NCBI GenBank assembly: GCA_013286565.1
Contig: JABDFM010000005.1
Span: 1 to 64,000, forward strand
DNA from: Bacteroidota bacterium
GTDB taxonomy: Bacteria; Bacteroidota; Bacteroidia; Sphingobacteriales; Sphingobacteriaceae
Direction: 5' to 3'
Length of the DNA stretch: 64,000 nucleotides
The notes below the pieces were generated by a model. It ran no database searches. It was given only the letters and a program-made list of their open reading frames with translations, and was not told the DNA's origin. A program made the position numbers and the translations under genes. Each line of letters begins with the position of its first letter. Position 1 is the first letter of the stretch. This document shows positions 1 to 64,000 of this stretch, one piece after another.

Positions 1-1
1 C

Positions 2-1294
2 CAGCTTTTAAAGGGCTCCAAGGGAGCCGCTATCAAGTTGCTGATAAAACGCGATAATTCTGAACCGGCTGAAAAAAAATTGATCAGGGATGAGATAAAG
101 CAGCCAAATGTTTCCTATTACGGCATGGTTGACGGCAATATGGGTTATATAAAGCTCGATAAGTTTTTAGAAAACTCGGCTGATGAGGTAACCACCGCGC
201 TAACCGAAATAAAAAAGAATAACCCCAATGGCATTATTCTTGACCTGCGCTCAAATGGCGGCGGGATATTGCAGGAAGCGGTAAAAATTGTGAACCTGTT
301 TGTGCCGAAAAATGTGGAAGTGGTATCGCAAAAAGGGAAAATAAAAGAAAAAAACTTTACCTACAGCACTCAGGCCACCCCGCTTGAACCTAACCTGCCT
401 TTAGTGGTATTGGTAAACAGCCATTCCGCTTCGGCATCCGAAATTGTGGCCGGCTCGTTACAGGATCTTGACCGCGCGGTAATTATTGGCCAGCGCAGTT
501 ATGGCAAAGGGCTGGTACAGCAAACCTTTAATTTGCCCTATAATAGCCTGGTGAAGATCACCATTGCTAAGTATTATGTTCCTTCGGGACGCTGTATCCA
601 GGCGATCGATTACGCCCACCGCAAAGATGATGGCAGCGTAGTAAAATTTGCCGACTCGCTTATCCATGAATTTAAAACTAAAGACGGGCGCTCGGTTTAT
701 GATGGCAGCGGCATTTATCCGGATGTATTTGTAAAGCAGGAACATTTTGCCAATGTTACCCAGGCGCTGGTTGCTAAGCTGCTGATATTTGATTATGCAA
801 CGCAGTATCGTAATACCCATAGTAAAATAACTGATGCCAGGTCATTCCATTTAACAGATGCTGACTATGGCGATTTTGTAAAATACCTGGCCGATAAGAA
901 TTATAGTTATACCACCACTACTGAAAAAATGGTGAACAGCTTAAAGACCGAAGCCACCAAAGAAAACCAATTTGCCAGTATAGAATCTGAATACGATGCC
1001 TTGAGGGCCAAAATGCTCAGCAGTAAAAAGAACGACCTGCAGCAAAACAAGGAAGAAATAAGGCAGGTGTTGGAAAATGAGATCGCATCGCGCTACTACT
1101 ATGAAAAAGGCCGTTACGAAACCAATTTTAAGTATGACAAGGAACTGGCACAATCTGTAAAAATAATGCAGGACAAAAATCAGGTTGCCGCCATATTAAA
1201 AGGCGATGGCAACTATAAAGTGATCGGCAAACCCCAGTTGGCCATGATATCTAAAAAAGCAGAAGAGAAGGATAAGGATACCGATGAGCAATAG
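2..1294 (+). CDS. S41 family carboxy-terminal processing peptidase, 5' end cut by window edge
   Basis: The frame is open from base 2, so the Met at 38 in the ORF track is internal. The first visible residues (GSKGAAIKLLIKR) look like the end of a PDZ domain. The S41 serine/lysine protease core follows: the nucleophile block NSHSASASEI at about residues 139-148 and the lysine in SYGKGLVQ. After it comes a charged helical tail of about 170 residues, usual for Bacteroidota S41 proteases. By family, it is a periplasmic protease that cuts proteins near their C-termini. The signal peptide and most of the PDZ domain lie outside the window. There is no operon partner in view; a spacer of about 100 bp separates it from the next gene. 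Confidence 0.9.
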   Translation, partial: QLLKGSKGAAIKLLIKRDNSEPAEKKLIRDEIKQPNVSYYGMVDGNMGYIKLDKFLENSADEVTTALTEIKKNNPNGIILDLRSNGGGILQEAVKIVNLFVPKNVEVVSQKGKIKEKNFTYSTQATPLEPNLPLVVLVNSHSASASEIVAGSLQDLDRAVIIGQRSYGKGLVQQTFNLPYNSLVKITIAKYYVPSGRCIQAIDYAHRKDDGSVVKFADSLIHEFKTKDGRSVYDGSGIYPDVFVKQEHFANVTQALVAKLLIFDYATQYRNTHSKITDARSFHLTDADYGDFVKYLADKNYSYTTTTEKMVNSLKTEATKENQFASIESEYDALRAKMLSSKKNDLQQNKEEIRQVLENEIASRYYYEKGRYETNFKYDKELAQSVKIMQDKNQVAAILKGDGNYKVIGKPQLAMISKKAEEKDKDTDEQ

Positions 1295-1390
1295 AGGAGG
1301 CAAACAGCAGGTACTAAATCTTGAAGTATAAAATATAAACTAAACTTTATGCTTAGTTAATTGTCATACATCCAAACAAATAAACTTTAT

Positions 1391-1936
1391 ATGAAGAAGA
1401 TCATTTTTACAGCAGCGATTTTAATAGGCTGCTTAGCTTTTAAAGCCGACGCACAGGTACGTTTTAGCGTGGGTGTGAATATTGGAAATCAGCCCGAGTG
1501 GGGCCCTGTTGGTTATGACCATGCCGATTATTATTATATGCCCGATATAGGCGTTTACTATGATATACCCGCTCATCAGTATGTATATCTTAACGGTAAT
1601 GTATGGGCCCGGGGAGCATATCTTCCAGAAAGATATCGCAATTACGATATTTATCACGGCTATAAGGTAGTTATAAACCGTCCGCAGCCATGGCGTTATG
1701 ACAATGATTATAGGACAAGATATGCTAATTACAGGGGCCGTAGGGACCAGGCGGTAATCCGCGACAGCCGGGATGATAAATACCGCAACCATTGGCATGA
1801 TAACGGAAGGCACAATGGCCAGGATAATCATGGTGATGGCCACGACCATGGACATGGCGGAGATAAAGATCACGGCGACCACGGACATGGCGGAGATAAA
1901 GATCACGGCGACCACGGACACGGACATGATAATTAA
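1391..1936 (+). CDS. Secreted His/Asp/Gly-rich protein of unknown function
   Basis: I chose the start at 1391 (MKKIIFTAAILIGCLAF) because it gives a clean signal peptide ending ADAQ; the ORF-track start at 1361 adds ten unlikely residues. The mature part (about 160 aa) is rich in Tyr, Arg and Asp, with a Tyr-rich segment near residues 35-60. It ends in a His-Asp-Gly tail built of an 11-residue repeat (GHGGDKDHGDH). That tail comes from a perfect 33-bp tandem duplication. The body resembles small periplasmic proteins of Bacteroidota with YXXP/RYR-type composition, but I do not recognise a named family. The tail could bind divalent metals; that is inference from composition only. A strong terminator follows directly. 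Confidence 0.7.
   Translation: MKKIIFTAAILIGCLAFKADAQVRFSVGVNIGNQPEWGPVGYDHADYYYMPDIGVYYDIPAHQYVYLNGNVWARGAYLPERYRNYDIYHGYKVVINRPQPWRYDNDYRTRYANYRGRRDQAVIRDSRDDKYRNHWHDNGRHNGQDNHGDGHDHGHGGDKDHGDHGHGGDKDHGDHGHGHDN
1851..1916 (+). repeat. 33-bp perfect tandem repeat, two copies
   Basis: Positions 1851-1883 and 1884-1916 are identical. The length is a multiple of three, so each copy adds 11 residues to the His-rich tail of the secreted protein. It is probably a slippage-prone site where tail length varies between strains. Confidence 0.95.
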
Positions 1937-1956
1937 ACTTAATTAAGGTTGATAAC

Positions 1957-1994
1957 AAACAAAACAGGCCCGTACGTACGGGCCTGTTTTGTTT
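1957..1994 (+). terminator. Rho-independent-like terminator after the His-rich protein
   Basis: The arms AAAACAGGCCCGTAC and GTACGGGCCTGTTTT form a perfect 30-bp palindrome at 1961-1990, flanked by A-rich and T-rich runs. It can work in both directions. It lies 24 bp after the stop codon. Confidence 0.85.
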
Positions 1995-2099
1995 TACATA
2001 GCAATGCCGGGAAGCGTACTTATTTAAATAATAATTGCAATTGAACGGTAGTTGAGGTATAGCCTGGATTATAAAGATGGAATTATAATAAACTTACGA

Positions 2100-2285
2100 T
2101 TAGCTTTTTTCCGGCGGCTCGGGCAGTATCTCTCCAAACTCATTCACATACGCCATCATATTTTCAAGGCTGCCGCCTGGAGAACTTTCTTTGCGGTCCT
2201 GTTTGCGTTGCTGCTTATCTTCCCTTTTCTTTAGCTTATTTTTCTCAAGCTGTTTCTTCATAAAGGTTGCCTGTGATTTTGCCAT
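2100..2285 (-). CDS. Small basic conserved protein (61 aa)
   Basis: The protein starts MAKSQATFMKK and is dominated by Lys/Arg/Glu/Gln for its first 35 residues. A short conserved-looking tail with LENMMAYVNEFG and a Pro-Glu rich end follows. Proteins of this build are common in Bacteroidota, often beside cold-shock (CspA-type) genes. I recall this from the group rather than from a search, and no cold-shock gene is next to it here. There is no signal peptide or membrane segment, so it is probably cytosolic and nucleic-acid or ribosome associated by charge. It stands alone on the minus strand between two plus-strand genes. Confidence 0.7.
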   Translation of the reverse strand: MAKSQATFMKKQLEKNKLKKREDKQQRKQDRKESSPGGSLENMMAYVNEFGEILPEPPEKS

Positions 2286-2497
2286 AAGCTCAAATTATTT
2301 ATGTAAAAATACCTATATTAAAATAAAAAGCTCCCCGGTCATTTGGGATGCCTACACCGAGTATATTTCTTTTTGGTAAAAAAATTTAACGTTTATTTTA
2401 TTTTAAGGCAACATTCATCGTTGATTCTCGTTTGATATTATACAAGTATCAAAGAAAAATTATAGCTGATTAGTGTATTTTTTACATTTTAATTACA

Positions 2498-2505
2498 TAT
2501 CTTTG
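2498..2505 (+). promoter_or_regulatory. Possible -7 element upstream of the desaturase
   Basis: TATCTTTG fits the Bacteroidota -7 consensus TAnnTTTG. I see no clear TTTG -33 box 19-21 bp upstream. It would give a leader of about 200 nt before the desaturase, containing an inverted repeat (CCGGT near 2570, ACCGG near 2593) and a short upstream ORF. The rest of the 420-bp gap 2286-2706 shows nothing else I can name. Confidence 0.35.
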
Positions 2506-2601
2506 AGTGAGTCTTTAACCCACTTTAACTATTTACTCCCAAACTTAGGCATTGCCAGCTTTTTCATCCGGTGATATTTAAGCTTTTTCGAACCGGATAA
2601 C

Positions 2602-2703
2602 ATGAAAAGAGCATATAAGCCAACTTTTTGGCTAATCTATCCTACCATACCCCAGGAACCTATCACTGAACATTCTAAGCCTGTTTATATTTTAAATTAT
2701 TAA
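2602..2703 (+). CDS. Possible upstream ORF (33 aa) coupled to the desaturase
   Basis: An ATG at 2602 opens a 33-codon frame (MKRAYKPTFW...) whose stop ends 3 bp before the desaturase ATG at 2707. It is too short for the ORF track. Such spacing allows translational coupling or leader-peptide control. Codon content shows no obvious attenuator run, so it may be chance; homologous leaders in related genomes would decide. Confidence 0.25.
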   Translation: MKRAYKPTFWLIYPTIPQEPITEHSKPVYILNY

Positions 2704-2706
2704 CTG

Positions 2707-3795
2707 ATGGCATTTTTAGATAATGTATTACAAGTTCCTTCTTATGGATGGAAGGATACAGGCGGAGATTTAGTTAAACCAACCCCCGGGCAAATATTCA
2801 GCGAGTTTTTTTCGAGGTTAAACGTATTTAAAGACCGCAAAAATTGGCTTCCATTTTTTAGTTGGCTTAAGGTATTGTGCCTTGCACCATTCTTTTTGTT
2901 GTTTCTTTTTCATTTTTTCAGCCTGTATATGTTGCTTGCAGCTTTTTTATACAGTATGATCATTATGGGCACCCATGGTACCATCTGGCATCACCGGTAT
3001 TGCACCCACGGCGCTTATAAATTCCGCAATAATTTCTGGCGGTTTTTTACACAAAACCTCACCCTTAATGTTATTCCCGAAGAAATTTATGTGATATCGC
3101 ATCATGTTCACCATGCCAAATCAGATCAGCCTGGCGATCCTTATAATGCTTACGGGGGCTTTTTATATTGCTTTTTGGCCGATGTAAACCATCAACCCAT
3201 TGCAAAGGAAATGAGCGAAGCTGATTACGGACGGGTTAAGTTATTAATGCAGCATACAGGTGTTAAAGCCAATACCTATGCACAGTATCAAAAATGGGGT
3301 TCTTATGTAAACCCAGGTCGTGCGGTACTTTCGTGGGTCTTAAACTGGAGTTTCTGGTTTACAGTTTTCTATCTTTTGGGCGGTCCTGCCCTGGCTTGCA
3401 CTTTGTTTGGCGCGGCAGGATTTTGGGCCGTTGGTGTACGTACCTTTAATTACGAGGGACACGCCAAAGGTACCGGTGTACAGCGCGATGGAATAGATTT
3501 TAATAATAAGGATAAGTCTGTAAACCAGATATGGCCGGGTTTTGTGGCCGGCGAATGGCATAACAACCACCACTTATTCCCAAAAAGTGCCAGGAGCGGG
3601 TTTAAACCCATGCAACTTGATCTTGCCTGGCAATATATACACCTGATGCACCTATTAGGTGCTGTAAAAAGCTACAAGGACAGCAAGAAGCAATTTGACG
3701 AACTGTATTATCAGCCTGAGCTTGAAAGAAAAAAGCAGGTAGCCACAGAAAAGCGCAACCTTCGTAAGATATTAAAACAGCAGGTCAATCCTTAA
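2707..3795 (+). CDS. Membrane fatty acid desaturase (acyl-CoA delta-9 type)
   Basis: The protein has the three histidine boxes of integral-membrane di-iron desaturases: HRYCTH at about residues 96-101, HHVHH at 132-136 and HNNHH at 285-289. Hydrophobic pairs around residues 53-85 and 205-240 fit four membrane helices. The length of 362 aa fits the acyl-CoA/acyl-lipid delta-9 branch. It introduces a cis double bond into saturated acyl chains in the inner membrane, using oxygen and an electron donor, and so adjusts membrane fluidity. No ferredoxin or reductase partner is adjacent; the PaaE-like reductase at 19.2 kb could be a donor, but nothing links them here. The tail is Lys-rich. Confidence 0.9.
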   Translation: MAFLDNVLQVPSYGWKDTGGDLVKPTPGQIFSEFFSRLNVFKDRKNWLPFFSWLKVLCLAPFFLLFLFHFFSLYMLLAAFLYSMIIMGTHGTIWHHRYCTHGAYKFRNNFWRFFTQNLTLNVIPEEIYVISHHVHHAKSDQPGDPYNAYGGFLYCFLADVNHQPIAKEMSEADYGRVKLLMQHTGVKANTYAQYQKWGSYVNPGRAVLSWVLNWSFWFTVFYLLGGPALACTLFGAAGFWAVGVRTFNYEGHAKGTGVQRDGIDFNNKDKSVNQIWPGFVAGEWHNNHHLFPKSARSGFKPMQLDLAWQYIHLMHLLGAVKSYKDSKKQFDELYYQPELERKKQVATEKRNLRKILKQQVNP

Positions 3796-3867
3796 CCGGG
3801 TATAACCTTACTGCAGTTTTCCCATCTAAAAATACTTTCTTACTTTTAAGGTATAATTACTTACCTG

Positions 3868-4539
3868 ATGGAAGAAGATAAGCCTGCTCATTCTGCAAAA
3901 TCAAAACAGGATCATAAAAAGGTAGCGCCGCATGTATATGTTCTGCGCGACTTTAAGGAGTATCTCGGTGAGTCGGCCCTGATCATATTCAGTGTACTGC
4001 TTGCGCTGATCCTCACGGAGTACATCACCAACCTCCACGAAAAGAAAGCCACCGGCGAATTATTGAACAACATTAAACAAGAGCTGATCAATAATAAGAC
4101 AGCCGAACAAGAACAGTACGCTTATCAAAAGCAGGTGTTAAAAAACATTGACTCCGCTTTAAATTCAAAAGCCTTTCAGCAAAAGATAATATCGAATGAC
4201 GAATTTAACCTCCGTTACATCGCCCCCGAAGGCGTAGTGAACCGGGATCTGAATACGGTGGCCTGGGATATAGCCAAAAGCAACAATATCAGCTCAAAGG
4301 CCAGTTTCGAACTCATTTCCAAACTGACCGATATTTATAACAACCAAGCCAGGATTGATAAAGTGGAAGAAAAGGTTGCAGATGTATTATTAAGCCGCGA
4401 ATCAAGAAAGCCCGAAAATATACATGCCACACTGATATTGATGCGCGATAATTATAAAGGCTGGGCTTTTGATCGCGCCCAAAGCCTGATCGCCAAATAC
4501 GATGCGGCAATTAAGATGATGGATGAGGAGAAGTATTAG
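3868..4539 (+). CDS. Single-pass membrane protein with coiled coil, DUF6090-like layout
   Basis: A short charged N-terminus with Lys and His is followed by one transmembrane helix (SALIIFSVLLALILTEYI, about residues 36-53) and then about 165 residues of mainly helical, charged sequence. The sequence around the helix (YLGE...IIFSVLLALILTE) resembles the opening of Bacteroidota DUF6090-type proteins, where IGE..LVVIGILIAL is common. I therefore suggest that relationship without being able to test it. The function is unknown. It stands alone, 72 bp after the desaturase, and is convergent with the next two genes. Confidence 0.6.
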   Translation: MEEDKPAHSAKSKQDHKKVAPHVYVLRDFKEYLGESALIIFSVLLALILTEYITNLHEKKATGELLNNIKQELINNKTAEQEQYAYQKQVLKNIDSALNSKAFQQKIISNDEFNLRYIAPEGVVNRDLNTVAWDIAKSNNISSKASFELISKLTDIYNNQARIDKVEEKVADVLLSRESRKPENIHATLILMRDNYKGWAFDRAQSLIAKYDAAIKMMDEEKY

Positions 4540-4583
4540 TGGCAGTTTTTAGTAACGGTGGCAGTGAATATCCATTTAAACTG

Positions 4584-5048
4584 CTACTTTATCCCGCTCA
4601 TCTCCTCAAAATAAGCCATCGTAGTTTCACATATCTCGAGGTCTTTTCCTGCTACCCATCTTAATGAGATGGCGATCTGTTTGCCGTAATCTGTTTCTTC
4701 TTTCAGGTCGATCACCATTTTGGAAAAACTCCGACCCCGCTCCATGTTAACGTCTTTTACATCGCTCCATTCTATTACAATGTTGCGGGTATAATCAGTT
4801 ATGCCTTGTTCATTCAGCTCCAACGCAACCTCATTTCTGAAGGCCGGTATCAGCCGTTTGATCAGCACAAAAACAAATAGCGAAAGGAATACCAGGTCGG
4901 CAAAGGTGATGATCATCCAGCTAATGGTATAACCGCTTAAAAAAGAATATCTCAGGTTATTAAAAGTAAGAGCGAAGAAAACAAGCGGCAGCGCCACCCC
5001 AAAAAAAGCAGAGTTTTTACTGTAGGGATATTCAATGGTTTCGCTCAT
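4584..5048 (-). CDS. Two-helix membrane protein with PH-like domain (STM3941-like)
   Basis: Two hydrophobic helices lie at about residues 15-35 and 40-65. A soluble C-terminal part follows with EVALELNEQGI and IEWSDVKDV, the pattern seen in STM3941/YcxB-type PH-like domains. It is predicted to sit in the inner membrane with its domain in the cytosol. The function of this family is not known to me. It starts only 8 bp downstream of the stop of the lipoprotein gene, so the two probably share a transcript. Confidence 0.55.
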   Translation of the reverse strand: MSETIEYPYSKNSAFFGVALPLVFFALTFNNLRYSFLSGYTISWMIITFADLVFLSLFVFVLIKRLIPAFRNEVALELNEQGITDYTRNIVIEWSDVKDVNMERGRSFSKMVIDLKEETDYGKQIAISLRWVAGKDLEICETTMAYFEEMSGIK

Positions 5049-5056
5049 GGATCAAA

Positions 5057-5896
5057 TTATTTTTGCCGTACTAATTTATATGCCAATTTACCTAAAACAA
5101 GTTCTGTGGAATCAGCATTGGGATGGGTAGCATATAGATTTAAATTGTTAGCGTCGATTTTAAAAGAATAAGACGCATGATCCTTTTTATCATAATCAAA
5201 CCCGATCTCATCCAGGTTTTCCATCGGATCAGAATTAAGATCTATGTTGATCATAAATTCTTTGAAATTATAAAAACCCGAAACTTTGCCATCGGCATTA
5301 AAAGTTACTTTGGAACTCGTTCCCGTACTGTCCGTGAGGGTATAATTTCCTGCAACCAGGTTTTTATTAATAATATAAGCCATTCCGTAACCCAAATCGC
5401 CATCCGGTTGCTTGTTTAACGCCTTACTGTATTTTGTAGTGATGATCTTCTTTTCATCTTCATCCAATCTGGATATGACTAAAAGAGTATCACCATTTTC
5501 AACAGAATAACCCAAATCGCCATCCCCAAATTGTATTGTTGAGGCAGCTTTTCCTGGTCGAAACTTGAGCATTAATTCGCTCCCCTCATGATTTCCCCAG
5601 CCTACAGGTACCGTTATACTATCGCCTTTAATACGATCTGTATTAATATACATAGTAGTCATTCCGGTAGCTTCATCTGCCGCTGCTAACGGGGATTTTT
5701 TACTGAGCACCTTATCGATATAATCCTTTTTAACCCAAACACCCTGGATAATGGGCTTGAATTTTTGTATCAGGCCCGCGCCTTTATTGTCGGTTGAGTT
5801 AATGGTGTTGGTGGAGTCTTTAGCAGCCTGTTTCGTATTGCTTTTGCAGGAGAAGAACAAACTTGTTATCAATAAGATGTATAAAATGTTTTTCAT
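5057..5896 (-). CDS. Lipoprotein of unknown function
   Basis: The N-terminus MKNILYILLITSLFFSC has a lipobox ending in Cys17. A Ser/Thr/Asn-rich linker follows, then a beta-rich body of about 230 residues. The motif DGDLGY occurs twice (near residues 124 and 166), encoded by an 18-bp repeated stretch, so the body may consist of two related halves. It is probably anchored in the outer or inner membrane facing the periplasm. I do not recognise a named family. It is the first gene of a likely two-gene unit with the PH-like membrane protein. Confidence 0.65.
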   Translation of the reverse strand: MKNILYILLITSLFFSCKSNTKQAAKDSTNTINSTDNKGAGLIQKFKPIIQGVWVKKDYIDKVLSKKSPLAAADEATGMTTMYINTDRIKGDSITVPVGWGNHEGSELMLKFRPGKAASTIQFGDGDLGYSVENGDTLLVISRLDEDEKKIITTKYSKALNKQPDGDLGYGMAYIINKNLVAGNYTLTDSTGTSSKVTFNADGKVSGFYNFKEFMINIDLNSDPMENLDEIGFDYDKKDHASYSFKIDANNLNLYATHPNADSTELVLGKLAYKLVRQK

Positions 5897-5996
5897 GATG
5901 ATGTAGTTAAGGCAACACTAAAGTAGCTATAATTTACAACACCTTGTAACTAACCTTACAAATTGAAACATTACAACCTTGCAACAATAGTTTTCG

Positions 5997-6004
5997 TAAA
6001 TTTG
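5997..6004 (+). promoter_or_regulatory. -7 element abutting the ispG start codon
   Basis: TAAATTTG matches TAnnTTTG exactly, and the ispG ATG begins only 4 bp later. A TTG lies 15 bp upstream. Since transcription starts about 7 nt after this element, the mRNA would be leaderless or start inside codon 1, or translation starts further in (for example GTG at 6030). Confidence 0.5.
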
Positions 6005-6008
6005 CTGC

Positions 6009-8063
6009 ATGAATGCTGATGCTGTTAAGGTGCTGCAAGGCCGTTATTGTAACTCACTAACCCAATACTCCCGTTTTGTGACCCGCGAGGTTGCTATCGG
6101 CGACGTGCCTATGGGCGGCAATAACCCTATCCGCATTCAAAGCATGACCACCACCGATACCATGGATACCATCGGCACGGTAGAGCAATCTATCCGTATG
6201 ATAGAAGCCGGTTGTGAGTATGTCCGCATCACCGCGCCAAGTATTAAAGAGGCTCAAAATCTTGCTGAAATAAAAAAACAATTGCGCCAGCGTGGCTATA
6301 CTGCTCCGTTGGTAGCCGATATACATTTTACCCCAAATGCCGCCGAGGTCGCCGCTCGTATAGTTGAAAAAGTGCGTGTAAACCCCGGCAACTATGCTGA
6401 TAAAAAGAAATTCGACCAGATAGATTATACCGATGCCGAATACCAGGGCGAACTGGAACGCATTTACCAGAAGTTTTCGCCATTGGTGAAAGTTTGTAAG
6501 GAATATGGCACGGCCATGCGTATCGGCACCAATCATGGTTCGCTGTCCGATCGGATCATGAGCCGTTATGGCGATACCCCACAGGGTATGGTGGAATCGG
6601 CCATGGAGTTTATGCGGATGTGCGAAATGCTGAATTATTATAATTTGGTAATCTCGATGAAATCGAGCAATCCACAGGTAATGGTACAGGCTTACCGTCT
6701 ATTAGTTGAAACCATGGTGGCCGAAGGGATGAATTATCCGCTACATTTAGGCGTTACCGAAGCGGGCGATGGCGAAGATGGCCGTATCAGATCTGCCGTA
6801 GGTATCGGTACTTTGTTAGAAGACGGTCTTGGCGATACTGTACGCGTATCCCTTACCGAAGAACCAGAAGCGGAAGCGCCTGTGGCGATTGCTTTAGTGA
6901 ATAGGTATGTTGAGAGAAGTCGGAAGTCGGAAGTCAGAAGTCGGAAGTCAGAAATGACTCACCACTCAAAACACAATCCGTACGAATACAAAAAACGCCA
7001 CACTTACGAAGCTAATGCTTTCATAGGCGGACACATGGTGCCACGGGTAGTGATCGACCTGTCGCGCGCCAATTTGAAAGACCCTGCTGTGCTGAATGAT
7101 GCCGGGTATTTATACTCGCCTTTACTGGATAAATACAATATGGCCGAGCAATCGGTTGATTTTGTTTATTTGGCTGATAGTCTGCCTTCGTTCAATTTCC
7201 CCGGCAATTTAAAGCAGTTGTACAATTATCCAACCTGGCAAAAACTGGTTGATAAAACTATGTGCCACCCGGTATTTACTTTACCTGAATATATTAAGGC
7301 GGATGACCGTTCGTCAGCATTAAACCTGGTGAGGCTAAAGACTGCTGATATTGATTCAGAAGAGTTTGGGTTATTGCCTTTAGATAAAAGCCTTGTTTTT
7401 GTATTGGAAACCGATGCCCTGCATGGCATGGCTGACCAACGTTCCTTCTTCTTTAAGATGGAAGAAATGGAGTTGGAGGTGCCTGTTATTATTAAAAGAA
7501 GTTATTTCAGCCTCACCCCAAACCCCTCTCCGGGAGAGAGGGGCTTAATTGAAAAAGTCTCCCCTACCGGGGGAGATTTAGAGGGGGCTATTACTGACTT
7601 ACAACTATTCGCCTCCACCGACCTCGGCGCACTACTCGTTGATGGCTTTGGTGACGGTATCTGGATCGATGCCCCGCAGGTTGAAGCTAAAATAATTACC
7701 TCTACTTCATTTGGTATCTTGCAGGCCACGCGGTCGCGGATATCGAAGACAGAATATATCTCCTGCCCCAGCTGCGGGCGCACTTTGTTCGATCTGATGA
7801 TCACCACGCAAATGATCCGCAGCCGTACAAGTCACCTCAAAGGACTAAAGATTGGCATCATGGGCTGCATCGTAAACGGTCCCGGCGAGATGGCGGATGC
7901 TGATTACGGCTATGTGGGTTCGGGTACGGATAAGGTAACCCTCTACCGCGGCAAGGAAGCTGTTAAGAAAAATATCAGCTCGGCCAACGCGCTTGATGAG
8001 TTGATCAATATTATCCGGGAAGATGGGAATTGGATAGAGCTGCAGGAAGCATCTGATTTCTGA
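6009..8063 (+). CDS. ispG: 4-hydroxy-3-methylbut-2-enyl diphosphate synthase, three-domain form with repeat insertions
   Basis: This is IspG/GcpE of the non-mevalonate (MEP) isoprenoid pathway; it reduces MEcPP to HMBPP with a 4Fe-4S cluster. The N-terminal TIM barrel is clear (GDVPMGGNNPIRIQSMTTTD). The C-terminal cluster domain has Cys586, Cys589 and Cys620 (CPSC, GCIVNGPGE). Between them lies the extra domain typical of Bacteroidota, Chlamydia and plants, which makes it far longer than the roughly 370-aa E. coli enzyme. Two segments look foreign: RSRKSEVRSRKSE near residue 303 and LTPNPSPGERG...SPTGGD near 501-528. Both are translated copies of intergenic palindromic repeats. The last residues and stop codon also lie in a repeat. 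The frame is intact, so it is probably functional. Confidence 0.95.
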   Translation: MNADAVKVLQGRYCNSLTQYSRFVTREVAIGDVPMGGNNPIRIQSMTTTDTMDTIGTVEQSIRMIEAGCEYVRITAPSIKEAQNLAEIKKQLRQRGYTAPLVADIHFTPNAAEVAARIVEKVRVNPGNYADKKKFDQIDYTDAEYQGELERIYQKFSPLVKVCKEYGTAMRIGTNHGSLSDRIMSRYGDTPQGMVESAMEFMRMCEMLNYYNLVISMKSSNPQVMVQAYRLLVETMVAEGMNYPLHLGVTEAGDGEDGRIRSAVGIGTLLEDGLGDTVRVSLTEEPEAEAPVAIALVNRYVERSRKSEVRSRKSEMTHHSKHNPYEYKKRHTYEANAFIGGHMVPRVVIDLSRANLKDPAVLNDAGYLYSPLLDKYNMAEQSVDFVYLADSLPSFNFPGNLKQLYNYPTWQKLVDKTMCHPVFTLPEYIKADDRSSALNLVRLKTADIDSEEFGLLPLDKSLVFVLETDALHGMADQRSFFFKMEEMELEVPVIIKRSYFSLTPNPSPGERGLIEKVSPTGGDLEGAITDLQLFASTDLGALLVDGFGDGIWIDAPQVEAKIITSTSFGILQATRSRISKTEYISCPSCGRTLFDLMITTQMIRSRTSHLKGLKIGIMGCIVNGPGEMADADYGYVGSGTDKVTLYRGKEAVKKNISSANALDELINIIREDGNWIELQEASDF
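6914..6957 (+). repeat. GAAGTC(G/A) heptanucleotide repeat inside ispG
   Basis: Five tandem 7-bp units (GAAGTCG or GAAGTCA) run from 6916 to 6950, followed by a degenerate sixth. The same unit recurs, inverted, at 8055-8092. Three units equal 21 bp, so the translated peptide repeats every seven residues (RSRKSEV). Confidence 0.85.
7508..7592 (+). repeat. Double-hairpin CCCCTCTC-type palindromic element inside ispG
   Basis: Two hairpins sit side by side. One has arms CCCCTCTC and GAGAGGGG (7523-7530, 7536-7543); the other has TCTCCCC and GGGGAGA (7558-7564, 7570-7576). Each has a 5-nt loop. Related elements lie between genes at 11581-11683, 21150-21180 and 57126-57266. Here it is read in frame as part of IspG. 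Confidence 0.85.
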
Positions 8064-8092
8064 CTTCAGACTTCCGATTTCTGCTTCCACCA
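8055..8092. repeat. GACTTCC/GATTTCT repeat holding two stop codons
   Basis: This is an inverted copy of the GAAGTC-type repeat at 6914. The ispG stop (8061-8063) and the stop of the convergent hydrolase (8066-8068) both lie in it, 2 bp apart. The repeat therefore writes the C-terminal residues of both proteins. Confidence 0.75.
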
Positions 8093-9067
8093 CTCGGAAT
8101 TAAGCGCAGTCTTCACCTCGGTGGGTTTACCAGGCTCGGGGATAAAGAGCTTGATCTTTCGCTCTTTGGCGAATTGTAATAGCTTTTCTATAGGCTCATC
8201 CCAGGCATGCAGGGCCAGGTTAAAGGTGCCCCAGTGTATCGGCATCATCAATTTACCTCTAAGCGCCAGGTGAGCGTTGGCAGCATGATCGGGCCCCATG
8301 TGTATATCGGGCCAGTTTTTGCCATAAGCGCCTATTTCCAGCATCGTCAGATCGAACGGCCCGAAGGTATCGCCAATCTCTTTAAAGCCGGGGAACCAGC
8401 CCGAATCGGCCCCAAAAAAGATATTATGCTTCGGCCCCTTGATCACAAATGACGACCATAGTGTTTCGTTACGGTTAATTAGCCCCCTGCCTGAAAAATG
8501 CCGGGCAGGCGTAGCGGTCAATACACAGTCCTTCCCTATCATCACGCTATCGCCCCAATCTACCTCAGTGACATAACTGTTGTTGATGCCCCATTTTTCC
8601 AAATGTTGACTTACACCTAATGAACAAAAAAACTGCATCTTAGTCCCTGCAAAGTGCCTGATGGTATTTTCATCCAGGTGATCATAATGATCGTGGGATA
8701 TGAGTACCGCGTCCAGCGCAGGCAGTTCATTTAGCCGTAAAGGGGGCTCAAAAAAACGCTTTGGCCCTATATGTGATGAAAAGGACGCCCTTTCGCTCCA
8801 TACCGGATCGGTAAGTATCCGGGTGCCGTCTATCTCAATCAATAAACTGGAGTGCCCTACCCAGGTGATTCTCAAACCACTTGCAGGAGGTTTTTTATAA
8901 ACTGACGTATTGGTTTTAAATGGGCCAAGGGCTTGTTTAGGAACTACCTCGGCTTTGTTGTTCATATACTCCCATAGTATCGGTATTAGTTTACCGAAGC
9001 CGCCTGCATTAGTAGGGATAGGGTTAAGGAATTTGCCGCCCTTTTTTACGGCGCTATCTAAACTCAT
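8066..9067 (-). CDS. Metallo-beta-lactamase-fold hydrolase, NAPE-PLD/UlaG-like
   Basis: I start it at the ATG at 9067 (MSLDSAVKKGG); the ORF-track start at 9073 uses TTG. The metal-binding motif HDHYDHLD lies near residue 122. Further ligands fit ARHFSGRG, FGADSGWFPGF and PIHWGTF. This set, together with VGHSSLLIEIDG and TDPVW, is typical of the NAPE-PLD/UlaG-like branch of the fold, which holds phosphodiesterases and lactonases. The substrate cannot be told from sequence. No signal peptide is evident, so it is probably cytosolic. The last few residues (QKSEV) are encoded by a dispersed repeat. Confidence 0.85.
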   Translation of the reverse strand: MSLDSAVKKGGKFLNPIPTNAGGFGKLIPILWEYMNNKAEVVPKQALGPFKTNTSVYKKPPASGLRITWVGHSSLLIEIDGTRILTDPVWSERASFSSHIGPKRFFEPPLRLNELPALDAVLISHDHYDHLDENTIRHFAGTKMQFFCSLGVSQHLEKWGINNSYVTEVDWGDSVMIGKDCVLTATPARHFSGRGLINRNETLWSSFVIKGPKHNIFFGADSGWFPGFKEIGDTFGPFDLTMLEIGAYGKNWPDIHMGPDHAANAHLALRGKLMMPIHWGTFNLALHAWDEPIEKLLQFAKERKIKLFIPEPGKPTEVKTALNSEWWKQKSEV

Positions 9068-9146
9068 GCACAATTATCGTTATAATTAACTGCTTACGTA
9101 TTAAAACATTCAAAGGTTGATCATTTTATGACTTTAAAGTCATCAT

Positions 9147-9974
9147 TTATTTGAAGAATTGTACTGCCCTCGCGCAAAATTGTTCTAATAATATAGGTAA
9201 AGCAGTAGCTCCATAGGGGTGGGAGCTGCCAAAAGTATGATCTGCGCCTTTAAGTACCAGTAGCTCAGCAGCAGGTTGCGCGGCCTTTAGTTCTTTGGCA
9301 TGATTGAGTGGAACCGTCGGGTCAACATCACCATGGACGATGAGCCAGGGTTGTTTGATGGCAGCGGCTTTATCTAAAATGTTTAAGCGTGCGGGATGTG
9401 CTTCGAGGTCATCAAGCAGGGCTGATTTTAATGGCATCTGCTGCCCCGTGCGCGCGTTATGGATATACATGATGCCTTGTATCTTCCACTGCACTTCCGC
9501 CTCATGCGGCCACAGGTTGCGGAAGCCCGAGATAGAAGCCATTGTAACCAGCTTATTTACCCGTTTATCTTCCGCCGTTTTTATAATGCTGATACCGCCG
9601 CCCATACTGTGCCCGATAAGGTTAACACCATCAGCAGGTGGTATGGACGAACCATTGCAGGCGAAATCTATCACCGCGTTCAGATCGTTCAACTCAATCG
9701 AAAATGTATTTTCACTAAAAGCGATCAGGTCGGCAAAATCTATCGGCTTATCGGGTGTGGTACCGTTGTGTGAGAAATTGAACTTTAAATATCGGTACCC
9801 GTTTTCGGCAAAATAGCGTGCCACCATATTATGCGTACCCCAGTCTTTAAACCCCTTAAAGCCATGTGCAAAAATCACCAACGGCGCTTTGGGGTTGTTA
9901 TCGTCATAAGTAAGGTCCATCAGCATGTTTCTGCCTTTGGCACCCGGTATGGTAAAAATTTCCTTTTTTATCAT
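9147..9974 (-). CDS. Alpha/beta hydrolase (serine hydrolase, dienelactone-hydrolase-like)
   Basis: I place the start at ATG 9974 (MIKKEIFTIPGAKG), because a remnant of the same 5' end at 10480-10525 begins with the same ATG. The fold signatures are FAHGFKGFKDWG (oxyanion region, about residues 35-46), GHSMGG with the nucleophile Ser near residue 121, an Asp in HGDVDPTVP and a His in GADHTFGS. The substrate is unknown; it is probably a cytosolic esterase or acyl hydrolase. The gene lies 4 bp downstream of the RDD gene stop and must now be transcribed with it. The RDD gene seems to have been inserted between this gene and its old upstream region. Confidence 0.85.
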   Translation of the reverse strand: MIKKEIFTIPGAKGRNMLMDLTYDDNNPKAPLVIFAHGFKGFKDWGTHNMVARYFAENGYRYLKFNFSHNGTTPDKPIDFADLIAFSENTFSIELNDLNAVIDFACNGSSIPPADGVNLIGHSMGGGISIIKTAEDKRVNKLVTMASISGFRNLWPHEAEVQWKIQGIMYIHNARTGQQMPLKSALLDDLEAHPARLNILDKAAAIKQPWLIVHGDVDPTVPLNHAKELKAAQPAAELLVLKGADHTFGSSHPYGATALPILLEQFCARAVQFFK

Positions 9975-9978
9975 AGAT
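9933..9978. repeat. 46-bp direct repeat, copy 1 (5' end of the hydrolase gene)
   Basis: This stretch is identical to 10480-10525. It contains the hydrolase start codon and its first 14 codons, and it ends exactly one base before the RDD stop codon. Confidence 0.95.
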
Positions 9979-10431
9979 TTAAAATACAACTTCAGTTTCT
10001 ACTATATCTGATTTTTTAATCACCAAAGTATCAGCAAACAGATCGCCTAATCTTTGATACTTAGGCGTATTACAAATACAGATTATAGCAGGTATTCCGT
10101 AAAAGAAAATGTCAATGATATCAATGATGCGGCGTTTCAAAGCGTTTGAAAATGTAATTCTCTCGCCGCTTGTTTGCACTACTATCAATTTGCAAATATC
10201 ATGACCGGGAGTTGCCTGATTGACCGATTCTAAAACAACAAAATATAAAAACCAAAATATGGGGATAGGCAAAGCAAGCACGCCATTTATTTCATAACCA
10301 CCTTCATCTGTTTTTTGACCAAATGTGTACACGTAGAGAAAGAATAGTATAAAATAAATACCATAATCTATTAATGTGGCGGCTATGCGTGGCCCAAGGT
10401 ATCGTTTGGATTCAACCCTTCGAATTATCAT
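9979..10431 (-). CDS. RDD family membrane protein
   Basis: The N-terminal pattern RYLGPRIAATLIDYGIYF contains the Arg and Asp of the RDD family. Membrane helices lie at about residues 15-38 and 50-70, with a third near 115-130. The end GDLFADTLVIKK also fits. Most RDD proteins have no assigned function; some act as ion antiporters or stress-related membrane proteins. It is placed between two 46-bp direct repeats made from the neighbour's 5' end, a sign of recent insertion or rearrangement. Confidence 0.8.
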   Translation of the reverse strand: MIIRRVESKRYLGPRIAATLIDYGIYFILFFLYVYTFGQKTDEGGYEINGVLALPIPIFWFLYFVVLESVNQATPGHDICKLIVVQTSGERITFSNALKRRIIDIIDIFFYGIPAIICICNTPKYQRLGDLFADTLVIKKSDIVETEVVF

Positions 10432-10458
10432 ACTAAATCAATTATAGGTTTAATTTGC

Positions 10459-10521
10459 TTACTTAGCTTCATCTATTTGGCCTTTGGCACCCGGTATGGT
10501 AAAAATTTCCTTTTTTATCAT
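10459..10521 (-). pseudogene. 5' remnant of the alpha/beta hydrolase gene
   Basis: On the minus strand an ATG at 10521 gives MIKKEIFTIPGAKG, identical to the hydrolase N-terminus, then runs into unrelated codons (QIDEAK) and stops. It is too short for the ORF track. It probably marks the original start of the hydrolase gene, next to its native promoter region (10526-10621). Confidence 0.8.
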
Positions 10522-10525
10522 AGAT
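10480..10525. repeat. 46-bp direct repeat, copy 2
   Basis: It is identical to 9933-9978. The two copies bracket the RDD gene, and the unit length from one copy to the next is 547 bp. Confidence 0.95.
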
Positions 10526-10621
10526 AATGATAGCTTATTTTGTGGATAGTAGCAATTTATTATTTAATAAAACAACCTGGGTCTTTATCTGGTAATAAAT
10601 AGGTTAACTTACCTCAACTAT

Positions 10622-11545
10622 ATGAGCAGGCAACCCGCAAATAACAAACATATTCTTATTACCGGTGGTTCCGGACTGATCGGCAAAGCTTTGACCTCGG
10701 CCCTGTTAGAGCGTGGTTACCGGGTAAGCCATTTAAGCCGAAAACCCGGCAAAGATCCGCAGGTGAAAACCTATTTATGGAACATCGGCAAAGGTGAAAT
10801 AGATGAGCATTGTATTGATGAGGTAGATACCGTGCTTCACTTAGCGGGCACAGGTATTGCCGATAAAAAATGGACAGCCAAACGCAAACAAGAGATCATT
10901 GAAAGCCGCACCAGGTCAATTGAGTTAATTTACCGTGTTATAAAAAGCAAGCCCAATAAAGTAAGCGCTGTTATTTCGGCATCGGCAACAGGATATTACA
11001 GCGACCGGGGCGATGAACTGCTGACTGAAGACAGCCCGCCCAATACCGATTTTATGGCTCAATGCTGTGTAGCCTGGGAACAGGCTGTGGACGAGGGAAA
11101 AGCATTAAGCCTGCGCATAGTAAAATTCCGCACCGGGGTGGTGCTGGATAAAAAAGGCGGCGCGTTGCCGCAAATGTCGCTACCTGTTAAATTGGGCATA
11201 GGTCTCGCGTTCGGCAAGGGCAAACAATGGATACCCTGGATACACTGGCAGGATGTAGTTGCCCTGTATTTGTACGGGATAGAAAATATACACCTCAGCG
11301 GCGTGTATAATATGGTGGCGCCAAACCCTGTCACCAATAAGCAGCTAATGAAAGCGATAGCCAAACAATTGTTCAGGCCGCTATGGCCGATAAAGGTACC
11401 TTCATTTGTTTTTAAACTTTTGCTTGGCGAAATGAGCATTATCATATTGGGCAGCACAAAAGCATCAGCCCAAAAAATTGAAAAAGAAGGCTATGTTTTT
11501 AAATATCCTGAATTGGCGGGGGCTTTAAAGGAGATATATGGTTAA
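10622..11545 (+). CDS. TIGR01777/YfcH-type NAD(P)-binding epimerase-like protein
   Basis: The N-terminal Rossmann motif is ITGGSGLIGKALTSALLERG (about residues 13-32). ATGYYSDRGDELLTEDSPP is the family signature around the active-site Tyr. The C-terminal part (about residues 240-307, KVPSFVFKLLLGEMS) fits the DUF1731 extension. This is the SDR39U1/YfcH group of extended SDR proteins, whose substrate is not settled. It is cytosolic. A palindromic repeat cluster of about 110 bp separates it from the photolyase gene on the same strand. Confidence 0.85.
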   Translation: MSRQPANNKHILITGGSGLIGKALTSALLERGYRVSHLSRKPGKDPQVKTYLWNIGKGEIDEHCIDEVDTVLHLAGTGIADKKWTAKRKQEIIESRTRSIELIYRVIKSKPNKVSAVISASATGYYSDRGDELLTEDSPPNTDFMAQCCVAWEQAVDEGKALSLRIVKFRTGVVLDKKGGALPQMSLPVKLGIGLAFGKGKQWIPWIHWQDVVALYLYGIENIHLSGVYNMVAPNPVTNKQLMKAIAKQLFRPLWPIKVPSFVFKLLLGEMSIIILGSTKASAQKIEKEGYVFKYPELAGALKEIYG

Positions 11546-11580
11546 TTATCATAATTATGCTTTTTTAAGGCCGTGTGTAG

Positions 11581-11683
11581 GGTTCCCCTCTCAAGAGGGG
11601 CAGGGGTGTGTCATTTTCAAGACCGGCTAATGACACACCCCTGCTCTCACACGACCAAACGCGCCCCCTCTCAAGAGGGGAAT
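11581..11683. repeat. Composite palindromic repeat between epimerase and photolyase genes
   Basis: CCCCTCTCAAGAGGGG occurs at 11585-11600 and again at 11665-11680. Inside lies a perfect 15-bp inverted repeat, CAGGGGTGTGTCATT (11601-11615) against 11629-11643. It belongs to the same CCCCTCTC-type family as the insertion in ispG. The RNA can fold into a large branched hairpin. Confidence 0.85.
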
Positions 11684-11704
11684 TCAAAGTATAAGACATA
11701 ATTT

Positions 11705-13018
11705 ATGAATAAATCTCCCATAAATATTTTTTGGTTCCGGCGCGATCTGAGGCTGGATGATAATGCGGGGCTGTATCATGCCCTTAAAGGGAAGCACCTG
11801 GTATTGTGCCTTTTTATTTTCGACCGCGCGATATTGGATCAACTGGAAGATAAGGACGACGCCCGCGTTACTTTTATCCATCAAACTATTGAAACCCTTG
11901 ATAAGCGACTGCAAAAGCATGGCAGTGGCCTGTTGGTAAAATATGCTGATGCAGGTGAGGCTTGGGATATTGTTTTAAAAGAATATACCATAGCAACCGT
12001 TTACACCAATCACGATTATGAGCCATACGCCAACGCACGGGATGTAGCGATCCGGTCTAAACTAAATAAAAATGGCATCGAATTTAAGAGCTACAAGGAC
12101 CAGGTGATCTTCGAGAAGAGCGAAGTGGTAAAGGATGACGGCAAGCCCTACACTGTTTACACCCCCTATCAGCGAAAATGGTATCAAACCTTAACGCCTT
12201 TTTACCTGGAAGCCTACCCAACGGAAAAATACCTGCACAACCTGTATAAACACACCGACTACCTAATCCCGCCCTTAAAGTTAATGGGGTTTGAAAAAAG
12301 CAACCGGGAGCTTCCCTCGCTACGTTATGAAGATGTGATCAGTGATTATAAGGAAAAAAGAGATTACCCGGCAATTCAAGGTACTTCGCATATTGGTTTG
12401 CACTTGAGATTCGGTACGATAAGCATACGGGAGTTGGCGCGCAAGGCAAATAGTTATCACGAAAAAACCTGGCTGAATGAGCTGATTTGGCGTGAGTTTT
12501 ATATGATGATCCTCTACCATTTCCCAAAAACGATGGATCATGCTTTCAGGCCGGAATATGACCATATTCAATGGGCGAATGACGAAAAGCAATTTAAGGC
12601 TTGGTGCGATGGTCAAACTGGTTACCCGCTGGTGGATGCCGGGATGCGCGAACTGAATGCTACGGGTTATATGCACAACCGCATGCGCATGGTAGTTGCC
12701 AGTTTTTTGAGTAAAGACCTGCTGATAGACTGGCGCTGGGGCGAACGTTACTTTGCGCGCAAACTATTGGATTACGAGATGGCAAGCAATGTGGGCGGCT
12801 GGCAATGGACGGCAGGATCGGGAACGGATGCCGCACCTTATTTCCGCATCTTCAACCCTGATTCACAACTAAAGAAATTCGACCCGCAATTGGCTTATAT
12901 CAAAAAATGGGTTCCGGAATATGCCGACTTCAGCAAGTACCCAAAGCCCATTATCGATCACGCTTTTGCCCGCGAATGCTGTTTAAAGGCGTTTAAAGCA
13001 GCATTAAGCAAAAATTAA
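11705..13018 (+). CDS. phrB: Deoxyribodipyrimidine photolyase (cryptochrome/photolyase family)
   Basis: It starts with the photolyase N-terminal domain (IFWFRRDLRLDDNAGL). The C-terminal FAD-binding domain contains WREFYMMILYHFP, DAGMRELNATGYMHNRMRM and VGGWQWTAGSGTDAAPYFRI. The Trp and His/Asn positions match class I CPD photolyases. It uses blue light and FADH- to split cyclobutane pyrimidine dimers in DNA. The length of 437 aa is usual. A 6-4 photolyase or cryptochrome role cannot be fully excluded. The gene overlaps the convergent FKBP gene by 4 bp at the stops. Confidence 0.92.
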   Translation: MNKSPINIFWFRRDLRLDDNAGLYHALKGKHLVLCLFIFDRAILDQLEDKDDARVTFIHQTIETLDKRLQKHGSGLLVKYADAGEAWDIVLKEYTIATVYTNHDYEPYANARDVAIRSKLNKNGIEFKSYKDQVIFEKSEVVKDDGKPYTVYTPYQRKWYQTLTPFYLEAYPTEKYLHNLYKHTDYLIPPLKLMGFEKSNRELPSLRYEDVISDYKEKRDYPAIQGTSHIGLHLRFGTISIRELARKANSYHEKTWLNELIWREFYMMILYHFPKTMDHAFRPEYDHIQWANDEKQFKAWCDGQTGYPLVDAGMRELNATGYMHNRMRMVVASFLSKDLLIDWRWGERYFARKLLDYEMASNVGGWQWTAGSGTDAAPYFRIFNPDSQLKKFDPQLAYIKKWVPEYADFSKYPKPIIDHAFARECCLKAFKAALSKN

Positions 13019-13923
13019 GGTGTTACCGTTATAATCGCACAGTCGTATCTTAAACAGGAATTCGCAGGTATCCCGCTGCCACCTGTTGCACCGTAACCCA
13101 ATGCCGAAGGCATAATGAATGATATAGAGGATCCAGCAGTAGCGTGTTCCAAACCTTCCTGGAAACCAGGGACTACATCAGGAATATTAAATTGCGTGCC
13201 GCCTGTTGTATTGAACTGGTCAAAAATAGTTCCGTTAAGTAAAAGGCCTGTATAAGTAAGCGTAACTGTAGAATTATAAGTAATAGGATCAGTACTGGTA
13301 CCGGGCGTAGTAACTTTATACCATAAACCCGAGGCAGTTTCTGTATACTGCCCGGTCAGGTTATTGGCAGCCAGGTAATTTTTTATCACCAGCTGATCAT
13401 AGGCCTTCTCATCATTGATCACCTCTACTGTGTAATCAAGACATTGGTTTCCGGCTATCCTGCCGTTGGTAATGGTTTTGCTCCCGGTACCAGTACCGTT
13501 TACCCCATAGGCCAAATGCGAAGGGATGAAAAACCTTACTTTGCCACCCTTTTTCATCAGGTCGTTATTGATACCCAGCATCAGGCCATTGGGTGAAACG
13601 TGGCCCAGGTAGTTATCATAATGATTTGTTACGGTATCGGATGCGATAAATTTTCCGTCAAATGATTTGATGGTATAAACAAAGGATACCGAATCCGGGT
13701 AACTTAACAACGCGCCGTTGCCCACATTAAGCACCTGGTAATACATCCCGGTGGTGTCGCCGCCTACCGTATCTTTTTGGGCGTTTGTTATGCCATTTGC
13801 TGCTATGTAGCTTAATATCTGCTGCTGGTCATATTGCTTGATGTCCGACTGAAGGCCGCTTTTGCGGCACGATACCAAACTAACAGCAGAAAGCAGTAAA
13901 AGGGAAAATAGTATTTGTTTCAT
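13015..13923 (-). CDS. Lipoprotein with two FKBP-type peptidyl-prolyl isomerase domains
   Basis: The signal peptide MKQILFSLLLLSAVSLVSC carries a lipobox. Two FKBP-like domains follow. The first (about residues 70-165, GLMLGINNDLMKKGGKVRFFIPSHLAYG) is divergent. The second (about 205-302, VTLTYTGLLLNGTIFDQF, VPGFQEGLEHATAGSSISFIMPSALGYG) is canonical. By family it catalyses prolyl isomerisation and helps fold periplasmic or outer-membrane proteins. It lies 9 bp downstream of a second, shorter FKBP lipoprotein gene, and the pair likely forms an operon. Confidence 0.85.
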   Translation of the reverse strand: MKQILFSLLLLSAVSLVSCRKSGLQSDIKQYDQQQILSYIAANGITNAQKDTVGGDTTGMYYQVLNVGNGALLSYPDSVSFVYTIKSFDGKFIASDTVTNHYDNYLGHVSPNGLMLGINNDLMKKGGKVRFFIPSHLAYGVNGTGTGSKTITNGRIAGNQCLDYTVEVINDEKAYDQLVIKNYLAANNLTGQYTETASGLWYKVTTPGTSTDPITYNSTVTLTYTGLLLNGTIFDQFNTTGGTQFNIPDVVPGFQEGLEHATAGSSISFIMPSALGYGATGGSGIPANSCLRYDCAIITVTP

Positions 13924-13932
13924 CTATATTAA

Positions 13933-14433
13933 TTAATTCTGTATGTTATAAAGCTGTATCTCAAAATCGAGTACCGCGTTTGCGGGCAAGCCTATTTGCG
14001 GCTGTGCATAAGCCCCGTAAGCATCCCGCGAAGGTATAAGTAATCTTACTATTCCCCCCTTTTTAATTTTTGGTATCCCCAATTGCCATCCTACTATCAC
14101 CTGCCCAAGCTGAAAAGCTGGATGATAAGTGGTACCTGTTGCTATAAACACCTTTTGAGTTGTAAGCAGTTTACCGGTATAACCCAATGTTACCAGGGTT
14201 GATGAGCTGAACAGGTCATTCCCAACCCCGGGTTGTTCAATTATATAATAAACCCCGGTAGTGTCGTTAACTTTTAGCGCGGTTCCTGTTAAATTATTAG
14301 CAGCTATATAATTTGCAATGATCTTATCATCAATAACTGCCTGCACCTTTGCCTTTTGCAAATCACTATTTGATTTAATACACCCGCTCACTCCGCAGCA
14401 AATAAATAATATTGGTAACAGCCACTTATTCAT
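13933..14433 (-). CDS. FKBP-type peptidyl-prolyl isomerase lipoprotein
   Basis: The N-terminus MNKWLLPILFICCGVSGC carries a lipobox. A single FKBP domain of about 100 residues contains VTLGYTGKLL and GIPKIKKGGIVRLLIPSRDAYG. It lacks some canonical active-site aromatic residues, so its activity may be weak. It is the promoter-proximal gene of the FKBP pair. A hairpin (CCATGC/GCATGG, 14479-14492) sits in the region just upstream. Further upstream come a dispersed repeat and an operator/promoter-like cassette pointing at this gene. Confidence 0.8.
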   Translation of the reverse strand: MNKWLLPILFICCGVSGCIKSNSDLQKAKVQAVIDDKIIANYIAANNLTGTALKVNDTTGVYYIIEQPGVGNDLFSSSTLVTLGYTGKLLTTQKVFIATGTTYHPAFQLGQVIVGWQLGIPKIKKGGIVRLLIPSRDAYGAYAQPQIGLPANAVLDFEIQLYNIQN

Positions 14434-14470
14434 TTAAATTTCACCTATATAAATTGTTTTTAAAAGGTGG

Positions 14471-14499
14471 TGAAGCTTCCATGCAAGCATGGAGGTTTC
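14471..14499 (-). promoter_or_regulatory. Hairpin upstream of the FKBP gene pair
   Basis: CCATGC at 14479 and GCATGG at 14487 pair around a 2-nt loop, and the outer flanks TGAA/TTCA extend the stem with mismatches. It lies 38 bp before the start codon, so it would be in the 5' leader. Its role is unknown. Confidence 0.4.
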
Positions 14500-14664
14500 A
14501 ATCGGCAAATTTATCGTTTTATAATTCAAAAACGACTGCTTAACATTTTTTAACAATTTGGTAGTAAAGTACCGTTCAAACCAATCCACCTGTAAACTCG
14601 TTTTCCTGTCCAAACAGGTATTTTAAACGTAGTTTTAAGCCTTTTATTTTGATGCAGGCTAAAC

Positions 14665-14760
14665 TGATACGGGCGTTCCCGCTTACCAGCGGGCGGGCTT
14701 TACACTCATACTGCGCAGGCCTTGAGCTCATGGCCGGTATCCGTTTTAATCCCTAACGCT
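14665..14760. repeat. GGGCGTTCCCG...CCCTAACGC-type intergenic repeat
   Basis: The stretch begins GGGCGTTCCCGC and ends ATCCCTAACGC, with inner GC-rich arms (CCCGCTTACCAGCGGG). I know elements with these ends as common intergenic repeats in this phylum; that is recall, not a search. It lies in the 593-bp gap between the FKBP pair and the marR-like gene. Confidence 0.6.
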
Positions 14761-14787
14761 TTTTCCCTTAATCAATAGCTATCAAGA

Positions 14788-14864
14788 TGAGTCAACCGGT
14801 ATATACAAATTTACACAACCGGACTGAGGAATGTACTGACACTGTTTTGTCAGTACATCAATAG
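14788..14864 (-). promoter_or_regulatory. Operator/promoter cassette, copy 1
   Basis: A perfect inverted repeat, TGTACTGACA and TGTCAGTACA with 6 bp between (14832-14857), is followed on the minus strand by TAAATTTG (14806-14813), a consensus -7 element. The whole 77-bp segment recurs inverted at 57055-57130. The promoter would point toward the FKBP genes about 370 bp away. Confidence 0.6.
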
Positions 14865-14938
14865 TTAAAAAATTTAACTTTTGATACCGTTCCAAAGTGT
14901 TCCACCTGCAAAAAATGGAACGCACTGAAAAGTGGACA

Positions 14939-15013
14939 GTTTCAGTTGCAGTTTTGAGTAGGCAGTTTGCAGCAAAAAAACATTGCCCACTGCAAACTTT
15001 AAACTGCCAACTT
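14939..15013. repeat. CAGTTTGCAG-type inverted repeat, copy 1
   Basis: The arms GGCAGTTTGCAG and CTGCAAACT...AACTGCC surround a short A-rich loop. It lies just past the stop codon of the marR-like gene. The same family flanks that gene on its other side (15513-15620) and occurs again at 43084-43145. Confidence 0.75.
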
Positions 15014-15026
15014 AGACGCCTAATCC

Positions 15027-15473
15027 CTATTCCGGCTTATAATTGATGGTGAGCTGATTGATCTTTTTCAGCATATCGGTCAAGTATTGCTTATCGTGCT
15101 CGCTAATGTGCTTATTGAGGTAATTGTTGAACTGCCTTACCACGCCGCGGGCCAGGTGGCGTTTTTCCTTGCCTAACTCTGTGAGGTAAATTTTTACCGA
15201 GCGTTTATCGCCTTCATTTGATTCGCGGTAGATCAGTCCTGTTTTTTCCAGCTGGTTCAGCATACGCGATAAGCTGGTTGTTTTAAGCCCCAACAGCGAT
15301 GCCGCCTGCGAAACCGTAGTCCCTTCCTTCTCATCAATATTGATGAGAAGGTACCCGATAGATTGCGTAATGCCAAATTCAGTGACCAAATTGTTATAGC
15401 GGTTGGCCATTGTTTGCCAAACTATTTTCACAAAATAGTCGATCGTTTCCTGGTGTTTGATATTAGTAGGCAT
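15027..15473 (-). CDS. MarR family transcriptional regulator
   Basis: I start it at the ATG at 15473 (MPTNIKHQETIDYF); the ORF-track start uses a TTG three codons earlier that overlaps the -7 element. The winged helix-turn-helix fits MarR: GTTVSQAASLLGLKTTSLSRMLNQLEKTGLIYR (about residues 51-83), then the wing with GDKRSVKIYLTELG. It would act as a dimeric repressor that releases DNA on ligand binding. Its target is not obvious, since neither neighbour is divergent and close. The gene is boxed in by two copies of the same repeat family, and the TAAGTTTG -7 element (15480-15487) lies 6 nt before the ATG. Confidence 0.88.
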   Translation of the reverse strand: MPTNIKHQETIDYFVKIVWQTMANRYNNLVTEFGITQSIGYLLINIDEKEGTTVSQAASLLGLKTTSLSRMLNQLEKTGLIYRESNEGDKRSVKIYLTELGKEKRHLARGVVRQFNNYLNKHISEHDKQYLTDMLKKINQLTINYKPE

Positions 15474-15479
15474 CACCGA

Positions 15480-15487
15480 CAAACTTA
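15480..15487 (-). promoter_or_regulatory. -7 element next to the marR-like start codon
   Basis: On the minus strand TAAGTTTG matches TAnnTTTG, with a TTG about 20 bp upstream. The ATG follows after 6 nt, so the transcript would be leaderless or nearly so. Confidence 0.45.
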
Positions 15488-15512
15488 AAGTACGCAGATT
15501 GATTATACAAGT

Positions 15513-15620
15513 GTTATTTCAGTTTGCAGTGGGCGGTAGGCAGTTTGCAGTTGTGGTAAACACAAAGCAGTTTTATTATTGGCAAATTGCCCACTGCAAA
15601 CTGAGAACTGCAAACTGAAA
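15513..15620. repeat. CAGTTTGCAG-type inverted repeat, copy 2
   Basis: The left arm holds CAGTTTGCAGTGGGC and GGCAGTTTGCAG. The right arm holds GCCCACTGCAAACTG and AACTGCAAACTG. It fills nearly all of the gap between the marR-like gene and the gamma-glutamyltransferase gene. Confidence 0.8.
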
Positions 15621-15621
15621 A

Positions 15622-17337
15622 TCACCACCCCAGCTTTGTGTCGTCCCCTCTCGGGTCGGCGCCACCTTCGTAGTAGCCCGATTTTGTTTTCAGTATGGCA
15701 TCAACTCGCCCGCTTGGGCCGCTGTCAATTATTTTATAGCCTTTTTGCTCCAGCTTAAGACGGTCGTCACCGTCTAATGCATCCTTTTCTACATAAACCA
15801 CATCAGGCAGCCATTGGTGATGAAAACGCTTTGAGTTGACAGCCTGCTGCATATTTTGGTTAAACTCTATCACATTCAATATCGTTTGAAAAACCGAAGT
15901 AATAATGGTTGACCCGCCGGGCGTGCCTACTATCATAAACAATTTGCCATCCTTTTCAATAATGGTGGGCGTCATGGAGGATAGCATCCGTTTACCAGGT
16001 TGTATACTGTTAGCCTTGCCGCCAACCAGGCCAAACATATTGGGGACACCGGGTTTCGAACTAAAGTCGTCCATTTCATTATTCAGTAAAAAACCTGCAC
16101 CCTTTACAAATATCTTGGAGCCGAAACCACCGTTCAGCGTGGTGGTAATGGATACTGCGTTGCCATCGCGGTCAACAATGGAGTAGTGGGTGGTTTGGTC
16201 GCTCTCGTAACCAACAAATTTACCCGGCAATATGCTCACGCTTGGCGTTGCCTTATCCCAGCTAAAATTACTCATCCGCGATAAATTATAGGCGGGCTTT
16301 AACAAGCTATCCACCGGCACTTTATAAAAATCGGGGTCGCCCAAATACTTCGAACGGTCGGCATATACCCTGCGCTCGGCTTCCACCACTAATTGCACAG
16401 TGGAATCGCGATTAAAACCCCATCTGCTCAAAGGGTATTTCTCTACAGTTTGCAGTAATTGTAATAGCGCAACCCCCCCGCTTGATGGTGGCGGCATGGT
16501 GATGATCCTATATTCTTTATAATTCCCGATAAGGGCCTGGCGCCAAACCGCGTGGTAATTTTGCAGGTCGGTTTTGGAGATCAGCCCTTTGCCTCTTTGC
16601 ATTTCGGCTACCAATTCATCGGCCACAACACCCTCATAAAACCCGGCCCTGCCTTTATCGCGGATCTGTTCCAGAGTTTTAGCCAGATCTTCCTGTACCA
16701 GCAGATCGCCCTCTTTCCAGGGGGTATCCCTGATCATATAAATTTTGCCCTCGTTCAGTTTTTTGAATTCTGCCTGTGTGCGGTTCAGGTCGTTAGCAAG
16801 GTGTTTGGTAATCATAAACCCGTTACGAGCCAGGTCGATAGCCGGTTGAACCAGGTCTTCCCATTTCAGGTGCCCGTATTTCAAATGCGCCTGTACCATC
16901 CCATCAACCGAGCCCGGTACACCTGAGGCCAGGTGAGTGGAGAGACTCATTCCCGGTATCACATTCCCTGCTGAGTCCAGATACATATTTGGGCCAGCCA
17001 TAGCAGGCGCTTTCTCCCTGAAATCTAAAGTATTGGTTTCCCCTTTACCCGAGCGGTAAACCATAAAACCGCCCCCGCCTATATTGCCTGCTTCGGGCAG
17101 TGTTACGGCAAGCGCAAACTGTACGGCCACTGCCGCGTCAACCGCGTTACCACCTTTTTTTAATATATTCAATCCCACCTGTGCCGCATCGGGATAAGCG
17201 CATACTACCACGCCGTTTTTATATTCTCCTTCATCCTTACTCAGCTGCCCTTGCACACAACCCACAGGTATCAAAAATGTCAATAGTAAAATCGCGAATA
17301 GCTTATATTTTCCTTCCCTCTTAAGAAATCCCCTCAT
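15622..17337 (-). CDS. ggt: Gamma-glutamyltransferase precursor
   Basis: The protein has a secretion signal with a possible lipobox (LLLTFLIPVGC). The Ntn-hydrolase signature includes GNIGGGGFMVYR, LDFREKAPA, GVPGSVDGMV and MPPPSSGGVALLQLL. The catalytic Thr that becomes the N-terminus of the small subunit after self-cleavage is in QTTHYSIVD, near residue 379. GSTIITSVFQTILNVI and the C-terminal GGADPRGDD also fit. It hydrolyses glutathione and transfers its glutamyl group in the periplasm. The length of 571 aa is standard. It is a single gene, upstream of the marR-like gene on the same strand, with a repeat between. Confidence 0.95.
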   Translation of the reverse strand: MRGFLKREGKYKLFAILLLTFLIPVGCVQGQLSKDEGEYKNGVVVCAYPDAAQVGLNILKKGGNAVDAAVAVQFALAVTLPEAGNIGGGGFMVYRSGKGETNTLDFREKAPAMAGPNMYLDSAGNVIPGMSLSTHLASGVPGSVDGMVQAHLKYGHLKWEDLVQPAIDLARNGFMITKHLANDLNRTQAEFKKLNEGKIYMIRDTPWKEGDLLVQEDLAKTLEQIRDKGRAGFYEGVVADELVAEMQRGKGLISKTDLQNYHAVWRQALIGNYKEYRIITMPPPSSGGVALLQLLQTVEKYPLSRWGFNRDSTVQLVVEAERRVYADRSKYLGDPDFYKVPVDSLLKPAYNLSRMSNFSWDKATPSVSILPGKFVGYESDQTTHYSIVDRDGNAVSITTTLNGGFGSKIFVKGAGFLLNNEMDDFSSKPGVPNMFGLVGGKANSIQPGKRMLSSMTPTIIEKDGKLFMIVGTPGGSTIITSVFQTILNVIEFNQNMQQAVNSKRFHHQWLPDVVYVEKDALDGDDRLKLEQKGYKIIDSGPSGRVDAILKTKSGYYEGGADPRGDDTKLGW

Positions 17338-17596
17338 AATTAGTTCAGTTAAATTTGGGTCTAATTTAGCCTATTTTTTATTGGAATTTTCCTTCATCAA
17401 CGCACCACTCATTTATTATTATCTTTATTTTGGATGAATTGAGCCATCATTCCTGCTAACAAAAGCCGGTTAAAAATTAACTTTTTATAACTGAAAATCA
17501 ATTAGCTATAGGATGTAATAGCCTCAAAGACAATTAAATCAGAAAAACTAACGTTATTTGCACAAACATTTGATGCACCTATTGTGTAAATACACT

Positions 17597-18103
17597 ATGA
17601 AAAAAGCTACTTACCTACTACTTATTTTAGCCGCCTTTTTACTGATCAGTAAAAACTCAAACGCACAGGAATACAAACCTAATTATCAATTCGCCGCGGG
17701 ATTAAAATTTGGCGGTTTCGAGAACGGAATATCCGGCAAATATTTTATGAATACCACCACTTCTATCGAGGGTGTTTTAGGATTTAGATCACACGGACTG
17801 GTTGTAACCGGTTTGTACGAGATCAACCAAAAAGCATTTGGTGTTGATGGATTCAGGTTCTATTATGGCTTCGGCGCGCATGTTGGCGCTGTGGGGGCAG
17901 GTGTGTACAAAAGGTTTAATGGTGATAACGAAGTATACACCAGCAGCCAGATATTAGTAGGCGCCGATGGCGTAATCGGGCTCGAATATGTGATCCCCCA
18001 ATCGCCCATTGCCCTTAGTCTTGATTTGAACCCGAGAGTTGAGCTGGCCACAGGTCCATTTTTTGACATTGCACCGGGCCTGGGCGTAAAATACACCTTC
18101 TGA
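17597..18103 (+). CDS. Small outer-membrane beta-barrel-like protein
   Basis: I start it at 17597 (MKKATYLLLILAAFLLISKNSNAQ), which gives a clean signal peptide; the ORF-track start lies 13 codons upstream. The mature part of about 145 residues alternates polar and hydrophobic residues, is Gly- and Phe-rich, and ends in LGVKYTF, a typical C-terminal aromatic beta-signal. An eight-stranded barrel is plausible. The function is unknown. The gap upstream (17338-17596, divergent from ggt) shows no motif I can name. Confidence 0.7.
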   Translation: MKKATYLLLILAAFLLISKNSNAQEYKPNYQFAAGLKFGGFENGISGKYFMNTTTSIEGVLGFRSHGLVVTGLYEINQKAFGVDGFRFYYGFGAHVGAVGAGVYKRFNGDNEVYTSSQILVGADGVIGLEYVIPQSPIALSLDLNPRVELATGPFFDIAPGLGVKYTF

Positions 18104-18194
18104 TATTATCGGGATAAAAGGAGTATTATCGTAAAGTAAATAGTGATATTTATTTTAATTTTGATAGTCTTTAGATACTGTTAAGATATCCCAT

Positions 18195-19190
18195 ATGAAA
18201 GCCATTGTTTTAGAAGCAGCCGACAAACCGCTTGTATTAAAAGAAGTTGAAAAACCTGTTTTAAGTGCGGGTGAGGTTTTGGTGCAGATAAAAGCCGCGG
18301 CTTTAAACCGCAGAGATTATTGGATCACTACAGGCAAATATGCCGGGATAAAATACCCGTGCATATTAGGCTCTGATGGTGCGGGTATGGTCGCCGAAGT
18401 GGCTGGTGACGAAGATAAAAAATGGCTGAACAAAGAGGTGATCATTAACCCCTGCTTTAACTGGGGCGATCATGCTGAATATCAAAACCGCGACTTTACC
18501 ATATTGGGCCTACCAGAAAACGGCACCTTTGCCGAATATGTGAAGGTTAAAGCCGAATACCTCTATCCCAAACCTGCGCATTTGAGCTGGGAACAAGCCG
18601 CGGCGTTGCCACTGGCAGGTATGACCACCTACCGCGCCCTGTTTACCAAAGCCAAAGCGAAAAAGGGTGATAAGGTATTGATCACCGGTATAGGCGGCGG
18701 CGCAGGCACTTTCGCACTGCAATGGGCGGTTGCGGCAGGCTGCCAGGTATTTGTAACATCCGGTTCTGGTGAGAAAATAGAACGTGCCAGGCAATTAGGA
18801 GCATGCGCCGGTGCAAATTACAAAGCTCAGGATTGGGTAGGGCAATTACAGCTAATGGCAGGCGGGTTTGATGTGATCATTGACAGCGCTTTGGGCCATG
18901 GTTTTGATAAGCTGTTGGATATAGCTAATCCCGGAGGACGAATTGTTTTTTTCGGAGGTACAGCAGGCAATATCCCTCCGCTAAACGGACGAAAAATATT
19001 CTGGAAACAGCTGCAGATATTAGGAACTACTATGGGCTCACCAGATGATTTTAAAGGGATGCTTGATCTTGTTAACAAGCATCAGATAGTACCGGTAATC
19101 GATGAGGTGTTTCCGTTGGCAAAGGCCCAAAAAGCTGTTGATAAAATGGAAAATTCGTCCCAGTTTGGTAAACTTATTCTTACAGCCTGA
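18195..19190 (+). CDS. Zinc-independent-looking MDR oxidoreductase (quinone oxidoreductase-like)
   Basis: This is a medium-chain dehydrogenase/reductase fold with a GroES-like N-terminal domain (MKAIVLEAADKPLVLKEVEKP, ALNRRDYWITTG) and a Rossmann domain with GIGGGAGTFALQWA (about residues 165-178). The structural-zinc Cys quartet is absent and catalytic zinc ligands are not clear, which favours an NADPH-dependent quinone or enoyl reductase role. The exact substrate is unknown. It is followed after 5 bp by the PaaE-like reductase gene, so the two are co-transcribed. A -7-like TAATTTTG lies at 18156-18163. Confidence 0.8.
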   Translation: MKAIVLEAADKPLVLKEVEKPVLSAGEVLVQIKAAALNRRDYWITTGKYAGIKYPCILGSDGAGMVAEVAGDEDKKWLNKEVIINPCFNWGDHAEYQNRDFTILGLPENGTFAEYVKVKAEYLYPKPAHLSWEQAAALPLAGMTTYRALFTKAKAKKGDKVLITGIGGGAGTFALQWAVAAGCQVFVTSGSGEKIERARQLGACAGANYKAQDWVGQLQLMAGGFDVIIDSALGHGFDKLLDIANPGGRIVFFGGTAGNIPPLNGRKIFWKQLQILGTTMGSPDDFKGMLDLVNKHQIVPVIDEVFPLAKAQKAVDKMENSSQFGKLILTA

Positions 19191-19195
19191 CCGGA

Positions 19196-20206
19196 ATGCT
19201 TCAGCTAAAAATTGAAGCCATAAAATGGGAAACACCCGATACGGCAACCTTTTTTTTGAGCGAGATATCTGGCAAAAAAATAAACTATAAGGCGGGGCAA
19301 TTCATTACCCTGGTTTTTACCCATCACGATGAGGAAATACGCCGGTCATACTCCTTAAGCTCATCCCCGGATGAAGCTCTGCTGTCGGTTACGGTAAAAC
19401 GTATTACCAACGGCGAGATATCCCGGTTTATGCTGACCAAATTAACCCCCGGTAATATAATAAGCGCTGTTGAACCAGCAGGGATATTTACCCTTACCGA
19501 TCTCAAATCGCCAAAAGATCTGATTTTCTTTGCCGCCGGAAGCGGTATTACCCCTGTATTTGCACAACTAAAATATATACTGGCCCGACCCGGAAACAGT
19601 CGCATCACCCTCATCTATAGCAGTCAAAATACTTCGTCTGTTTTATTTAAAAAACAGCTGGATGAATTAGCATCTACACACCCGGACAGGTTAAGCATCG
19701 TTTACCTTTTAAGCAGCGAGGGTAACCGGCTCAATAATATTATGGTGGAGCAACTGGTGGGGCAAAATGTTCATTTCGATATTAACCGGGCCGAGTTTTA
19801 TTTGTGCGGACCATTTGCTTATATGCGCATGATAAGGCTTACCCTGTTGTATATGGGCATAGAGCCAGCACAGATACGTAAAGAGAATTTCGTGATCGAA
19901 ACAGTGCCGGTAACCGGGAGCATTGTCAATTACCCGCCCGGAAAGGTCAGAATACATTTTAGAGGCGAGGTGCATGATATGATGGTTGGCGAAAACCAAT
20001 CCATCCTACAGGCTGCCTTGCAAAATAACCTGCAATTACCCTATAGCTGCCGTGCCGGGATATGCTCCACCTGTATGGCCAAATGTAAAAGCGGTAAAAT
20101 AGTAATGGCCGAGAACGATGTGCTTACTGATGATGACCTGGCCAAAGGTTGGATACTCACCTGCACCGGGCACCCGGTGGGTGATGATGTGCTGATTGAA
20201 TTTTAA
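19196..20206 (+). CDS. PaaE-like flavin/2Fe-2S NAD(P)H oxidoreductase
   Basis: Three domains occur in order. The first is an FAD-binding barrel with RRSYSLSS (about residues 45-52). The second is a NAD(P)-binding domain with FFAAGSGITPVFAQLK and YLCGPFAYMRMI. The third is a C-terminal plant-type 2Fe-2S domain with CRAGICSTC and a fourth Cys in ILTCTGHP. This order matches PaaE, the reductase of phenylacetyl-CoA epoxidase, and related reductases. No paaABCD genes are present, so it probably feeds electrons to another oxygenase or desaturase. It forms a two-gene unit with the MDR enzyme. Confidence 0.85.
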   Translation: MLQLKIEAIKWETPDTATFFLSEISGKKINYKAGQFITLVFTHHDEEIRRSYSLSSSPDEALLSVTVKRITNGEISRFMLTKLTPGNIISAVEPAGIFTLTDLKSPKDLIFFAAGSGITPVFAQLKYILARPGNSRITLIYSSQNTSSVLFKKQLDELASTHPDRLSIVYLLSSEGNRLNNIMVEQLVGQNVHFDINRAEFYLCGPFAYMRMIRLTLLYMGIEPAQIRKENFVIETVPVTGSIVNYPPGKVRIHFRGEVHDMMVGENQSILQAALQNNLQLPYSCRAGICSTCMAKCKSGKIVMAENDVLTDDDLAKGWILTCTGHPVGDDVLIEF

Positions 20207-20244
20207 TGAAACCCCGTCTGAGTAATTCCGGTTAAATTTTAAAG

Positions 20245-20273
20245 AATTGACAACTTTTTAAAAGTTGTCAATT
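20245..20273. terminator. Bidirectional hairpin between the PaaE-like and exonuclease III genes
   Basis: AATTGACAACTTTT pairs with AAAAGTTGTCAATT (14-bp arms, 1-nt spacer). It lies between two convergent genes, 38 bp after one stop and 10 bp before the other. Confidence 0.75.
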
Positions 20274-20283
20274 CTGATTGCCT

Positions 20284-21051
20284 TTAAAACTCCAGTTCCA
20301 GCAAAACAGGACAATGATCCGAGTGCCTGGCCTCGGGTAATATGGCGGCCCTCTTGATGTTATCTTCCAGTTCCTTGCTTGCCACGGCGTAATCAATGCG
20401 CCAGCCTAAATTCTTGGCGCGGGAGTTGGCACGGAAGCTCCACCAGGTATAATTATGCGGCTCCTTGTTTACATGCCTGAAAGTATCCACAAAGCCCGAT
20501 TCAATAAAATTCTCCATCCACTCACGCTCTTCGGGTAGGAAGCCTGAAGAATTGGCATTTGATTTAGGGTTGTGAATATCGATTGGGCGGTGACAAATAT
20601 TATAATCGCCGCAGACAACCAGTTTAGGATATTCTACTTTTAACAGGGTAAGGTATTTACCGAACTCATCCATGAACCGGTACTTGAATATCTGCCTTTC
20701 ATCACCGCTTGAACCTGAGGGGAAATAAACGCTCATTACAGACACCTCATCAAAATCAACACGGATATTCCGCCCCTCGCGGTCAAAATCGGCTATACCG
20801 CAACCGTATTCAATGTGCTTGGGCAACTGTTTGGTAAATATGGCTGTGCCGCTGTAGCCCTTCTTTTCAGCCGGGAACCAGTAATGCTGATAACCCATCG
20901 CATCTACCAAACCGAGGTCGGTCAGCACATCGGGTGTAGCTTTGATCTCCTGCAGGCAAACCACATCAGCATCAGTAGCCTGCAGCCAGGCCAGCCAATT
21001 CTTGCTCATAGCCGAGCGTATTCCGTTAACGTTATAGGTGATGATCTTCAT
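20284..21051 (-). CDS. xth: Exodeoxyribonuclease III (AP endonuclease)
   Basis: The endonuclease/exonuclease/phosphatase fold is clear: MKIITYNVNGIRSA at the start, the metal ligand Glu in VVCLQEIKA, CGDYNICH for the Asp/Asn pair, and HSDHCPVLLEL with the catalytic His at the end. It cuts DNA 5' to abasic sites in base-excision repair and also trims 3' ends. The length of 255 aa is usual for ExoA/Xth. It is a single gene on the minus strand, and the gap upstream is filled by an AATTCGAAAT-type repeat. Confidence 0.93.
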   Translation of the reverse strand: MKIITYNVNGIRSAMSKNWLAWLQATDADVVCLQEIKATPDVLTDLGLVDAMGYQHYWFPAEKKGYSGTAIFTKQLPKHIEYGCGIADFDREGRNIRVDFDEVSVMSVYFPSGSSGDERQIFKYRFMDEFGKYLTLLKVEYPKLVVCGDYNICHRPIDIHNPKSNANSSGFLPEEREWMENFIESGFVDTFRHVNKEPHNYTWWSFRANSRAKNLGWRIDYAVASKELEDNIKRAAILPEARHSDHCPVLLELEF

Positions 21052-21058
21052 GAATGTG

Positions 21059-21149
21059 ATATCGAATTTCGGATTTTCAATTTCGGATTTATAAGAGTAA
21101 CAATTAATTAATTAAAAAAATTCGAAATCGAAAATTCGAAATTCGAAAT
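21059..21149. repeat. AATTTCG/CGAAATT inverted repeat
   Basis: The left part carries TCGAATTTCGGATTTTC and repeats of it. The right part carries AAATTCGAAATCGAAAATTC. The arms are separated by about 26 bp. It lies between two minus-strand genes (xth and the cyclophilin gene). Confidence 0.75.
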
Positions 21150-21180
21150 ATGACTCCCCCTTTAGGGGGCCGGGGGGTTA
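21150..21180. repeat. Short CCCCCTTTAGGGGG-type palindrome
   Basis: CCCCCTTTAGGGGG plus a G-rich flank abuts the stop codon of the cyclophilin gene. It looks like a partial member of the CCCCTCTC palindrome family and could also serve as a hairpin terminator. Confidence 0.5.
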
Positions 21181-21875
21181 AGTATCTTATCCAATCTTCT
21201 GCACTCTCTTTTGCTCAGCAATTCCACTGTCATAGGCACGTCGGTAAGCGGGCGGTCACGTTCATCTTTTTTTACGGCGGCAATTCGGTCAACCATATCC
21301 AGGCCGAATACTACTTCACCATAAACGGTGTAGGCCTGGTCCAGTTGCGGTGTACCACCCGTAGATTCATACCATTCCCGTTGCCAGGCGGGGAATTTAT
21401 GGCCGTTCATTCGTTTTGCTTTTTCCAGCGTATCCAGTTTGCCATCGGTAAAGCGTTTGCCCTCTACGATATAAAACTGGCAGCCGCTTGATGCTTTCTG
21501 CGGATTATCGTCGCGCGCAGCGGCCAATACACCACGTTTGTGGAACAGGCTGTCCCTAAATTCAGCGGGAACGGTATAGCCCACGTCGCCATTACCTAAC
21601 TCGGTGCCGGGGGAAGCTTTTTTCGGATCTTTCGAGTCCGGGTCGCCGCCCTGTATCATAAAATTTTGTATCACCCGGTGGAACAAAGTGCCATTGTAAA
21701 AACCTTTTTTGGTCAGCTTGATGAAATTATCCCGATGCTTGGGTGTTTCATTATACAGACGGATAATGCATTCGCCATAGCTGGTTTTGATACGTACATA
21801 CTGGTTTTTTGGCCCTTTGGCAAAGGCAAAACTAACGCTGAGCAGTATTAGGGTAAGGGTAAAGAGTTTTTTCAT
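21162..21875 (-). CDS. Cyclophilin-type peptidyl-prolyl isomerase, secreted
   Basis: The signal peptide is MKKLFTLTLILLSVSFAFA. The cyclophilin core follows, with NFIKLTKKGFYNGTLFHRVIQNFMIQGGDP and YTVYGEVVFGLDMVDRI. The Arg in FHRVI and the downstream QFYIVEG block are the active site. The region around residues 120-170, with KRFTDGKLDTLEKAKRMNG, is an insert seen in Bacteroidota members of the family. It isomerises Xaa-Pro bonds in the periplasm. It stands alone between two repeat-filled gaps. Confidence 0.9.
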   Translation of the reverse strand: MKKLFTLTLILLSVSFAFAKGPKNQYVRIKTSYGECIIRLYNETPKHRDNFIKLTKKGFYNGTLFHRVIQNFMIQGGDPDSKDPKKASPGTELGNGDVGYTVPAEFRDSLFHKRGVLAAARDDNPQKASSGCQFYIVEGKRFTDGKLDTLEKAKRMNGHKFPAWQREWYESTGGTPQLDQAYTVYGEVVFGLDMVDRIAAVKKDERDRPLTDVPMTVELLSKRECRRLDKILNPPAP

Positions 21876-21887
21876 TCTTTATTTTTG

Positions 21888-22012
21888 TTGAAAAGTTGGA
21901 AGGTTTGAACGTTGAAAGGTTTTGTAAATTCCTGTTTATTGCGCTTTAAAGTTATAAGATTCATTACCGATAATGCAACATTACAACTTTTCAACGTTCA
22001 AACCTTACAACA
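21888..22012. repeat. GTTGAAAAGTTGGAAGG...TTTTCAACGTTCAAACC inverted repeat
   Basis: Long imperfect arms (21888-21927 and 21981-22012) can pair across a loop of about 50 bp. A related but shorter sequence (TTACAACCTTGCAAC) lies upstream of ispG near 5972-5985. It fills the gap between two minus-strand genes. Confidence 0.7.
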
Positions 22013-22023
22013 ATCTTCCCCCA

Positions 22024-22362
22024 TCACATCGACTCAAAATAATCAATCATTAATGATTTTATCACCATCTCCTGCTCCAGTAAGGTGTAATTGGGGATCA
22101 CTTTAACCAGTTTCCAATGCGGCCAGCCATCCTGGTCGAGCCCTTCCAGTTCATAAAAACCCATCTGGCTAAACAGTTTGCAGTTGGCGATGTGCATCAA
22201 TTCTTCCTTCTGGCGCTTGCTGAATTTCCGGGGGCCTTGCCCCAGTTCCTGAACGCCTATCAGAAATAGCATCACCTTAATATCGGGTACATCGGTGTCA
22301 AAATCTGCCGATATACGTTGCTGTAAAGCAGCCCATTTTAAATTTACTTCAGCAGGTTTCAT
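22024..22362 (-). CDS. Conserved hypothetical protein (112 aa)
   Basis: I start it at ATG 22362 (MKPAEVNLKWAALQQRIS) because a -7 element lies 4 bp upstream; the ORF-track start adds 33 residues that read like translated intergenic DNA. The protein carries PDIKVMLFLIGVQELGQG, FSKRQKEELMHIANCKL and ELEGLDQDGWPHW. I recall close relatives across Bacteroidota but no assigned function. There is no signal peptide or membrane helix, so it is a cytosolic helical protein. It is divergent from the His-rich secreted protein gene. Confidence 0.75.
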   Translation of the reverse strand: MKPAEVNLKWAALQQRISADFDTDVPDIKVMLFLIGVQELGQGPRKFSKRQKEELMHIANCKLFSQMGFYELEGLDQDGWPHWKLVKVIPNYTLLEQEMVIKSLMIDYFESM

Positions 22363-22366
22363 TCGC

Positions 22367-22374
22367 CAAAGATA
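22367..22374 (-). promoter_or_regulatory. -7 element 4 bp before a start codon
   Basis: On the minus strand TATCTTTG (TAnnTTTG) is followed by GCGA and then the ATG of the 112-aa protein. It has the same layout as ispG, which suggests a leaderless transcript. Confidence 0.45.
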
Positions 22375-22461
22375 CATCGCCTTTGTAATTAAAAGAACCC
22401 CGGCTGTGTTGTTTACAACGACATTGTTACTCTTGGATGACGTTTTGCAATCCGATTTCAC

Positions 22462-22469
22462 TACTTTTG
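22462..22469 (+). promoter_or_regulatory. -7 element for the His-rich protein / TonB receptor unit
   Basis: TACTTTTG matches TAnnTTTG, with TTTTG 14-15 bp upstream. Transcription would begin near 22476, 39 bp before the TTG start I propose for the small secreted protein. Confidence 0.4.
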
Positions 22470-22514
22470 CAAACTAAAGCCTTTGCGGCTTGTTATGGTT
22501 ATAGTATTTGGATT

Positions 22515-22832
22515 TTGAAAAAAAGTAAGCGCCATATCATTTACACCTGGATCATCCTGATCTGCTTTGTTGCAGGGCAGACCATGGTGAGCGCCCACCA
22601 GCACCACACCAGGTTTGTTGCGAATAATATCCATCATACAGCTCAAAATCAACAAACGGTAACAGAAAAATGCCAGTTATGCGATGCCATGCACCATAAC
22701 AGTATGCTGCTAACCGATCATCAATACTTTACACCCGCCGTTGCGGCTGTTCATTTTTACACACCTGGGCAATATGATTTTGTAAGCATCGCCCTCATCC
22801 TGTCTTCTGGACGCGCTCCTCCTCTTTCATAA
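22515..22832 (+). CDS. Small secreted His/Cys-rich protein, probable metal-related partner of the TonB receptor
   Basis: I propose the TTG at 22515 as start, giving (M)KKSKRHIIYTWIILICFVAGQTMVSA, a good signal peptide; the ORF-track start would bury that segment. The mature part of about 80 residues has HQHH, a KCQLCDAMHH motif (Cys-x2-Cys plus two His) and ends RAPPLS. The build recalls DUF2946-like small proteins that sit before copper/zinc TonB receptors, but the match is by eye only. It lies 69 bp before the receptor gene, on the same strand, and likely shares its transcript. Confidence 0.6.
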   Translation: MKKSKRHIIYTWIILICFVAGQTMVSAHQHHTRFVANNIHHTAQNQQTVTEKCQLCDAMHHNSMLLTDHQYFTPAVAAVHFYTPGQYDFVSIALILSSGRAPPLS

Positions 22833-22901
22833 TAATTTCGATTATTTAATTAACTGTTGCTTACCCTGGCAACCTAATTGTTCACAACAAATTATTTTAT
22901 T

Positions 22902-25433
22902 ATGAAATTGAAGCTATTGTATTGCTTTTTATTGCTCTTTATAAATTTTCCAATATTCTCAAACGCGGTAACTATTAAATATACAACCGATGATCTTACG
23001 TCAACTTTAACCGGAACGATCACGGATAAAGCCGATGGTAAAACCATACCCGGTGCATCTATTTCAATCCCTGATCTACGGGTTGGGGCCGTCTCTGATG
23101 CGAACGGAAAATACAGCATACCCAATTTACCAAAGGGGGTTTATCTGGTACAGGTGAGCTTTGTTGGATATGCTACCTTTAACCAAAAGGTTGATTTTTC
23201 AAAAACCAATCAATTAAATGTTCAACTGCAAACCTCATCAATTGAAGCAGGCGAGGTAGTTATTACAGGCGTTAGCAGGGCCACTGAGATAAAGCGTGAC
23301 CCGGTGCCAATGGCGGCGGTAAGTAAAACTTATATCGATCAGCATTCCGCTTCTACTAACGTAATTGATGAAATAGCCAACCTACCGGGCATAAGCGCGG
23401 TAACCACCGGCCCGAATGTTTCCAAGCCTTTTATACATGGTTTGGGCTATAACAGGGTAGTTACAGCCGAGGATGGCATACGCCAGGAAGGCCAGCAATG
23501 GGGTGACGAGCATGGGATAGAAGTAGACCAGAACTCTATCGACCGCGTTGAAGTGATCAAAGGTCCGGCGAGTTTAAGCTACGGATCAGACGCTATTGGT
23601 GGTGTCGTTAACCTGATCACCCCACCACCCGTGCCTGATGGCAAAATATTAGGCTCTTTTACAGGCAATTATGGTACCAATAATGGGCTATTAAGCAGTT
23701 CGTTCCGCCTGCAGGGGAATAACAATGGGTTCGTATGGGGAACCATTGTATCGGCAAAGGAAGCTAAAGATTACCAGAATCAGCATGATGGCAGGGTTTA
23801 TGGTACTGGTTTCCAGGAGAAAGACGCAAGGGTAATGATTGGTTTAAATAAAACATGGGGATATTCCTACCTGAACGCGTCCATATTTGATGATCTGCAG
23901 GAAATACCTGACGGCAGCCGCGATTCGTTAACCCGTAAATTTACCCGGCAAATTACCGAGGCAGATACCTACCGCCCTATCGTGCCTGAATCCGTACTAA
24001 ATTCATACGGCATCACGCCTTTGCATCAGCACGTTCAGCTTTATCGTATTTATGATAACAGCAACTTTACTTTGGGCAGCGGTAACCTGATCGTTAACCT
24101 GGGCTACGAATATAGCCACCGGCGGGAATATACACATCCCGAAGATCAGGGTGTTGCCGGTTTAAATTTACACCTGAGTACTTATACTTATGATGTGAAG
24201 TATAACTTCCTTGTAGGGAACGATTTTGAAACCACTTTCGGCGTTAATGGTCAGTATCAAAATAACACCATAGGGGATGCTACTGTTTTCCCGATACCGG
24301 CTTACCATCAATTTGATATCGGGCCTTTCTTTGTTATCAAAAAGAGTTTTGGAAAATTAGACCTTTCAGGCGGCGCACGATATGATGTCCGTTCGTTTAG
24401 CGGCCAGGCTGCTTATATTGATACATCTGGTAAATATCCGCAATTATATACACCCGGTAACGCGGCTACGCCACCAACTGTTATTCAGCAGTTCAGCGCG
24501 CTTAACAAAACCTTTTCAGGAGCTACCGGCAGCCTGGGGGCTACCTACAATTTTTCAGATGCATTTCTGTTAAAAGGAAACATTGCACGCGGTTTCAGGG
24601 CGCCAAGTATTGCCGAACTATCTGCCAATGGCGCCGATCCGGGTTCACAGATATACCATGTAGGCAACAGCGACTTTAAGCCCGAATTTAGCGTACAGGG
24701 CGATATCGGGGCTTTCCTTACTTTACATAATGTTACGGCCAGTATAGAGGTTTTCGATAACAACATACAGAACTATATTTTCCAGGAACAGATACTGGAC
24801 GCACAAGGAAACCCTGAACGTGTAAATCCTGATGGTTCTCCAAACCCGACCGGACCATACGCTAAGTTTAAATACGTGCAAGGCAAGGCGCGCATAGATG
24901 GCGGCGAGATTAACCTGGATTTCCACCCGGTTTCGTGGCTGCATTTCGAAAACTCTTTAAGCCTAACTTATGGTACTAATTTAGGAACAGGTGGGAAAGT
25001 GCCCGACAGCCTGAAATATTTGCCCTTCATCCCGCCGCTGCATACCCATTCTGAGTTGCGTGGTACTTTTGCCAAAGGATTTGGCATTTTCAGAAATACC
25101 TATGCCTTTGCCGGGTTTGATCATTACGATGCGCAGGACAAGTTTTTCGCTGCTTATGGAACAGAAACTTATACCGGGGGATATAATTTGATAAGTGCAG
25201 GTATTGGCGGTAACATCGTAAACGCTGCCGGAACGCCGATTTTGAAACTGTTTATCGAGGGTACCAACCTGGGTAATGTAAATTACCAGTCGAACATGAG
25301 CAGGCTGAAATATTTTGATAACCCGACAGTACCTGCCGGAATACAGCCGGGCATCTTTAACATGGGTCGTAATATCAGCTTTAAAGTGGTGGTGCCGTTT
25401 GATCTGTCGCCGCATACTGCGAAGGCGATATAA
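22902..25433 (+). CDS. TonB-dependent outer-membrane receptor
   Basis: I start it at ATG 22902 (MKLKLLYCFLLLFINFPIFSNA), which gives a signal peptide. The order is a carboxypeptidase-regulatory-like domain (about residues 35-115, GTITDKADGKTIPGASISI), a plug (about 125-250, with NSIDRVEVIKGPASLSYGSDAIGG), and a 22-stranded-barrel region to residue 843. It is a single-component receptor without a SusD partner. Substrate cannot be read directly. The His/Cys-rich secreted protein just upstream suggests a metal or metal chelate, possibly zinc or copper. A strong hairpin terminator lies 75 bp after the stop. Confidence 0.9.
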   Translation: MKLKLLYCFLLLFINFPIFSNAVTIKYTTDDLTSTLTGTITDKADGKTIPGASISIPDLRVGAVSDANGKYSIPNLPKGVYLVQVSFVGYATFNQKVDFSKTNQLNVQLQTSSIEAGEVVITGVSRATEIKRDPVPMAAVSKTYIDQHSASTNVIDEIANLPGISAVTTGPNVSKPFIHGLGYNRVVTAEDGIRQEGQQWGDEHGIEVDQNSIDRVEVIKGPASLSYGSDAIGGVVNLITPPPVPDGKILGSFTGNYGTNNGLLSSSFRLQGNNNGFVWGTIVSAKEAKDYQNQHDGRVYGTGFQEKDARVMIGLNKTWGYSYLNASIFDDLQEIPDGSRDSLTRKFTRQITEADTYRPIVPESVLNSYGITPLHQHVQLYRIYDNSNFTLGSGNLIVNLGYEYSHRREYTHPEDQGVAGLNLHLSTYTYDVKYNFLVGNDFETTFGVNGQYQNNTIGDATVFPIPAYHQFDIGPFFVIKKSFGKLDLSGGARYDVRSFSGQAAYIDTSGKYPQLYTPGNAATPPTVIQQFSALNKTFSGATGSLGATYNFSDAFLLKGNIARGFRAPSIAELSANGADPGSQIYHVGNSDFKPEFSVQGDIGAFLTLHNVTASIEVFDNNIQNYIFQEQILDAQGNPERVNPDGSPNPTGPYAKFKYVQGKARIDGGEINLDFHPVSWLHFENSLSLTYGTNLGTGGKVPDSLKYLPFIPPLHTHSELRGTFAKGFGIFRNTYAFAGFDHYDAQDKFFAAYGTETYTGGYNLISAGIGGNIVNAAGTPILKLFIEGTNLGNVNYQSNMSRLKYFDNPTVPAGIQPGIFNMGRNISFKVVVPFDLSPHTAKAI

Positions 25434-25507
25434 TGGTCTGAACCATGATTTTTTCACCTATTGTTTGTTTCAAAGGTGTTCAAAGAGGCTACGCCGTTTT
25501 TAGGATT

Positions 25508-25548
25508 AAAGGATTGCCTTGATTTGAATAAAATCAGGGCAATCCTTT
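25508..25548 (+). terminator. Long hairpin terminator after the TonB receptor gene
   Basis: AAAGGATTGCCTTGATTT (25508-25525) pairs with 25531-25548 with a single T-G wobble and a 5-nt loop; T residues follow the stem. Confidence 0.8.
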
Positions 25549-25662
25549 TATGCCATTTTCTGCGGGTCAGTAACTCCTCGGCTTCAATATTTACCAGATT
25601 AATGTAAAACAGAAATACTTATCTTTATCAGTATGTCATTGTAATTGATCAGCCTAATAACT

Positions 25663-27825
25663 ATGAAAAATAGACTTTCTGCTTATTTGCTATGTGGTTT
25701 TTTTATGGTGATGCTGTTTGGTACAGCAAATGCACAAACAAAAAAGAAGCAGACAACTGAGGCGAAGATCGACGCGATCATTAAAGAGCTCACACTGGAA
25801 GAAAAGATAGATATGCTGCATGCTAACGGCATATTTAGCTCGGCAGGGGTTGAGCGGCTGGGCATACCCGAACTGATGACTGATGATGGCCCGCTGGGTG
25901 TGCGTGAGGATGTGAAACCGGGCTGGGGATCGGCAAATCTAACTACCGATTCCGCTACTTTTTTCCCTAATGGCTCGGCCCTGGCAGCTACATGGAACCC
26001 GGAACTGGCATATCGTTATGGCCATGATATGGGCGAAGAAGCAAGGGCGCGCAAAAAATATATCATGCTGGCACCGGCGTTCAATATTGCACGTACACCG
26101 CTGTGCGGTAGAACTTATGAATATTATTCCGAAGATCCGTTTTTAAATGCCCGCCTTGCCGTACAATCGGTAAAAGGGATACAAAGCCAGCATATCGCAG
26201 CTTGTGTAAAACATTTTGCCGCAAACAACCAGGAAGTTGAGCGGGACCGTATTAGCGTGGATGTGGATGAACGCGCGCTGCGCGAGATCTATCTGCCTGC
26301 TTTTAAAGCCGCGATAACCGAAGGCAATGCCTGGACCATCATGTCGGCCTATAACAAGCTGCGTGGGGTATATTGTTCTGAAAACGACTACCTGCTCAAT
26401 AAAATATTAAAAGGCGAGTGGAAATTCAAAGGCGTTGTGATCAGCGATTGGGGTGGTACCCATAGTACGGTTAATGCTGCAAATCATGGGCTCGACCTGG
26501 AAATGGGTTCGCCACTGCCTTATAACACCTATTATTTTGCGGATAAACTGCTTGATTCGGTAAAAGCCGGAAAGGTGACTGTGAAAGTGATCGATGATAA
26601 GGTACGCCGCATTTTATGGGTAATGTACCATACCTCATTAAGCGATAACCCGCCTGCTGGAAAAATGAACACCCCCGAGCACAGCAAAACGGTTTATGAT
26701 ATCGCGTCTGAATCCATTGTTCTGCTAAAAAATGCCCGGCATTTGCTGCCTTTAAATACCTCATCCATCAAAAGCATCGCGGTGATTGGTGATAATGCAA
26801 CGCGTACTTTTCACTTGGGTGGATTTGGCGCAGGGGTGAAAGCAAAATACGAGGTAACTGCTTTAGTCGGTTTGCGGAAAAGGCTGGCTAACGAGATAAA
26901 GATGTATTATGCACAAGGCTATTCGGGAGTTTACAGGCCATTGCGCAGGGATGCAGGTAAAACTACTAAAGCGGATTCAGCTATGCTTCAACAGGCTATT
27001 TTTACAGCCAAAAGCTCGGATATGGCAATCTTGTTTATAGGAGGTAACCGCGATTATGAGAGTGAAAGCCGCGACCGTAAGGACCTGAGCCTGCCATTTG
27101 GCGAACAAGCGTTGGTGGATGCCGTAACTGCTGCTAATCCTAAAACCATTGTGGTTGTAGTTGGCGGGGCACCTTATGATATCGGCAAGATCAAAAAGAA
27201 CAATCAAACTATTGTATGGTCGTGGTATAACGGTTCTGAAAATGGAAATGCCCTGGCCGATGTGCTAACCGGCAAGGTTAACCCATCTGGCAAGCTGCCC
27301 TTTACTTTTCCTGCTGATCTGAAAGACTCTCCCGCACATGCTTTAGACGCTTACCCCGGAGAAAATTTAAAAGTAGATTACAAAGAAGGAATATTAGTAG
27401 GATACCGCTGGTTTGATACCAAAAAGATCGAGCCGCTTTATTGTTTCGGTTATGGCCTTTCCTATACCGATTATCAGTATTCTGGTTTAAAAACCAGTAA
27501 AAAAAGCTATCAGCCTTCCGATAATATCGCAATCACAGTTAAAGTAAAAAACACGGGTAAATATGCAGGTAAGGAAACGGTTCAGCTTTATGTTAGTAAA
27601 GAAAAATCAGTCGTAGACCGTGCCGAAAAGGAATTGAAAGCATTCAAAAAAGTAATGATCGCCCCAGGCGAAACTATTGACGTGCGCCTGAGTATCCCGG
27701 TTAAGGATCTGGCCTATTATGATGTAAAAACAAGTAAATGGGTGGTTGAACCCGGCACCTACAAATTACTTGCCGGTACATCATCAAGGGATATTAAGGA
27801 AACAGCCACTATCATCGTAAATTAA
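25663..27825 (+). CDS. Glycoside hydrolase family 3 beta-glucosidase, secreted
   Basis: I start it at ATG 25663 (MKNRLSAYLLCGFFMVMLFGTANAQ), which gives a signal peptide. The GH3 N-terminal barrel contains LMTDDGPLGVR, KHFAANNQE and the nucleophile Asp in VVISDWGG near residue 261. The C-terminal GH3 domain (about 350-560) and a fibronectin-III-like domain (about 610-710, VKNTGKYAGKETVQLYVS) follow. It resembles BglX-type periplasmic enzymes that release glucose or xylose from oligosaccharides. It is a lone gene with no adjacent SusCD, so the exact substrate is open. Confidence 0.9.
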   Translation: MKNRLSAYLLCGFFMVMLFGTANAQTKKKQTTEAKIDAIIKELTLEEKIDMLHANGIFSSAGVERLGIPELMTDDGPLGVREDVKPGWGSANLTTDSATFFPNGSALAATWNPELAYRYGHDMGEEARARKKYIMLAPAFNIARTPLCGRTYEYYSEDPFLNARLAVQSVKGIQSQHIAACVKHFAANNQEVERDRISVDVDERALREIYLPAFKAAITEGNAWTIMSAYNKLRGVYCSENDYLLNKILKGEWKFKGVVISDWGGTHSTVNAANHGLDLEMGSPLPYNTYYFADKLLDSVKAGKVTVKVIDDKVRRILWVMYHTSLSDNPPAGKMNTPEHSKTVYDIASESIVLLKNARHLLPLNTSSIKSIAVIGDNATRTFHLGGFGAGVKAKYEVTALVGLRKRLANEIKMYYAQGYSGVYRPLRRDAGKTTKADSAMLQQAIFTAKSSDMAILFIGGNRDYESESRDRKDLSLPFGEQALVDAVTAANPKTIVVVVGGAPYDIGKIKKNNQTIVWSWYNGSENGNALADVLTGKVNPSGKLPFTFPADLKDSPAHALDAYPGENLKVDYKEGILVGYRWFDTKKIEPLYCFGYGLSYTDYQYSGLKTSKKSYQPSDNIAITVKVKNTGKYAGKETVQLYVSKEKSVVDRAEKELKAFKKVMIAPGETIDVRLSIPVKDLAYYDVKTSKWVVEPGTYKLLAGTSSRDIKETATIIVN

Positions 27826-27881
27826 TAAGGCTTGCGATCATTGTACCGTAGCCGAGATCGCTCCTATGTGTTAACCCGATT

Positions 27882-28067
27882 TTAAATTTCCACATTTTTG
27901 GCAAGTGTTTTAAATCTCACGCCGTTTGCTTGTACAACGGTAATCGATACGTGTCCACTCTTACCGGTTTTGATATCCTGTACAATACCGGATTTTCCAA
28001 TATGGGTGCCGCCAATCACTTTGCAGGTGACCCCGTCCCTTAATTTGCCTGGTAATATAGTAGTCAT
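27882..28067 (-). CDS. Small KOW-motif protein (61 aa)
   Basis: The sequence GVTCKVIGGTHIGKSGIVQDIKTGKSGHVSITV has the KOW pattern found in ribosomal protein L24, NusG and related small proteins. It consists of one such SH3-like barrel and nothing else. It is probably cytosolic and RNA- or protein-binding. It is isolated on the minus strand, convergent with the GH3 gene. The function is unknown. Confidence 0.7.
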   Translation of the reverse strand: MTTILPGKLRDGVTCKVIGGTHIGKSGIVQDIKTGKSGHVSITVVQANGVRFKTLAKNVEI

Positions 28068-28122
28068 TTAGCCTTTTTTTATTAATAGTACGCTATATTG
28101 TCTTTTATCAGAGATTTTTCTC

Positions 28123-28683
28123 TCATTGTTTCAAGTACCGAAGCGCAACACTCCCCGACTTAAAAAACGTTGACTCAACCAACTTTAGTCGCAATTTCTC
28201 TTGCAGGTTGATACCTTCAAACAACCGTCTCCCTTCTCCTATAACTATCGGGTGAACCACAAAACGATATTCGTCAATCAAGCCAAGCTCTGCAAGTTGT
28301 GTAGGAATGGCTACACCACCGGTTAAAATATTTTTGCCTTGCTCTTGTTTCAATTTAAGTACTTCGCCCTGAATGTCCGTACGAACAATTTTCGTTTTTT
28401 CCTCTTCTGCGCTGTCTAATGATTGTGAGAACACAATAATTTTGTTGACGGCGTCAAATGCCTGCGCAAATTCGTAATCCTCATTTCTATCCCCGGAGGG
28501 ATCTTTCGCTACGTCGGGCCAATAAGGAACCATCAATTGATAAGTTTTACGCCCGTAGAGGAATGTGTCGGCATCCCGCGTAAGTTGTATAAAATACTCC
28601 ATCGTTGCTTCATCGGGAAAGAATTTGGTATGGTCGCAGCAACCATCTAAGGTCGTGTTGATTGCGTAAATTAATTTTCTCAT
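28123..28683 (-). CDS. Dihydrofolate reductase / RibD C-terminal-like protein
   Basis: I start it at ATG 28683 (MRKLIYAINTTLDGCCDH); the ORF-track start adds 20 unlikely residues. The pattern SLDG-like TTLDG, FLYGRKTYQLM, KIIVFSQSL and NILTGGVAIPTQLAELGLIDEYRFVVHPIVIGEG is that of the RibD_C/YwjB family. By fold it binds NADPH; most such proteins have no known substrate. Cytosolic, 186 aa. It is monocistronic; the 200 bp upstream show nothing I can name. Confidence 0.82.
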   Translation of the reverse strand: MRKLIYAINTTLDGCCDHTKFFPDEATMEYFIQLTRDADTFLYGRKTYQLMVPYWPDVAKDPSGDRNEDYEFAQAFDAVNKIIVFSQSLDSAEEEKTKIVRTDIQGEVLKLKQEQGKNILTGGVAIPTQLAELGLIDEYRFVVHPIVIGEGRRLFEGINLQEKLRLKLVESTFFKSGSVALRYLKQ

Positions 28684-28959
28684 TAGATTGGTTTTTTCTA
28701 ATACATTTTGCTGAGATAAAGATAAAAAAAAGACTCTTAGCACTAAGGGCGATCCGCGACAAAAAAGGGGCGTTTAAGCCAAAAGGCTATAGTCTCACCT
28801 AAAGTGATAAATCAGTCTCGAGAAAAGAGAAAATCACTGTCATCAGAAAGAAATCATTTTTTCGGTACTACTGAATCACCTGCGGTACCTACGAAAAACA
28901 TGGGTCGAAACAAAACATGGAAAAAAATGATTGTATCAGCCTTAAAAGCAATAGACAGG

Positions 28960-29856
28960 CTACGCAGAACGCGTAGCTTTTTCAATGTTATCCCACATTT
29001 CGGCCGGTATCATTTCGAGCCCGTTGAACTGACCTGCACCTTGCAGCCATTCGCCGCCGTCGATAGTAATTACCTCGCCATTGATATAGCCGGAAAAATC
29101 GGATACGAGGAAAGCGGCAAGGTTAGCCAGTTCCTGGTGTTCGCCAACACGTTTAAGCGGCACCCTGTTTTTAAAATCAAACTTTTTAGCCATATCGCCT
29201 GGAAGTAATCTTTCCCATGCCCCTTTGGTTGGAAACGGACCGGGGGCAATGGCGTTGGTACGTATACCGTGCCTTCCCCATTCAACTGCCAGGGACCGGG
29301 TCATAGCCAGCACGCCGCCTTTTGCGCAAGCTGATGGCACCACGTAAGCCGAACCCGTGAAGGCATAAGTGGTTACAATATTCAATATGTTGCCCGGTAT
29401 TTTTTCGCTGATCCAATATTTACCCAAAGCAAGTGAACAATTGGCCGAGCCTTTTAATACGATATCAATGATAGCCGAGAATGCATTAGCTGATAAACGC
29501 TCAGTGGGCGAAATAAAATTGCCGGCTGCATTATTCAACAGCACATCAACCCGGCCAAAAACCGCAATAGCTTGTTTCAGCATATTTTCAACTTCATCAT
29601 ACTTTCGCACATCGCAGGCAAGGGCCAATACCTTTCCGCCTGTTTCTGATTCCATTTCGGAAGCTGTTTGTTTGAGCACATCCAGTTTGCGGCTGGTGAT
29701 CACCAGGTTGGCGCCTAACTTTAAGAAGTAAGTGCCCATTGATTTGCCAAGGCCCGTTCCGCCACCGGTTATGATGATGGTTTTCCCTTTCAGGGCATCT
29801 TCCTTTAACATTCCGCCGACAGGTGCAGGATTATTTGTAGTTATAGATTCGCTCAT
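28960..29856 (-). CDS. SDR oxidoreductase, 2,4-dienoyl-CoA reductase-like
   Basis: I start it at ATG 29856 (MSESITTNNPAPVGG); the listed start two codons earlier is TTG. Rossmann motif GGGTGLGKSMG (about residues 34-44), NNAAGNF, and PGPFPTKGAWERL place it with peroxisomal/bacterial DECR-type and trans-enoyl reductases. It would remove double bonds that block beta-oxidation of unsaturated acyl-CoAs. It is the last gene of the beta-oxidation operon, 6 bp after the enoyl-CoA hydratase stop, which supports that role. Confidence 0.85.
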   Translation of the reverse strand: MSESITTNNPAPVGGMLKEDALKGKTIIITGGGTGLGKSMGTYFLKLGANLVITSRKLDVLKQTASEMESETGGKVLALACDVRKYDEVENMLKQAIAVFGRVDVLLNNAAGNFISPTERLSANAFSAIIDIVLKGSANCSLALGKYWISEKIPGNILNIVTTYAFTGSAYVVPSACAKGGVLAMTRSLAVEWGRHGIRTNAIAPGPFPTKGAWERLLPGDMAKKFDFKNRVPLKRVGEHQELANLAAFLVSDFSGYINGEVITIDGGEWLQGAGQFNGLEMIPAEMWDNIEKATRSA

Positions 29857-29862
29857 GGTCAA

Positions 29863-30639
29863 TTAATTAGCAGCAGTGCTTTTTGATTTTAAATTCTGGA
29901 TCATCATCTGCAGGCCCTGCCTGGTTGCGGGCGCCCACCATTGCTTCAGCATCTGGTTTAAAGTATCGGTTTGATCGCTGGCTAATTTACCGATCAGCTC
30001 CTTACGCAAATTTAACTTACTCTGGCTCCAGGTAACCGGGGGCATTTTCATGTAGGCTATTGCCTTTTCTACGGCTGTATTCATTAATCTATCAGGGGAC
30101 GTGACCTCATCGATCAGCCCTGCTTCCAGCGCTTCATTAACATTGAGCAATTTACCCTCCATTAAATATTGATAAGCTTTATGCTGACCAAGCCAAAATG
30201 AGTACAAATGAAAAACGCTATCAGGAACAATGATACCTACAGGTATCTCATTTAAACCGATGATGAATTTCCCTTCGGCCATCACCCTGTAATCACAGCA
30301 AATGGCCAGCACACAACCGCCCGCCGGGCTATGCCCGCTGATAGCAGCTATCAATGGTTTTTTGAAAGTCGCCAAAGCATTCTGCAAACCTAAAAAACCG
30401 ATCCAAAATTCACTGCTTTGATCCTCATTGTAATCATAGGCTTCGATCAGGTCGATGCCGGAAGAGAAAAAACCTTCTTTGCCGGTTAGTATCACAGCAC
30501 CTACCGCAGCATCGCTTTCCAGCGTTTTAATGCAGTCGGTCAGCTCTTTGATCATTTGATGATTGATCGGATTTGAGCGCCCCCTATCGAGCGTAATTAA
30601 AGCCAGTCGGTCGCGTATGGTTAGTTGGAATGTGCTCAT
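29863..30639 (-). CDS. Enoyl-CoA hydratase/isomerase family protein
   Basis: The crotonase fold is shown by SNPINHQMIKEL, GAVILTGKEGFFSSGIDL and ISGHSPAGGCVLAICCDYRVM (the oxyanion loops). One catalytic Glu position reads as GLNEIPVGI, closer to the isomerase type than to a classical hydratase, so it may shift double bonds (delta3-delta2 enoyl-CoA isomerase). This fits its place beside a dienoyl-CoA reductase. It lies 9 bp downstream of the acyl-CoA ligase gene. Confidence 0.85.
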   Translation of the reverse strand: MSTFQLTIRDRLALITLDRGRSNPINHQMIKELTDCIKTLESDAAVGAVILTGKEGFFSSGIDLIEAYDYNEDQSSEFWIGFLGLQNALATFKKPLIAAISGHSPAGGCVLAICCDYRVMAEGKFIIGLNEIPVGIIVPDSVFHLYSFWLGQHKAYQYLMEGKLLNVNEALEAGLIDEVTSPDRLMNTAVEKAIAYMKMPPVTWSQSKLNLRKELIGKLASDQTDTLNQMLKQWWAPATRQGLQMMIQNLKSKSTAAN

Positions 30640-30648
30640 CGGGTTAAT

Positions 30649-32463
30649 TTAATTTACGAGGGATGGATTTTGGCTTACTTCGTCCGTGTACATTTTATCT
30701 ATTTCGGCTTTGTACTTTTCGGTGATCACTTTTCGTTTCATTTTCCCTGTCGGTGTAAGCTCGCCGCTTTCTATCGACCATTCATCAGGAAGTAATGCTA
30801 TTTTCTTCACTTGCTCCACATGGTTAAACTCAGGGTTATAATTATTGACGATCGATTGGTAAAGTTCGATCACCCTGGCATCTTTGAGCAACTCTCCATG
30901 CGAGGTAAAAGGGATATCATTTTGCTTGCACCAGGGTTGTAAATGAATGTAGGAAGGGACGATCAGCGCTGCTGTGAACTTCATCCCTGCACCAACAACC
31001 ATCATTTGTTCAATAAAAGAGCTCTCCTTCATCTTATTTTCAATCGGCGTTGGCGCTACATATTTGCCGCCGGATGTTTTAAATATCTCTTTTTTGCGGT
31101 CGGTTATTTTCAGGAAAGAATCTTTATCAAATTCACCTATATCACCCGTGTGGAACCATCCGCCTTCCATTACTTCTGCCGTCAATTCGGGATTTTTATA
31201 ATAGCCTACCATCACATTCGGACCCTTGCAAAGTATTTCGCCATCATCGGCTATCTTAACCTGCACATCAGCCAATAAAGGGCCTACTGTTCCAAATCTT
31301 CTGCCGCTTTTATTATAATGGTTAACGGAAATTACCGGCGAAGTTTCGGTCAGCCCATAACCTTCTAAAATAACAATATTGGCCGCGGTAAATATTTTTG
31401 CCAATCGTACCGGGCAAGCGGAACTGCCCAAAACTATCGCTTTCACGTTTCCGCCTATGGCATTCCGCCATTTACTATAAACCAATTTATCGGCGATGGC
31501 TAACTTTATTTTATACCATAAACTGGTGCCATCGATCTCAAACTCCTCAGCAACTTTTATCGACCAGAAAAATATCTTCCGTTTAATGCCGGTTAGCTTC
31601 TGCCCCTCTACCATGATTTTCTCAAATACTTTCTCCAGCAAACGTGGTACGGCGGTAAAAATAGAGGGCTTTACTTCCTTCATATTTGCGCCGATGGTGT
31701 CCATGCTTTCGGCATAATAAATGGAATAATTATAGAAGAGAAAAGTATAGGTGCACATTTTTTCGAAAATGTGGTTCAACGGCAAAAAACTAAGCACTCG
31801 TCTTTCTACTATCGGTATCTGCATCAGCAGATCTCCGGAAGCCATGGCATTGCTCAGGATATTTTTGTGGGTAAGCACCACGCCTTTAGGCCTGCCGGTA
31901 GTGCCCGAAGTATAGATAATGGTAGCAACATCATTTTCGGTGATCTTGCTGCTTATTTCATTTGATCTTTGCTGATAATCTTCTTTTAGCGGTTGAAATA
32001 ATTTCGTCCAGTGGGTGCAGCCTTCAATCTCATCAAAAGTATAGATCCCTTTTAACGATGGTATATTGGCCGACACTTGCTTTGCTTTATCGCATAAGTC
32101 TTTATTGCTGACGAATACATATTTAACTTCAGCCTCAACTAATATCTGCTCTATTTCTTTATTACCGGTATTTGGGTACAAGGGCACCAATATGGCGCCG
32201 GTTAGTTGCACGGCGAGGTCAACTATCAGCCATTCAGGTCTGCCGCTGCTGATCAGTCCTATTTTATCACGACCTTCCGTAGTGCTATCCCCGGCGGAAA
32301 TACCCATATCCAGCAAAGCCTGCGACAACTGATGGATCATATCATGCACCTCTGTGGTGCTGTATGATTTCCATACGCCATCCACCTTTGCATTTAAAAA
32401 GTCGGCCCTCGGCTCTTTGGCCTGGCCTGCCATGCAATCAAACAATCTTGTCGCTTTTTCCAT
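30649..32463 (-). CDS. Long-chain fatty acid-CoA ligase (AMP-forming)
   Basis: The AMP-binding motif is IIYTSGTTGRPKGVVLTHKN (about residues 180-199). GYGLTETSP, WFHTGDIGEFD and ITDRKKEIFKTSGGKYVAPTPIEN follow, and TGKMKRK near the end carries the C-terminal catalytic Lys. The length of 604 aa fits the long-chain FAA/FadD15-type. It activates imported fatty acids to acyl-CoA in the cytosol at the expense of ATP. It is third from the end of the beta-oxidation operon. Confidence 0.92.
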   Translation of the reverse strand: MEKATRLFDCMAGQAKEPRADFLNAKVDGVWKSYSTTEVHDMIHQLSQALLDMGISAGDSTTEGRDKIGLISSGRPEWLIVDLAVQLTGAILVPLYPNTGNKEIEQILVEAEVKYVFVSNKDLCDKAKQVSANIPSLKGIYTFDEIEGCTHWTKLFQPLKEDYQQRSNEISSKITENDVATIIYTSGTTGRPKGVVLTHKNILSNAMASGDLLMQIPIVERRVLSFLPLNHIFEKMCTYTFLFYNYSIYYAESMDTIGANMKEVKPSIFTAVPRLLEKVFEKIMVEGQKLTGIKRKIFFWSIKVAEEFEIDGTSLWYKIKLAIADKLVYSKWRNAIGGNVKAIVLGSSACPVRLAKIFTAANIVILEGYGLTETSPVISVNHYNKSGRRFGTVGPLLADVQVKIADDGEILCKGPNVMVGYYKNPELTAEVMEGGWFHTGDIGEFDKDSFLKITDRKKEIFKTSGGKYVAPTPIENKMKESSFIEQMMVVGAGMKFTAALIVPSYIHLQPWCKQNDIPFTSHGELLKDARVIELYQSIVNNYNPEFNHVEQVKKIALLPDEWSIESGELTPTGKMKRKVITEKYKAEIDKMYTDEVSQNPSLVN

Positions 32464-32490
32464 ATTGGCAACAGTTATTCAGATAAAGGT

Positions 32491-33666
32491 TTATAATAAT
32501 TCAAATATACCCGCTGCACCTTGCCCTGTGCCCACACACATGGTAACCATACCATATTTTTTGTCCCGCCTTTTCAATTCATTAAAAAGCTGAACAGAAA
32601 GCTTTGCACCTGTGCAACCCAGCGGATGGCCAAGCGCTATGGCCCCGCCATTTACATTGATGATCTCCGGGTCAAGATCAAGCCCTTTGATCACCGCTAA
32701 TGACTGCGAAGCAAAAGCTTCATTTAGCTCGATAAGTTCCACGTCCTGCTGTTTCATCCCAGCCATTTTCAACACTTTCGGAATAGCAACCAGTGGACCA
32801 ATACCCATAATTCGCGGCGGTACACCGGCAACTGCATAGTTAACCATCCTGGCAATGGGTGTCAAATTATTCGCTTTTAAGAAGCGCTCGCTAACTACCA
32901 TTACAAAAGCGGCGCCATCACTTGTCTGCGAGGAGTTGCCCGCGGTTACCACGCCCTTCGCGTCAAAAACAGGCTTCAGTTTATTTAAAGCGTCGATAGA
33001 TGTATCGGCACGCGGGCCTTCGTCGGTATCAACTTTAAACTCCCTGTTTTTTTTCTTACCGCTTTCGTCCACGTAGGTTTCCACAACATTTACCGGTACT
33101 ATTTCGTCCTTAAATTTATCGTTTTTAATGGCGCTGATAGCTTTTTGGTGCGAGCCATAAGCAAACTGGTCCTGTTCTTCGCGACTGATATTATACTCCT
33201 TTGCAACAGCTTCTGCAGTCAACCCCATGCCCCAGTAATAATCCGGATGAGCCAAAGCAACATCAGCATTGGGCACGATGCGCCAGCCACCCATCGGCAG
33301 CAGGCTCATGCTTTCCACACCACCTGCAATAATGCAATCGGCAATGCCGCTATGTATTTTTGCTGATGCGATAGCGATGGTCTCCAAACCTGATGCGCAG
33401 TAGCGGTTTACAGTCATGCCGGGTACTTTATCAGTATCTAAAGCAATTAATGAGATCAACCGGGCCACATTAAGACCCTGTTCGGCCTCGGGGGTAGCAT
33501 TGCCCACGATCACATCCTCTATCTGCTCCTTATCCACATTAGGCACCGATGCCATCAGGTGCTTGATAACGTCCGCGGCAAGTGTATCCGGTCGGGTAAA
33601 TCTAAATCCGCCACGGGTAGCTTTTCCAACAGCGCTGCGGCTGGCTGCCACTATATATGCGTTCAT
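32491..33666 (-). CDS. fadA: Acetyl-CoA C-acyltransferase (thiolase)
   Basis: The nucleophile Cys90 is in VNRYCASGLETIA. The His of ALNEAFA-like LIELNEAFASQSLAV, GGAIALGHPLGCTGA and the second catalytic Cys in MCVGTGQG are all present. It cleaves 3-ketoacyl-CoA to acetyl-CoA and a shortened acyl-CoA. The length of 391 aa is normal. It sits 27 bp downstream of the FadB-type gene, the usual partner, which supports degradative rather than biosynthetic use. Confidence 0.93.
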   Translation of the reverse strand: MNAYIVAASRSAVGKATRGGFRFTRPDTLAADVIKHLMASVPNVDKEQIEDVIVGNATPEAEQGLNVARLISLIALDTDKVPGMTVNRYCASGLETIAIASAKIHSGIADCIIAGGVESMSLLPMGGWRIVPNADVALAHPDYYWGMGLTAEAVAKEYNISREEQDQFAYGSHQKAISAIKNDKFKDEIVPVNVVETYVDESGKKKNREFKVDTDEGPRADTSIDALNKLKPVFDAKGVVTAGNSSQTSDGAAFVMVVSERFLKANNLTPIARMVNYAVAGVPPRIMGIGPLVAIPKVLKMAGMKQQDVELIELNEAFASQSLAVIKGLDLDPEIINVNGGAIALGHPLGCTGAKLSVQLFNELKRRDKKYGMVTMCVGTGQGAAGIFELL

Positions 33667-33693
33667 TTATTTACGTTTTGTTCTTGTTAAAAA

Positions 33694-36075
33694 TTAGTTC
33701 CTCAATACTTTTCCGCCAGTTATGATGGATTGTATTCTTTCAAGCGTTTTCTTTTCGGTGCAAAGCGAAATGAAAGCTTCACGCTCCAACCCTAACAGGT
33801 AGTCCTCGCTTACTATGGATGGCTGGGAAAGGTCGCCACCCGAAAGCACGTAGGCCAGTTTCTGCGAAATTTTCACATCATGCTCGCTGATATAATTGCC
33901 GCTGTACATGGTATTAGCGCCCACATAGCCTAAGCCGAGGGCCTGCTTGCCCAGCACCCGGATATCGCTACGCGGGATGGGTTGCACGTAGCCTTCATCG
34001 GCCATTTGCAGGCATTGTTGCTTGGCTTCAGCTAATAACCGGTTGCGCGATACCACCACGACATCCCTGCCTTTTTTAAGATAGCCAAACTCGAACGCCT
34101 CGTAAGCTGAAGTGGATACTTTGGCCTGCCCGATGGTTAAAAACCTATCCCTGAAATTATTCAGCTCGATATCACCATCCTGCAATTCATCCGAAAGGCG
34201 CAGGGCAAATTCCTTCGTTCCGCCGCCGCCCGGTATCAGGCCAACACCAAACTCAACCAAACCCATATATAATTCAGCATGGGCCACTACCTTATCGGCA
34301 TGGAGGCACATTTCGCAACCGCCGCCCAAAGCCATCTGGTGAGGCGCTATGACCACCGGAATGGACGAGTAACGTATCCGCATCATGGTGTTTTGGAAAG
34401 CTTTTACAACCGCGTTCAACTCATCAAACTCCTGTTCAACAGCCATCATAAATATCATACCTACATTGGCCCCTGCGCTGAAATTTGCCCCCTCGTTGGA
34501 TATCACCAAGCCTTTATAGCTTGTTTCGGCAAGTGTGATTGCTTTATTAATGCCTTCGATCACTTCGCCGCCGATGGTATTCATTTTAGTATGAAACTCC
34601 AGGTTGAGGATGCCATCACCAATATCGGTAATGGTAGTGCCGCTGTTTTTCCATACGGTATTTGTTGCACGGATATTATCCAGCAATATAAACCCTTCCG
34701 TACCCGGAATTACCTTGTAGCTTTTTGATGGAATATCATAATACAGGCGTTTGCCGTTCTCTATTTTATAGAAGCTTTTTGAACCAGCTGCCAGCATATC
34801 ATATACCCATTGGGCAGGTTTATTCCCGACAGCTTCCATTGCTTTTATGGTATCCTCAACGCCCAACGCATCCCATTTTTCAAATGGCCCCATTTCCCAA
34901 CCAAACCCGGCACAGGTAGCGGCATCTATTTTATAAAGCTCGTCAGCTATTTCGGGGATACGGTTGCTGGCATAAGCGAATAACTGGTAAAACGTAGCCC
35001 GGTAAAAATCACCTGCTTTATCTTTTGCGGCAAACAGAATCTTAAGCCTATCCTTCAAACTATCAACTGTTTTAGTGGTTTCGAGCGAAACGAATTTTAC
35101 TTTTTGCGATGGTTTGTATTCCAATGTTTTCAGGTCGAGCGCAAAAAACTGGTTTGTGCCGTCAACTTTTTCCTTTTTATAAAAACCCTGGCCGGTTTTA
35201 CTCCCCAGCCAGTTATTTTTTACCATCCCATCCACAAATTCGGGGATCTTAAATAACTCCCTTGCTTCATCATCCGGCGCATTATCATAAAGGCCTTTGG
35301 CCACATGCACCATCGTATCTAAACCCACCACATCATTGGTGCGGAATGTAGCTGATTTGGGGTGACCAATAACCGGCCCGGTAAGCTTATCTACTTCTTC
35401 AACGGTCATCCCGGTTTTTTCTACATAATGCAGCACACTCATGATGCTGAAAACGCCGATACGGTTACCTATGAAGGCGGGGGTATCTTTGGCTAATACC
35501 GTAGTTTTGCCCAGGTACTTTTCGCCATACTCCATCAGGAAATCTACCACTCCCGGTAAGGTATCTTTTGTCGGGATGATCTCCAGCAGTTTTAAATAGC
35601 GGGGAGGGTTAAAGAAATGGCTCCCGCAAAAATGTTTTTTAAAATCTTCGCTGCGGCCCTCAGCCATTAAATGGATCGGTATGCCGGACGTATTGGAAGT
35701 GATCAATGTGCCGGGTTTCCTGTATTTTTCTACGTTTTCAAATACCTTTTGTTTAATATCTAAACGCTCAACCACGACCTCTATCACCCAATCGCAGTCA
35801 GCAATTTTCGACAGATCATCATCAAAATTTCCGGTTGTAATGCGTTTGGCAAATGATTTAAGATAGATAGGCGAAGGGTTTGATTTTAAGGCAAAATCCA
35901 AGGCATCATTAACAATTTTATTCCTGGCTTTTTTATCGTCCGAAAAGGCATCTTTAGGTACAATATCGAGCAGTAGCACCTGCAAGCCGATATTGGCAAA
36001 ATGACAGGCGATACGGCTGCCCATCACGCCTGAACCCAGTACTGCAACCTTCTTTATAATTTGTTTAGCATCCAT
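33694..36075 (-). CDS. 3-hydroxyacyl-CoA dehydrogenase / enoyl-CoA hydratase, FadN-type
   Basis: The dehydrogenase comes first: Rossmann VAVLGSGVMGSRIACHFANIG (about residues 10-30), SNTSGIPIHLMAEG, HFFNPPRYLKLLE and the helical C-domain to about residue 420. A crotonase domain follows at about 480-700 (ISNEGANFSAGANVG, PHQMALGGGCEM). This order is that of B. subtilis FadN, opposite to E. coli FadB. It carries out the hydration and NAD-dependent oxidation steps of beta-oxidation. It is preceded at 37 bp by a DUF2147 gene and followed by thiolase. Confidence 0.92.
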   Translation of the reverse strand: MDAKQIIKKVAVLGSGVMGSRIACHFANIGLQVLLLDIVPKDAFSDDKKARNKIVNDALDFALKSNPSPIYLKSFAKRITTGNFDDDLSKIADCDWVIEVVVERLDIKQKVFENVEKYRKPGTLITSNTSGIPIHLMAEGRSEDFKKHFCGSHFFNPPRYLKLLEIIPTKDTLPGVVDFLMEYGEKYLGKTTVLAKDTPAFIGNRIGVFSIMSVLHYVEKTGMTVEEVDKLTGPVIGHPKSATFRTNDVVGLDTMVHVAKGLYDNAPDDEARELFKIPEFVDGMVKNNWLGSKTGQGFYKKEKVDGTNQFFALDLKTLEYKPSQKVKFVSLETTKTVDSLKDRLKILFAAKDKAGDFYRATFYQLFAYASNRIPEIADELYKIDAATCAGFGWEMGPFEKWDALGVEDTIKAMEAVGNKPAQWVYDMLAAGSKSFYKIENGKRLYYDIPSKSYKVIPGTEGFILLDNIRATNTVWKNSGTTITDIGDGILNLEFHTKMNTIGGEVIEGINKAITLAETSYKGLVISNEGANFSAGANVGMIFMMAVEQEFDELNAVVKAFQNTMMRIRYSSIPVVIAPHQMALGGGCEMCLHADKVVAHAELYMGLVEFGVGLIPGGGGTKEFALRLSDELQDGDIELNNFRDRFLTIGQAKVSTSAYEAFEFGYLKKGRDVVVVSRNRLLAEAKQQCLQMADEGYVQPIPRSDIRVLGKQALGLGYVGANTMYSGNYISEHDVKISQKLAYVLSGGDLSQPSIVSEDYLLGLEREAFISLCTEKKTLERIQSIITGGKVLRN

Positions 36076-36112
36076 TAGTATAGTATCTGCTTGTGTTTTT
36101 TAAAGTTTAAAT

Positions 36113-36571
36113 TTATTCTGCCCGAGTCCAGGTAGTTGTGCGCCCGAAAAGTGATATACCGATGTACCCACGTATATCTAAGGTATTGCCCTTATAGGTC
36201 ATTTTGCAGGAATAGGTCTTACCATTATTGGGATCATAAATGGTGCCGTCGGTGTATTTGTTTTTATCATCATCGTCTTTTACAAAATCAGCCAGTACTG
36301 GTAAACCCAGCCTTGGCCTGGTGCGTAATTTCTCGTCCGAGTTTAGTTCGTCAACTTTAGGCTTGCCATTTTTCAAAGGTTCTTTCAGCCATACCACCTT
36401 GCCGTAAAACTTGCCGTTGGTCGCCTTGGTGATCAGTATCTTAGCGCTTTTTACATCATTGTACCACAAGCCTTCGATTTGATCGGTTTGCGCCTTAGCG
36501 ATCACATTTACTGATAGTATGATAGCGATCACTAAAATAAAACGGGGTAAATTTTTCCTGATTACAGACAT
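36113..36571 (-). CDS. DUF2147 secreted protein in the beta-oxidation operon
   Basis: A signal peptide (LPRFILVIAIILSVNVIAKAQ) is followed by the DUF2147 pattern: IEGLWYNDVKSAKILI, GKFYGKVVWLKEP, DGTIYDPNNGKTYSCKM and GNTLDIRGYIGISLFGRTTTWTR. DUF2147 is a small lipocalin-like beta-barrel of unknown function. Lipid-binding folds of this kind and the position directly before the FadN-type gene hint at a role in handling fatty acids in the periplasm; that is inference. A possible hairpin lies upstream at 36677-36694. Confidence 0.85.
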   Translation of the reverse strand: MSVIRKNLPRFILVIAIILSVNVIAKAQTDQIEGLWYNDVKSAKILITKATNGKFYGKVVWLKEPLKNGKPKVDELNSDEKLRTRPRLGLPVLADFVKDDDDKNKYTDGTIYDPNNGKTYSCKMTYKGNTLDIRGYIGISLFGRTTTWTRAE

Positions 36572-36809
36572 AGCTTATTGAATATTATTGTGAAATAATT
36601 AAATCTATACTCCGGCCTGTCTGTATCATCACAAACAATGGATAGAAAAGAAACAGGCAGAATTATAAAAAGTTAGCCCCGATAATTACCGGGGTGGTTT
36701 ATAATAACAAATATCCTTTTTAGCAGCGTTTTACAAAGGGCTAAATGGCGGAAACATTTGTCAATATTTCGGCAAATAAAATGTCAGTTTTATTTAATCG
36801 GGCTGGGTG

Positions 36810-37241
36810 CTATTCTTCAACATAATCGGTGCTCCTGGGCGCCTTCATGTACATTTCGCTTAATTCGGTAGGTAATATAGCCAATTTGCGCTTTTCCATA
36901 TCGATCCACGCGCCATCAGCTACAATTATTGCAGCTTTAACACCATCCCCACGATATAACTCATGCCGTATAGACCAACGCGAACCATCCCGCCGGGATT
37001 TGGTCAACTCGCAGGTTACTTTGATGTGCTCATTAATTCCTATTTCGCGTAAATAAATTAGTTCTTCTCTAAATAATACCGGTCCTATTTTAAATTCATA
37101 TAGTTTGGGTAAGGTTAAACCTAAACTTTCCAGCATGATGATACGCGCCTGCGCCGCAAAATCAGCATAGGCCGAGTGCCTCATGTGCTGGTTCGAGTCG
37201 ATCTGTGACCAAAGCACCTGTCCTTCATAAAATAAATTCAT
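36810..37241 (-). CDS. Acyl-CoA thioesterase, hot-dog fold (4HBT/YbgC type)
   Basis: The sequence WSQIDSNQHMRHSAYADFAAQARI carries the Asp/His pattern of the 4HBT thioesterase active site. VTCELTKSRRDGSRWSIRHELYRGDG is the long beta-strand region of the hot-dog fold. The length of 143 aa is usual. It would hydrolyse acyl-CoA, possibly relieving CoA trapping during fatty-acid breakdown. It lies between the acyl-CoA dehydrogenase and DUF2147 genes, with a repeat on its 5' side. Confidence 0.8.
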   Translation of the reverse strand: MNLFYEGQVLWSQIDSNQHMRHSAYADFAAQARIIMLESLGLTLPKLYEFKIGPVLFREELIYLREIGINEHIKVTCELTKSRRDGSRWSIRHELYRGDGVKAAIIVADGAWIDMEKRKLAILPTELSEMYMKAPRSTDYVEE

Positions 37242-37280
37242 AGGTTGGGGTTATTTATAGTTTTGAACCGTTGAAACTTT

Positions 37281-37389
37281 GTCATTTCGAACGATAGAGA
37301 GAGAAACCCTATACTATATACAGGTCGCCAACATGCATTGCCCGCCTTTCGCTTGTATAAGATTTCTCCTCGTTCCTCGTCGAAATGAC
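37281..37389. repeat. GTCATTTCGA...TCGAAATGAC inverted repeat
   Basis: The 10-bp ends GTCATTTCGA (37281-37290) and TCGAAATGAC (37380-37389) match, with inner GAGAGAGAAACC against GATTTCTCCTCG. It lies between fadE and the thioesterase gene. I know elements with these ends as widespread intergenic repeats in this phylum; that is recall. Confidence 0.75.
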
Positions 37390-37412
37390 AGTCGCTTTTT
37401 ATTACAAAGTGT

Positions 37413-39209
37413 TTAAAAACAATATTTATTTTCAGCGATCAGCTTTGCAGCAATATTACGACGTGCCTTGGTAGTATTGATATCTTCGGTTTTGGTGAAT
37501 CGCTTAAGGCCCATCATCATCATTCTTTTTTCATCGCCTTCGGCAAATGAGTTCAACGCTTCTTTGCCCGATTTGGCAATATGCTCGGCGGCATCGTTCA
37601 GATATACCCGCATGATATCCAGTTGCTCTTTGCAGGCATCTTCACCTCTCATTCCAACCAGTTTTTCCACCCGCAATTGCAACGATTCGCTCACATATAA
37701 TTCGATCAGCATATCGGCCACGTTCATCAGCACTTCCTGCTCTTTACCCAATTGGGTCATCAGTTTTTGAACCGCAGCGCCTGCTACCATCAATACGGCC
37801 TTTTTAAAATTGGCGATGTATTTTTTCTCTTTTGTAAACAAGCCGTCCTCGTCAGCTCCGCCAAAATCGGGGATACTTACCAGTTCACCAGCAACTTTCT
37901 GAGCAGGGCCCATCAGGTCGAGTTCGCCTTTCATGGCGCGCTTCAGCATCATATCCACGGTCAGCATCCGGTTAATTTCATTAGTGCCCTCGAAGATGCG
38001 GTTAATCCTTGAATCACGGTACGCCCTGTCCATAGGTGCTTCCGCGCTGTAGCCCATACCACCGTAGATTTGCACACCCTCATCTACCACGTAATCCAAA
38101 ACTTCTGAGGCATGTACTTTAAGAATGGCGGCTTCTATAGCATATTGCTCTGTTCCCTTTAATTTGGCTTGAGTTTCATCAAGGCCAGATGCCATTAATG
38201 TTTCAGTCGCCTCTTCCATATTCTGGCAGGCCCGGTAAACTGCCGACTCTGAAGCATAAGTGCGAATAGCTTGCTGGGCAAGCTTATACCTTATCGCCCC
38301 GTATTTTGAAATAGGGCGACCGAATTGCTCGCGTTCATTGGCGTAGCGAATTGCTGATGAGATCACATCCTTACTTGCCCCAACTGTTCCCCCACCTAAT
38401 TTGATACGGCCCAGGTTTAATATGTTCACCGCGATTTTAAAACCATTCTGACGTTCGGACAGGAGGTTCTCAACCGGTACTTTACAATCGTTAAAAAATA
38501 CCTGCCGGGTTGAGCTTCCTTTGATACCCATTTTATGTTCCTCAGTATTTAGCGAAAGCCCTTCAAAATCTTTTTCAACAATAAATGCGCTCAGGTTTTC
38601 ATCATCATCAATTTTGGCGAAGACGGTGAATATATCAGCAAAGCCTGCATTGGTGATCCACATTTTTTGCCCGGTGATGAGGTAATGTTTACCATCTGCA
38701 GATAATTTTGCCTTTGCTTTACCCGAATTGGCATCCGAGCCTGCACCGGGTTCGGTAAGGCAATAAGCACCTTTCCATTCGCCGCTGGCCAGTTTGGGGA
38801 TATATTTTTGTTTTTGTGCCTCATTGCCATAATATAATATGGGCAGCGTGCCGATACCTGTATGCGCCGAAAACGCAACAGAAAATGAATGCCCGGCACC
38901 TAATTTTTCAGTAACCAGCATAGATGTTTTAAAATCCTTGCCAAAGCCCCCGTATTCTTCGGGGATAGATATGCTCAATAGTCCAAGCGCCCCTGCTTCA
39001 TCCATTAGATGGGGCATCAGGCCCTCTTCCTGGTCGTCAATACGTTGCAGGTTTGGTGTTACCTGTTGCGCCAAAAAATCGGTGCAGGTATTAGCGATCA
39101 TTAACTGCTCTTCATTCCATTCTTCAGGAATAAAAATACTATCCGCAGAGGTTTCCCTGATCAGGAACTCGCCTCCCTTTATGGCTTTAATAGATTCAGT
39201 GGCATTCAT
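37413..39209 (-). CDS. fadE: Acyl-CoA dehydrogenase, long form
   Basis: I start it at ATG 39209 (MNATESIKAIKGG); the listed start is TTG. The acyl-CoA dehydrogenase fold is clear: SISIPEEYGGFG, AYCLTEPGAGSDA, GQKMWITNAGFADIF, and QIYGGMGYSAEAPMDRAYRDSRINRIFEGTNEINR with the usual catalytic Glu region. A C-terminal extension of about 160 residues, helical and charged, is typical of the roughly 600-aa VLCAD-like forms. It makes the first FAD-linked oxidation of acyl-CoA. It is the first gene of the beta-oxidation block; a box shared with fadL lies 110 bp upstream. Confidence 0.92.
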   Translation of the reverse strand: MNATESIKAIKGGEFLIRETSADSIFIPEEWNEEQLMIANTCTDFLAQQVTPNLQRIDDQEEGLMPHLMDEAGALGLLSISIPEEYGGFGKDFKTSMLVTEKLGAGHSFSVAFSAHTGIGTLPILYYGNEAQKQKYIPKLASGEWKGAYCLTEPGAGSDANSGKAKAKLSADGKHYLITGQKMWITNAGFADIFTVFAKIDDDENLSAFIVEKDFEGLSLNTEEHKMGIKGSSTRQVFFNDCKVPVENLLSERQNGFKIAVNILNLGRIKLGGGTVGASKDVISSAIRYANEREQFGRPISKYGAIRYKLAQQAIRTYASESAVYRACQNMEEATETLMASGLDETQAKLKGTEQYAIEAAILKVHASEVLDYVVDEGVQIYGGMGYSAEAPMDRAYRDSRINRIFEGTNEINRMLTVDMMLKRAMKGELDLMGPAQKVAGELVSIPDFGGADEDGLFTKEKKYIANFKKAVLMVAGAAVQKLMTQLGKEQEVLMNVADMLIELYVSESLQLRVEKLVGMRGEDACKEQLDIMRVYLNDAAEHIAKSGKEALNSFAEGDEKRMMMMGLKRFTKTEDINTTKARRNIAAKLIAENKYCF

Positions 39210-39280
39210 AGTCAAATATTTTTAAAAGGCAATAGTCTATCCCGGTTTTTGGGATAATTGTTTGGTTTTATAATCAGGAG

Positions 39281-39288
39281 TAAAGTTA
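39281..39288 (-). promoter_or_regulatory. -7-like element of fadE
   Basis: On the minus strand TAACTTTA (7/8 to TAnnTTTG) lies 30 bp after the shared box. The fadL promoter has TAATTTTA at 29 bp from its box, so the spacing is conserved. Confidence 0.5.
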
Positions 39289-39318
39289 GAGGCACAATTA
39301 AATCAATGAAAGGTCTGC

Positions 39319-39347
39319 AATGCGGAGATTTTAGTCAAAAAGTCGGA
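39319..39347 (-). promoter_or_regulatory. Shared 29-bp box upstream of fadE (candidate AraC site)
   Basis: On the minus strand it reads TCCGACTTTTTGACTAA, then AATCTCCGCATT. It matches the box at 40359-40387 at 28 of 29 positions. TCCG occurs at positions 1 and 22, that is 21 bp or two helical turns apart, as expected for an AraC-type direct repeat. Confidence 0.75.
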
Positions 39348-39363
39348 AAGGGGTTGGATTAAC

Positions 39364-40251
39364 TTAATGAGCAGACACTGCCCTATAGTCTGACGGCGAC
39401 ATGCCGGTATGCTTTTTAAAATATTTGCCAAATGAGGATTGATCCGGGAAGTGTATATCGTCGGCCACATTGGAAATGCTTATCTCATGATTTCTTAATA
39501 ATACTTTAGCCTCCAGTATTACCGCGTCATCTATCCATTCACCTGCGGTCCTACCGGTTACTTCTTTAATGGTTTCTGTTAAATGTTTTGGGGATACACA
39601 AAGTGCATCGGCGTAGTATTGCACGTTGCGATGTTCCTTATAATGCTGAAAAACAACATCCTGGAAAAGTACATTCAGTTCCTGTTTACGGGTTTGCTTG
39701 CCCTTTATCATTAAATGCTGCTTCTCATAAACAGATTGTATTTCATAAAGCAGCGTCATTAAAATACTGCGGGATATTTCAACATGGTAGGGATGCCCCT
39801 CGCGCTCCAATTTTTGTTGTATCAGTAAATAAATTTCCAGTATCATCCGGGCATCAGCGTCCTCAGGGTAAATGACCGGGATGGACGCGCTTTTAAAGTA
39901 ACTGAATGATTCCAAAAAATGGCTGTTAACGCTATTTTCGGTTAAAAAAGCTTTGCTAAAAACAATAAACCGGCACAAAAAATCGGGGCTGCTATTATAT
40001 ATCCTTAAAACGTGGAAGGGTGTTGCCAACAGCATGGCACCGGGCCGGGCCTCGTAAACCTGCAAATTTACCTCTACATGTGCTGTTCCCCGTGTGCAGA
40101 TACCTATAATATAGCCGTCTGACCGATAAGGGTACTCGCTCAAACTTAATAGCTGTTTTTCATCAACTACAAAAAAATCGGCACCTGCCAGCTTGTCCGC
40201 ATAAAGATCCGCAAATTTTGATAAGCTTAATTGTCCGATCCTTTTATTCAT
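39364..40251 (-). CDS. AraC family regulator, candidate controller of fatty-acid degradation
   Basis: The C-terminal AraC double helix-turn-helix spans about residues 190-293 (YYADALCVSPKHLTETIKEVTG and ISNVADDIHFPDQSSFGKYFKKHTG). The N-terminal part (about 1-150) is a cupin-like sensing domain (GTAHVEVNLQVYEARPGAMLLATP). The gene sits between fadE and fadL, and both have the same box in front. That makes this protein the likely factor that binds there; the ligand could be a fatty acid or acyl-CoA. The regulatory link is inference. Confidence 0.85.
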   Translation of the reverse strand: MNKRIGQLSLSKFADLYADKLAGADFFVVDEKQLLSLSEYPYRSDGYIIGICTRGTAHVEVNLQVYEARPGAMLLATPFHVLRIYNSSPDFLCRFIVFSKAFLTENSVNSHFLESFSYFKSASIPVIYPEDADARMILEIYLLIQQKLEREGHPYHVEISRSILMTLLYEIQSVYEKQHLMIKGKQTRKQELNVLFQDVVFQHYKEHRNVQYYADALCVSPKHLTETIKEVTGRTAGEWIDDAVILEAKVLLRNHEISISNVADDIHFPDQSSFGKYFKKHTGMSPSDYRAVSAH

Positions 40252-40358
40252 ACATTCTCAAGATACAATTTAATCACTGAACTTATTTTAAAAATCAATC
40301 AAAAAAACAGCCGGGTTTTATATTCAATTTTGGCACCCGATGTTAAAAATAAACTTTA

Positions 40359-40387
40359 TCCGACTTTTTGACTAATATCTCCGCATT
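40359..40387 (+). promoter_or_regulatory. Shared 29-bp box upstream of fadL (candidate AraC site)
   Basis: TCCGACTTTTTGACTAA then TATCTCCGCATT; only one base differs from the fadE box. It ends 29 bp before TAATTTTA (40417-40424) and 101 bp before the fadL start. At fadE the same distances are 30 and 109 bp. Confidence 0.75.
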
Positions 40388-40416
40388 ATAGCCCTTTTTT
40401 TCGTTTCAATACAAAC

Positions 40417-40424
40417 TAATTTTA
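40417..40424 (+). promoter_or_regulatory. -7-like element of fadL
   Basis: TAATTTTA, one mismatch to TAnnTTTG, lies 64 bp before the start codon. Just downstream, TTGTAT/ATACAA (40442-40458) forms a short inverted repeat in the leader. Confidence 0.45.
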
Positions 40425-40488
40425 TCCCTCATTGTTCCAAGTTGTATTTCTTATACAATTGACCATTATAAACCAATTTTAGTAACTT

Positions 40489-41712
40489 ATGAGAAAACTT
40501 TTACTATTAGCGCTTGCGTTATTACCGGTTTTTGCATTTGCACAGGGTTTCCAGGTTAACCTGGAGGGCCAGAAGCAAATAGGCATGGGCCATACCGGGA
40601 CAGGAATATTACAGGACGGAGCTTCTGTATTTTTCAACCCAGGCGCGGTAGCCATGCTGCCGCAAAATTATATCCAGGCAGGTGTAAGCCCCTTATTTTA
40701 CAAGTCTGATTTTAACCCGTCCGGTACCTCGATACAGGACCATAACGCAGACAAGATCGCTTACCCCTTTACTTTTTATGCTGCCTGGGGGCCTAAAGCT
40801 TCTTTCTGGAAATTAGGTCTGGCTGTTTACACGCCTTTCGGCGGATTAACTGACTGGGGCGATACCTGGCAGGGAAAATATGTTTTAGAAAGCCTCAACC
40901 TGAAAGCCATTTATATTCAGCCTACCATAAGTATCAGGCTGGCTGATTTCCTGAGCATCGGTGGCGGTTTTGTTTACAACCGCGGAAGTGTTGATCTTAC
41001 CCAGGCCCTCCCATTGGCAAACAGCTCGGGGCAAGCAGGACAGGCTGAATTAAAAGGCAGCGGTAAAGGCTACGGTTGGAACGCAGGTATCTATTTCAAA
41101 ACAGAATCAGGCGTTACCATAGGTATCACCCACCGTTCACAGGTGAATACTACCATTCCTAACGGGAATGCAATTTTCACTGTGCCGACTTCATTGGCAA
41201 GCAGTTTTCCTCAACCCAATACCTTTAGCTCAACTATACCATTGCCTGCTGTAAACTCTATAGGTTTCGGATTTTATCCCTGCAGCAAGTGGATATTGGC
41301 TTTCGATATGAACCTGGTTGGTTGGGATGCTTATAAAACACTATCGTTTGATTATAAAAGCACTACCCCTGCATTACAGGATACCCACGAGCCCAGGAAC
41401 TACCAGGATGCGGTTAGTTTACGTGGCGGTGCGCAATATAAGGCCAATGATAAACTTTTCATCCGTTTTGGCGGCGGCTATGCCAGCACAGCGGTTATGG
41501 ATGGTTACGTATCACCCGAGGCGCCTGATGCTAACCGTGTATATGTTACCGGTGGTTTAGGTTATACGCTTGCAAAGCACCTCGATCTTGATCTTTCTTT
41601 TGAGTATGAGCACCTGATGAAGCGTACACAAACCAATTTCTCAACACAGCTATCGGGTACGTTTGAAACTAATGTATATATCCCCGGTATCTCACTTGCT
41701 TATCACTGGTAA
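40489..41712 (+). CDS. fadL: FadL/OmpP1-type outer-membrane fatty acid transporter
   Basis: The signal peptide is MRKLLLLALALLPVFAFA. The mature start GFQVNLEGQKQIGMGHTGTG and SVFFNPGAVAMLP match the N-terminal hatch region of OmpP1/FadL/TodX porins. The rest alternates as a 14-stranded barrel, ending LAYHW. It lets long-chain fatty acids or other hydrophobic molecules cross the outer membrane. It is followed after 19 bp by an SGNH lipoprotein gene, a common pairing in Bacteroidota. The shared upstream box ties it to the beta-oxidation genes. Confidence 0.9.
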   Translation: MRKLLLLALALLPVFAFAQGFQVNLEGQKQIGMGHTGTGILQDGASVFFNPGAVAMLPQNYIQAGVSPLFYKSDFNPSGTSIQDHNADKIAYPFTFYAAWGPKASFWKLGLAVYTPFGGLTDWGDTWQGKYVLESLNLKAIYIQPTISIRLADFLSIGGGFVYNRGSVDLTQALPLANSSGQAGQAELKGSGKGYGWNAGIYFKTESGVTIGITHRSQVNTTIPNGNAIFTVPTSLASSFPQPNTFSSTIPLPAVNSIGFGFYPCSKWILAFDMNLVGWDAYKTLSFDYKSTTPALQDTHEPRNYQDAVSLRGGAQYKANDKLFIRFGGGYASTAVMDGYVSPEAPDANRVYVTGGLGYTLAKHLDLDLSFEYEHLMKRTQTNFSTQLSGTFETNVYIPGISLAYHW

Positions 41713-41731
41713 ACCTTAAAGAAATTAATTC

Positions 41732-43063
41732 ATGAAAACGTTTAAACAACATATTTACATTATTGCGGGGTTACTCTTATTGGGTGCCTGCAAGCCTGAT
41801 ATCCATACGCCAAAGCCATCGAGTGGCTCGGCGGATTTTTCAAGATACATATCCGTTGGTAATTCATTAACCGCTGGTTATGCCGATGGGGGCCTGTACC
41901 TTGCCGGACAATTGAACTCTTATCCAAGTATAATTGCCAAACAAATGCAATCGGTTGGCGGCGGGGCCTTTACCCAGCCATTATTCAGTACAGCGCAGGC
42001 CAATGGCTCGGGTTATTTATCGCTTACAGGATTTAATGCTGACGGCACGCCAATCACAACTCCTGTTACCACTAATCTGGCAATCAGGGGACTACTGCCA
42101 TTACCCGGGTTTGGTAACGTTACTTTATATACCAAATATACCGGCGACCTCAACAATTATGGTGTACCGGGCATTAAACTGCTATACATCACAGATGCCG
42201 GTCTTCCGTTGCCTTATGCCAACTTAAACGGTTATTTTGAGCGCCTTTTACCGGGTAATTCACCCACTCTTACAACCAGCTATTTAGACTTTGTAACTGC
42301 AAAACCATTTACCTTTTTCTCTAACTGGTTAGGCAATAATGATGCTTTACTGTATGCTACATCCGGGGGCGCTGGAGATTTTTTAACCGACGAAAATACT
42401 TTTGCACAACTCTACGGTTTATTGATCAGCAGATTGACAGCAAATGGGCAAAAAGGTGTGGTAGCTACCATACCTGATGTAACATCGATCCCTTATTTTA
42501 ATACCATAACAGTTGGCGCAATTTTAGGCGGGGTACAAAAGGCAAACCCATCGGTGCAGGCCATTTTTATTAATGCGCTTGTATCAGGCACAACTTATGC
42601 CCCAAGGGCCGCCACAGCAAAGGACCTGATCGTGTTAACTTTCCCTACCAGTAAGATCGGTCAGCCTGTTTCTACACCTTATGGTATGCTGCCTTATGGT
42701 TTAACTCCCTATTCACCTATTGATAACCAATATGTGCTGGATGAGAACGAGATTGCTTTAACCCAGGAACATGTGAATTCTTATAATGCCAATATTAAAT
42801 CCATCGCGGCAGCAAAAGGGTTGGCGGTGTTTGATGCTTATACTTTCCTGAATAACGTTAAGCAGTACGGTTTGGTAGAAAATGGCGTGAGCCTAAGTTC
42901 GGCTTATATCAGTGGCGGGATATTTTCGCTGGATGGCGTGCATTTAACCCCAAGAGGGTACTCCATAGTGGCCAATGAGTTTATTAAAGCCATCAATGCA
43001 AAATATGGCTCAAATATACCTTTGGCTAATGTATCGGATTATAGTGGGGTTAAGTTCCCCTAA
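41732..43063 (+). CDS. SGNH/GDSL-family lipoprotein paired with FadL
   Basis: The signal peptide ends in a lipobox, LLLLGAC. SGNH blocks are visible: YISVGNSLTAGYADGG (block I with Ser), NWLGNNDAL (block III Asn) and LDGVHLTPRGYSIVANEF (block V Asp/His). It is therefore probably a surface or periplasmic esterase/lipase. Being co-transcribed with FadL, it could release fatty acids from lipids for import; that is inference from context. Length is 443 aa. Confidence 0.85.
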   Translation: MKTFKQHIYIIAGLLLLGACKPDIHTPKPSSGSADFSRYISVGNSLTAGYADGGLYLAGQLNSYPSIIAKQMQSVGGGAFTQPLFSTAQANGSGYLSLTGFNADGTPITTPVTTNLAIRGLLPLPGFGNVTLYTKYTGDLNNYGVPGIKLLYITDAGLPLPYANLNGYFERLLPGNSPTLTTSYLDFVTAKPFTFFSNWLGNNDALLYATSGGAGDFLTDENTFAQLYGLLISRLTANGQKGVVATIPDVTSIPYFNTITVGAILGGVQKANPSVQAIFINALVSGTTYAPRAATAKDLIVLTFPTSKIGQPVSTPYGMLPYGLTPYSPIDNQYVLDENEIALTQEHVNSYNANIKSIAAAKGLAVFDAYTFLNNVKQYGLVENGVSLSSAYISGGIFSLDGVHLTPRGYSIVANEFIKAINAKYGSNIPLANVSDYSGVKFP

Positions 43064-43083
43064 TATATAGTTAGCTGATCTCA

Positions 43084-43145
43084 GTAAGCAGTCGGCAGTT
43101 TGTATTTTCAGTAATGATTTGCAAGCTGTCGGCTGTTGCTTTTAT
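43084..43145. repeat. GCAGTCGGCAGTTTG-type inverted repeat
   Basis: GCAGTCGGCAGTTTG near 43088 faces CAAGCTGTCGGCTG near 43123. It resembles the CAGTTTGCAG family around the marR-like gene and sits between convergent genes. Confidence 0.55.
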
Positions 43146-43164
43146 TACGGAAGCTGCAACAGGG

Positions 43165-43872
43165 TCAGGCGAATAATCTCAAAAAATGGTTTTCCAGGTG
43201 ATTGCGCATACCATTTCGCAATTTTTCAGCGGAACCTTTCTCAATAAGCGCTATTAATCCGGCGTGCGAAACATAATCCTTTACTTCAACAGTTTTTTTG
43301 AGTAAACCGCTTCTGTGCACGTAATCAAAAACAGGCAATAGCATCTTCTGGAATTTTCTCAGTGTCTCATTCCCGGTAATATCATAAAGCTTACCATGAA
43401 ACCTGATCTCCTGCTCTATCATAAATATCTCGTGGCTTGTTTCCAATGGCTCACTGGCTACGATCATTTTTAGTTCGGCAATATCTTCTGGGGTCACCCT
43501 GTTAATGATCAGGTCAGCCATTCCTATCTCTAATGATAGGCGCATCTCAAATATCTCCTTTAAGGTAGTGGTATCCAATATCTGGGGGTTCATGCTTTTC
43601 TCCAGTATTGATACCAGGTCGGGGCTGGTTATTACAGCGCCACGTTTCTTTTTTGAATCGATCATCCCGATCATCCTTAACCTCAGCAATGCCTCGCGTA
43701 TCACCGTGCGGCTTACGCCCAGGGCCTGAGTAAGTTCGAGCTCCTTGGGTATGGAGTCACCTACTTTATAGTTCTTATCTATAAATAGCTCGATTAAATT
43801 CTTTTCAACCCGGTCAACCAGCGAACTGGTGTCTATATTTTTGAAATTTTCTTTAAGGTCGGTACTCGTCAT
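43165..43872 (-). CDS. nanR: GntR family regulator with FCD domain, candidate sialic acid regulator
   Basis: The N-terminal winged helix reads YKVGDSIPKELELTQALGVSRTVIREALLRLRMIGMI (about residues 36-72). The C-terminal FCD helical domain has the usual metal-binding His pattern around residues 154-220 (EIRFHGKLYDI, SHAGLIALIE). It is divergent from the susC-led sialic acid operon, and a 16-bp-arm palindrome lies in between, close to susC. By position it should be the local repressor, like NanR of enteric bacteria, but the symbol is by context. Confidence 0.8.
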   Translation of the reverse strand: MTSTDLKENFKNIDTSSLVDRVEKNLIELFIDKNYKVGDSIPKELELTQALGVSRTVIREALLRLRMIGMIDSKKKRGAVITSPDLVSILEKSMNPQILDTTTLKEIFEMRLSLEIGMADLIINRVTPEDIAELKMIVASEPLETSHEIFMIEQEIRFHGKLYDITGNETLRKFQKMLLPVFDYVHRSGLLKKTVEVKDYVSHAGLIALIEKGSAEKLRNGMRNHLENHFLRLFA

Positions 43873-43976
43873 AATAATGTGGTTGTAAACATACGAAATA
43901 GCAATTTATATAGCGAAATTCTAATGGTGTATTTCTAACACACAGATTATCAATGTTAAAAATACTTTAAAAATTA

Positions 43977-44009
43977 TTTGGAAAGATAAGTAAATATTTT
44001 CTATAATTG
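43977..44009 (+). promoter_or_regulatory. Putative promoter of the sialic acid operon
   Basis: TTTG (43977-43980) as -33 box and TATAATTG (44002-44009, one mismatch to TAnnTTTG) as -7 box, 21 bp apart. The -7 box coincides with the left end of the palindromic operator, so binding there would block RNA polymerase. Confidence 0.4.
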
Positions 44010-44036
44010 TATTATGTATGACATAATACAATTATA
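44002..44036. promoter_or_regulatory. Palindromic operator upstream of susC
   Basis: TATAATTGTATTATGT and ACATAATACAATTATA form perfect 16-bp arms around a 3-bp centre. The inner TATGT/ACATA fits a GntR-type site. It ends 14 bp before the susC start. No second copy is seen in front of the regulator gene itself. Confidence 0.75.
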
Positions 44037-44050
44037 AACACTTAAATTAA

Positions 44051-47000
44051 ATGAACAAAAACTTTACTTTCATCAGAACCTTGTTAACGGTAACAGTTGT
44101 ACTGTTCCTGACCGTTGCACAAGCACAGACCAGGAGAATTACTGGTAAGGTAATCTCCGGGCACGACAAAACAACGTTGCCGGGCGTAACCGTTGTTATA
44201 AAAGGAACAACCAAAGGCACACAAACGGATGTAGATGGAAACTACGACATCAATGCAGCCAAAGGTGATGTGCTGGTATTTTCTTATGTAGGCTATCTGC
44301 AGCAACAAATTGTTGTAGGCGACCAATCAACTATTGATGTTAGCCTTAAAGACGATGCGACCAAACTGAACGAAGTACTGGTTATTGGTTACGGAACCCA
44401 ATCAAGGGGAACGGTAACCAGCGCTGTTGCTAAACTGGACAACCAGGTTTTAGCAAATGCGCCGCGCGCCAACGTAGCTTCAGCTTTACAGGGAACCGTA
44501 TCCGGTATCCAGGTAGTTGCTTCGAGTGGCGCACCGGGTTCAACCCCGTTAATAACGTTACGTGGCGGCGCTTCTATCAATAACCCCAGTCCGCCGCTGG
44601 TGGTGGTAGATGGTATCATCAGGTCATACGCGGATATACCTACGGAGGATATCGAGTCGGTAAACATCCTGAAGGATGCCGCTTCAACTGCTATATATGG
44701 TGCAAGGGCCAATAACGGTGTTATACTGATCACTACCAAAAAAGGTAAAGCAGGCTCATCAGACATCACCTACAAATTTACAACCGGCTTTAACAAGGAT
44801 AGGCAAGGCTACCAATATGTGGATGCGGCAGACTATATTTATTATGCCCGTTTAGGCAGGCTGAACAACTTTCTGGCGTTGAACCCGTCGGAAACAAGCC
44901 TCACTGCCGGACAGCTAACAACACTCAATAAAACCAGGGGGTATGGTTTGCTGACCGACCCTGCCAGTTTGCAGTCATTTGATATACAAGCGGAAACCCC
45001 TGCAAATATCAACCTTTTACAACAAGGCTGGCAGGATATAGCCGACCCTGCAAACCCAGGGCAGCGGATAATATTTAAAGACCATAGCGGTCAAATTGCC
45101 GATGCTTTATTTAGAAACACGCAAACAATTGATCATTACCTGAGCGCATCGGGTGGAAATGACAAGGGAACTTATTTTTCGAGCCTTGATTATTATAATG
45201 AGCCTGGCGTAATTGTGGGTTCAACCTATGACCGCTATTCCGGAAATTTCAGTGGTTCTTACAAGGTAAAACCAAATGTTGAAGTAAGCAGCGGGGTCAC
45301 TTTCTCTACATCCAACCAGCTTGGTGTAGCTTCAGGCTCGGATATCAACGATATATACAGAACATTATCGTTATGGCCAACCTTTAATCCCTGGTTAAAT
45401 GCCGCCCAAACAGTTCCTAACCCCGGAAACTCTATATCTGATGGTAACCCTTTATACTGGTTACAGAAAACGAAAAGGAGTAACGAGGTTGACCGTTTCA
45501 CCGCCAACGCGGCAATTAATTGGCAGATACTGCCCGGTTTAAATTTCAAGATATCAGGCAACGGTTATTACTATGGAAATATACAACAAAGTTACCAGGA
45601 TGCTACCCAGCTTTATTCAAACCTGCCGACTAACACTTTTAACAATACTTCACGGCCTGCGGTTGCCTATTCTGAAAGGGACTTTTCGCAAACCTACGAC
45701 GCTGATTTAAACTATACCAAATCATTCGGTAAGAACAATTTAAGCCTGTTATTAGGTACTGAATATTATGATACTAATATTTTTGATCAACAGACTTCAG
45801 GTACCGGGGCGGCTACTGACGATATTTCAACAGCAAATGCTTCTACGCTTTTTGCCCCAGGGACCAATTACAGCCAGTCATCAGAAACCCGCATTATATC
45901 AACTTTGGGAAGGTTGAATTATGATTATGATCAAAAATATCTGCTAACTTTTGTATTGAGGGAAGACGGTGTTTCTGTGCTTTCAGCCGCAAAAAGGATA
46001 GGTTATTTCCCGGGTATGTCTGCCGGTTGGAATTTGCAAAAGGAAGATTTTTTTCAAAATTTAGGCATAAGCAAAGTAATATCAACCATTAAACCACGCA
46101 TTAGCTATGGTTCAAATGGTAATGTTGGCAAAATAGGCGCCTATGATGTGCAGGGCATATACAGCGCATCTAATATTACTTACGGTGGTGTTGGCGGCGT
46201 ATCCAATATAGCGCCTACCCTTGGCGGCCTGCAATGGGAAACCAGCAATACCAAAGATGCAGGTATTGACCTGGGATTTTTCCATGACAGGATAAGCTTG
46301 CTGTTTGATTACTATGACCGCGTAACCAGTAACCTGCTCACCCAATTGCCCTTGCCAAGTTATGCCGGTTTCAGCACATTGGAAACCAATGATGGCAGCT
46401 TGCAAAACAAAGGGGTTGAGTTTACCCTAAAGGCTAATATTATTAACAGCCCAGGTGGCTTCAGACTTGATTTTGGCGCTACAGCTTCCTACGATAAAAA
46501 TAAAATACTGAAGCTGCCTTATAATGGCCAGCCGAATAACAGGCAAAACACTATCCAGGTCTTTGACCCCAAAACCGGGCAATTGATCTCTGTAGGTGGT
46601 TTGCAGGAAGGGCAGGCTATGGGACAGATATATGGCTATAAGGAAATAGGCATTTTTGCAAACCAAGCACAGGTACAAGCCGTTGCTGGTAACCGTGTTG
46701 ACAATATTGCTCATATTAACGGGCCAAATCTTGCTCCGGGATCGGGTGGCAGTATTCAACCGGGCGATGTAAACTGGGAGGACGTAAATCATGATGGTAT
46801 CATTGACTCACGCGACCAGGTCTATCTTGGTAACATTTTCCCGACATGGACCGGTGGTTTTAACTTCAATGCTGCATATAGAGGTTTCTCCTTTTATACA
46901 CGCTTTGACTATTCATTAGGCAATACCATTTATAACGATTTTGTAGCCCGTTCATTAGGCGGTTACCAGGGTACTTTTAACTTTATTAACGAAATAAAGC

Positions 47001-47386
47001 AAGCCTGGACACCAGACAACACCAACACCATGATACCTAAAGTATATTATGCCGACCAGGTAGCTGGTTCAAAGGATAATTATACCCGCGGTAATAATGC
47101 AAGTGCGAGTTTACAAGGTGAGAACTCACAGTTTTACGAAAGCGGGGATTACCTGGCTTGCCGCGAAATTACCCTATCGTATGATTTTCCTAAATCGTTA
47201 TTAGCCAGGACCAGGGTGTTCAAGTCAGCAAGGATATACATGAGCGGGACGAATTTATTTTACATAAAGAAGTTTAGCGGCCCTGATCCGGAAGCTCCTG
47301 TATCCGGTAATACAATCACAGGTGTGTACCAGGGGACCTATCCAACACCACGCACTTATTCATTAGGCATCCAGGTTTCTTTATAA
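44051..47386 (+). CDS. SusC/RagA-type TonB-dependent importer of the sialic acid locus
   Basis: A signal peptide (FLTVAQAQ) is followed by the carboxypeptidase-like domain (ITGKVISGHDKTTLPGVTVVIKG, about residues 28-105), the plug with the SusC/RagA hallmark VLVIGYGTQSRGTVTSAV and NPSPPLVVVDG, and a large barrel to residue 1111. With the SusD lipoprotein encoded 18 bp downstream it forms a lidded outer-membrane importer. The enzymes in the same locus indicate that the cargo is sialic acid or sialo-oligosaccharides. Confidence 0.93.
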   Translation: MNKNFTFIRTLLTVTVVLFLTVAQAQTRRITGKVISGHDKTTLPGVTVVIKGTTKGTQTDVDGNYDINAAKGDVLVFSYVGYLQQQIVVGDQSTIDVSLKDDATKLNEVLVIGYGTQSRGTVTSAVAKLDNQVLANAPRANVASALQGTVSGIQVVASSGAPGSTPLITLRGGASINNPSPPLVVVDGIIRSYADIPTEDIESVNILKDAASTAIYGARANNGVILITTKKGKAGSSDITYKFTTGFNKDRQGYQYVDAADYIYYARLGRLNNFLALNPSETSLTAGQLTTLNKTRGYGLLTDPASLQSFDIQAETPANINLLQQGWQDIADPANPGQRIIFKDHSGQIADALFRNTQTIDHYLSASGGNDKGTYFSSLDYYNEPGVIVGSTYDRYSGNFSGSYKVKPNVEVSSGVTFSTSNQLGVASGSDINDIYRTLSLWPTFNPWLNAAQTVPNPGNSISDGNPLYWLQKTKRSNEVDRFTANAAINWQILPGLNFKISGNGYYYGNIQQSYQDATQLYSNLPTNTFNNTSRPAVAYSERDFSQTYDADLNYTKSFGKNNLSLLLGTEYYDTNIFDQQTSGTGAATDDISTANASTLFAPGTNYSQSSETRIISTLGRLNYDYDQKYLLTFVLREDGVSVLSAAKRIGYFPGMSAGWNLQKEDFFQNLGISKVISTIKPRISYGSNGNVGKIGAYDVQGIYSASNITYGGVGGVSNIAPTLGGLQWETSNTKDAGIDLGFFHDRISLLFDYYDRVTSNLLTQLPLPSYAGFSTLETNDGSLQNKGVEFTLKANIINSPGGFRLDFGATASYDKNKILKLPYNGQPNNRQNTIQVFDPKTGQLISVGGLQEGQAMGQIYGYKEIGIFANQAQVQAVAGNRVDNIAHINGPNLAPGSGGSIQPGDVNWEDVNHDGIIDSRDQVYLGNIFPTWTGGFNFNAAYRGFSFYTRFDYSLGNTIYNDFVARSLGGYQGTFNFINEIKQAWTPDNTNTMIPKVYYADQVAGSKDNYTRGNNASASLQGENSQFYESGDYLACREITLSYDFPKSLLARTRVFKSARIYMSGTNLFYIKKFSGPDPEAPVSGNTITGVYQGTYPTPRTYSLGIQVSL

Positions 47387-47404
47387 ACTATTAATTAATT
47401 TAAC

Positions 47405-48970
47405 ATGAAAAAGTATATAATTATAATGTTATCAGGTTTGGGGATACTCGCCCTGGTAAGCTCGTGCCGCAAGGATCTAAGCCTGGCGCCGGTGAGCAGC
47501 ATAACAGATGGGAATTTTTTCCAGAACTCAAACCAGTTTGATGCCTTTATGACAGGCATACATTTTAACTTCAGGAGCAGTACCAACGCGTTCCAGATAT
47601 TAGGCGAAATGCGTGCCGATATATTTGGTACCGACCCCGGTTCCGGCTCTGCTTTTACAGGTGAAGCCACCCAGGGGCAGGAGCACTTATGGCAGGAAAC
47701 ACTTAACCTCGATAATCCCGGAGTAAGCAATTTCGGCGGGTTTTACAACAATATTGACCAGATCAACTTGATGATCTCTAAATTAAACAGCACTACCGTA
47801 GTTGCAACTGCTACAAAAAACTATTACCTCGGTATATGTTATGGTATGCGCGCATTTTACTACTTCCAGATCTATCGCACCTGGGGCGCTGCTATTATAC
47901 AAACCGCACCGGTAACGGGCACCAGTCTTAATATCGCTACATTGGCCAAAGCGGCTTCGCCCCAGGCTGCTGTGATGACGCTGATCAAGGCTGACATTGA
48001 CCAATCTGTTAGCAGCTTCGGAACAGACTATTCATTCAAAAATGCAAAGTCATATTGGTCAAAATCAGCAACTTTAATGTTGAAAGCCGAAGTTTATTTA
48101 TGGACGAGCGTTCATAACGCCGGTGGGAACGCTGATGCAACTACCGCTTTAGCCGCGCTGAATGATATCCAGACCAATGCAGCCGGGTTACAACTGATGC
48201 CCAATTATTCTGATGTGTTTTCTAACGCAAATAGGGGTAATAATGAGATCATATTTACCATTCATTACCAATTTAACGAGCCCAATGCAACAAGCAATAA
48301 TGGTATGGCATGGATTCAAAATACTTATGTACCCCAGTCCGGCCTGATCGCTAATTTTTACGATTCATTGGCAAACCGCCAGTTCAACTCAGTTACCGAT
48401 AACTGGGGCGGCTTGTTGCGTGCGCCTGTTACCATCAACACCTACCGGAAATTTAATCCACTGGATACCCGCAGAACGGCAAGCATCCAGGCTGCTTATA
48501 ATAAATCAGCCTTGGGGGTTTACAGTATAGCCGGTTGTTTTGCTGACAAATACCAGGGCGAACAGCAGAGTGGTGTAAGATACATCACTAATGATTTTCC
48601 GGTGTACAGGTATGCTGACCTGCTTTTACTAAAAGCAACAGCCGAAGTGTACCTGGGCCAAAGCCCCGCCAATGAAATTAACCTGGTACGGGCCAGGGCG
48701 TTTGGCGCTAATTATAATGCTGCTACTATGGCTTATCCTAATCAGGCGATAGATGCCAATCCAAATGAAGCCATTTTACAGGAGCGTTTGTATGAATTCG
48801 TATTCGAGGGTAAAAGATGGTATGATCTAAGAAGTATGGGCGATAGTTATGTGTACGAACATAGCCAATTAACTGCGGCAAATGCTTATGCGCTGCTTTG
48901 GCCAATTGACCGTAACACCTTAACCAATAATACCGCATTGGTGCAAACGCCGGGATATTCGTCATTCTAA
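47405..48970 (+). CDS. SusD/RagB-type surface lipoprotein
   Basis: The lipobox is LALVSSC (Cys at about residue 21). TPR-like helical repeats and the SusD C-terminal signature (LQERLYEFVFEGKRWYDLRSMG) are present. It caps the SusC barrel and binds the glycan at the cell surface. Length is 521 aa. A GC-rich hairpin (49034-49058) lies in the 139-bp gap before nanA and may lower expression of the enzyme genes relative to susCD. Confidence 0.92.
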   Translation: MKKYIIIMLSGLGILALVSSCRKDLSLAPVSSITDGNFFQNSNQFDAFMTGIHFNFRSSTNAFQILGEMRADIFGTDPGSGSAFTGEATQGQEHLWQETLNLDNPGVSNFGGFYNNIDQINLMISKLNSTTVVATATKNYYLGICYGMRAFYYFQIYRTWGAAIIQTAPVTGTSLNIATLAKAASPQAAVMTLIKADIDQSVSSFGTDYSFKNAKSYWSKSATLMLKAEVYLWTSVHNAGGNADATTALAALNDIQTNAAGLQLMPNYSDVFSNANRGNNEIIFTIHYQFNEPNATSNNGMAWIQNTYVPQSGLIANFYDSLANRQFNSVTDNWGGLLRAPVTINTYRKFNPLDTRRTASIQAAYNKSALGVYSIAGCFADKYQGEQQSGVRYITNDFPVYRYADLLLLKATAEVYLGQSPANEINLVRARAFGANYNAATMAYPNQAIDANPNEAILQERLYEFVFEGKRWYDLRSMGDSYVYEHSQLTAANAYALLWPIDRNTLTNNTALVQTPGYSSF

Positions 48971-49033
48971 GACGAATAATAAAGATACTATGCTTTTAGC
49001 ATGGGTTGAGAATTAGTTGGTTTGAATCTTTTT

Positions 49034-49058
49034 TATACCGGGGCATTGCCCCGGTATA
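49034..49058 (+). terminator. GC-rich hairpin between susD and nanA
   Basis: TATACCGGGGC and GCCCCGGTATA pair perfectly (11-bp arms, ATT loop). No T-run follows on the plus strand, so partial termination or mRNA 3'-end stabilisation is likelier than full stop. Confidence 0.6.
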
Positions 49059-49109
49059 TTAAGGAATGACCGCAAAATGATTTTAAAGAACTATATCAAA
49101 TAATCATTT

Positions 49110-50036
49110 ATGAAATTTGAACATTTACAAGGATTGATCGCGGCACCTTTTACGCCGATAGATCAAAACGACAATATTAATATTTCTGTTATCCCCGCCT
49201 ATTACGAATTTTTAAAGCAAAACGGTGTTACCGGCGCTTTTATCTGCGGTTCAACAGGCGAAGGAGTTTCCATGACCATCGCTGAAAAAAAATCAGTAAC
49301 CGATGCCTGGGCAAATTGCACCAAGGGCGACAAGGATTTTAAGATAATGTTATTGGTGGGCGGTACTACACTGGCCGATTGTATCGAGCTGGCTAAACAC
49401 GCCTGGCAAGCCGGGATATATGCTGTTTCATTTACCTCGCCAAGTTATTTTAAGCCTGCTAACGTAGGTGTACTGGCGCAAATGTGCAAGAAAATTGCAG
49501 CAGCAGTGCCTAACATGCCATTTTACTATTACCATATACCGGTTTTAACCGGGGGCAATTACCCGATGATAGATCTGCTGAAAGCGGTAGGAGATATACC
49601 CAACTTTGCCGGAATAAAATACACGCATGAGGATTTTATGGATTTCCTCTCATGTAGCACTTATCAAAACAGGCAGTACGATATGCTATGGGGCAGGGAC
49701 GAGAATATGCTTTCGGCACTGGCTATAGGATCAAAGGGAGCTGTAGGCAGCACCTTTAATTATGCCGCGCCGCTTTACAACGCGCTTATCAACGCGTTTA
49801 ATAATAATGATCTGGAAGAAGCGCAGCATTTGCAGCAAACATCTATCGATATGATCAGGCTGTTGGGTAAATATGGTGGTATTTCAGTTGGAAAGGCTTA
49901 TATGAAGCTTGTTGGACTGGATTGCGGGGAATTTAGGTTGCCCGTAAGCAATATGACCAAAGAACAGTTTGAAAACTTTAAATTAGATGTTTCTAAATTA
50001 GGTTTCGACAAGTTTAAATCAAACTTGCAGCCTTAA
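49110..50036 (+). CDS. nanA: N-acetylneuraminate lyase
   Basis: This is a DapA/NanA-family TIM barrel with GSTGEG near residue 48, a Tyr in FYYYHIPVLTGG near residue 140 and the Schiff-base Lys170 in AGIKYTHED. The YYHIP and GIKYTH variants fit sialate lyase rather than dihydrodipicolinate synthase (usually YNVP and GIKE). It splits N-acetylneuraminate into ManNAc and pyruvate in the cytosol. Its place among a sialidase, an AGE epimerase and an MFS transporter supports this reading. Confidence 0.9.
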   Translation: MKFEHLQGLIAAPFTPIDQNDNINISVIPAYYEFLKQNGVTGAFICGSTGEGVSMTIAEKKSVTDAWANCTKGDKDFKIMLLVGGTTLADCIELAKHAWQAGIYAVSFTSPSYFKPANVGVLAQMCKKIAAAVPNMPFYYYHIPVLTGGNYPMIDLLKAVGDIPNFAGIKYTHEDFMDFLSCSTYQNRQYDMLWGRDENMLSALAIGSKGAVGSTFNYAAPLYNALINAFNNNDLEEAQHLQQTSIDMIRLLGKYGGISVGKAYMKLVGLDCGEFRLPVSNMTKEQFENFKLDVSKLGFDKFKSNLQP

Positions 50037-50047
50037 GCCGCAAACAA

Positions 50048-51238
50048 ATGAGATCGTCCGTTGCCTTTTTTTTACCCATAACTTTTATGATGCTAATGCC
50101 TTGCGAAAACATGTCGCAAAATATAAAAACCAATAATATTTCATGGTCTGTTGCTACCCGCTTACCGCTTCTTGCCGGTATGCAAAAGCAATTGGGTGTG
50201 GCCGGGCCGTTTACCGGGGTAAGTAACGGTGTTTTATTAATTGCAGGCGGAAGCAACTTTGCTGATGGTGCCAAACCCTGGCAGGGTGGTACCAAGATAC
50301 ATGAAGATGATATTTATGTGCTGGAAAAAGATGCCGCCGAAAGGTTCGCCTGGATCAACCCAAAAACAAAACATCTGAAGAGAAAAGTTGCTTATGGCGC
50401 AAGTACTACCATAGCCGGTGGCGTAATATGCGCCGGTGGCGAAACCGAAAAGGCCAATAGCAGCAAGGATGTTTTTATGATGCGCTGGGATGCCGGAAAG
50501 AATGACGTGGTTTTTAAACAATTGCCATCATTGCCTATCCCGGTGGCAAATGCCTGTATCACCAGTATTGGTAATACTGTCTATCTTGCCGGTGGCGAGA
50601 GTAATGGTAAGCCATCGGATAAATTTTTTATGCTCAACCTGGATCATACAAAAGCGGAATGGCTGTCTTTACCGCCTGTGCCCATTGCTATGTCGCATTC
50701 GGTAGCTGTTACCCAATCAAACGGGAAACACACTTGTATTTATATAATTGGCGGGCGCAGCAGTACGCCATCCGGAATCAGTACCTTGCATCATACCACT
50801 TTTTGTTACGATCCGAAATATAAAAAATGGAGCAACCTGAATAATGTTGGTGATGGGGTTAATACAACTACCATTTCAGCAGCCACAGCAGTAGCAAATG
50901 GCGATCACGAGATCATTCTGATAGGTGGTGATAAAGGCGACTTGTTCCACAAAATAGAAACCTGGAACGCCATCATTGCCAGCAGCAAAAATGACGTCGA
51001 AAAGAAACAGGCCAATAAAGAGAAATTAGCCTTATTAAATAATCATCCCGGATTTAGTAAAGACGTTTATCTGTATAATACATTAACAAACACCTGGAAG
51101 AAGATCGGCGAGCTGCCTTTTTACGGACAAGTAACCACCACCGCTGTGCTATGGGATCACGAGATCTTTATACCCGGTGGTGAGATAAAACCAGGTACCC
51201 GTACACCCAATATATCAATGGGGAAATTGGATAAATAA
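50048..51238 (+). CDS. Cyclically permuted mutarotase family protein (NanM-like)
   Basis: This is a kelch-type beta-propeller with repeated GG-and-Y/W motifs: LIAGGSNFADGAKPWQGG, VICAGGETE, VYLAGGESNGK, IYIIGGRSS and EIILIGGDKG. The opening WSVATRLPLLAGMQKQLGVAGPFTG is typical of the cyclically permuted mutarotase family. NanM speeds the alpha/beta exchange of sialic acid in the periplasm after sialidase action. A hydrophobic start (VAFFLPITFMMLMPC) suggests export, though the cleavage type is unclear. It lies 11 bp after nanA and 2 bp before the transporter. Confidence 0.88.
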   Translation: MRSSVAFFLPITFMMLMPCENMSQNIKTNNISWSVATRLPLLAGMQKQLGVAGPFTGVSNGVLLIAGGSNFADGAKPWQGGTKIHEDDIYVLEKDAAERFAWINPKTKHLKRKVAYGASTTIAGGVICAGGETEKANSSKDVFMMRWDAGKNDVVFKQLPSLPIPVANACITSIGNTVYLAGGESNGKPSDKFFMLNLDHTKAEWLSLPPVPIAMSHSVAVTQSNGKHTCIYIIGGRSSTPSGISTLHHTTFCYDPKYKKWSNLNNVGDGVNTTTISAATAVANGDHEIILIGGDKGDLFHKIETWNAIIASSKNDVEKKQANKEKLALLNNHPGFSKDVYLYNTLTNTWKKIGELPFYGQVTTTAVLWDHEIFIPGGEIKPGTRTPNISMGKLDK

Positions 51239-51240
51239 AG

Positions 51241-52482
51241 ATGGCACGATCAAAAAATTATCCCTGGATTTTAGTCGGCCTGTTATGGGGGGTGGCATTG
51301 CTGAATTACATGGACAGGCAAATGCTGTCGGTAATGAGGCCCGCCATGCAAATGGACATAGCCGAGTTGCGGACTGCCACCAATTTCGGGTATTTAATGG
51401 CCATTTTCCTTTGGATATACGGTTTAATGAGCCCGGTTTCGGGGATCTTTGCAGATAAATTCAATCGTAAATGGCTCATCGTACTTAGCTTATTCGTTTG
51501 GTCGGGGGTAACCTTTGCAATGGGCTTTGCTACAACTTTTAATCAAATCTATTGGTTAAGGGCTATCATGGGCATCAGCGAAGCGCTGTATATCCCGGCA
51601 GGTTTATCGTTAATTGCCGATGTGCATTCGTCCAAAACAAGGTCGCTCGCTATAGGCATCCATATGACAGGTTTTTATGTAGGCCAGGGATTAGGCGGTT
51701 TTGGCGCAACGGTTGCCGCTGCATTTTCTTGGCAAACCACATTCCAGTCTTTTGGCATAATTGGTATTTTATATTCATTGGTATTGATCTTATTCCTGAA
51801 GGAAAAAGAGAAATCTGCAGAAACAACATTATTTGATGACCCGCAAATAAAAGTGCCATCCAAACTATTCAAAGGGCTGGCGCTTTTATTTAGCAATATC
51901 GCCTTCTGGGTCATACTTTTCTATTTTGCGGTGGTTAGCCTGCCGGGCTGGGCCTGCAAAAATTGGCTACCCACACTTTTCGCCCAGGATCTTAAAATAC
52001 CAATGGCCCAGGCAGGGCCGCTTTCAACCATCACCATTGCAGCCTCATCTTTCCTGGGCGTGATCATCGGCGGTGTTTTGTCGGATAAATGGGTGCAAAA
52101 AAACATCATGGGGCGGGTATATACCAGCGCCATCGGTATGGCATTGACTATCCCATCATTATTGCTGGTCGGCTTTGGTCACACGCTTTTTGCGGTTATT
52201 AGCGCGGCACTTTGTTTCGGTATAGGGTATGGCATTTTTGATGCCAATAACATGCCTATCCTTTGCCAGTTCGTTTCATCCAAATACAGGGCCACTGCCT
52301 ACGGGCTGATGAATATGACCGGTGTATTTGCAGGAGCATTGATTACCAGTTTGATGGGCAAATCATCCGATGCGGGCAACCTGGGTAAAGATTTCGCGAT
52401 GCTGGCCGGTATTGTTTTACTGGCCCTGATCCTGCAGCTCTATTTTCTGCGCCCAAAGGATAATGATTTTGCGGAGGTATAA
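51241..52482 (+). CDS. nanT: MFS transporter, probable sialic acid importer
   Basis: Twelve hydrophobic segments are visible. The MFS motif in loop 2-3 reads GIFADKFNRKWLIV (about residues 67-80), and the first helix ends NYMDRQMLSV, typical of the anion/hexuronate:H+ symporter branch. Bacteroides nan clusters use an MFS NanT of this type, so import of N-acetylneuraminate across the inner membrane is the best reading. The substrate is inferred from context. Confidence 0.82.
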   Translation: MARSKNYPWILVGLLWGVALLNYMDRQMLSVMRPAMQMDIAELRTATNFGYLMAIFLWIYGLMSPVSGIFADKFNRKWLIVLSLFVWSGVTFAMGFATTFNQIYWLRAIMGISEALYIPAGLSLIADVHSSKTRSLAIGIHMTGFYVGQGLGGFGATVAAAFSWQTTFQSFGIIGILYSLVLILFLKEKEKSAETTLFDDPQIKVPSKLFKGLALLFSNIAFWVILFYFAVVSLPGWACKNWLPTLFAQDLKIPMAQAGPLSTITIAASSFLGVIIGGVLSDKWVQKNIMGRVYTSAIGMALTIPSLLLVGFGHTLFAVISAALCFGIGYGIFDANNMPILCQFVSSKYRATAYGLMNMTGVFAGALITSLMGKSSDAGNLGKDFAMLAGIVLLALILQLYFLRPKDNDFAEV

Positions 52483-52495
52483 ATTATTTGATCAC

Positions 52496-54601
52496 ATGAA
52501 TAACAAGTATCCATTTTCCTTCCTATCAGCATTGCTTATTTTTTTGTTGATGAACCTATGCCTGCACGCGCAGGATAAGGTGGTAAAGGTAGCTTGTGTA
52601 GGAAATTCTGTTACTTACGGTTTGGGCCTCGAAAACAGGGAGCAGGAATGTTATCCGACTAAACTGCAGGTGCTATTAGGAAAAAATTATGATGTCAGGA
52701 ATTTCGGGCATAGTGGCGCTACTCTGTTAAAAAAAGGCCACAACCCCTATTACAAAACACCCGAATTTGCTGACGCGATCACTTTCGCGCCGGATATCGC
52801 CATTATTCATCTCGGCCTGAATGATACAGACCCGCGCGACTGGCCAAATTACCATGATGATTTTGAAGCGGATTATGCCTGGTTAATCGATGCTTTTAAA
52901 AAAGCCAATCCAGCGATAAAAATATATATCTGCCGTTTAACGCCCATATTTAGCGGGCACCCACGCTTTAAATCGGGTACCAGGGATTGGTACTGGCAGA
53001 TACAAAACCTGATCCCAGTTATTGCAAAGGCAAATCACACCGGTTTGATCGACCTGCACGAACCACTTTATGCCCGCCCCGATATTTTTGCTGATAACAT
53101 ACATCCTGACAAGGAGGGCGCATCTATCCTGGCAACAACAATTTATCATGCCATCAGCAAAAACTATGGCGGGTTAAAGCTCCCGGAAGTATTTGCCGAT
53201 AATATGGTTTTACAGCGTAAAATGCCTGTGCCGGTATTTGGAACGGCCAATATGGGAGATGTGGTTGAAGTAACTTTCAGGCAGTATAAGCTAAGCGCCA
53301 AAGCAGATGAATACGGCCAGTGGAAAGTTACCTTGCCAGCTATGCTGCCGGGCGGTCCTTTTAGTATGACCATAAAGGATAAAGATTCTACCATCACCCT
53401 CAAAAATATACTGATCGGTGATGTGTGGCTGTGCTCGGGGCAATCCAATATGGCGTTCCCGCTCAGGAGCGAAGCTGAGGGAGAGAATGAAATAAAAACA
53501 GCAGCGAATAATACAACGATAAGATTATACAAGCGTGACCTGCTAAAAGAAACCGATTCCATTGCCTGGGATACCGCAACGTTGGATAGAGTAAACCGCT
53601 TAAAATATTTCTCAGGTACATGGAAAGAAAGTAATGCGCTTTCGGCCCGCGACTTTTCAGCGATAGCTTATTACTTCGGCAAAAAAATAAATGCAGAAGA
53701 GCATGTACCCATCGGACTCATTGAGGTAGCAGTTGGCGGCTCGCCCATCGAATCATGGATAGATAGATATACGATGGAGCATGACCCCATATTTGTGGAT
53801 ATGCTGAACAACTGGCGAAAATCGGACTTCATCATGCAATGGTGCCGCGATAGGGCCGATGTGAATTTAAAATATGCCGCCTCTGCAAAGCAACGGCATC
53901 CTTATGAACCTTGTTATAATTATGAAGCCGGGATAGCTGATCTGACCGCATTTCCGGTAAAAGGGGTACTATGGTACCAGGGCGAAAGCAATGCGCACAA
54001 TAGTGAATTATACGCTCAACTTTTTAAAACGATGGTAACCAGTTGGCGGCAAAAATGGGGGTACGATCTTCCTTTTTATTTTGTGCAGCTATCCGGTATC
54101 AGCCGCCCATCCTGGCCCGGTTTTAGGGAGATGGAGAGCAAGCTGCAAAAGCAAGTTCCCAATGTACACATGGCCGTCAGCATGGATATGGGCGATACTT
54201 TGAATGTGCACTATAAACAAAAAAGGGTGGTTGCAAACAGGCTGGCGTTATCGGCTTTGCACTACACCTATAAAAAACCAGTAGCTGCTGATGGTCCTGT
54301 GCCATTATACGCAGTTCAAAAAAATAAGATTATCATGATCACTTTCAATAGCCCATTAACCATAGGAAATCAAAAGCCACTAACAGGTTTTGAATTAATT
54401 AATGAGAAAGGCGAGCGGATATCGGCTGATGCCACGATCTACAAAAACAATATATATCTGAAATCCCCGCAGGGCGAAAAAGTGAAAGCGATTTGGTACG
54501 CCATGCAGCCTTACACACGTGCAAATTTGATAAATAATGCAGGGCTGCCGGCGTCAACCTTTACACTAACCCTGCAGGGTAATAAAAAATTTATGGAATA
54601 A
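52496..54601 (+). CDS. Two-domain sialate O-acetylesterase (SGNH + SASA)
   Basis: I start it at ATG 52496 (MNNKYPFSFLSALLIFLLMNLCLHAQ), giving a signal peptide; the listed start lies inside the previous gene. The first domain (about residues 28-225) is an SGNH hydrolase (ACVGNSVTYGLGLEN, HLGLNDTDPRDW, ADNIHPDKEGA). The second (about 230-700) is a sialate O-acetylesterase domain with WLCSGQSNMAFPL (Ser) and VLWYQGESNAHN. It removes O-acetyl groups that block sialidase or lyase. Two catalytic centres in one chain match the layout I recall for NanS-type enzymes of oral Bacteroidota. Confidence 0.9.
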   Translation: MNNKYPFSFLSALLIFLLMNLCLHAQDKVVKVACVGNSVTYGLGLENREQECYPTKLQVLLGKNYDVRNFGHSGATLLKKGHNPYYKTPEFADAITFAPDIAIIHLGLNDTDPRDWPNYHDDFEADYAWLIDAFKKANPAIKIYICRLTPIFSGHPRFKSGTRDWYWQIQNLIPVIAKANHTGLIDLHEPLYARPDIFADNIHPDKEGASILATTIYHAISKNYGGLKLPEVFADNMVLQRKMPVPVFGTANMGDVVEVTFRQYKLSAKADEYGQWKVTLPAMLPGGPFSMTIKDKDSTITLKNILIGDVWLCSGQSNMAFPLRSEAEGENEIKTAANNTTIRLYKRDLLKETDSIAWDTATLDRVNRLKYFSGTWKESNALSARDFSAIAYYFGKKINAEEHVPIGLIEVAVGGSPIESWIDRYTMEHDPIFVDMLNNWRKSDFIMQWCRDRADVNLKYAASAKQRHPYEPCYNYEAGIADLTAFPVKGVLWYQGESNAHNSELYAQLFKTMVTSWRQKWGYDLPFYFVQLSGISRPSWPGFREMESKLQKQVPNVHMAVSMDMGDTLNVHYKQKRVVANRLALSALHYTYKKPVAADGPVPLYAVQKNKIIMITFNSPLTIGNQKPLTGFELINEKGERISADATIYKNNIYLKSPQGEKVKAIWYAMQPYTRANLINNAGLPASTFTLTLQGNKKFME

Positions 54602-54602
54602 G

Positions 54603-55781
54603 ATGAGTTACACAGAGCAAGACATAGAAAGATTAGAGCAGTTTTACCACGATCAGTTATTGAACGATACGGTACCATTTTGGTTCCCGCGGTCGTACGA
54701 TACGGAGTATGGTGGTTTCCTGCTAATGCGCGACCGGGATGGTTCGCTGTTAGACGATGATAAAGCCGTTTGGATACAGGGCCGGGCTACCTGGCTTTTG
54801 GCAACGTTGTACAATACCGTTGAAAAAAAGCAGGAATGGCTGGATGGTGCCAAACTGGGTTATGAATTTTTAATGAACCATTGTTTTGATACCGATGGAC
54901 AAATGTTTTTCCATGTCGCACGGGATGGCAGCCCTATCCGTAAGCGCCGGTATTTTTTTTCAGAAACATTTGCGGTGATCGCTTTAGCCGCTTACGCAAA
55001 AGCGATCGGCAGCGAACAAATTGCGGAACAGGCAAGAAGGATCTTTGGCAGGTGTATTGAATATGCGACCATACCGGGCCTGTTGCCGCCAAAATTTACA
55101 TCGACCCGGCCATCCAAAGGCATTGGTGTGCCGATGATCATGATCAACACCGCGCAGCAATTAAGAGAAACCATAGGCGATACGCGTTGTGATGGATGGA
55201 TCAGTAAATGGATCAACGAAATAGAGCACGATTTTGTAAAGGATGATATCAAATGCGTGATGGAGCAAGTAGCCCCGGATGGCAGTATTATAGACCATAT
55301 CGACGGCCGCACATTGAATCCCGGTCATGCGATGGAAGGCGCCTGGTTTATATTGCATGAAGCAAAATACCGTAATAACGACCGGCACCTGATCACACTT
55401 GGTTGCCGTATGTTGGATTATATGTGGGCCCGCGGATGGGATAAGGAATATGGGGGCATTTTATATTACCGTGATGTTTATGATAAGCCAGTGCAGGAAT
55501 ACTGGCAGGATATGAAATTCTGGTGGCCACATAACGAGGCGATCATCGCTACCCTATTGGCCTATACCATTACCGGTGACGAAAAATACGCCGAATGGCA
55601 TCAAATGGTGCATGAATATGCTTATTCAAACTTCCATGACGGGAAAAACGGAGAATGGTTTGGCTATCTGCACCGGTATGGGACCATCGCTCAACCTGCC
55701 AAGGGGAATTTATTTAAGGGGCCATTTCACCTGCCTCGCCAGGAATGGTATTGTATGCAATTATTAAAAAGTATAAAATAG
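54603..55781 (+). CDS. nanE: N-acylglucosamine 2-epimerase (AGE family)
   Basis: The (alpha/alpha)6 barrel of the AGE family is shown by DTEYGGFLLMRDRDGS, KAVWIQGRATWLLATLYN, NPGHAMEGAWFILHEA (catalytic His region) and KFWWPHNEAIIATLLAY. It converts ManNAc from NanA to GlcNAc without phosphorylation first, as in the Bacteroides nanLET route, unlike the ManNAc-6-P epimerase of E. coli. It starts 1 bp after the esterase stop. No GlcNAc kinase is in the window, so that step must be encoded elsewhere. Confidence 0.9.
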   Translation: MSYTEQDIERLEQFYHDQLLNDTVPFWFPRSYDTEYGGFLLMRDRDGSLLDDDKAVWIQGRATWLLATLYNTVEKKQEWLDGAKLGYEFLMNHCFDTDGQMFFHVARDGSPIRKRRYFFSETFAVIALAAYAKAIGSEQIAEQARRIFGRCIEYATIPGLLPPKFTSTRPSKGIGVPMIMINTAQQLRETIGDTRCDGWISKWINEIEHDFVKDDIKCVMEQVAPDGSIIDHIDGRTLNPGHAMEGAWFILHEAKYRNNDRHLITLGCRMLDYMWARGWDKEYGGILYYRDVYDKPVQEYWQDMKFWWPHNEAIIATLLAYTITGDEKYAEWHQMVHEYAYSNFHDGKNGEWFGYLHRYGTIAQPAKGNLFKGPFHLPRQEWYCMQLLKSIK

Positions 55782-55783
55782 AA

Positions 55784-56953
55784 ATGAGAAAGCTGATTAT
55801 TTATGTTTTAATGAATGTTTTGGGTTTTGCGGTGGCAAACGCCCAGCAAAAGGATGTCCCAGTTTTTGTGTCGGGGACGGAGGGTTATAAAACTTTCCGC
55901 ATACCGGGTATTATTAAGGCCCCCAACGGCGATCTGCTTGCATTTTGCGAAGGGCGCGTAAATGGCATCAATGATTTTGGTAACATACAAATAGTGCTGA
56001 AACGAAGCAGCGATAAAGGCAAATCGTGGGGGGCAATACAAATAGTGGCTTCAAACGGCTCCATGCAAACGGGCAATGTAGCGCCGGTAGTGGATATGAC
56101 AGATCCCCTGTATCCAAAAGGCAGGATATTTCTTTTTTATAACACCGGTAATGCGTCCGAATCAAGGGTAAGGCAAGGTTTGGGCGTGCGCGAGGTATGG
56201 TACAAAACCTCGGTTGATAATGGGTTAACATGGTCGGCCCCGGTTAATATTACTTTGCAGGTGCACAAACCTAAACAGCCACAATATAACCCCGCTTACA
56301 ACTTTAGCGAAGACTGGCGCAGTTATGCCAATACGCCTGGCCACGCAATGCAATTTGCTGAGGGGAAATATAAAGGGCGCATTTATGTTGCAGCCAATCA
56401 CACGGCAGGGGCAATTAAAGCGCATTATGCGGATGGCAGGGCTTTTGGATACTATACAGACGATCATGGCAAAACATTTAAGATAAGTGATGATGTAAAT
56501 ATGCCCGGCGGCAACGAGGTGATGGCTGCTGAACTATCAAATAACAGCCTGATGCTGAATATCCGCAATCAGTTAGGCAATATCAAACAAAGGATAATCG
56601 CGGTAAGCCATAACGGGGGGCAGAAATGGGATACCGTTTATTTCGACCCCCACCTCCCCGACCCGATTTGCCAGGGCAGCATTTTGAACATTGGTAAGTA
56701 CCATGGTAAAAACATACTGGCTGTATGTAATGACGCCGATACGGTGCAACGGAATAACCTAACCCTGCGCATCAGCTATGATGAAGGAAAGAGCTGGAAA
56801 GAAAATTATTTAGTGGCCAAGCAAGACCCCGCAGTGTATAAAGACGGTTACACCGCCTACTCAGACCTGGTTTTGGTGGATAAAAAAGACATCGGCATAT
56901 TTTACGAAACGGATGATTATGCACGGATAGTTTTTATCTCATTTAAGTGGTAA
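55784..56953 (+). CDS. nanH: Exo-alpha-sialidase (GH33)
   Basis: I start it at ATG 55784 (MRKLIIYVLMNVLGFAVANAQ), giving a signal peptide; the listed start lies in the preceding gene. The FRIP motif (TFRIPGII) is near residue 38, and FCEGR follows. At least four Asp boxes of the S-x-D-x-G-x-x-W type are seen (SSDKGKSW, SVDNGLTW, SHNGGQKW, SYDEGKSW). It releases terminal sialic acid from glycans in the periplasm or at the surface. At about 390 aa it lacks the extra carbohydrate-binding domain of larger sialidases. A strong terminator follows, closing the operon. Confidence 0.93.
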   Translation: MRKLIIYVLMNVLGFAVANAQQKDVPVFVSGTEGYKTFRIPGIIKAPNGDLLAFCEGRVNGINDFGNIQIVLKRSSDKGKSWGAIQIVASNGSMQTGNVAPVVDMTDPLYPKGRIFLFYNTGNASESRVRQGLGVREVWYKTSVDNGLTWSAPVNITLQVHKPKQPQYNPAYNFSEDWRSYANTPGHAMQFAEGKYKGRIYVAANHTAGAIKAHYADGRAFGYYTDDHGKTFKISDDVNMPGGNEVMAAELSNNSLMLNIRNQLGNIKQRIIAVSHNGGQKWDTVYFDPHLPDPICQGSILNIGKYHGKNILAVCNDADTVQRNNLTLRISYDEGKSWKENYLVAKQDPAVYKDGYTAYSDLVLVDKKDIGIFYETDDYARIVFISFKW

Positions 56954-56996
56954 AATAGATCAGCATCTTTTGTTGAGCTAATAATAATAGGGAAGT

Positions 56997-57025
56997 CTGC
57001 CCCGATGCATCGGGGCAGGCTTTTT
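56997..57025 (+). terminator. Rho-independent terminator of the sialic acid operon
   Basis: CTGCCCCGATG and CATCGGGGCAG form a perfect 22-bp palindrome (56997-57018) followed by GCTTTTTC. It lies 43 bp after the sialidase stop. Confidence 0.88.
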
Positions 57026-57054
57026 CATTTTGTCCATTTTTAGCCTGAAGAACT

Positions 57055-57130
57055 CTATTGATGTACTGACAAAACAGTGTCAGTACATTGTTCAACACGG
57101 TTTCGTAAATTTGTATATACCGTTTACTCA
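57055..57130 (+). promoter_or_regulatory. Operator/promoter cassette, copy 2
   Basis: TGTACTGACA and TGTCAGTACA (57062-57071, 57078-57087) precede TAAATTTG (57106-57113). Similarity to copy 1 (14788-14864, opposite strand) covers the full 76-77 bp. The promoter points toward the methyltransferase gene, about 375 bp away, with a palindromic repeat in between. Confidence 0.6.
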
Positions 57131-57266
57131 CCCCGACTACGCTACGCTTGTCGACCCTCTCTTCGCTGCGCGGAAAGAGCGGTAAGAAAAAGTATTTAAA
57201 ACTAAAATCCCTCTTTACGGCTTGCCGTAGAGAGGGTGGTCGAGCGAAGCAAAGACCGGGTGAGTC
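57126..57266. repeat. ACTCACCCC...GGGTGAGT palindromic repeat
   Basis: Outer ends ACTCACCC and GGGTGAGT, inner ACCCTCTCT and AGAGAGGGT, and a second small hairpin (CTCTTTACGG..CCGTAGAGAG) form a branched inverted repeat. It belongs to the same loose family as the elements at 7508 and 11581. The ORF at 57148 in the track is only this repeat read through. Confidence 0.8.
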
Positions 57267-57330
57267 TAAACGCTATCCAAAACTAATTCATGCCTACACA
57301 GTTAACTGCATGGGCATTCTATCATATAAT

Positions 57331-57406
57331 GGATCAGTTGCGATAACTGATCCGAATTGTTCTTTGAAATATTAACTTGGAGCGGCGGATGATTGTAATC
57401 CGTCGT
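57331..57406. repeat. Two short hairpins before the methyltransferase gene
   Basis: GGATCAGTT and AACTGATCC (57331-57353) and a second pair, GGCGGAT and ATCCGTC (about 57383-57404), are stacked. Nothing else is recognisable in the gap 57267-57489. Confidence 0.5.
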
Positions 57407-57489
57407 TTACAAACCCCAATCAACCTGGGCAGGTAACTGAATAGGTATGCTCCTAAATTGCTAATTTGGGGCGCAAATTTATAATCAGG

Positions 57490-58392
57490 ATGACCACTGC
57501 TGAAATACGATCAGATATCGAAGAAATAGAGAAGGACTCTTCACTTTATGAAGAGAAAAACTTTGATCAGCGTATGGAGGCTATCGACTTCATCGGTTTC
57601 CAGGTTATAGATCAGATCGATGAACTCCTGCTGAAAACAACTGAATCCGCCCAACTGCTTTTGCTCAGATCACGTGCTGAAAAAGTAAAGGCCAAACTGG
57701 AAGCAATTGATATTAACCTGTTCCAAAAATTGAGGGCAACCATCCGGACAGGGGGATATACAGGTACAGGATTCAAAAACCTGATCAATCAATACGTGGA
57801 GCTTAATTTAGACGATACCGAACACCAGGAAGAACCAGGTTATGATAACCTGGATATCCTTGTCAATTGCTTATCATCGCTTCCGACTATGCCGGAGCAG
57901 ACTAAAGACCTGGAACCCGAAATGGTATACTATCAAAAAACACCGGCCAGGATCGTTTTCGAATTGGTTGAGAAAGCTCATTTCACCAAAGAGGACGTTT
58001 TTTTTGATTTAGGTTCAGGCTTGGGCCAGGTAGCCATATTGGTAAATCTTCTCACCGGCATCACAGCAAAAGGCATAGAGTTTGAGCCAACTTTTTGCGA
58101 TTATGCAAGGAATTGCGCTGCTGCCCTCAATTTATCCAATGTGACCTATATAAATGCTGATGCACGGAAAGCAGACTATTCCGAAGGGACTGTATTTTTT
58201 ATGTTTACGCCCTTCAGGGGCGAGATACTGCAAGAGGTTTTAGAGCTCTTGAGGAAAGAATCCCAGCTTAGAAAAATTAAGATCGTTACTTATGGCCCCT
58301 GTACCGCCCAGGTCGCCTTGCAAAGCTGGCTGGATGCTGCAACACCCAAAGATGCTCCTGTTTACAAGCTGGCTGTTTTTAGTAGTTTATAA
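57490..58392 (+). CDS. SAM-dependent methyltransferase of unknown target
   Basis: I start it at ATG 57490 (MTTAEIRSDIEEIEKDSS), since the eight residues before it read as leader. An N-terminal helical region of about 130 residues precedes a class I methyltransferase domain with VFFDLGSGLGQVAILVNLL (motif I, about residues 174-192), GIEFEPTFCDYAR (motif II acidic residue) and INADARKADY. The DLGSGLGQ form recalls DOT1-like and related protein methyltransferases, but the target is unknown. It is monocistronic, with a hairpin terminator downstream. Confidence 0.8.
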   Translation: MTTAEIRSDIEEIEKDSSLYEEKNFDQRMEAIDFIGFQVIDQIDELLLKTTESAQLLLLRSRAEKVKAKLEAIDINLFQKLRATIRTGGYTGTGFKNLINQYVELNLDDTEHQEEPGYDNLDILVNCLSSLPTMPEQTKDLEPEMVYYQKTPARIVFELVEKAHFTKEDVFFDLGSGLGQVAILVNLLTGITAKGIEFEPTFCDYARNCAAALNLSNVTYINADARKADYSEGTVFFMFTPFRGEILQEVLELLRKESQLRKIKIVTYGPCTAQVALQSWLDAATPKDAPVYKLAVFSSL

Positions 58393-58457
58393 GATTGAGA
58401 AACTATTTATTGATCCTATTATGCTTGTAGATTATATCTATACAACGCGACATAAAA

Positions 58458-58491
58458 TACAAAGCCTTCAGCGAAAACTGAAGGCTTTGTA
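58458..58491 (+). terminator. Hairpin terminator after the methyltransferase gene
   Basis: TACAAAGCCTTCAG and CTGAAGGCTTTGTA pair perfectly around a CGAAAA loop. It lies 66 bp after the stop. The remainder of the gap to 58679 holds nothing I can name. Confidence 0.75.
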
Positions 58492-58679
58492 TCCCGAAGG
58501 GGAAGCCGACTTCGACCGTAGCCCGTCGGTTATCAATGCTATTTTAAGCAAAAATGTCTTGACTCTCCGAGTTGCTCATTGCAACGGTAAGTCAAATTGT
58601 TAATCCGAAAAGGCAAACAATCAACCTGTTTCAATAGGATTCTTTTACAAGGTATTCAACCAAAGAATTACTTTGCCAT

Positions 58680-59582
58680 TTAATTCAGATGCCTATATTC
58701 GCTTGGCGACTTCCCGGTCTTTGATTTGAATATCTTTGTAAAGTGCGAGGGGTGTTCAAACCCAAGCCCGTATGCGATCTCGCTGATAGAATCATTCGTT
58801 CCCCACAACAATGATTTAGCTTTATCTATTAGTTCCAGGTGGATATGTTCCTGAGTGGTTTTGCCCGTAAATTTGTTTAAAAGGTCGGATAAGTAATTAG
58901 GCGACAGGTTGAGCCGGGAAGCAAAATATTTAACATTTGGCAGCCCCATTTCAATCAGGGTGCTTTGAGAAAAATAATCTTTTAATAATTTTTCAAATTG
59001 CTGCACTACATCTGAGTTAACTTTTGCCCTGGTATAAAATTGCCGGTCGTAAAAACGGTTGCAGTAATTTAGCAAGAGTTCGATATTGCTTACGATGAGG
59101 CCCTGCGAGTGCTTGTCTATATTTTGCGAATACTCCCTTTCAATCTTTGCTACACAATCTTTAATGATCAGTTTCTCCTCTTCCGAAATATGCAGGGCCT
59201 CGTTGGCCTCATAATTAAAAAAGGAGTATTGATGTATCTTCTTGCCCAAATCGGTACCATGTATCAGGTCGGGATGAATAAACAACGCCCAACCTTCATC
59301 AACAGTAACATCCGGGCCTGGCGCTATCACTTGTCCGGGTGCGGTGAATATCAAGGAACCTTCACTGAAATCGTAGTATCCTTTGCCATATTTTAAAAGG
59401 CCCTCGAATTTTTTGCAGGAAATGGTATAAAAGCCAAAGCGGTAAAAAGCATCCTCCTTAGGGCGCTTTGCGTAAAAGTCGGCATGGTCTATCACGCTTA
59501 CCAGGGGGTGTTTTGGAGGCGCATATTTTACCAGCTTGTGCAGGTCGCTGATAGATTGAAGATCAATGTATTTGTCGGGCAT
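58680..59582 (-). CDS. AraC family transcriptional regulator
   Basis: The C-terminal AraC DNA-binding domain spans about residues 195-300 (YFASRLNLSPNYLSDLLNKFTGKTTQEH and ISEIAYGLGFEHPSHFTKIFKSKTGKSPSEYR). The N-terminal part is a cupin-like sensor (YYDFSEGSLIFTAPGQVIAPG). It follows the SDR gene on the same strand, separated by a terminator, and probably controls it, as is common for such AraC/SDR pairs. No operator could be picked out. Confidence 0.87.
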   Translation of the reverse strand: MPDKYIDLQSISDLHKLVKYAPPKHPLVSVIDHADFYAKRPKEDAFYRFGFYTISCKKFEGLLKYGKGYYDFSEGSLIFTAPGQVIAPGPDVTVDEGWALFIHPDLIHGTDLGKKIHQYSFFNYEANEALHISEEEKLIIKDCVAKIEREYSQNIDKHSQGLIVSNIELLLNYCNRFYDRQFYTRAKVNSDVVQQFEKLLKDYFSQSTLIEMGLPNVKYFASRLNLSPNYLSDLLNKFTGKTTQEHIHLELIDKAKSLLWGTNDSISEIAYGLGFEHPSHFTKIFKSKTGKSPSEYRHLN

Positions 59583-59609
59583 ATTTTTACTGTGTTATAA
59601 AGTTACCAT

Positions 59610-59650
59610 AAAAAATGCGGCTGCCCTGACTTTGGACAGCCGCATTTTTT
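59610..59650 (-). terminator. Terminator between the SDR and AraC genes
   Basis: AAAAAATGCGGCTG and CAGCCGCATTTTTT (59610-59623, 59637-59650) form a strong stem with A/T tails on both sides. It overlaps the SDR stop codon by one base. Confidence 0.85.
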
Positions 59651-60462
59651 TACATGCCCGTTTGGGCAGCCATCATTTTTTTAAAGTCAGCATCATTCAT
59701 TTGCTTTCTGGCTTCTATTAATTGCACGGCATCGTGCCCAACAGGGTAGCGCAAGTTTTCAGTGCCATCAGTAGCGGCTTTATAAATAGCATCGGCCACT
59801 TCGCCAATATTTTCAGACATAGGCCAGTGGTCCAGTAGGGAGATAAATTTATCAAATGCAGGTTGATAATCGTCCAGACCATCACTGCCGAAAAGATCCA
59901 TTGAACGTCCCGCGAACTCGGTCTTATAGCCCCCCGGTTCAACTATTTTTAAGCGGATGCCAAGCGGATTTAATTCGTATTGCATCGATTCCGTCAGCCC
60001 TTCAACCGCAAATTTGGTGGCATGATAAAGAGAGGAGAACGGGAAGGTGATCCTTCCACCTACCGACGAAACATTGATGATGGTACCTGATCTTTGTTGC
60101 CGCATACCTGGCAATACCGCTTTTGTCACTTCTATCAACCCAAACAAATTCACATCGAACTGTTGTTTAACTTGTTCTTCGGTAGCGGCTTCCAATGCAC
60201 CCAATGCGCCGTAGCCTGCATTGTTCACCAATACATCAATTTTGCCAAATTTCTCAATACCCGCTTTCACCGCGTTTTGTATGCTCAGTTTATCGGTTAC
60301 ATCCAATTTGCTAATAAAAACATTGCTAAGTGTAGATAGCTCAATTTCTTTTTCAGGTGAACGCATGGTAGCGATCACATTCCAGTTATTTGTATGAAAT
60401 AGTTTAGCGGCCGCTTTTCCAAACCCGGCCGAAGCACCTGTGATTAATACTGTCTTTTTCAT
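59650..60462 (-). CDS. SDR family oxidoreductase
   Basis: This is a classical short-chain dehydrogenase with TGASAGFGKAAAKLF (residues 7-21), NNAGYGALGALE, INVSSVGG and the catalytic YHATK (Tyr and Lys about 151-155). EPGGYKTEFAGRS follows. It is a cytosolic NAD(P)-dependent enzyme with unknown substrate. The gene starts 212 bp from the divergent TetR gene and is read toward the AraC gene. Confidence 0.87.
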   Translation of the reverse strand: MKKTVLITGASAGFGKAAAKLFHTNNWNVIATMRSPEKEIELSTLSNVFISKLDVTDKLSIQNAVKAGIEKFGKIDVLVNNAGYGALGALEAATEEQVKQQFDVNLFGLIEVTKAVLPGMRQQRSGTIINVSSVGGRITFPFSSLYHATKFAVEGLTESMQYELNPLGIRLKIVEPGGYKTEFAGRSMDLFGSDGLDDYQPAFDKFISLLDHWPMSENIGEVADAIYKAATDGTENLRYPVGHDAVQLIEARKQMNDADFKKMMAAQTGM

Positions 60463-60628
60463 TGCTTTATATTTTTAATTTCTAAAGCAAAGATCCGGTT
60501 AAGAGCGCTGCCTGATTTATACGTTTCAACTGATCTCTTATACATTTCAGGGGCTGAAAGTACCAGACATTGACATCTCCCCCACAAAATCTGACAATCA
60601 GATGAACACACTTTAATATTTATCACTG

Positions 60629-60636
60629 TATATTTG
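60629..60636 (+). promoter_or_regulatory. -7 element of the tetR-like gene
   Basis: TATATTTG fits TAnnTTTG. The start of transcription would fall near 60643, right at the first TetR-type palindrome, consistent with autorepression. Confidence 0.45.
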
Positions 60637-60644
60637 CCTAACGG

Positions 60645-60661
60645 TGTTAAATTATTTAATA
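60645..60661. promoter_or_regulatory. TetR-type palindrome, site 1
   Basis: TGTTAAATTATTTAATA, one base off the perfect palindrome at site 2. It lies 13 bp before the tetR-like start codon. Confidence 0.65.
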
Positions 60662-60674
60662 TCGTAACTACAAA

Positions 60675-61274
60675 ATGGCAAGTAAAGACAGGATACAACG
60701 ATTAAAGGAAGAAACCAGGATAAACATCCTGGATGCTTCACTACAGATCGCTAAAGAAGAGGGATGGCCGGCATTAAGCATGCGTAAAATTGCGGATGCT
60801 ATTGAATACACTGCTCCTATTATATATGAGTATTTCTCCAATAAGGATGCAATACTAATGGAGCTTACCCGCAAGGGGTTTTTGATCCTGGCCAGGGATA
60901 TGAAGGCTGCAAAAGAAAAACACCGCTTACCGGCAAAACAATTGGAAGCCATGTGGCTGGCATACTGGAACTTTGCTTTCGCCGAAAAGGAATTATACCA
61001 GGTAATGTTTGGTGTAGACGTAAACTGTTGTGAACTGTGCGAGATAATGCCCGAAGCAGAAGTTCCATGGACAATGGTCACCGAGGTAATCGAAGATCTG
61101 ATGACGCCGTACAAACCAACCGAGGACGAGGTGAGTGTTAAATATTACACATTCTGGTCGGTAATACACGGATTGATCTCGATCAACATGGTTCGGCGCC
61201 GCACCTCGGACGAGATTACTCATGAAGTACTAAAGACTGCGATAAGCGGTATCATCAGGTCGATAAAAGCGTAA
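60675..61274 (+). CDS. TetR/AcrR family regulator of the adjacent efflux operon
   Basis: The N-terminal HTH spans about residues 10-57 (RINILDASLQIAKEEGWPALSMRKIADAIEYTAPIIYEYFSNKDAI). The C-terminal ligand domain (about 75-199) contains WLAYWNFAFAEKELYQVMFG and FWSVIHGLISINM, close to the TetR_C_33/WHG type. Palindromes of one family lie before this gene and twice between it and the RND adaptor gene, so it probably represses both itself and the pump until a drug-like ligand binds. A Cys cluster (VNCCELC) near residue 118 is unusual and might sense redox state or metal. Confidence 0.88.
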   Translation: MASKDRIQRLKEETRINILDASLQIAKEEGWPALSMRKIADAIEYTAPIIYEYFSNKDAILMELTRKGFLILARDMKAAKEKHRLPAKQLEAMWLAYWNFAFAEKELYQVMFGVDVNCCELCEIMPEAEVPWTMVTEVIEDLMTPYKPTEDEVSVKYYTFWSVIHGLISINMVRRRTSDEITHEVLKTAISGIIRSIKA

Positions 61275-61297
61275 TTTTTTTGACCCTAATAAAGTAC

Positions 61298-61326
61298 TGT
61301 TAAATTATTTAACAATGTTAAGTTAA
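61298..61326. promoter_or_regulatory. TetR-type palindrome, site 2
   Basis: TGTTAAATTATTTAACA is a perfect palindrome (61298-61314). It overlaps a second inverted repeat, TTAAC-AAT-GTTAA, and more GTTAA half-sites follow. Confidence 0.65.
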
Positions 61327-61491
61327 AGTTAAGAGCACCTGAACAGCAAGAACCGGGTTTTAGCCTATGGTTACAAATATGAAATTTGACCCGTGAAAGT
61401 TGTTCTGAGGGACAATTCCAAAATAAATTAATCTAATAAATATATAATGCCATGAAAAAAGCTATCAAAATCTATTCAGAAGTATTTACAA

Positions 61492-61516
61492 TTGTTAAAT
61501 AATTTAACAACGTTAA
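61492..61516. promoter_or_regulatory. TetR-type palindrome, site 3
   Basis: TTGTTAAATAATTTAACAA is a perfect 19-bp palindrome (61492-61510), again overlapped by TTAAC-AAC-GTTAA. It lies 120 bp before the RND adaptor start. Confidence 0.7.
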
Positions 61517-61636
61517 CTTCACATAAGTCCACATTGTAGCAAATAATGTCCAATTGTGGCGCTCCTGATCGTCATTGGGGCATTAACATAGAAAAATAAA
61601 ACAATAGAATCATCAATCAATAATTCAATAATCATT

Positions 61637-62764
61637 ATGAAAACTATCTATCTGGCGCTAATTGCGCTTTCACTATACAGTTGCTCGCCAAAACCGCAAA
61701 CAGCTGTAGCACCGCCGCCACCATCGTTACCTGTCGCAACCATAGTTACAGGTAATGACACTACTTACCAGGAATACCCTGCATCAGTAGAAGGCACAGT
61801 TAATGTTGAAGTTCGTCCGCAAGTGAGTGGTACCCTTGACAGGGTATTTGTTGATGAAGGCTCCTTTGTAAACGCCGGTCGGCCTTTATTTAAAATTAAT
61901 GATCAGCCTTATCGCGCAGCTTTAAACAATGCTATCGCCAGCCAGCACGCCGCCGAAGGTGCAGCTGCAAATGCACAACTCGAAATTGACAAGCTAACAC
62001 CGCTGGTTCAAAACAAGGTGGTTTCTGATTACCAGTTAAAAACTGCAAAAGCAGCCTATGACATTGCAAAAGCAAATATCGAGCAGGCAAAAGCAAATGT
62101 TTCAACAGCTCAGATCAACTTGGGTTATACTTTAATTAAGGCCCCGGTAAACGGGTATATCGGCAGGTTGTTGAAAAAGCAGGGTAGCCTGGTAGGACCA
62201 ACTGATCCTGAGTCGCTTACCCAGCTATCGGATGTGCACGATGTGCATGTTTATTTCTCGCTAAGCGAAAAGGACTTTGTAAACTTTAAAGAGCAATATC
62301 CCGGGGAAACCTTAAATGACAAGCTGAAACAACTGCCGTCAGTATCATTATTGCTGGCTGATAATAGCGAGTACACCAAACAAGGTAAAATTGATATGAT
62401 AGACGGCCAGTTCGATAAAACCACCGGTGCTATCACGCTAAGGGCAAGCTTTGCTAATCCGCAAGGGCTGTTACGTTCAGGTAATACAGGTAAAATACGC
62501 CTGAGTTTGCAGCACAAGAATGTGCTTATTGTACCGCAAGCAGCTACCATTGAATTGCAGGACAAAGTATTTGTTTTTGCTGTGGCTGATAGTAATAAAG
62601 TTAAAAAGCAGGTTATCACTATTGTAGGTAAAAGCGGCGATAACTACCTGGTGAAAGAGGGTATCAAAGCCGGCGACCAGATCGTTCTGTCAGGATTTGA
62701 CCACTTACAGGAAGGTACGGTGATACACCCGGAAAAAGCAGCCAATAAGCTTGCTGCTAACTAA
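61637..62764 (+). CDS. RND efflux periplasmic adaptor lipoprotein (AcrA/MexA type)
   Basis: The lipobox is LIALSLYSC. Membrane-fusion-protein parts follow in order: the first lipoyl half (VEVRPQVSGTLDRVFVDEG, about residues 54-72), an alpha-hairpin (about 95-150), the second lipoyl half (YTLIKAPVNGYIGRLLKKQGSLVG) and the beta-barrel and proximal domain to residue 375. It bridges the inner-membrane pump and an outer-membrane channel. The pump gene starts 24 bp downstream. The outer-membrane channel gene is expected after it, outside the window. Confidence 0.93.
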   Translation: MKTIYLALIALSLYSCSPKPQTAVAPPPPSLPVATIVTGNDTTYQEYPASVEGTVNVEVRPQVSGTLDRVFVDEGSFVNAGRPLFKINDQPYRAALNNAIASQHAAEGAAANAQLEIDKLTPLVQNKVVSDYQLKTAKAAYDIAKANIEQAKANVSTAQINLGYTLIKAPVNGYIGRLLKKQGSLVGPTDPESLTQLSDVHDVHVYFSLSEKDFVNFKEQYPGETLNDKLKQLPSVSLLLADNSEYTKQGKIDMIDGQFDKTTGAITLRASFANPQGLLRSGNTGKIRLSLQHKNVLIVPQAATIELQDKVFVFAVADSNKVKKQVITIVGKSGDNYLVKEGIKAGDQIVLSGFDHLQEGTVIHPEKAANKLAAN

Positions 62765-62788
62765 TACATTCACTCAAACATTAATGTT

Positions 62789-64000
62789 ATGTTAAAAAAA
62801 TTCATAGAAAGACCGGTACTTGCTACCGTGATCTCCATACTACTGGTGATACTGGGTGTGCTCGGATTAACCAGGCTGCCTTTGCAACAATTCCCGGACA
62901 TTGCGCCTCCGTCAGTGCTGGTAACAGCTGTTTATCCGGGAGCCAATGCTGAAACGGTACTGCGTTCGGTAGCGCCATCCATTGAAGAGGCTATCAATGG
63001 CGTTGAGAATATGACCTATATGACCTCGACGGCCAGTAATGATGGCACGCTTGCGATAAACGTATTCTTTAAATTAGGCACAAATGCCGATCAGGCTGCA
63101 GTAAACGTACAAAACCGTGTATCACAGGCGACCAGCCAGTTGCCTGCCGAAGTGGTACAACAAGGTATCAATACAGCTAAACAGCAGAATAGCTTCATTA
63201 TGGCTATTGGTATGTATACCGATGATGAAAAGAAATACGACCAGACCTTTGTGGCCAACTATGCACAGATCAATATTGTACCCGAGATCAAACGTATCCC
63301 CGGTGTAGGCTCTGCAAGCATATTTGGTGGTGTAAAAGATTACTCTATGCGTATTTGGCTTAACCCTTCACAGCTTGAGGCACACAATATAACACCGACC
63401 GAAGTAATGGCCGCTATCCAGGATAAAAGTTTGGAAGCTGCGCCAGGTAAATTCGGTGAAAGAAGCAAAGAAGTTTACGAGTACGTTATTAAGTATAAAG
63501 GTAAGTTAACCAAGCCCGAGGAATATGAAAATATAGCCATTCGTGCAAATCCAGATGGCTCTGTGCTTCGCCTGAAAGATGTGGCAAGAGTTGAACTGGG
63601 CGCTTACTCTTACACCAGTCTTACCCGTTTGAATGGTAAAAAAGGCATTGTTATTGGCGTGATCCAGCTATCGGGCTCAAATGCCAACGAGGTGCAGATC
63701 GCTATTAACAAACTGATGGAAAAGGCCTCAAAAGATTTTCCGGATGGTGTCAAATACAACATCTTTTATAGCACTAAGGTTGCACTGGACGAATCCATTA
63801 CCCAGGTGGAGCATACATTGTTAGAGGCGTTTGTACTGGTATTTATCGTAGTGTTCATCTTCCTGCAGGATTTCAGGTCAACACTGATTCCGGCGATAGC
63901 TGTACCGGTGGCTATTATCGGTACGTTCTTCCTGATGTCGATATTTGGTTTCTCCATCAACCTGCTAACCTTATTTGCACTGGTATTAGCGATAGGTATT
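62789..64000 (+). CDS. RND efflux pump permease (AcrB/HAE1 type), 3' end cut by window edge
   Basis: The gene is absent from the ORF track because it has no stop in the window, but the frame from ATG 62789 is open for 404 codons. It begins MLKKFIERPVLATVISILLV (first membrane helix), then RLPLQQFPDIAPPSVLVTAVYPGA and ENMTYMTSTASNDG, the porter-domain signature of HAE1 pumps. The second helix (FVLVFIVVFIFLQDFRSTLIPAIAVPVAIIGT region, about residues 350-380) is also present. It is a proton-driven exporter of hydrophobic compounds in the inner membrane, co-transcribed with the adaptor and probably controlled by the TetR protein. Confidence 0.95.
   Translation, partial: MLKKFIERPVLATVISILLVILGVLGLTRLPLQQFPDIAPPSVLVTAVYPGANAETVLRSVAPSIEEAINGVENMTYMTSTASNDGTLAINVFFKLGTNADQAAVNVQNRVSQATSQLPAEVVQQGINTAKQQNSFIMAIGMYTDDEKKYDQTFVANYAQINIVPEIKRIPGVGSASIFGGVKDYSMRIWLNPSQLEAHNITPTEVMAAIQDKSLEAAPGKFGERSKEVYEYVIKYKGKLTKPEEYENIAIRANPDGSVLRLKDVARVELGAYSYTSLTRLNGKKGIVIGVIQLSGSNANEVQIAINKLMEKASKDFPDGVKYNIFYSTKVALDESITQVEHTLLEAFVLVFIVVFIFLQDFRSTLIPAIAVPVAIIGTFFLMSIFGFSINLLTLFALVLAIGI

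Follow-up and report, generated by a model that had tools for sequence, protein, structure and literature searches.

Known Regulators of Fatty-Acid Degradation

FadR, PsrA and FadP are repressors. FadR belongs to the GntR family and PsrA and FadP to the TetR family; they control fatty-acid degradation in proteobacteria, replacing one another between lineages (PMC5343134). The open literature searched yielded no regulator of fatty-acid degradation for Bacteroidota, no AraC-family regulator of beta-oxidation there, and no paper linking Mucilaginibacter, AraC and beta-oxidation; subscription papers lay mostly outside this search.

E. coli AraC is a dual regulator. Other AraC-family proteins, namely ToxT, Rns and HilD, respond to fatty acids, and ToxT and HilD are inhibited by them (PMC7504960). 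Here, we describe a locus of the Sphingobacteriaceae whose sequence suggests that an AraC-family regulator very probably controls fat consumption in Mucilaginibacter.

The fad Genes and the AraC-Family Protein

The window (the whole stretch of DNA analysed, 64,000 nucleotides) carries several operons for fatty-acid uptake and degradation, each preceded by a copy of the site discussed below. On the plus strand, fadL, encoding an outer-membrane fatty-acid transporter (40489..41712; PF03349, 1.2e-46; PRK10716, 5.4e-25, below the curated cut-off), is followed by a GDSL lipase/esterase gene (41732..43063; PF00657), which adjoins fadL in relatives as well. On the minus strand, fadE encodes an acyl-CoA dehydrogenase (37413..39209, ATG start at 39209; NF058590, 7.5e-242) and precedes a gene for a 4HBT-type thioesterase (36810..37241; PF13279). 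The third operon, also on the minus strand, opens with a DUF2147 protein gene (36113..36571; PF09917) and continues with fadB (33694..36075; 3-hydroxyacyl-CoA dehydrogenase/enoyl-CoA hydratase), fadA (32491..33666; acetyl-CoA C-acyltransferase, TIGR01930) and a fadD-like acyl-CoA synthetase gene (30649..32463), ending at 28960..30639 with an enoyl-CoA hydratase (29863–30639) and a short-chain dehydrogenase (28960–29862).

Most relatives carry etfB-etfA between fadE and the thioesterase gene, behind the same box (L064, 3683–5464; L086, L089, L100–L112); the pair is absent from this interval in the window. A fadE paralogue had been considered for the position behind the box in L100–L112, but the genes there are etfB and etfA (Pfam identification in L064). 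Downstream of the GDSL gene, at 43165–57000, an FCD-type GntR gene lies beside a SusC/SusD-like pair and apparent sialic-acid genes, judged from sequence (NanA-like lyase, Kelch mutarotase, transporter, epimerase and sialidase); the profile scan of this region covered the GntR gene.

Between fadE and fadL, where the earlier note had placed it, lies the gene of an AraC-family regulator of 295 aa (39364..40251, minus strand), the proposed binder of the boxes. It possesses the C-terminal double helix-turn-helix of the family (Pfam HTH_18, PF12833, 6e-21; HTH_AraC, PF00165, 4.4e-13), and its nearest named relatives come from Mucilaginibacter species, a genus of soil bacteria to which the window is assigned. 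Foldseek searches with a structure model of the protein (pLDDT 86, pTM 0.82) placed ToxT and Rns on top by E-value, with low full-length TM scores (0.31–0.39) and some targets solved with fatty acids. The regulatory domain of RhaR matched with a TM of 0.77–0.79 by target length, and the domains of AraC and BgaR matched too; the comparison gave no specific sign of a lipid ligand for the effector domain. Since sugar-sensing domains fit as well, the ligand is predicted from the target genes instead of the fold: probably a fatty acid or acyl-CoA bound in the N-terminal domain.

A Direct-Repeat Box before Three fad Operons

The earlier note had reported a 29-bp sequence in front of both fadE and fadL. 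Both copies are indeed present at the positions given, TCCGACTTTTTGACTAAAATCTCCGCATT before fadE (39319–39347, minus strand) and TCCGACTTTTTGACTAATATCTCCGCATT before fadL (40359–40387, plus strand), identical at 28 of 29 positions, and the TCCG motif recurs 21 bp apart within the box as described. The 29 bp form the core of a longer element, 37–38 bp ending in AGCCCT. The length of 38 bp comes from an alignment of relatives' loci carrying the araC orthologue, which gives the extended consensus TTCCGACTTTTTGACYAATATCTCCGCATTNYAGCCCT (about 50 bits). Column identity reaches 0.88–0.94 inside the box versus 0.39–0.50 across the 25 bp upstream of it.

Two direct half-sites of 17 bp, TCCGACTTTTTGACYAA and TCCGCATTNYAGCCCTT, make up the box at a spacing of 21 bp; they have CCGnnTTnnnGnCC in common. 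Self-similarity of the site profile has a sharp maximum at a direct shift of 21 bp (column-shuffle p = 0.0004), the direct-repeat period characteristic of class II sites of the AraC/XylS type.

Moreover, the window contains three sites instead of the two first noticed. The box of the fadL–GDSL promoter (40358..40395, plus strand; half-sites 40359–40375 and 40380–40396) scores 60.2 bits and that of the fadE–thioesterase promoter (39311..39348, minus strand) 55.3 bits, while the overlooked third one, TGCCGAAATATTGACAAATGTTTCCGCCATTTAGCCCT (36737..36774, minus strand), scores 48.5 bits and lies 166 bp before the DUF2147-fadB-fadA-fadD-ECH-SDR operon. The next best stretch of the window reaches only −5.3 bits. 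The third site is weaker and has the same architecture; of the 59 loci read, the window counted, 45 possess it.

The fadL and fadE boxes of a single genome are more alike than shuffled pairs (p = 0.0002), clade-specific spacer variants included; no such excess likeness to either was seen for the fadB box. The pattern could have come from gene conversion between the two inverted copies or from co-adaptation. In one genome (G213; L008, 1420–1457), the box is partly duplicated: an additional first half-site, TTCCGACTTTTTGACTAAT, stands between araC and the fadE box.

Promoter Geometry

As claimed previously, a TAA(C/T)TTTA element follows the 29-bp core at 30 bp for fadE and 29 bp for fadL. Measured from the end of the full box, the −7-like element of fadL, TAATTTTA (40417..40424, plus strand), lies 21 bp away, that of fadE, TAACTTTA (39281..39288, minus strand), 22 bp away, and that of the fadB operon, GATATTTG (36708..36715, minus strand), again 21 bp away, its first base deviating from TAnnTTTG. 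This offset is kept in relatives: TAnnTTT starts 21 bp past the box in 46 of 47 distinct fadL promoters and 21 or 22 bp past it in 52 of 53 distinct promoters at the fadE position, and in the alignment of fadB operons GATATTTG stands at offset 21 in most promoters. Column identity in the −7 region is 0.85–0.95. The distance from site to promoter is therefore fixed at all three promoters, as in class II activation.

The distances of 109 and 101 bp to the start codons were also correctly given, but do not amount to a conserved feature, as the box-to-start-codon distance at fadE ranges from 57 to 227 bp among relatives. Because this distance varies and the offset of TAA(C/T)TTTA is constant, the match in start-codon spacing is a coincidence, and the match in spacing to the −7-like element is real.

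In Flavobacteria, the sigma-A −7 box TAnnTTTG occupies positions −12 to −5 (PMC9723704). Transferred to the present promoters, this places the 38-bp box at about −71 to −34. E. coli araI1-I2 occupies the same place in its promoter, in the geometry of class II activation, and the position of the box thus argues for predicted activation of this class.

Distribution of araC and the Box

Among 251 genomes of the family, 20, including the window's own, encode an orthologue of the araC gene (72–90% identity), to which a fragment in G249 (85%) can be added; the next best full match has 39% identity. Most of these loci have a box on both sides of araC. In a profile search of 150 Mucilaginibacter genomes, a strong box (E ≤ 1e-5) was found in all 65 araC-positive genomes versus 1 of 85 araC-negative ones, the genomes being related and the counts not independent. 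In the single exception (G319), the box begins at base 163 of a 4-kb contig, which ends 162 bp upstream of it, and araC may be located off the contig. Among the araC paralogues, just this orthologue tracks the box.

This co-occurrence is partly linkage, since araC and the boxes adjoin in every genome seen, and is inflated by kinship. The box nevertheless belongs with the fad promoter and not with araC, as two kinds of loci demonstrate: in L086, L089, L109 and L115, further genes lie between araC and the fadE box, with the box still at the fad promoter, and where fadE has moved into the fadBA operon, the box stays before etfB-etfA. Autoregulation of araC was rejected as the main role of the box, because no box is found upstream of araC where fadL is not the divergent neighbour (L098, L105 and Chitinophagaceae).

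The pattern is rare. With up to 3 mismatches, the window contains two matches versus none in 100 shuffles; the whole draft genome (3.2 Mb, about 72% complete) likewise contains two, versus none for the reversed pattern. With a second profile built from all three site classes, none of 28 araC-positive genomes showed more than three full-length sites, and every one of these lay at the fad locus; 150 first-look candidates were scored per genome, and weak sites could escape. Further regulon members were sought among the other matches in these genomes and dismissed, the matches (E 0.004–0.05) being mostly partial and non-recurring; one of them, in G243, is that genome's own third site. The search for the pattern before lipid genes, suggested by the earlier note, thus returned full-length sites before fad operons exclusively, and the box is kept before orthologous fadL and fadE genes of relatives.

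The set of araC, box and fadBAE also occurs in metagenome-assembled genomes of Flavipsychrobacter and Chitinophagaceae, again with an offset of 22 bp. The proposed link between the AraC protein and a regulon of fatty-acid degradation and uptake is therefore supported, the box tracking the araC orthologue across 150 genomes and in another family.

Near distant AraC homologues (27–35% identity), the best box-like match lies within 800 bp of araC in 21 of 36 loci, versus 5.3 expected and 7 with the reversed profile, a contrast inflated by relatedness. In G277 and G254, the gene of an AraC protein with 31% identity has a clear box (36 and 35 bits) directly behind it, ahead of an unrelated operon. 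These boxes (L220, 5229–5266; L221, 5147–5184) have the same architecture; among the products of the operon are a cupin resembling pirin and an efflux protein of the outer membrane. Distant AraC genes of Flavobacteria and Pedobacter also have neighbouring boxes of a related form, TTTTGACCAAT...AGACCT, followed after about 22 bp by an A..TTTG-like element (L164–L196). A phylum-wide grammar of AraC sites is possible.

An Orphan MarR Gene and a Possible Earlier fad Operon

Possession of araC follows that of fadB: 20 of 20 araC-positive genomes tested carry fadB versus 3 of 30 araC-negative ones, which for the most part have no beta-oxidation genes; kinship inflates the contrast. The three exceptions (G267, G275 and G180) contain MarR-fadB-fadA-fadE operons lacking the box, with fadB and fadE 69–72% identical to those of the window. 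No box was found at the fadL homologues of 14 araC-negative genomes either.

The MarR proteins of these three genomes are 76–81% identical to one encoded in the window by an orphan gene (15027..15482, minus strand), situated at the spot where araC-negative relatives keep the fad operon. Their neighbours correspond, in whole or in part, to those in the window: a photolyase, an FKBP pair, a gamma-glutamyltransferase and a small secreted or outer-membrane protein. The window and 12 further araC-positive genomes that were checked have FKBP and/or gamma-glutamyltransferase genes next to MarR and no adjoining fadB. The loci compared are 11705–18103 of the window, L217–L219 and L225–L240: in the window the orphan MarR stands between FKBP and gamma-glutamyltransferase genes, and in araC-negative relatives the same MarR adjoins fadB-fadA-fadE. 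On the simplest reading of this synteny, the AraC-controlled fad locus would have replaced a MarR-linked one, leaving the MarR gene behind. It would represent a swap of regulators with the old one still within the same 64-kb window.

Proposed Mechanism and Alternatives

We consider it quite likely that this AraC-family protein is a local regulator of fatty-acid use acting on three operons. At each promoter, a dimer would occupy a single 38-bp box, with one 17-bp direct half-site for each monomer; the 21 bp between half-sites correspond to two helical turns. The predicted targets are fadL–GDSL lipase, fadE–(etfBA)–thioesterase and DUF2147-fadB-fadA-fadD-ECH-SDR. The promoter-proximal half-site would end at about −34, the spot of a −33 element, so that the bound protein could recruit RNA polymerase as a class II activator at TAnnTTTR-like −7 promoters; a fatty acid or acyl-CoA would probably switch it on. 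The activating sign is read from the position of the site alone. Two further ideas were discarded: looping between the fadL and fadE boxes, as the two lie anywhere from about 1.0 to 4.4 kb apart, and an invertible segment between the inverted boxes, as the orientation of araC is constant in the loci read.

Once bound to the boxes, the AraC protein might instead serve chiefly to repress, or have a dual role, with relief by a fatty acid or acyl-CoA. Precedents exist in E. coli AraC, itself dual, and in the GntR- and TetR-family regulators FadR, PsrA and FadP described for proteobacterial beta-oxidation (PMC5343134). We regard this as unlikely, as the box ends about 21–22 bp upstream of the −7 element at all three promoters, in the position of a class II activator and not over the start site. 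Still less probable is that another protein binds the boxes, whether the orphan MarR, the GntR encoded at 43165–43872 or an AraC-family paralogue. The MarR was probably the earlier regulator of a fad operon and is still present, and these genomes contain many AraC paralogues; yet the MarR-linked fad operons lack the box, the GntR gene was not found at the fad loci of relatives and adjoins the apparent sialic-acid genes, and no paralogue tracks the box. Sites of MarR and GntR proteins are usually inverted repeats, and the box is a direct repeat with a 21-bp period.

Almost no credence can be given to a view of the box as a mobile or dispersed repeat, or as a sequence kept merely because the locus is young. 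The inverted orientation of the fadL and fadE boxes and their common clade-specific variants, as from gene conversion, would fit such an origin, but the genome-wide counts rule out a dispersed repeat, as none of the genomes searched holds more than three full-length copies and all of these precede fad operons. In addition, the flanks have diverged, the third site differs in sequence while keeping the architecture, and the box is conserved in two families. We thus retain the AraC protein as the candidate class II activator. It is about an even bet whether the wider proposal also holds, in which beta-oxidation in one branch of Bacteroidota would have a dedicated controller, a fatty-acid-sensing AraC activator with its own version of the fad genes, a displaced MarR-linked locus and a site grammar shared by related AraC proteins across the phylum.

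With a candidate regulator and three target operons, a defined site and a promoter geometry, the locus lends itself to direct tests in culturable Mucilaginibacter. It also suggests a site rule for other AraC proteins of the phylum: a 21-bp direct repeat placed 21–22 bp from the −7 element.

Comparison with Known Systems

The MarR-linked fad operons of G267, G275 and G180 share fadB, fadA and fadE with the window locus, and fadD lies nearby in two of the three, but they have no araC and no box and occupy another genome position. With the regulons of FadR, PsrA and FadP, the locus shares the pathway genes, the placing of sites in front of several operons for fatty-acid degradation and uptake, and a probable local swap of unrelated regulators, as known between lineages. 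It differs in the protein family, the co-occurring regulator being of the AraC and not of the GntR or TetR family, in the direct instead of inverted repeat, and in the predicted activation instead of repression.

ToxT, Rns and HilD have the same AraC-family fold, ToxT and Rns giving the best Foldseek E-values. However, identity is 9–16%, full-length TM scores are low, their targets are virulence genes and sugar-sensing AraC domains fit equally well; moreover, the inhibition of ToxT and HilD by fatty acids is opposite in sign to that needed for a fatty-acid-induced activator.

A close parallel is E. coli AraC at araI1-I2 of araBAD, which shares the family and the helix-turn-helix domain (2k9s, 9.6e-11), the two direct 17-bp half-sites 21 bp apart, and the position of the proximal one beside the −35/−33 region. 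The half-site sequence, the target pathway, the Bacteroidota −7 element, the number of promoters (three) and the lack of any sign of looping between boxes set the present locus apart. The regulon is new, while its kind is textbook.
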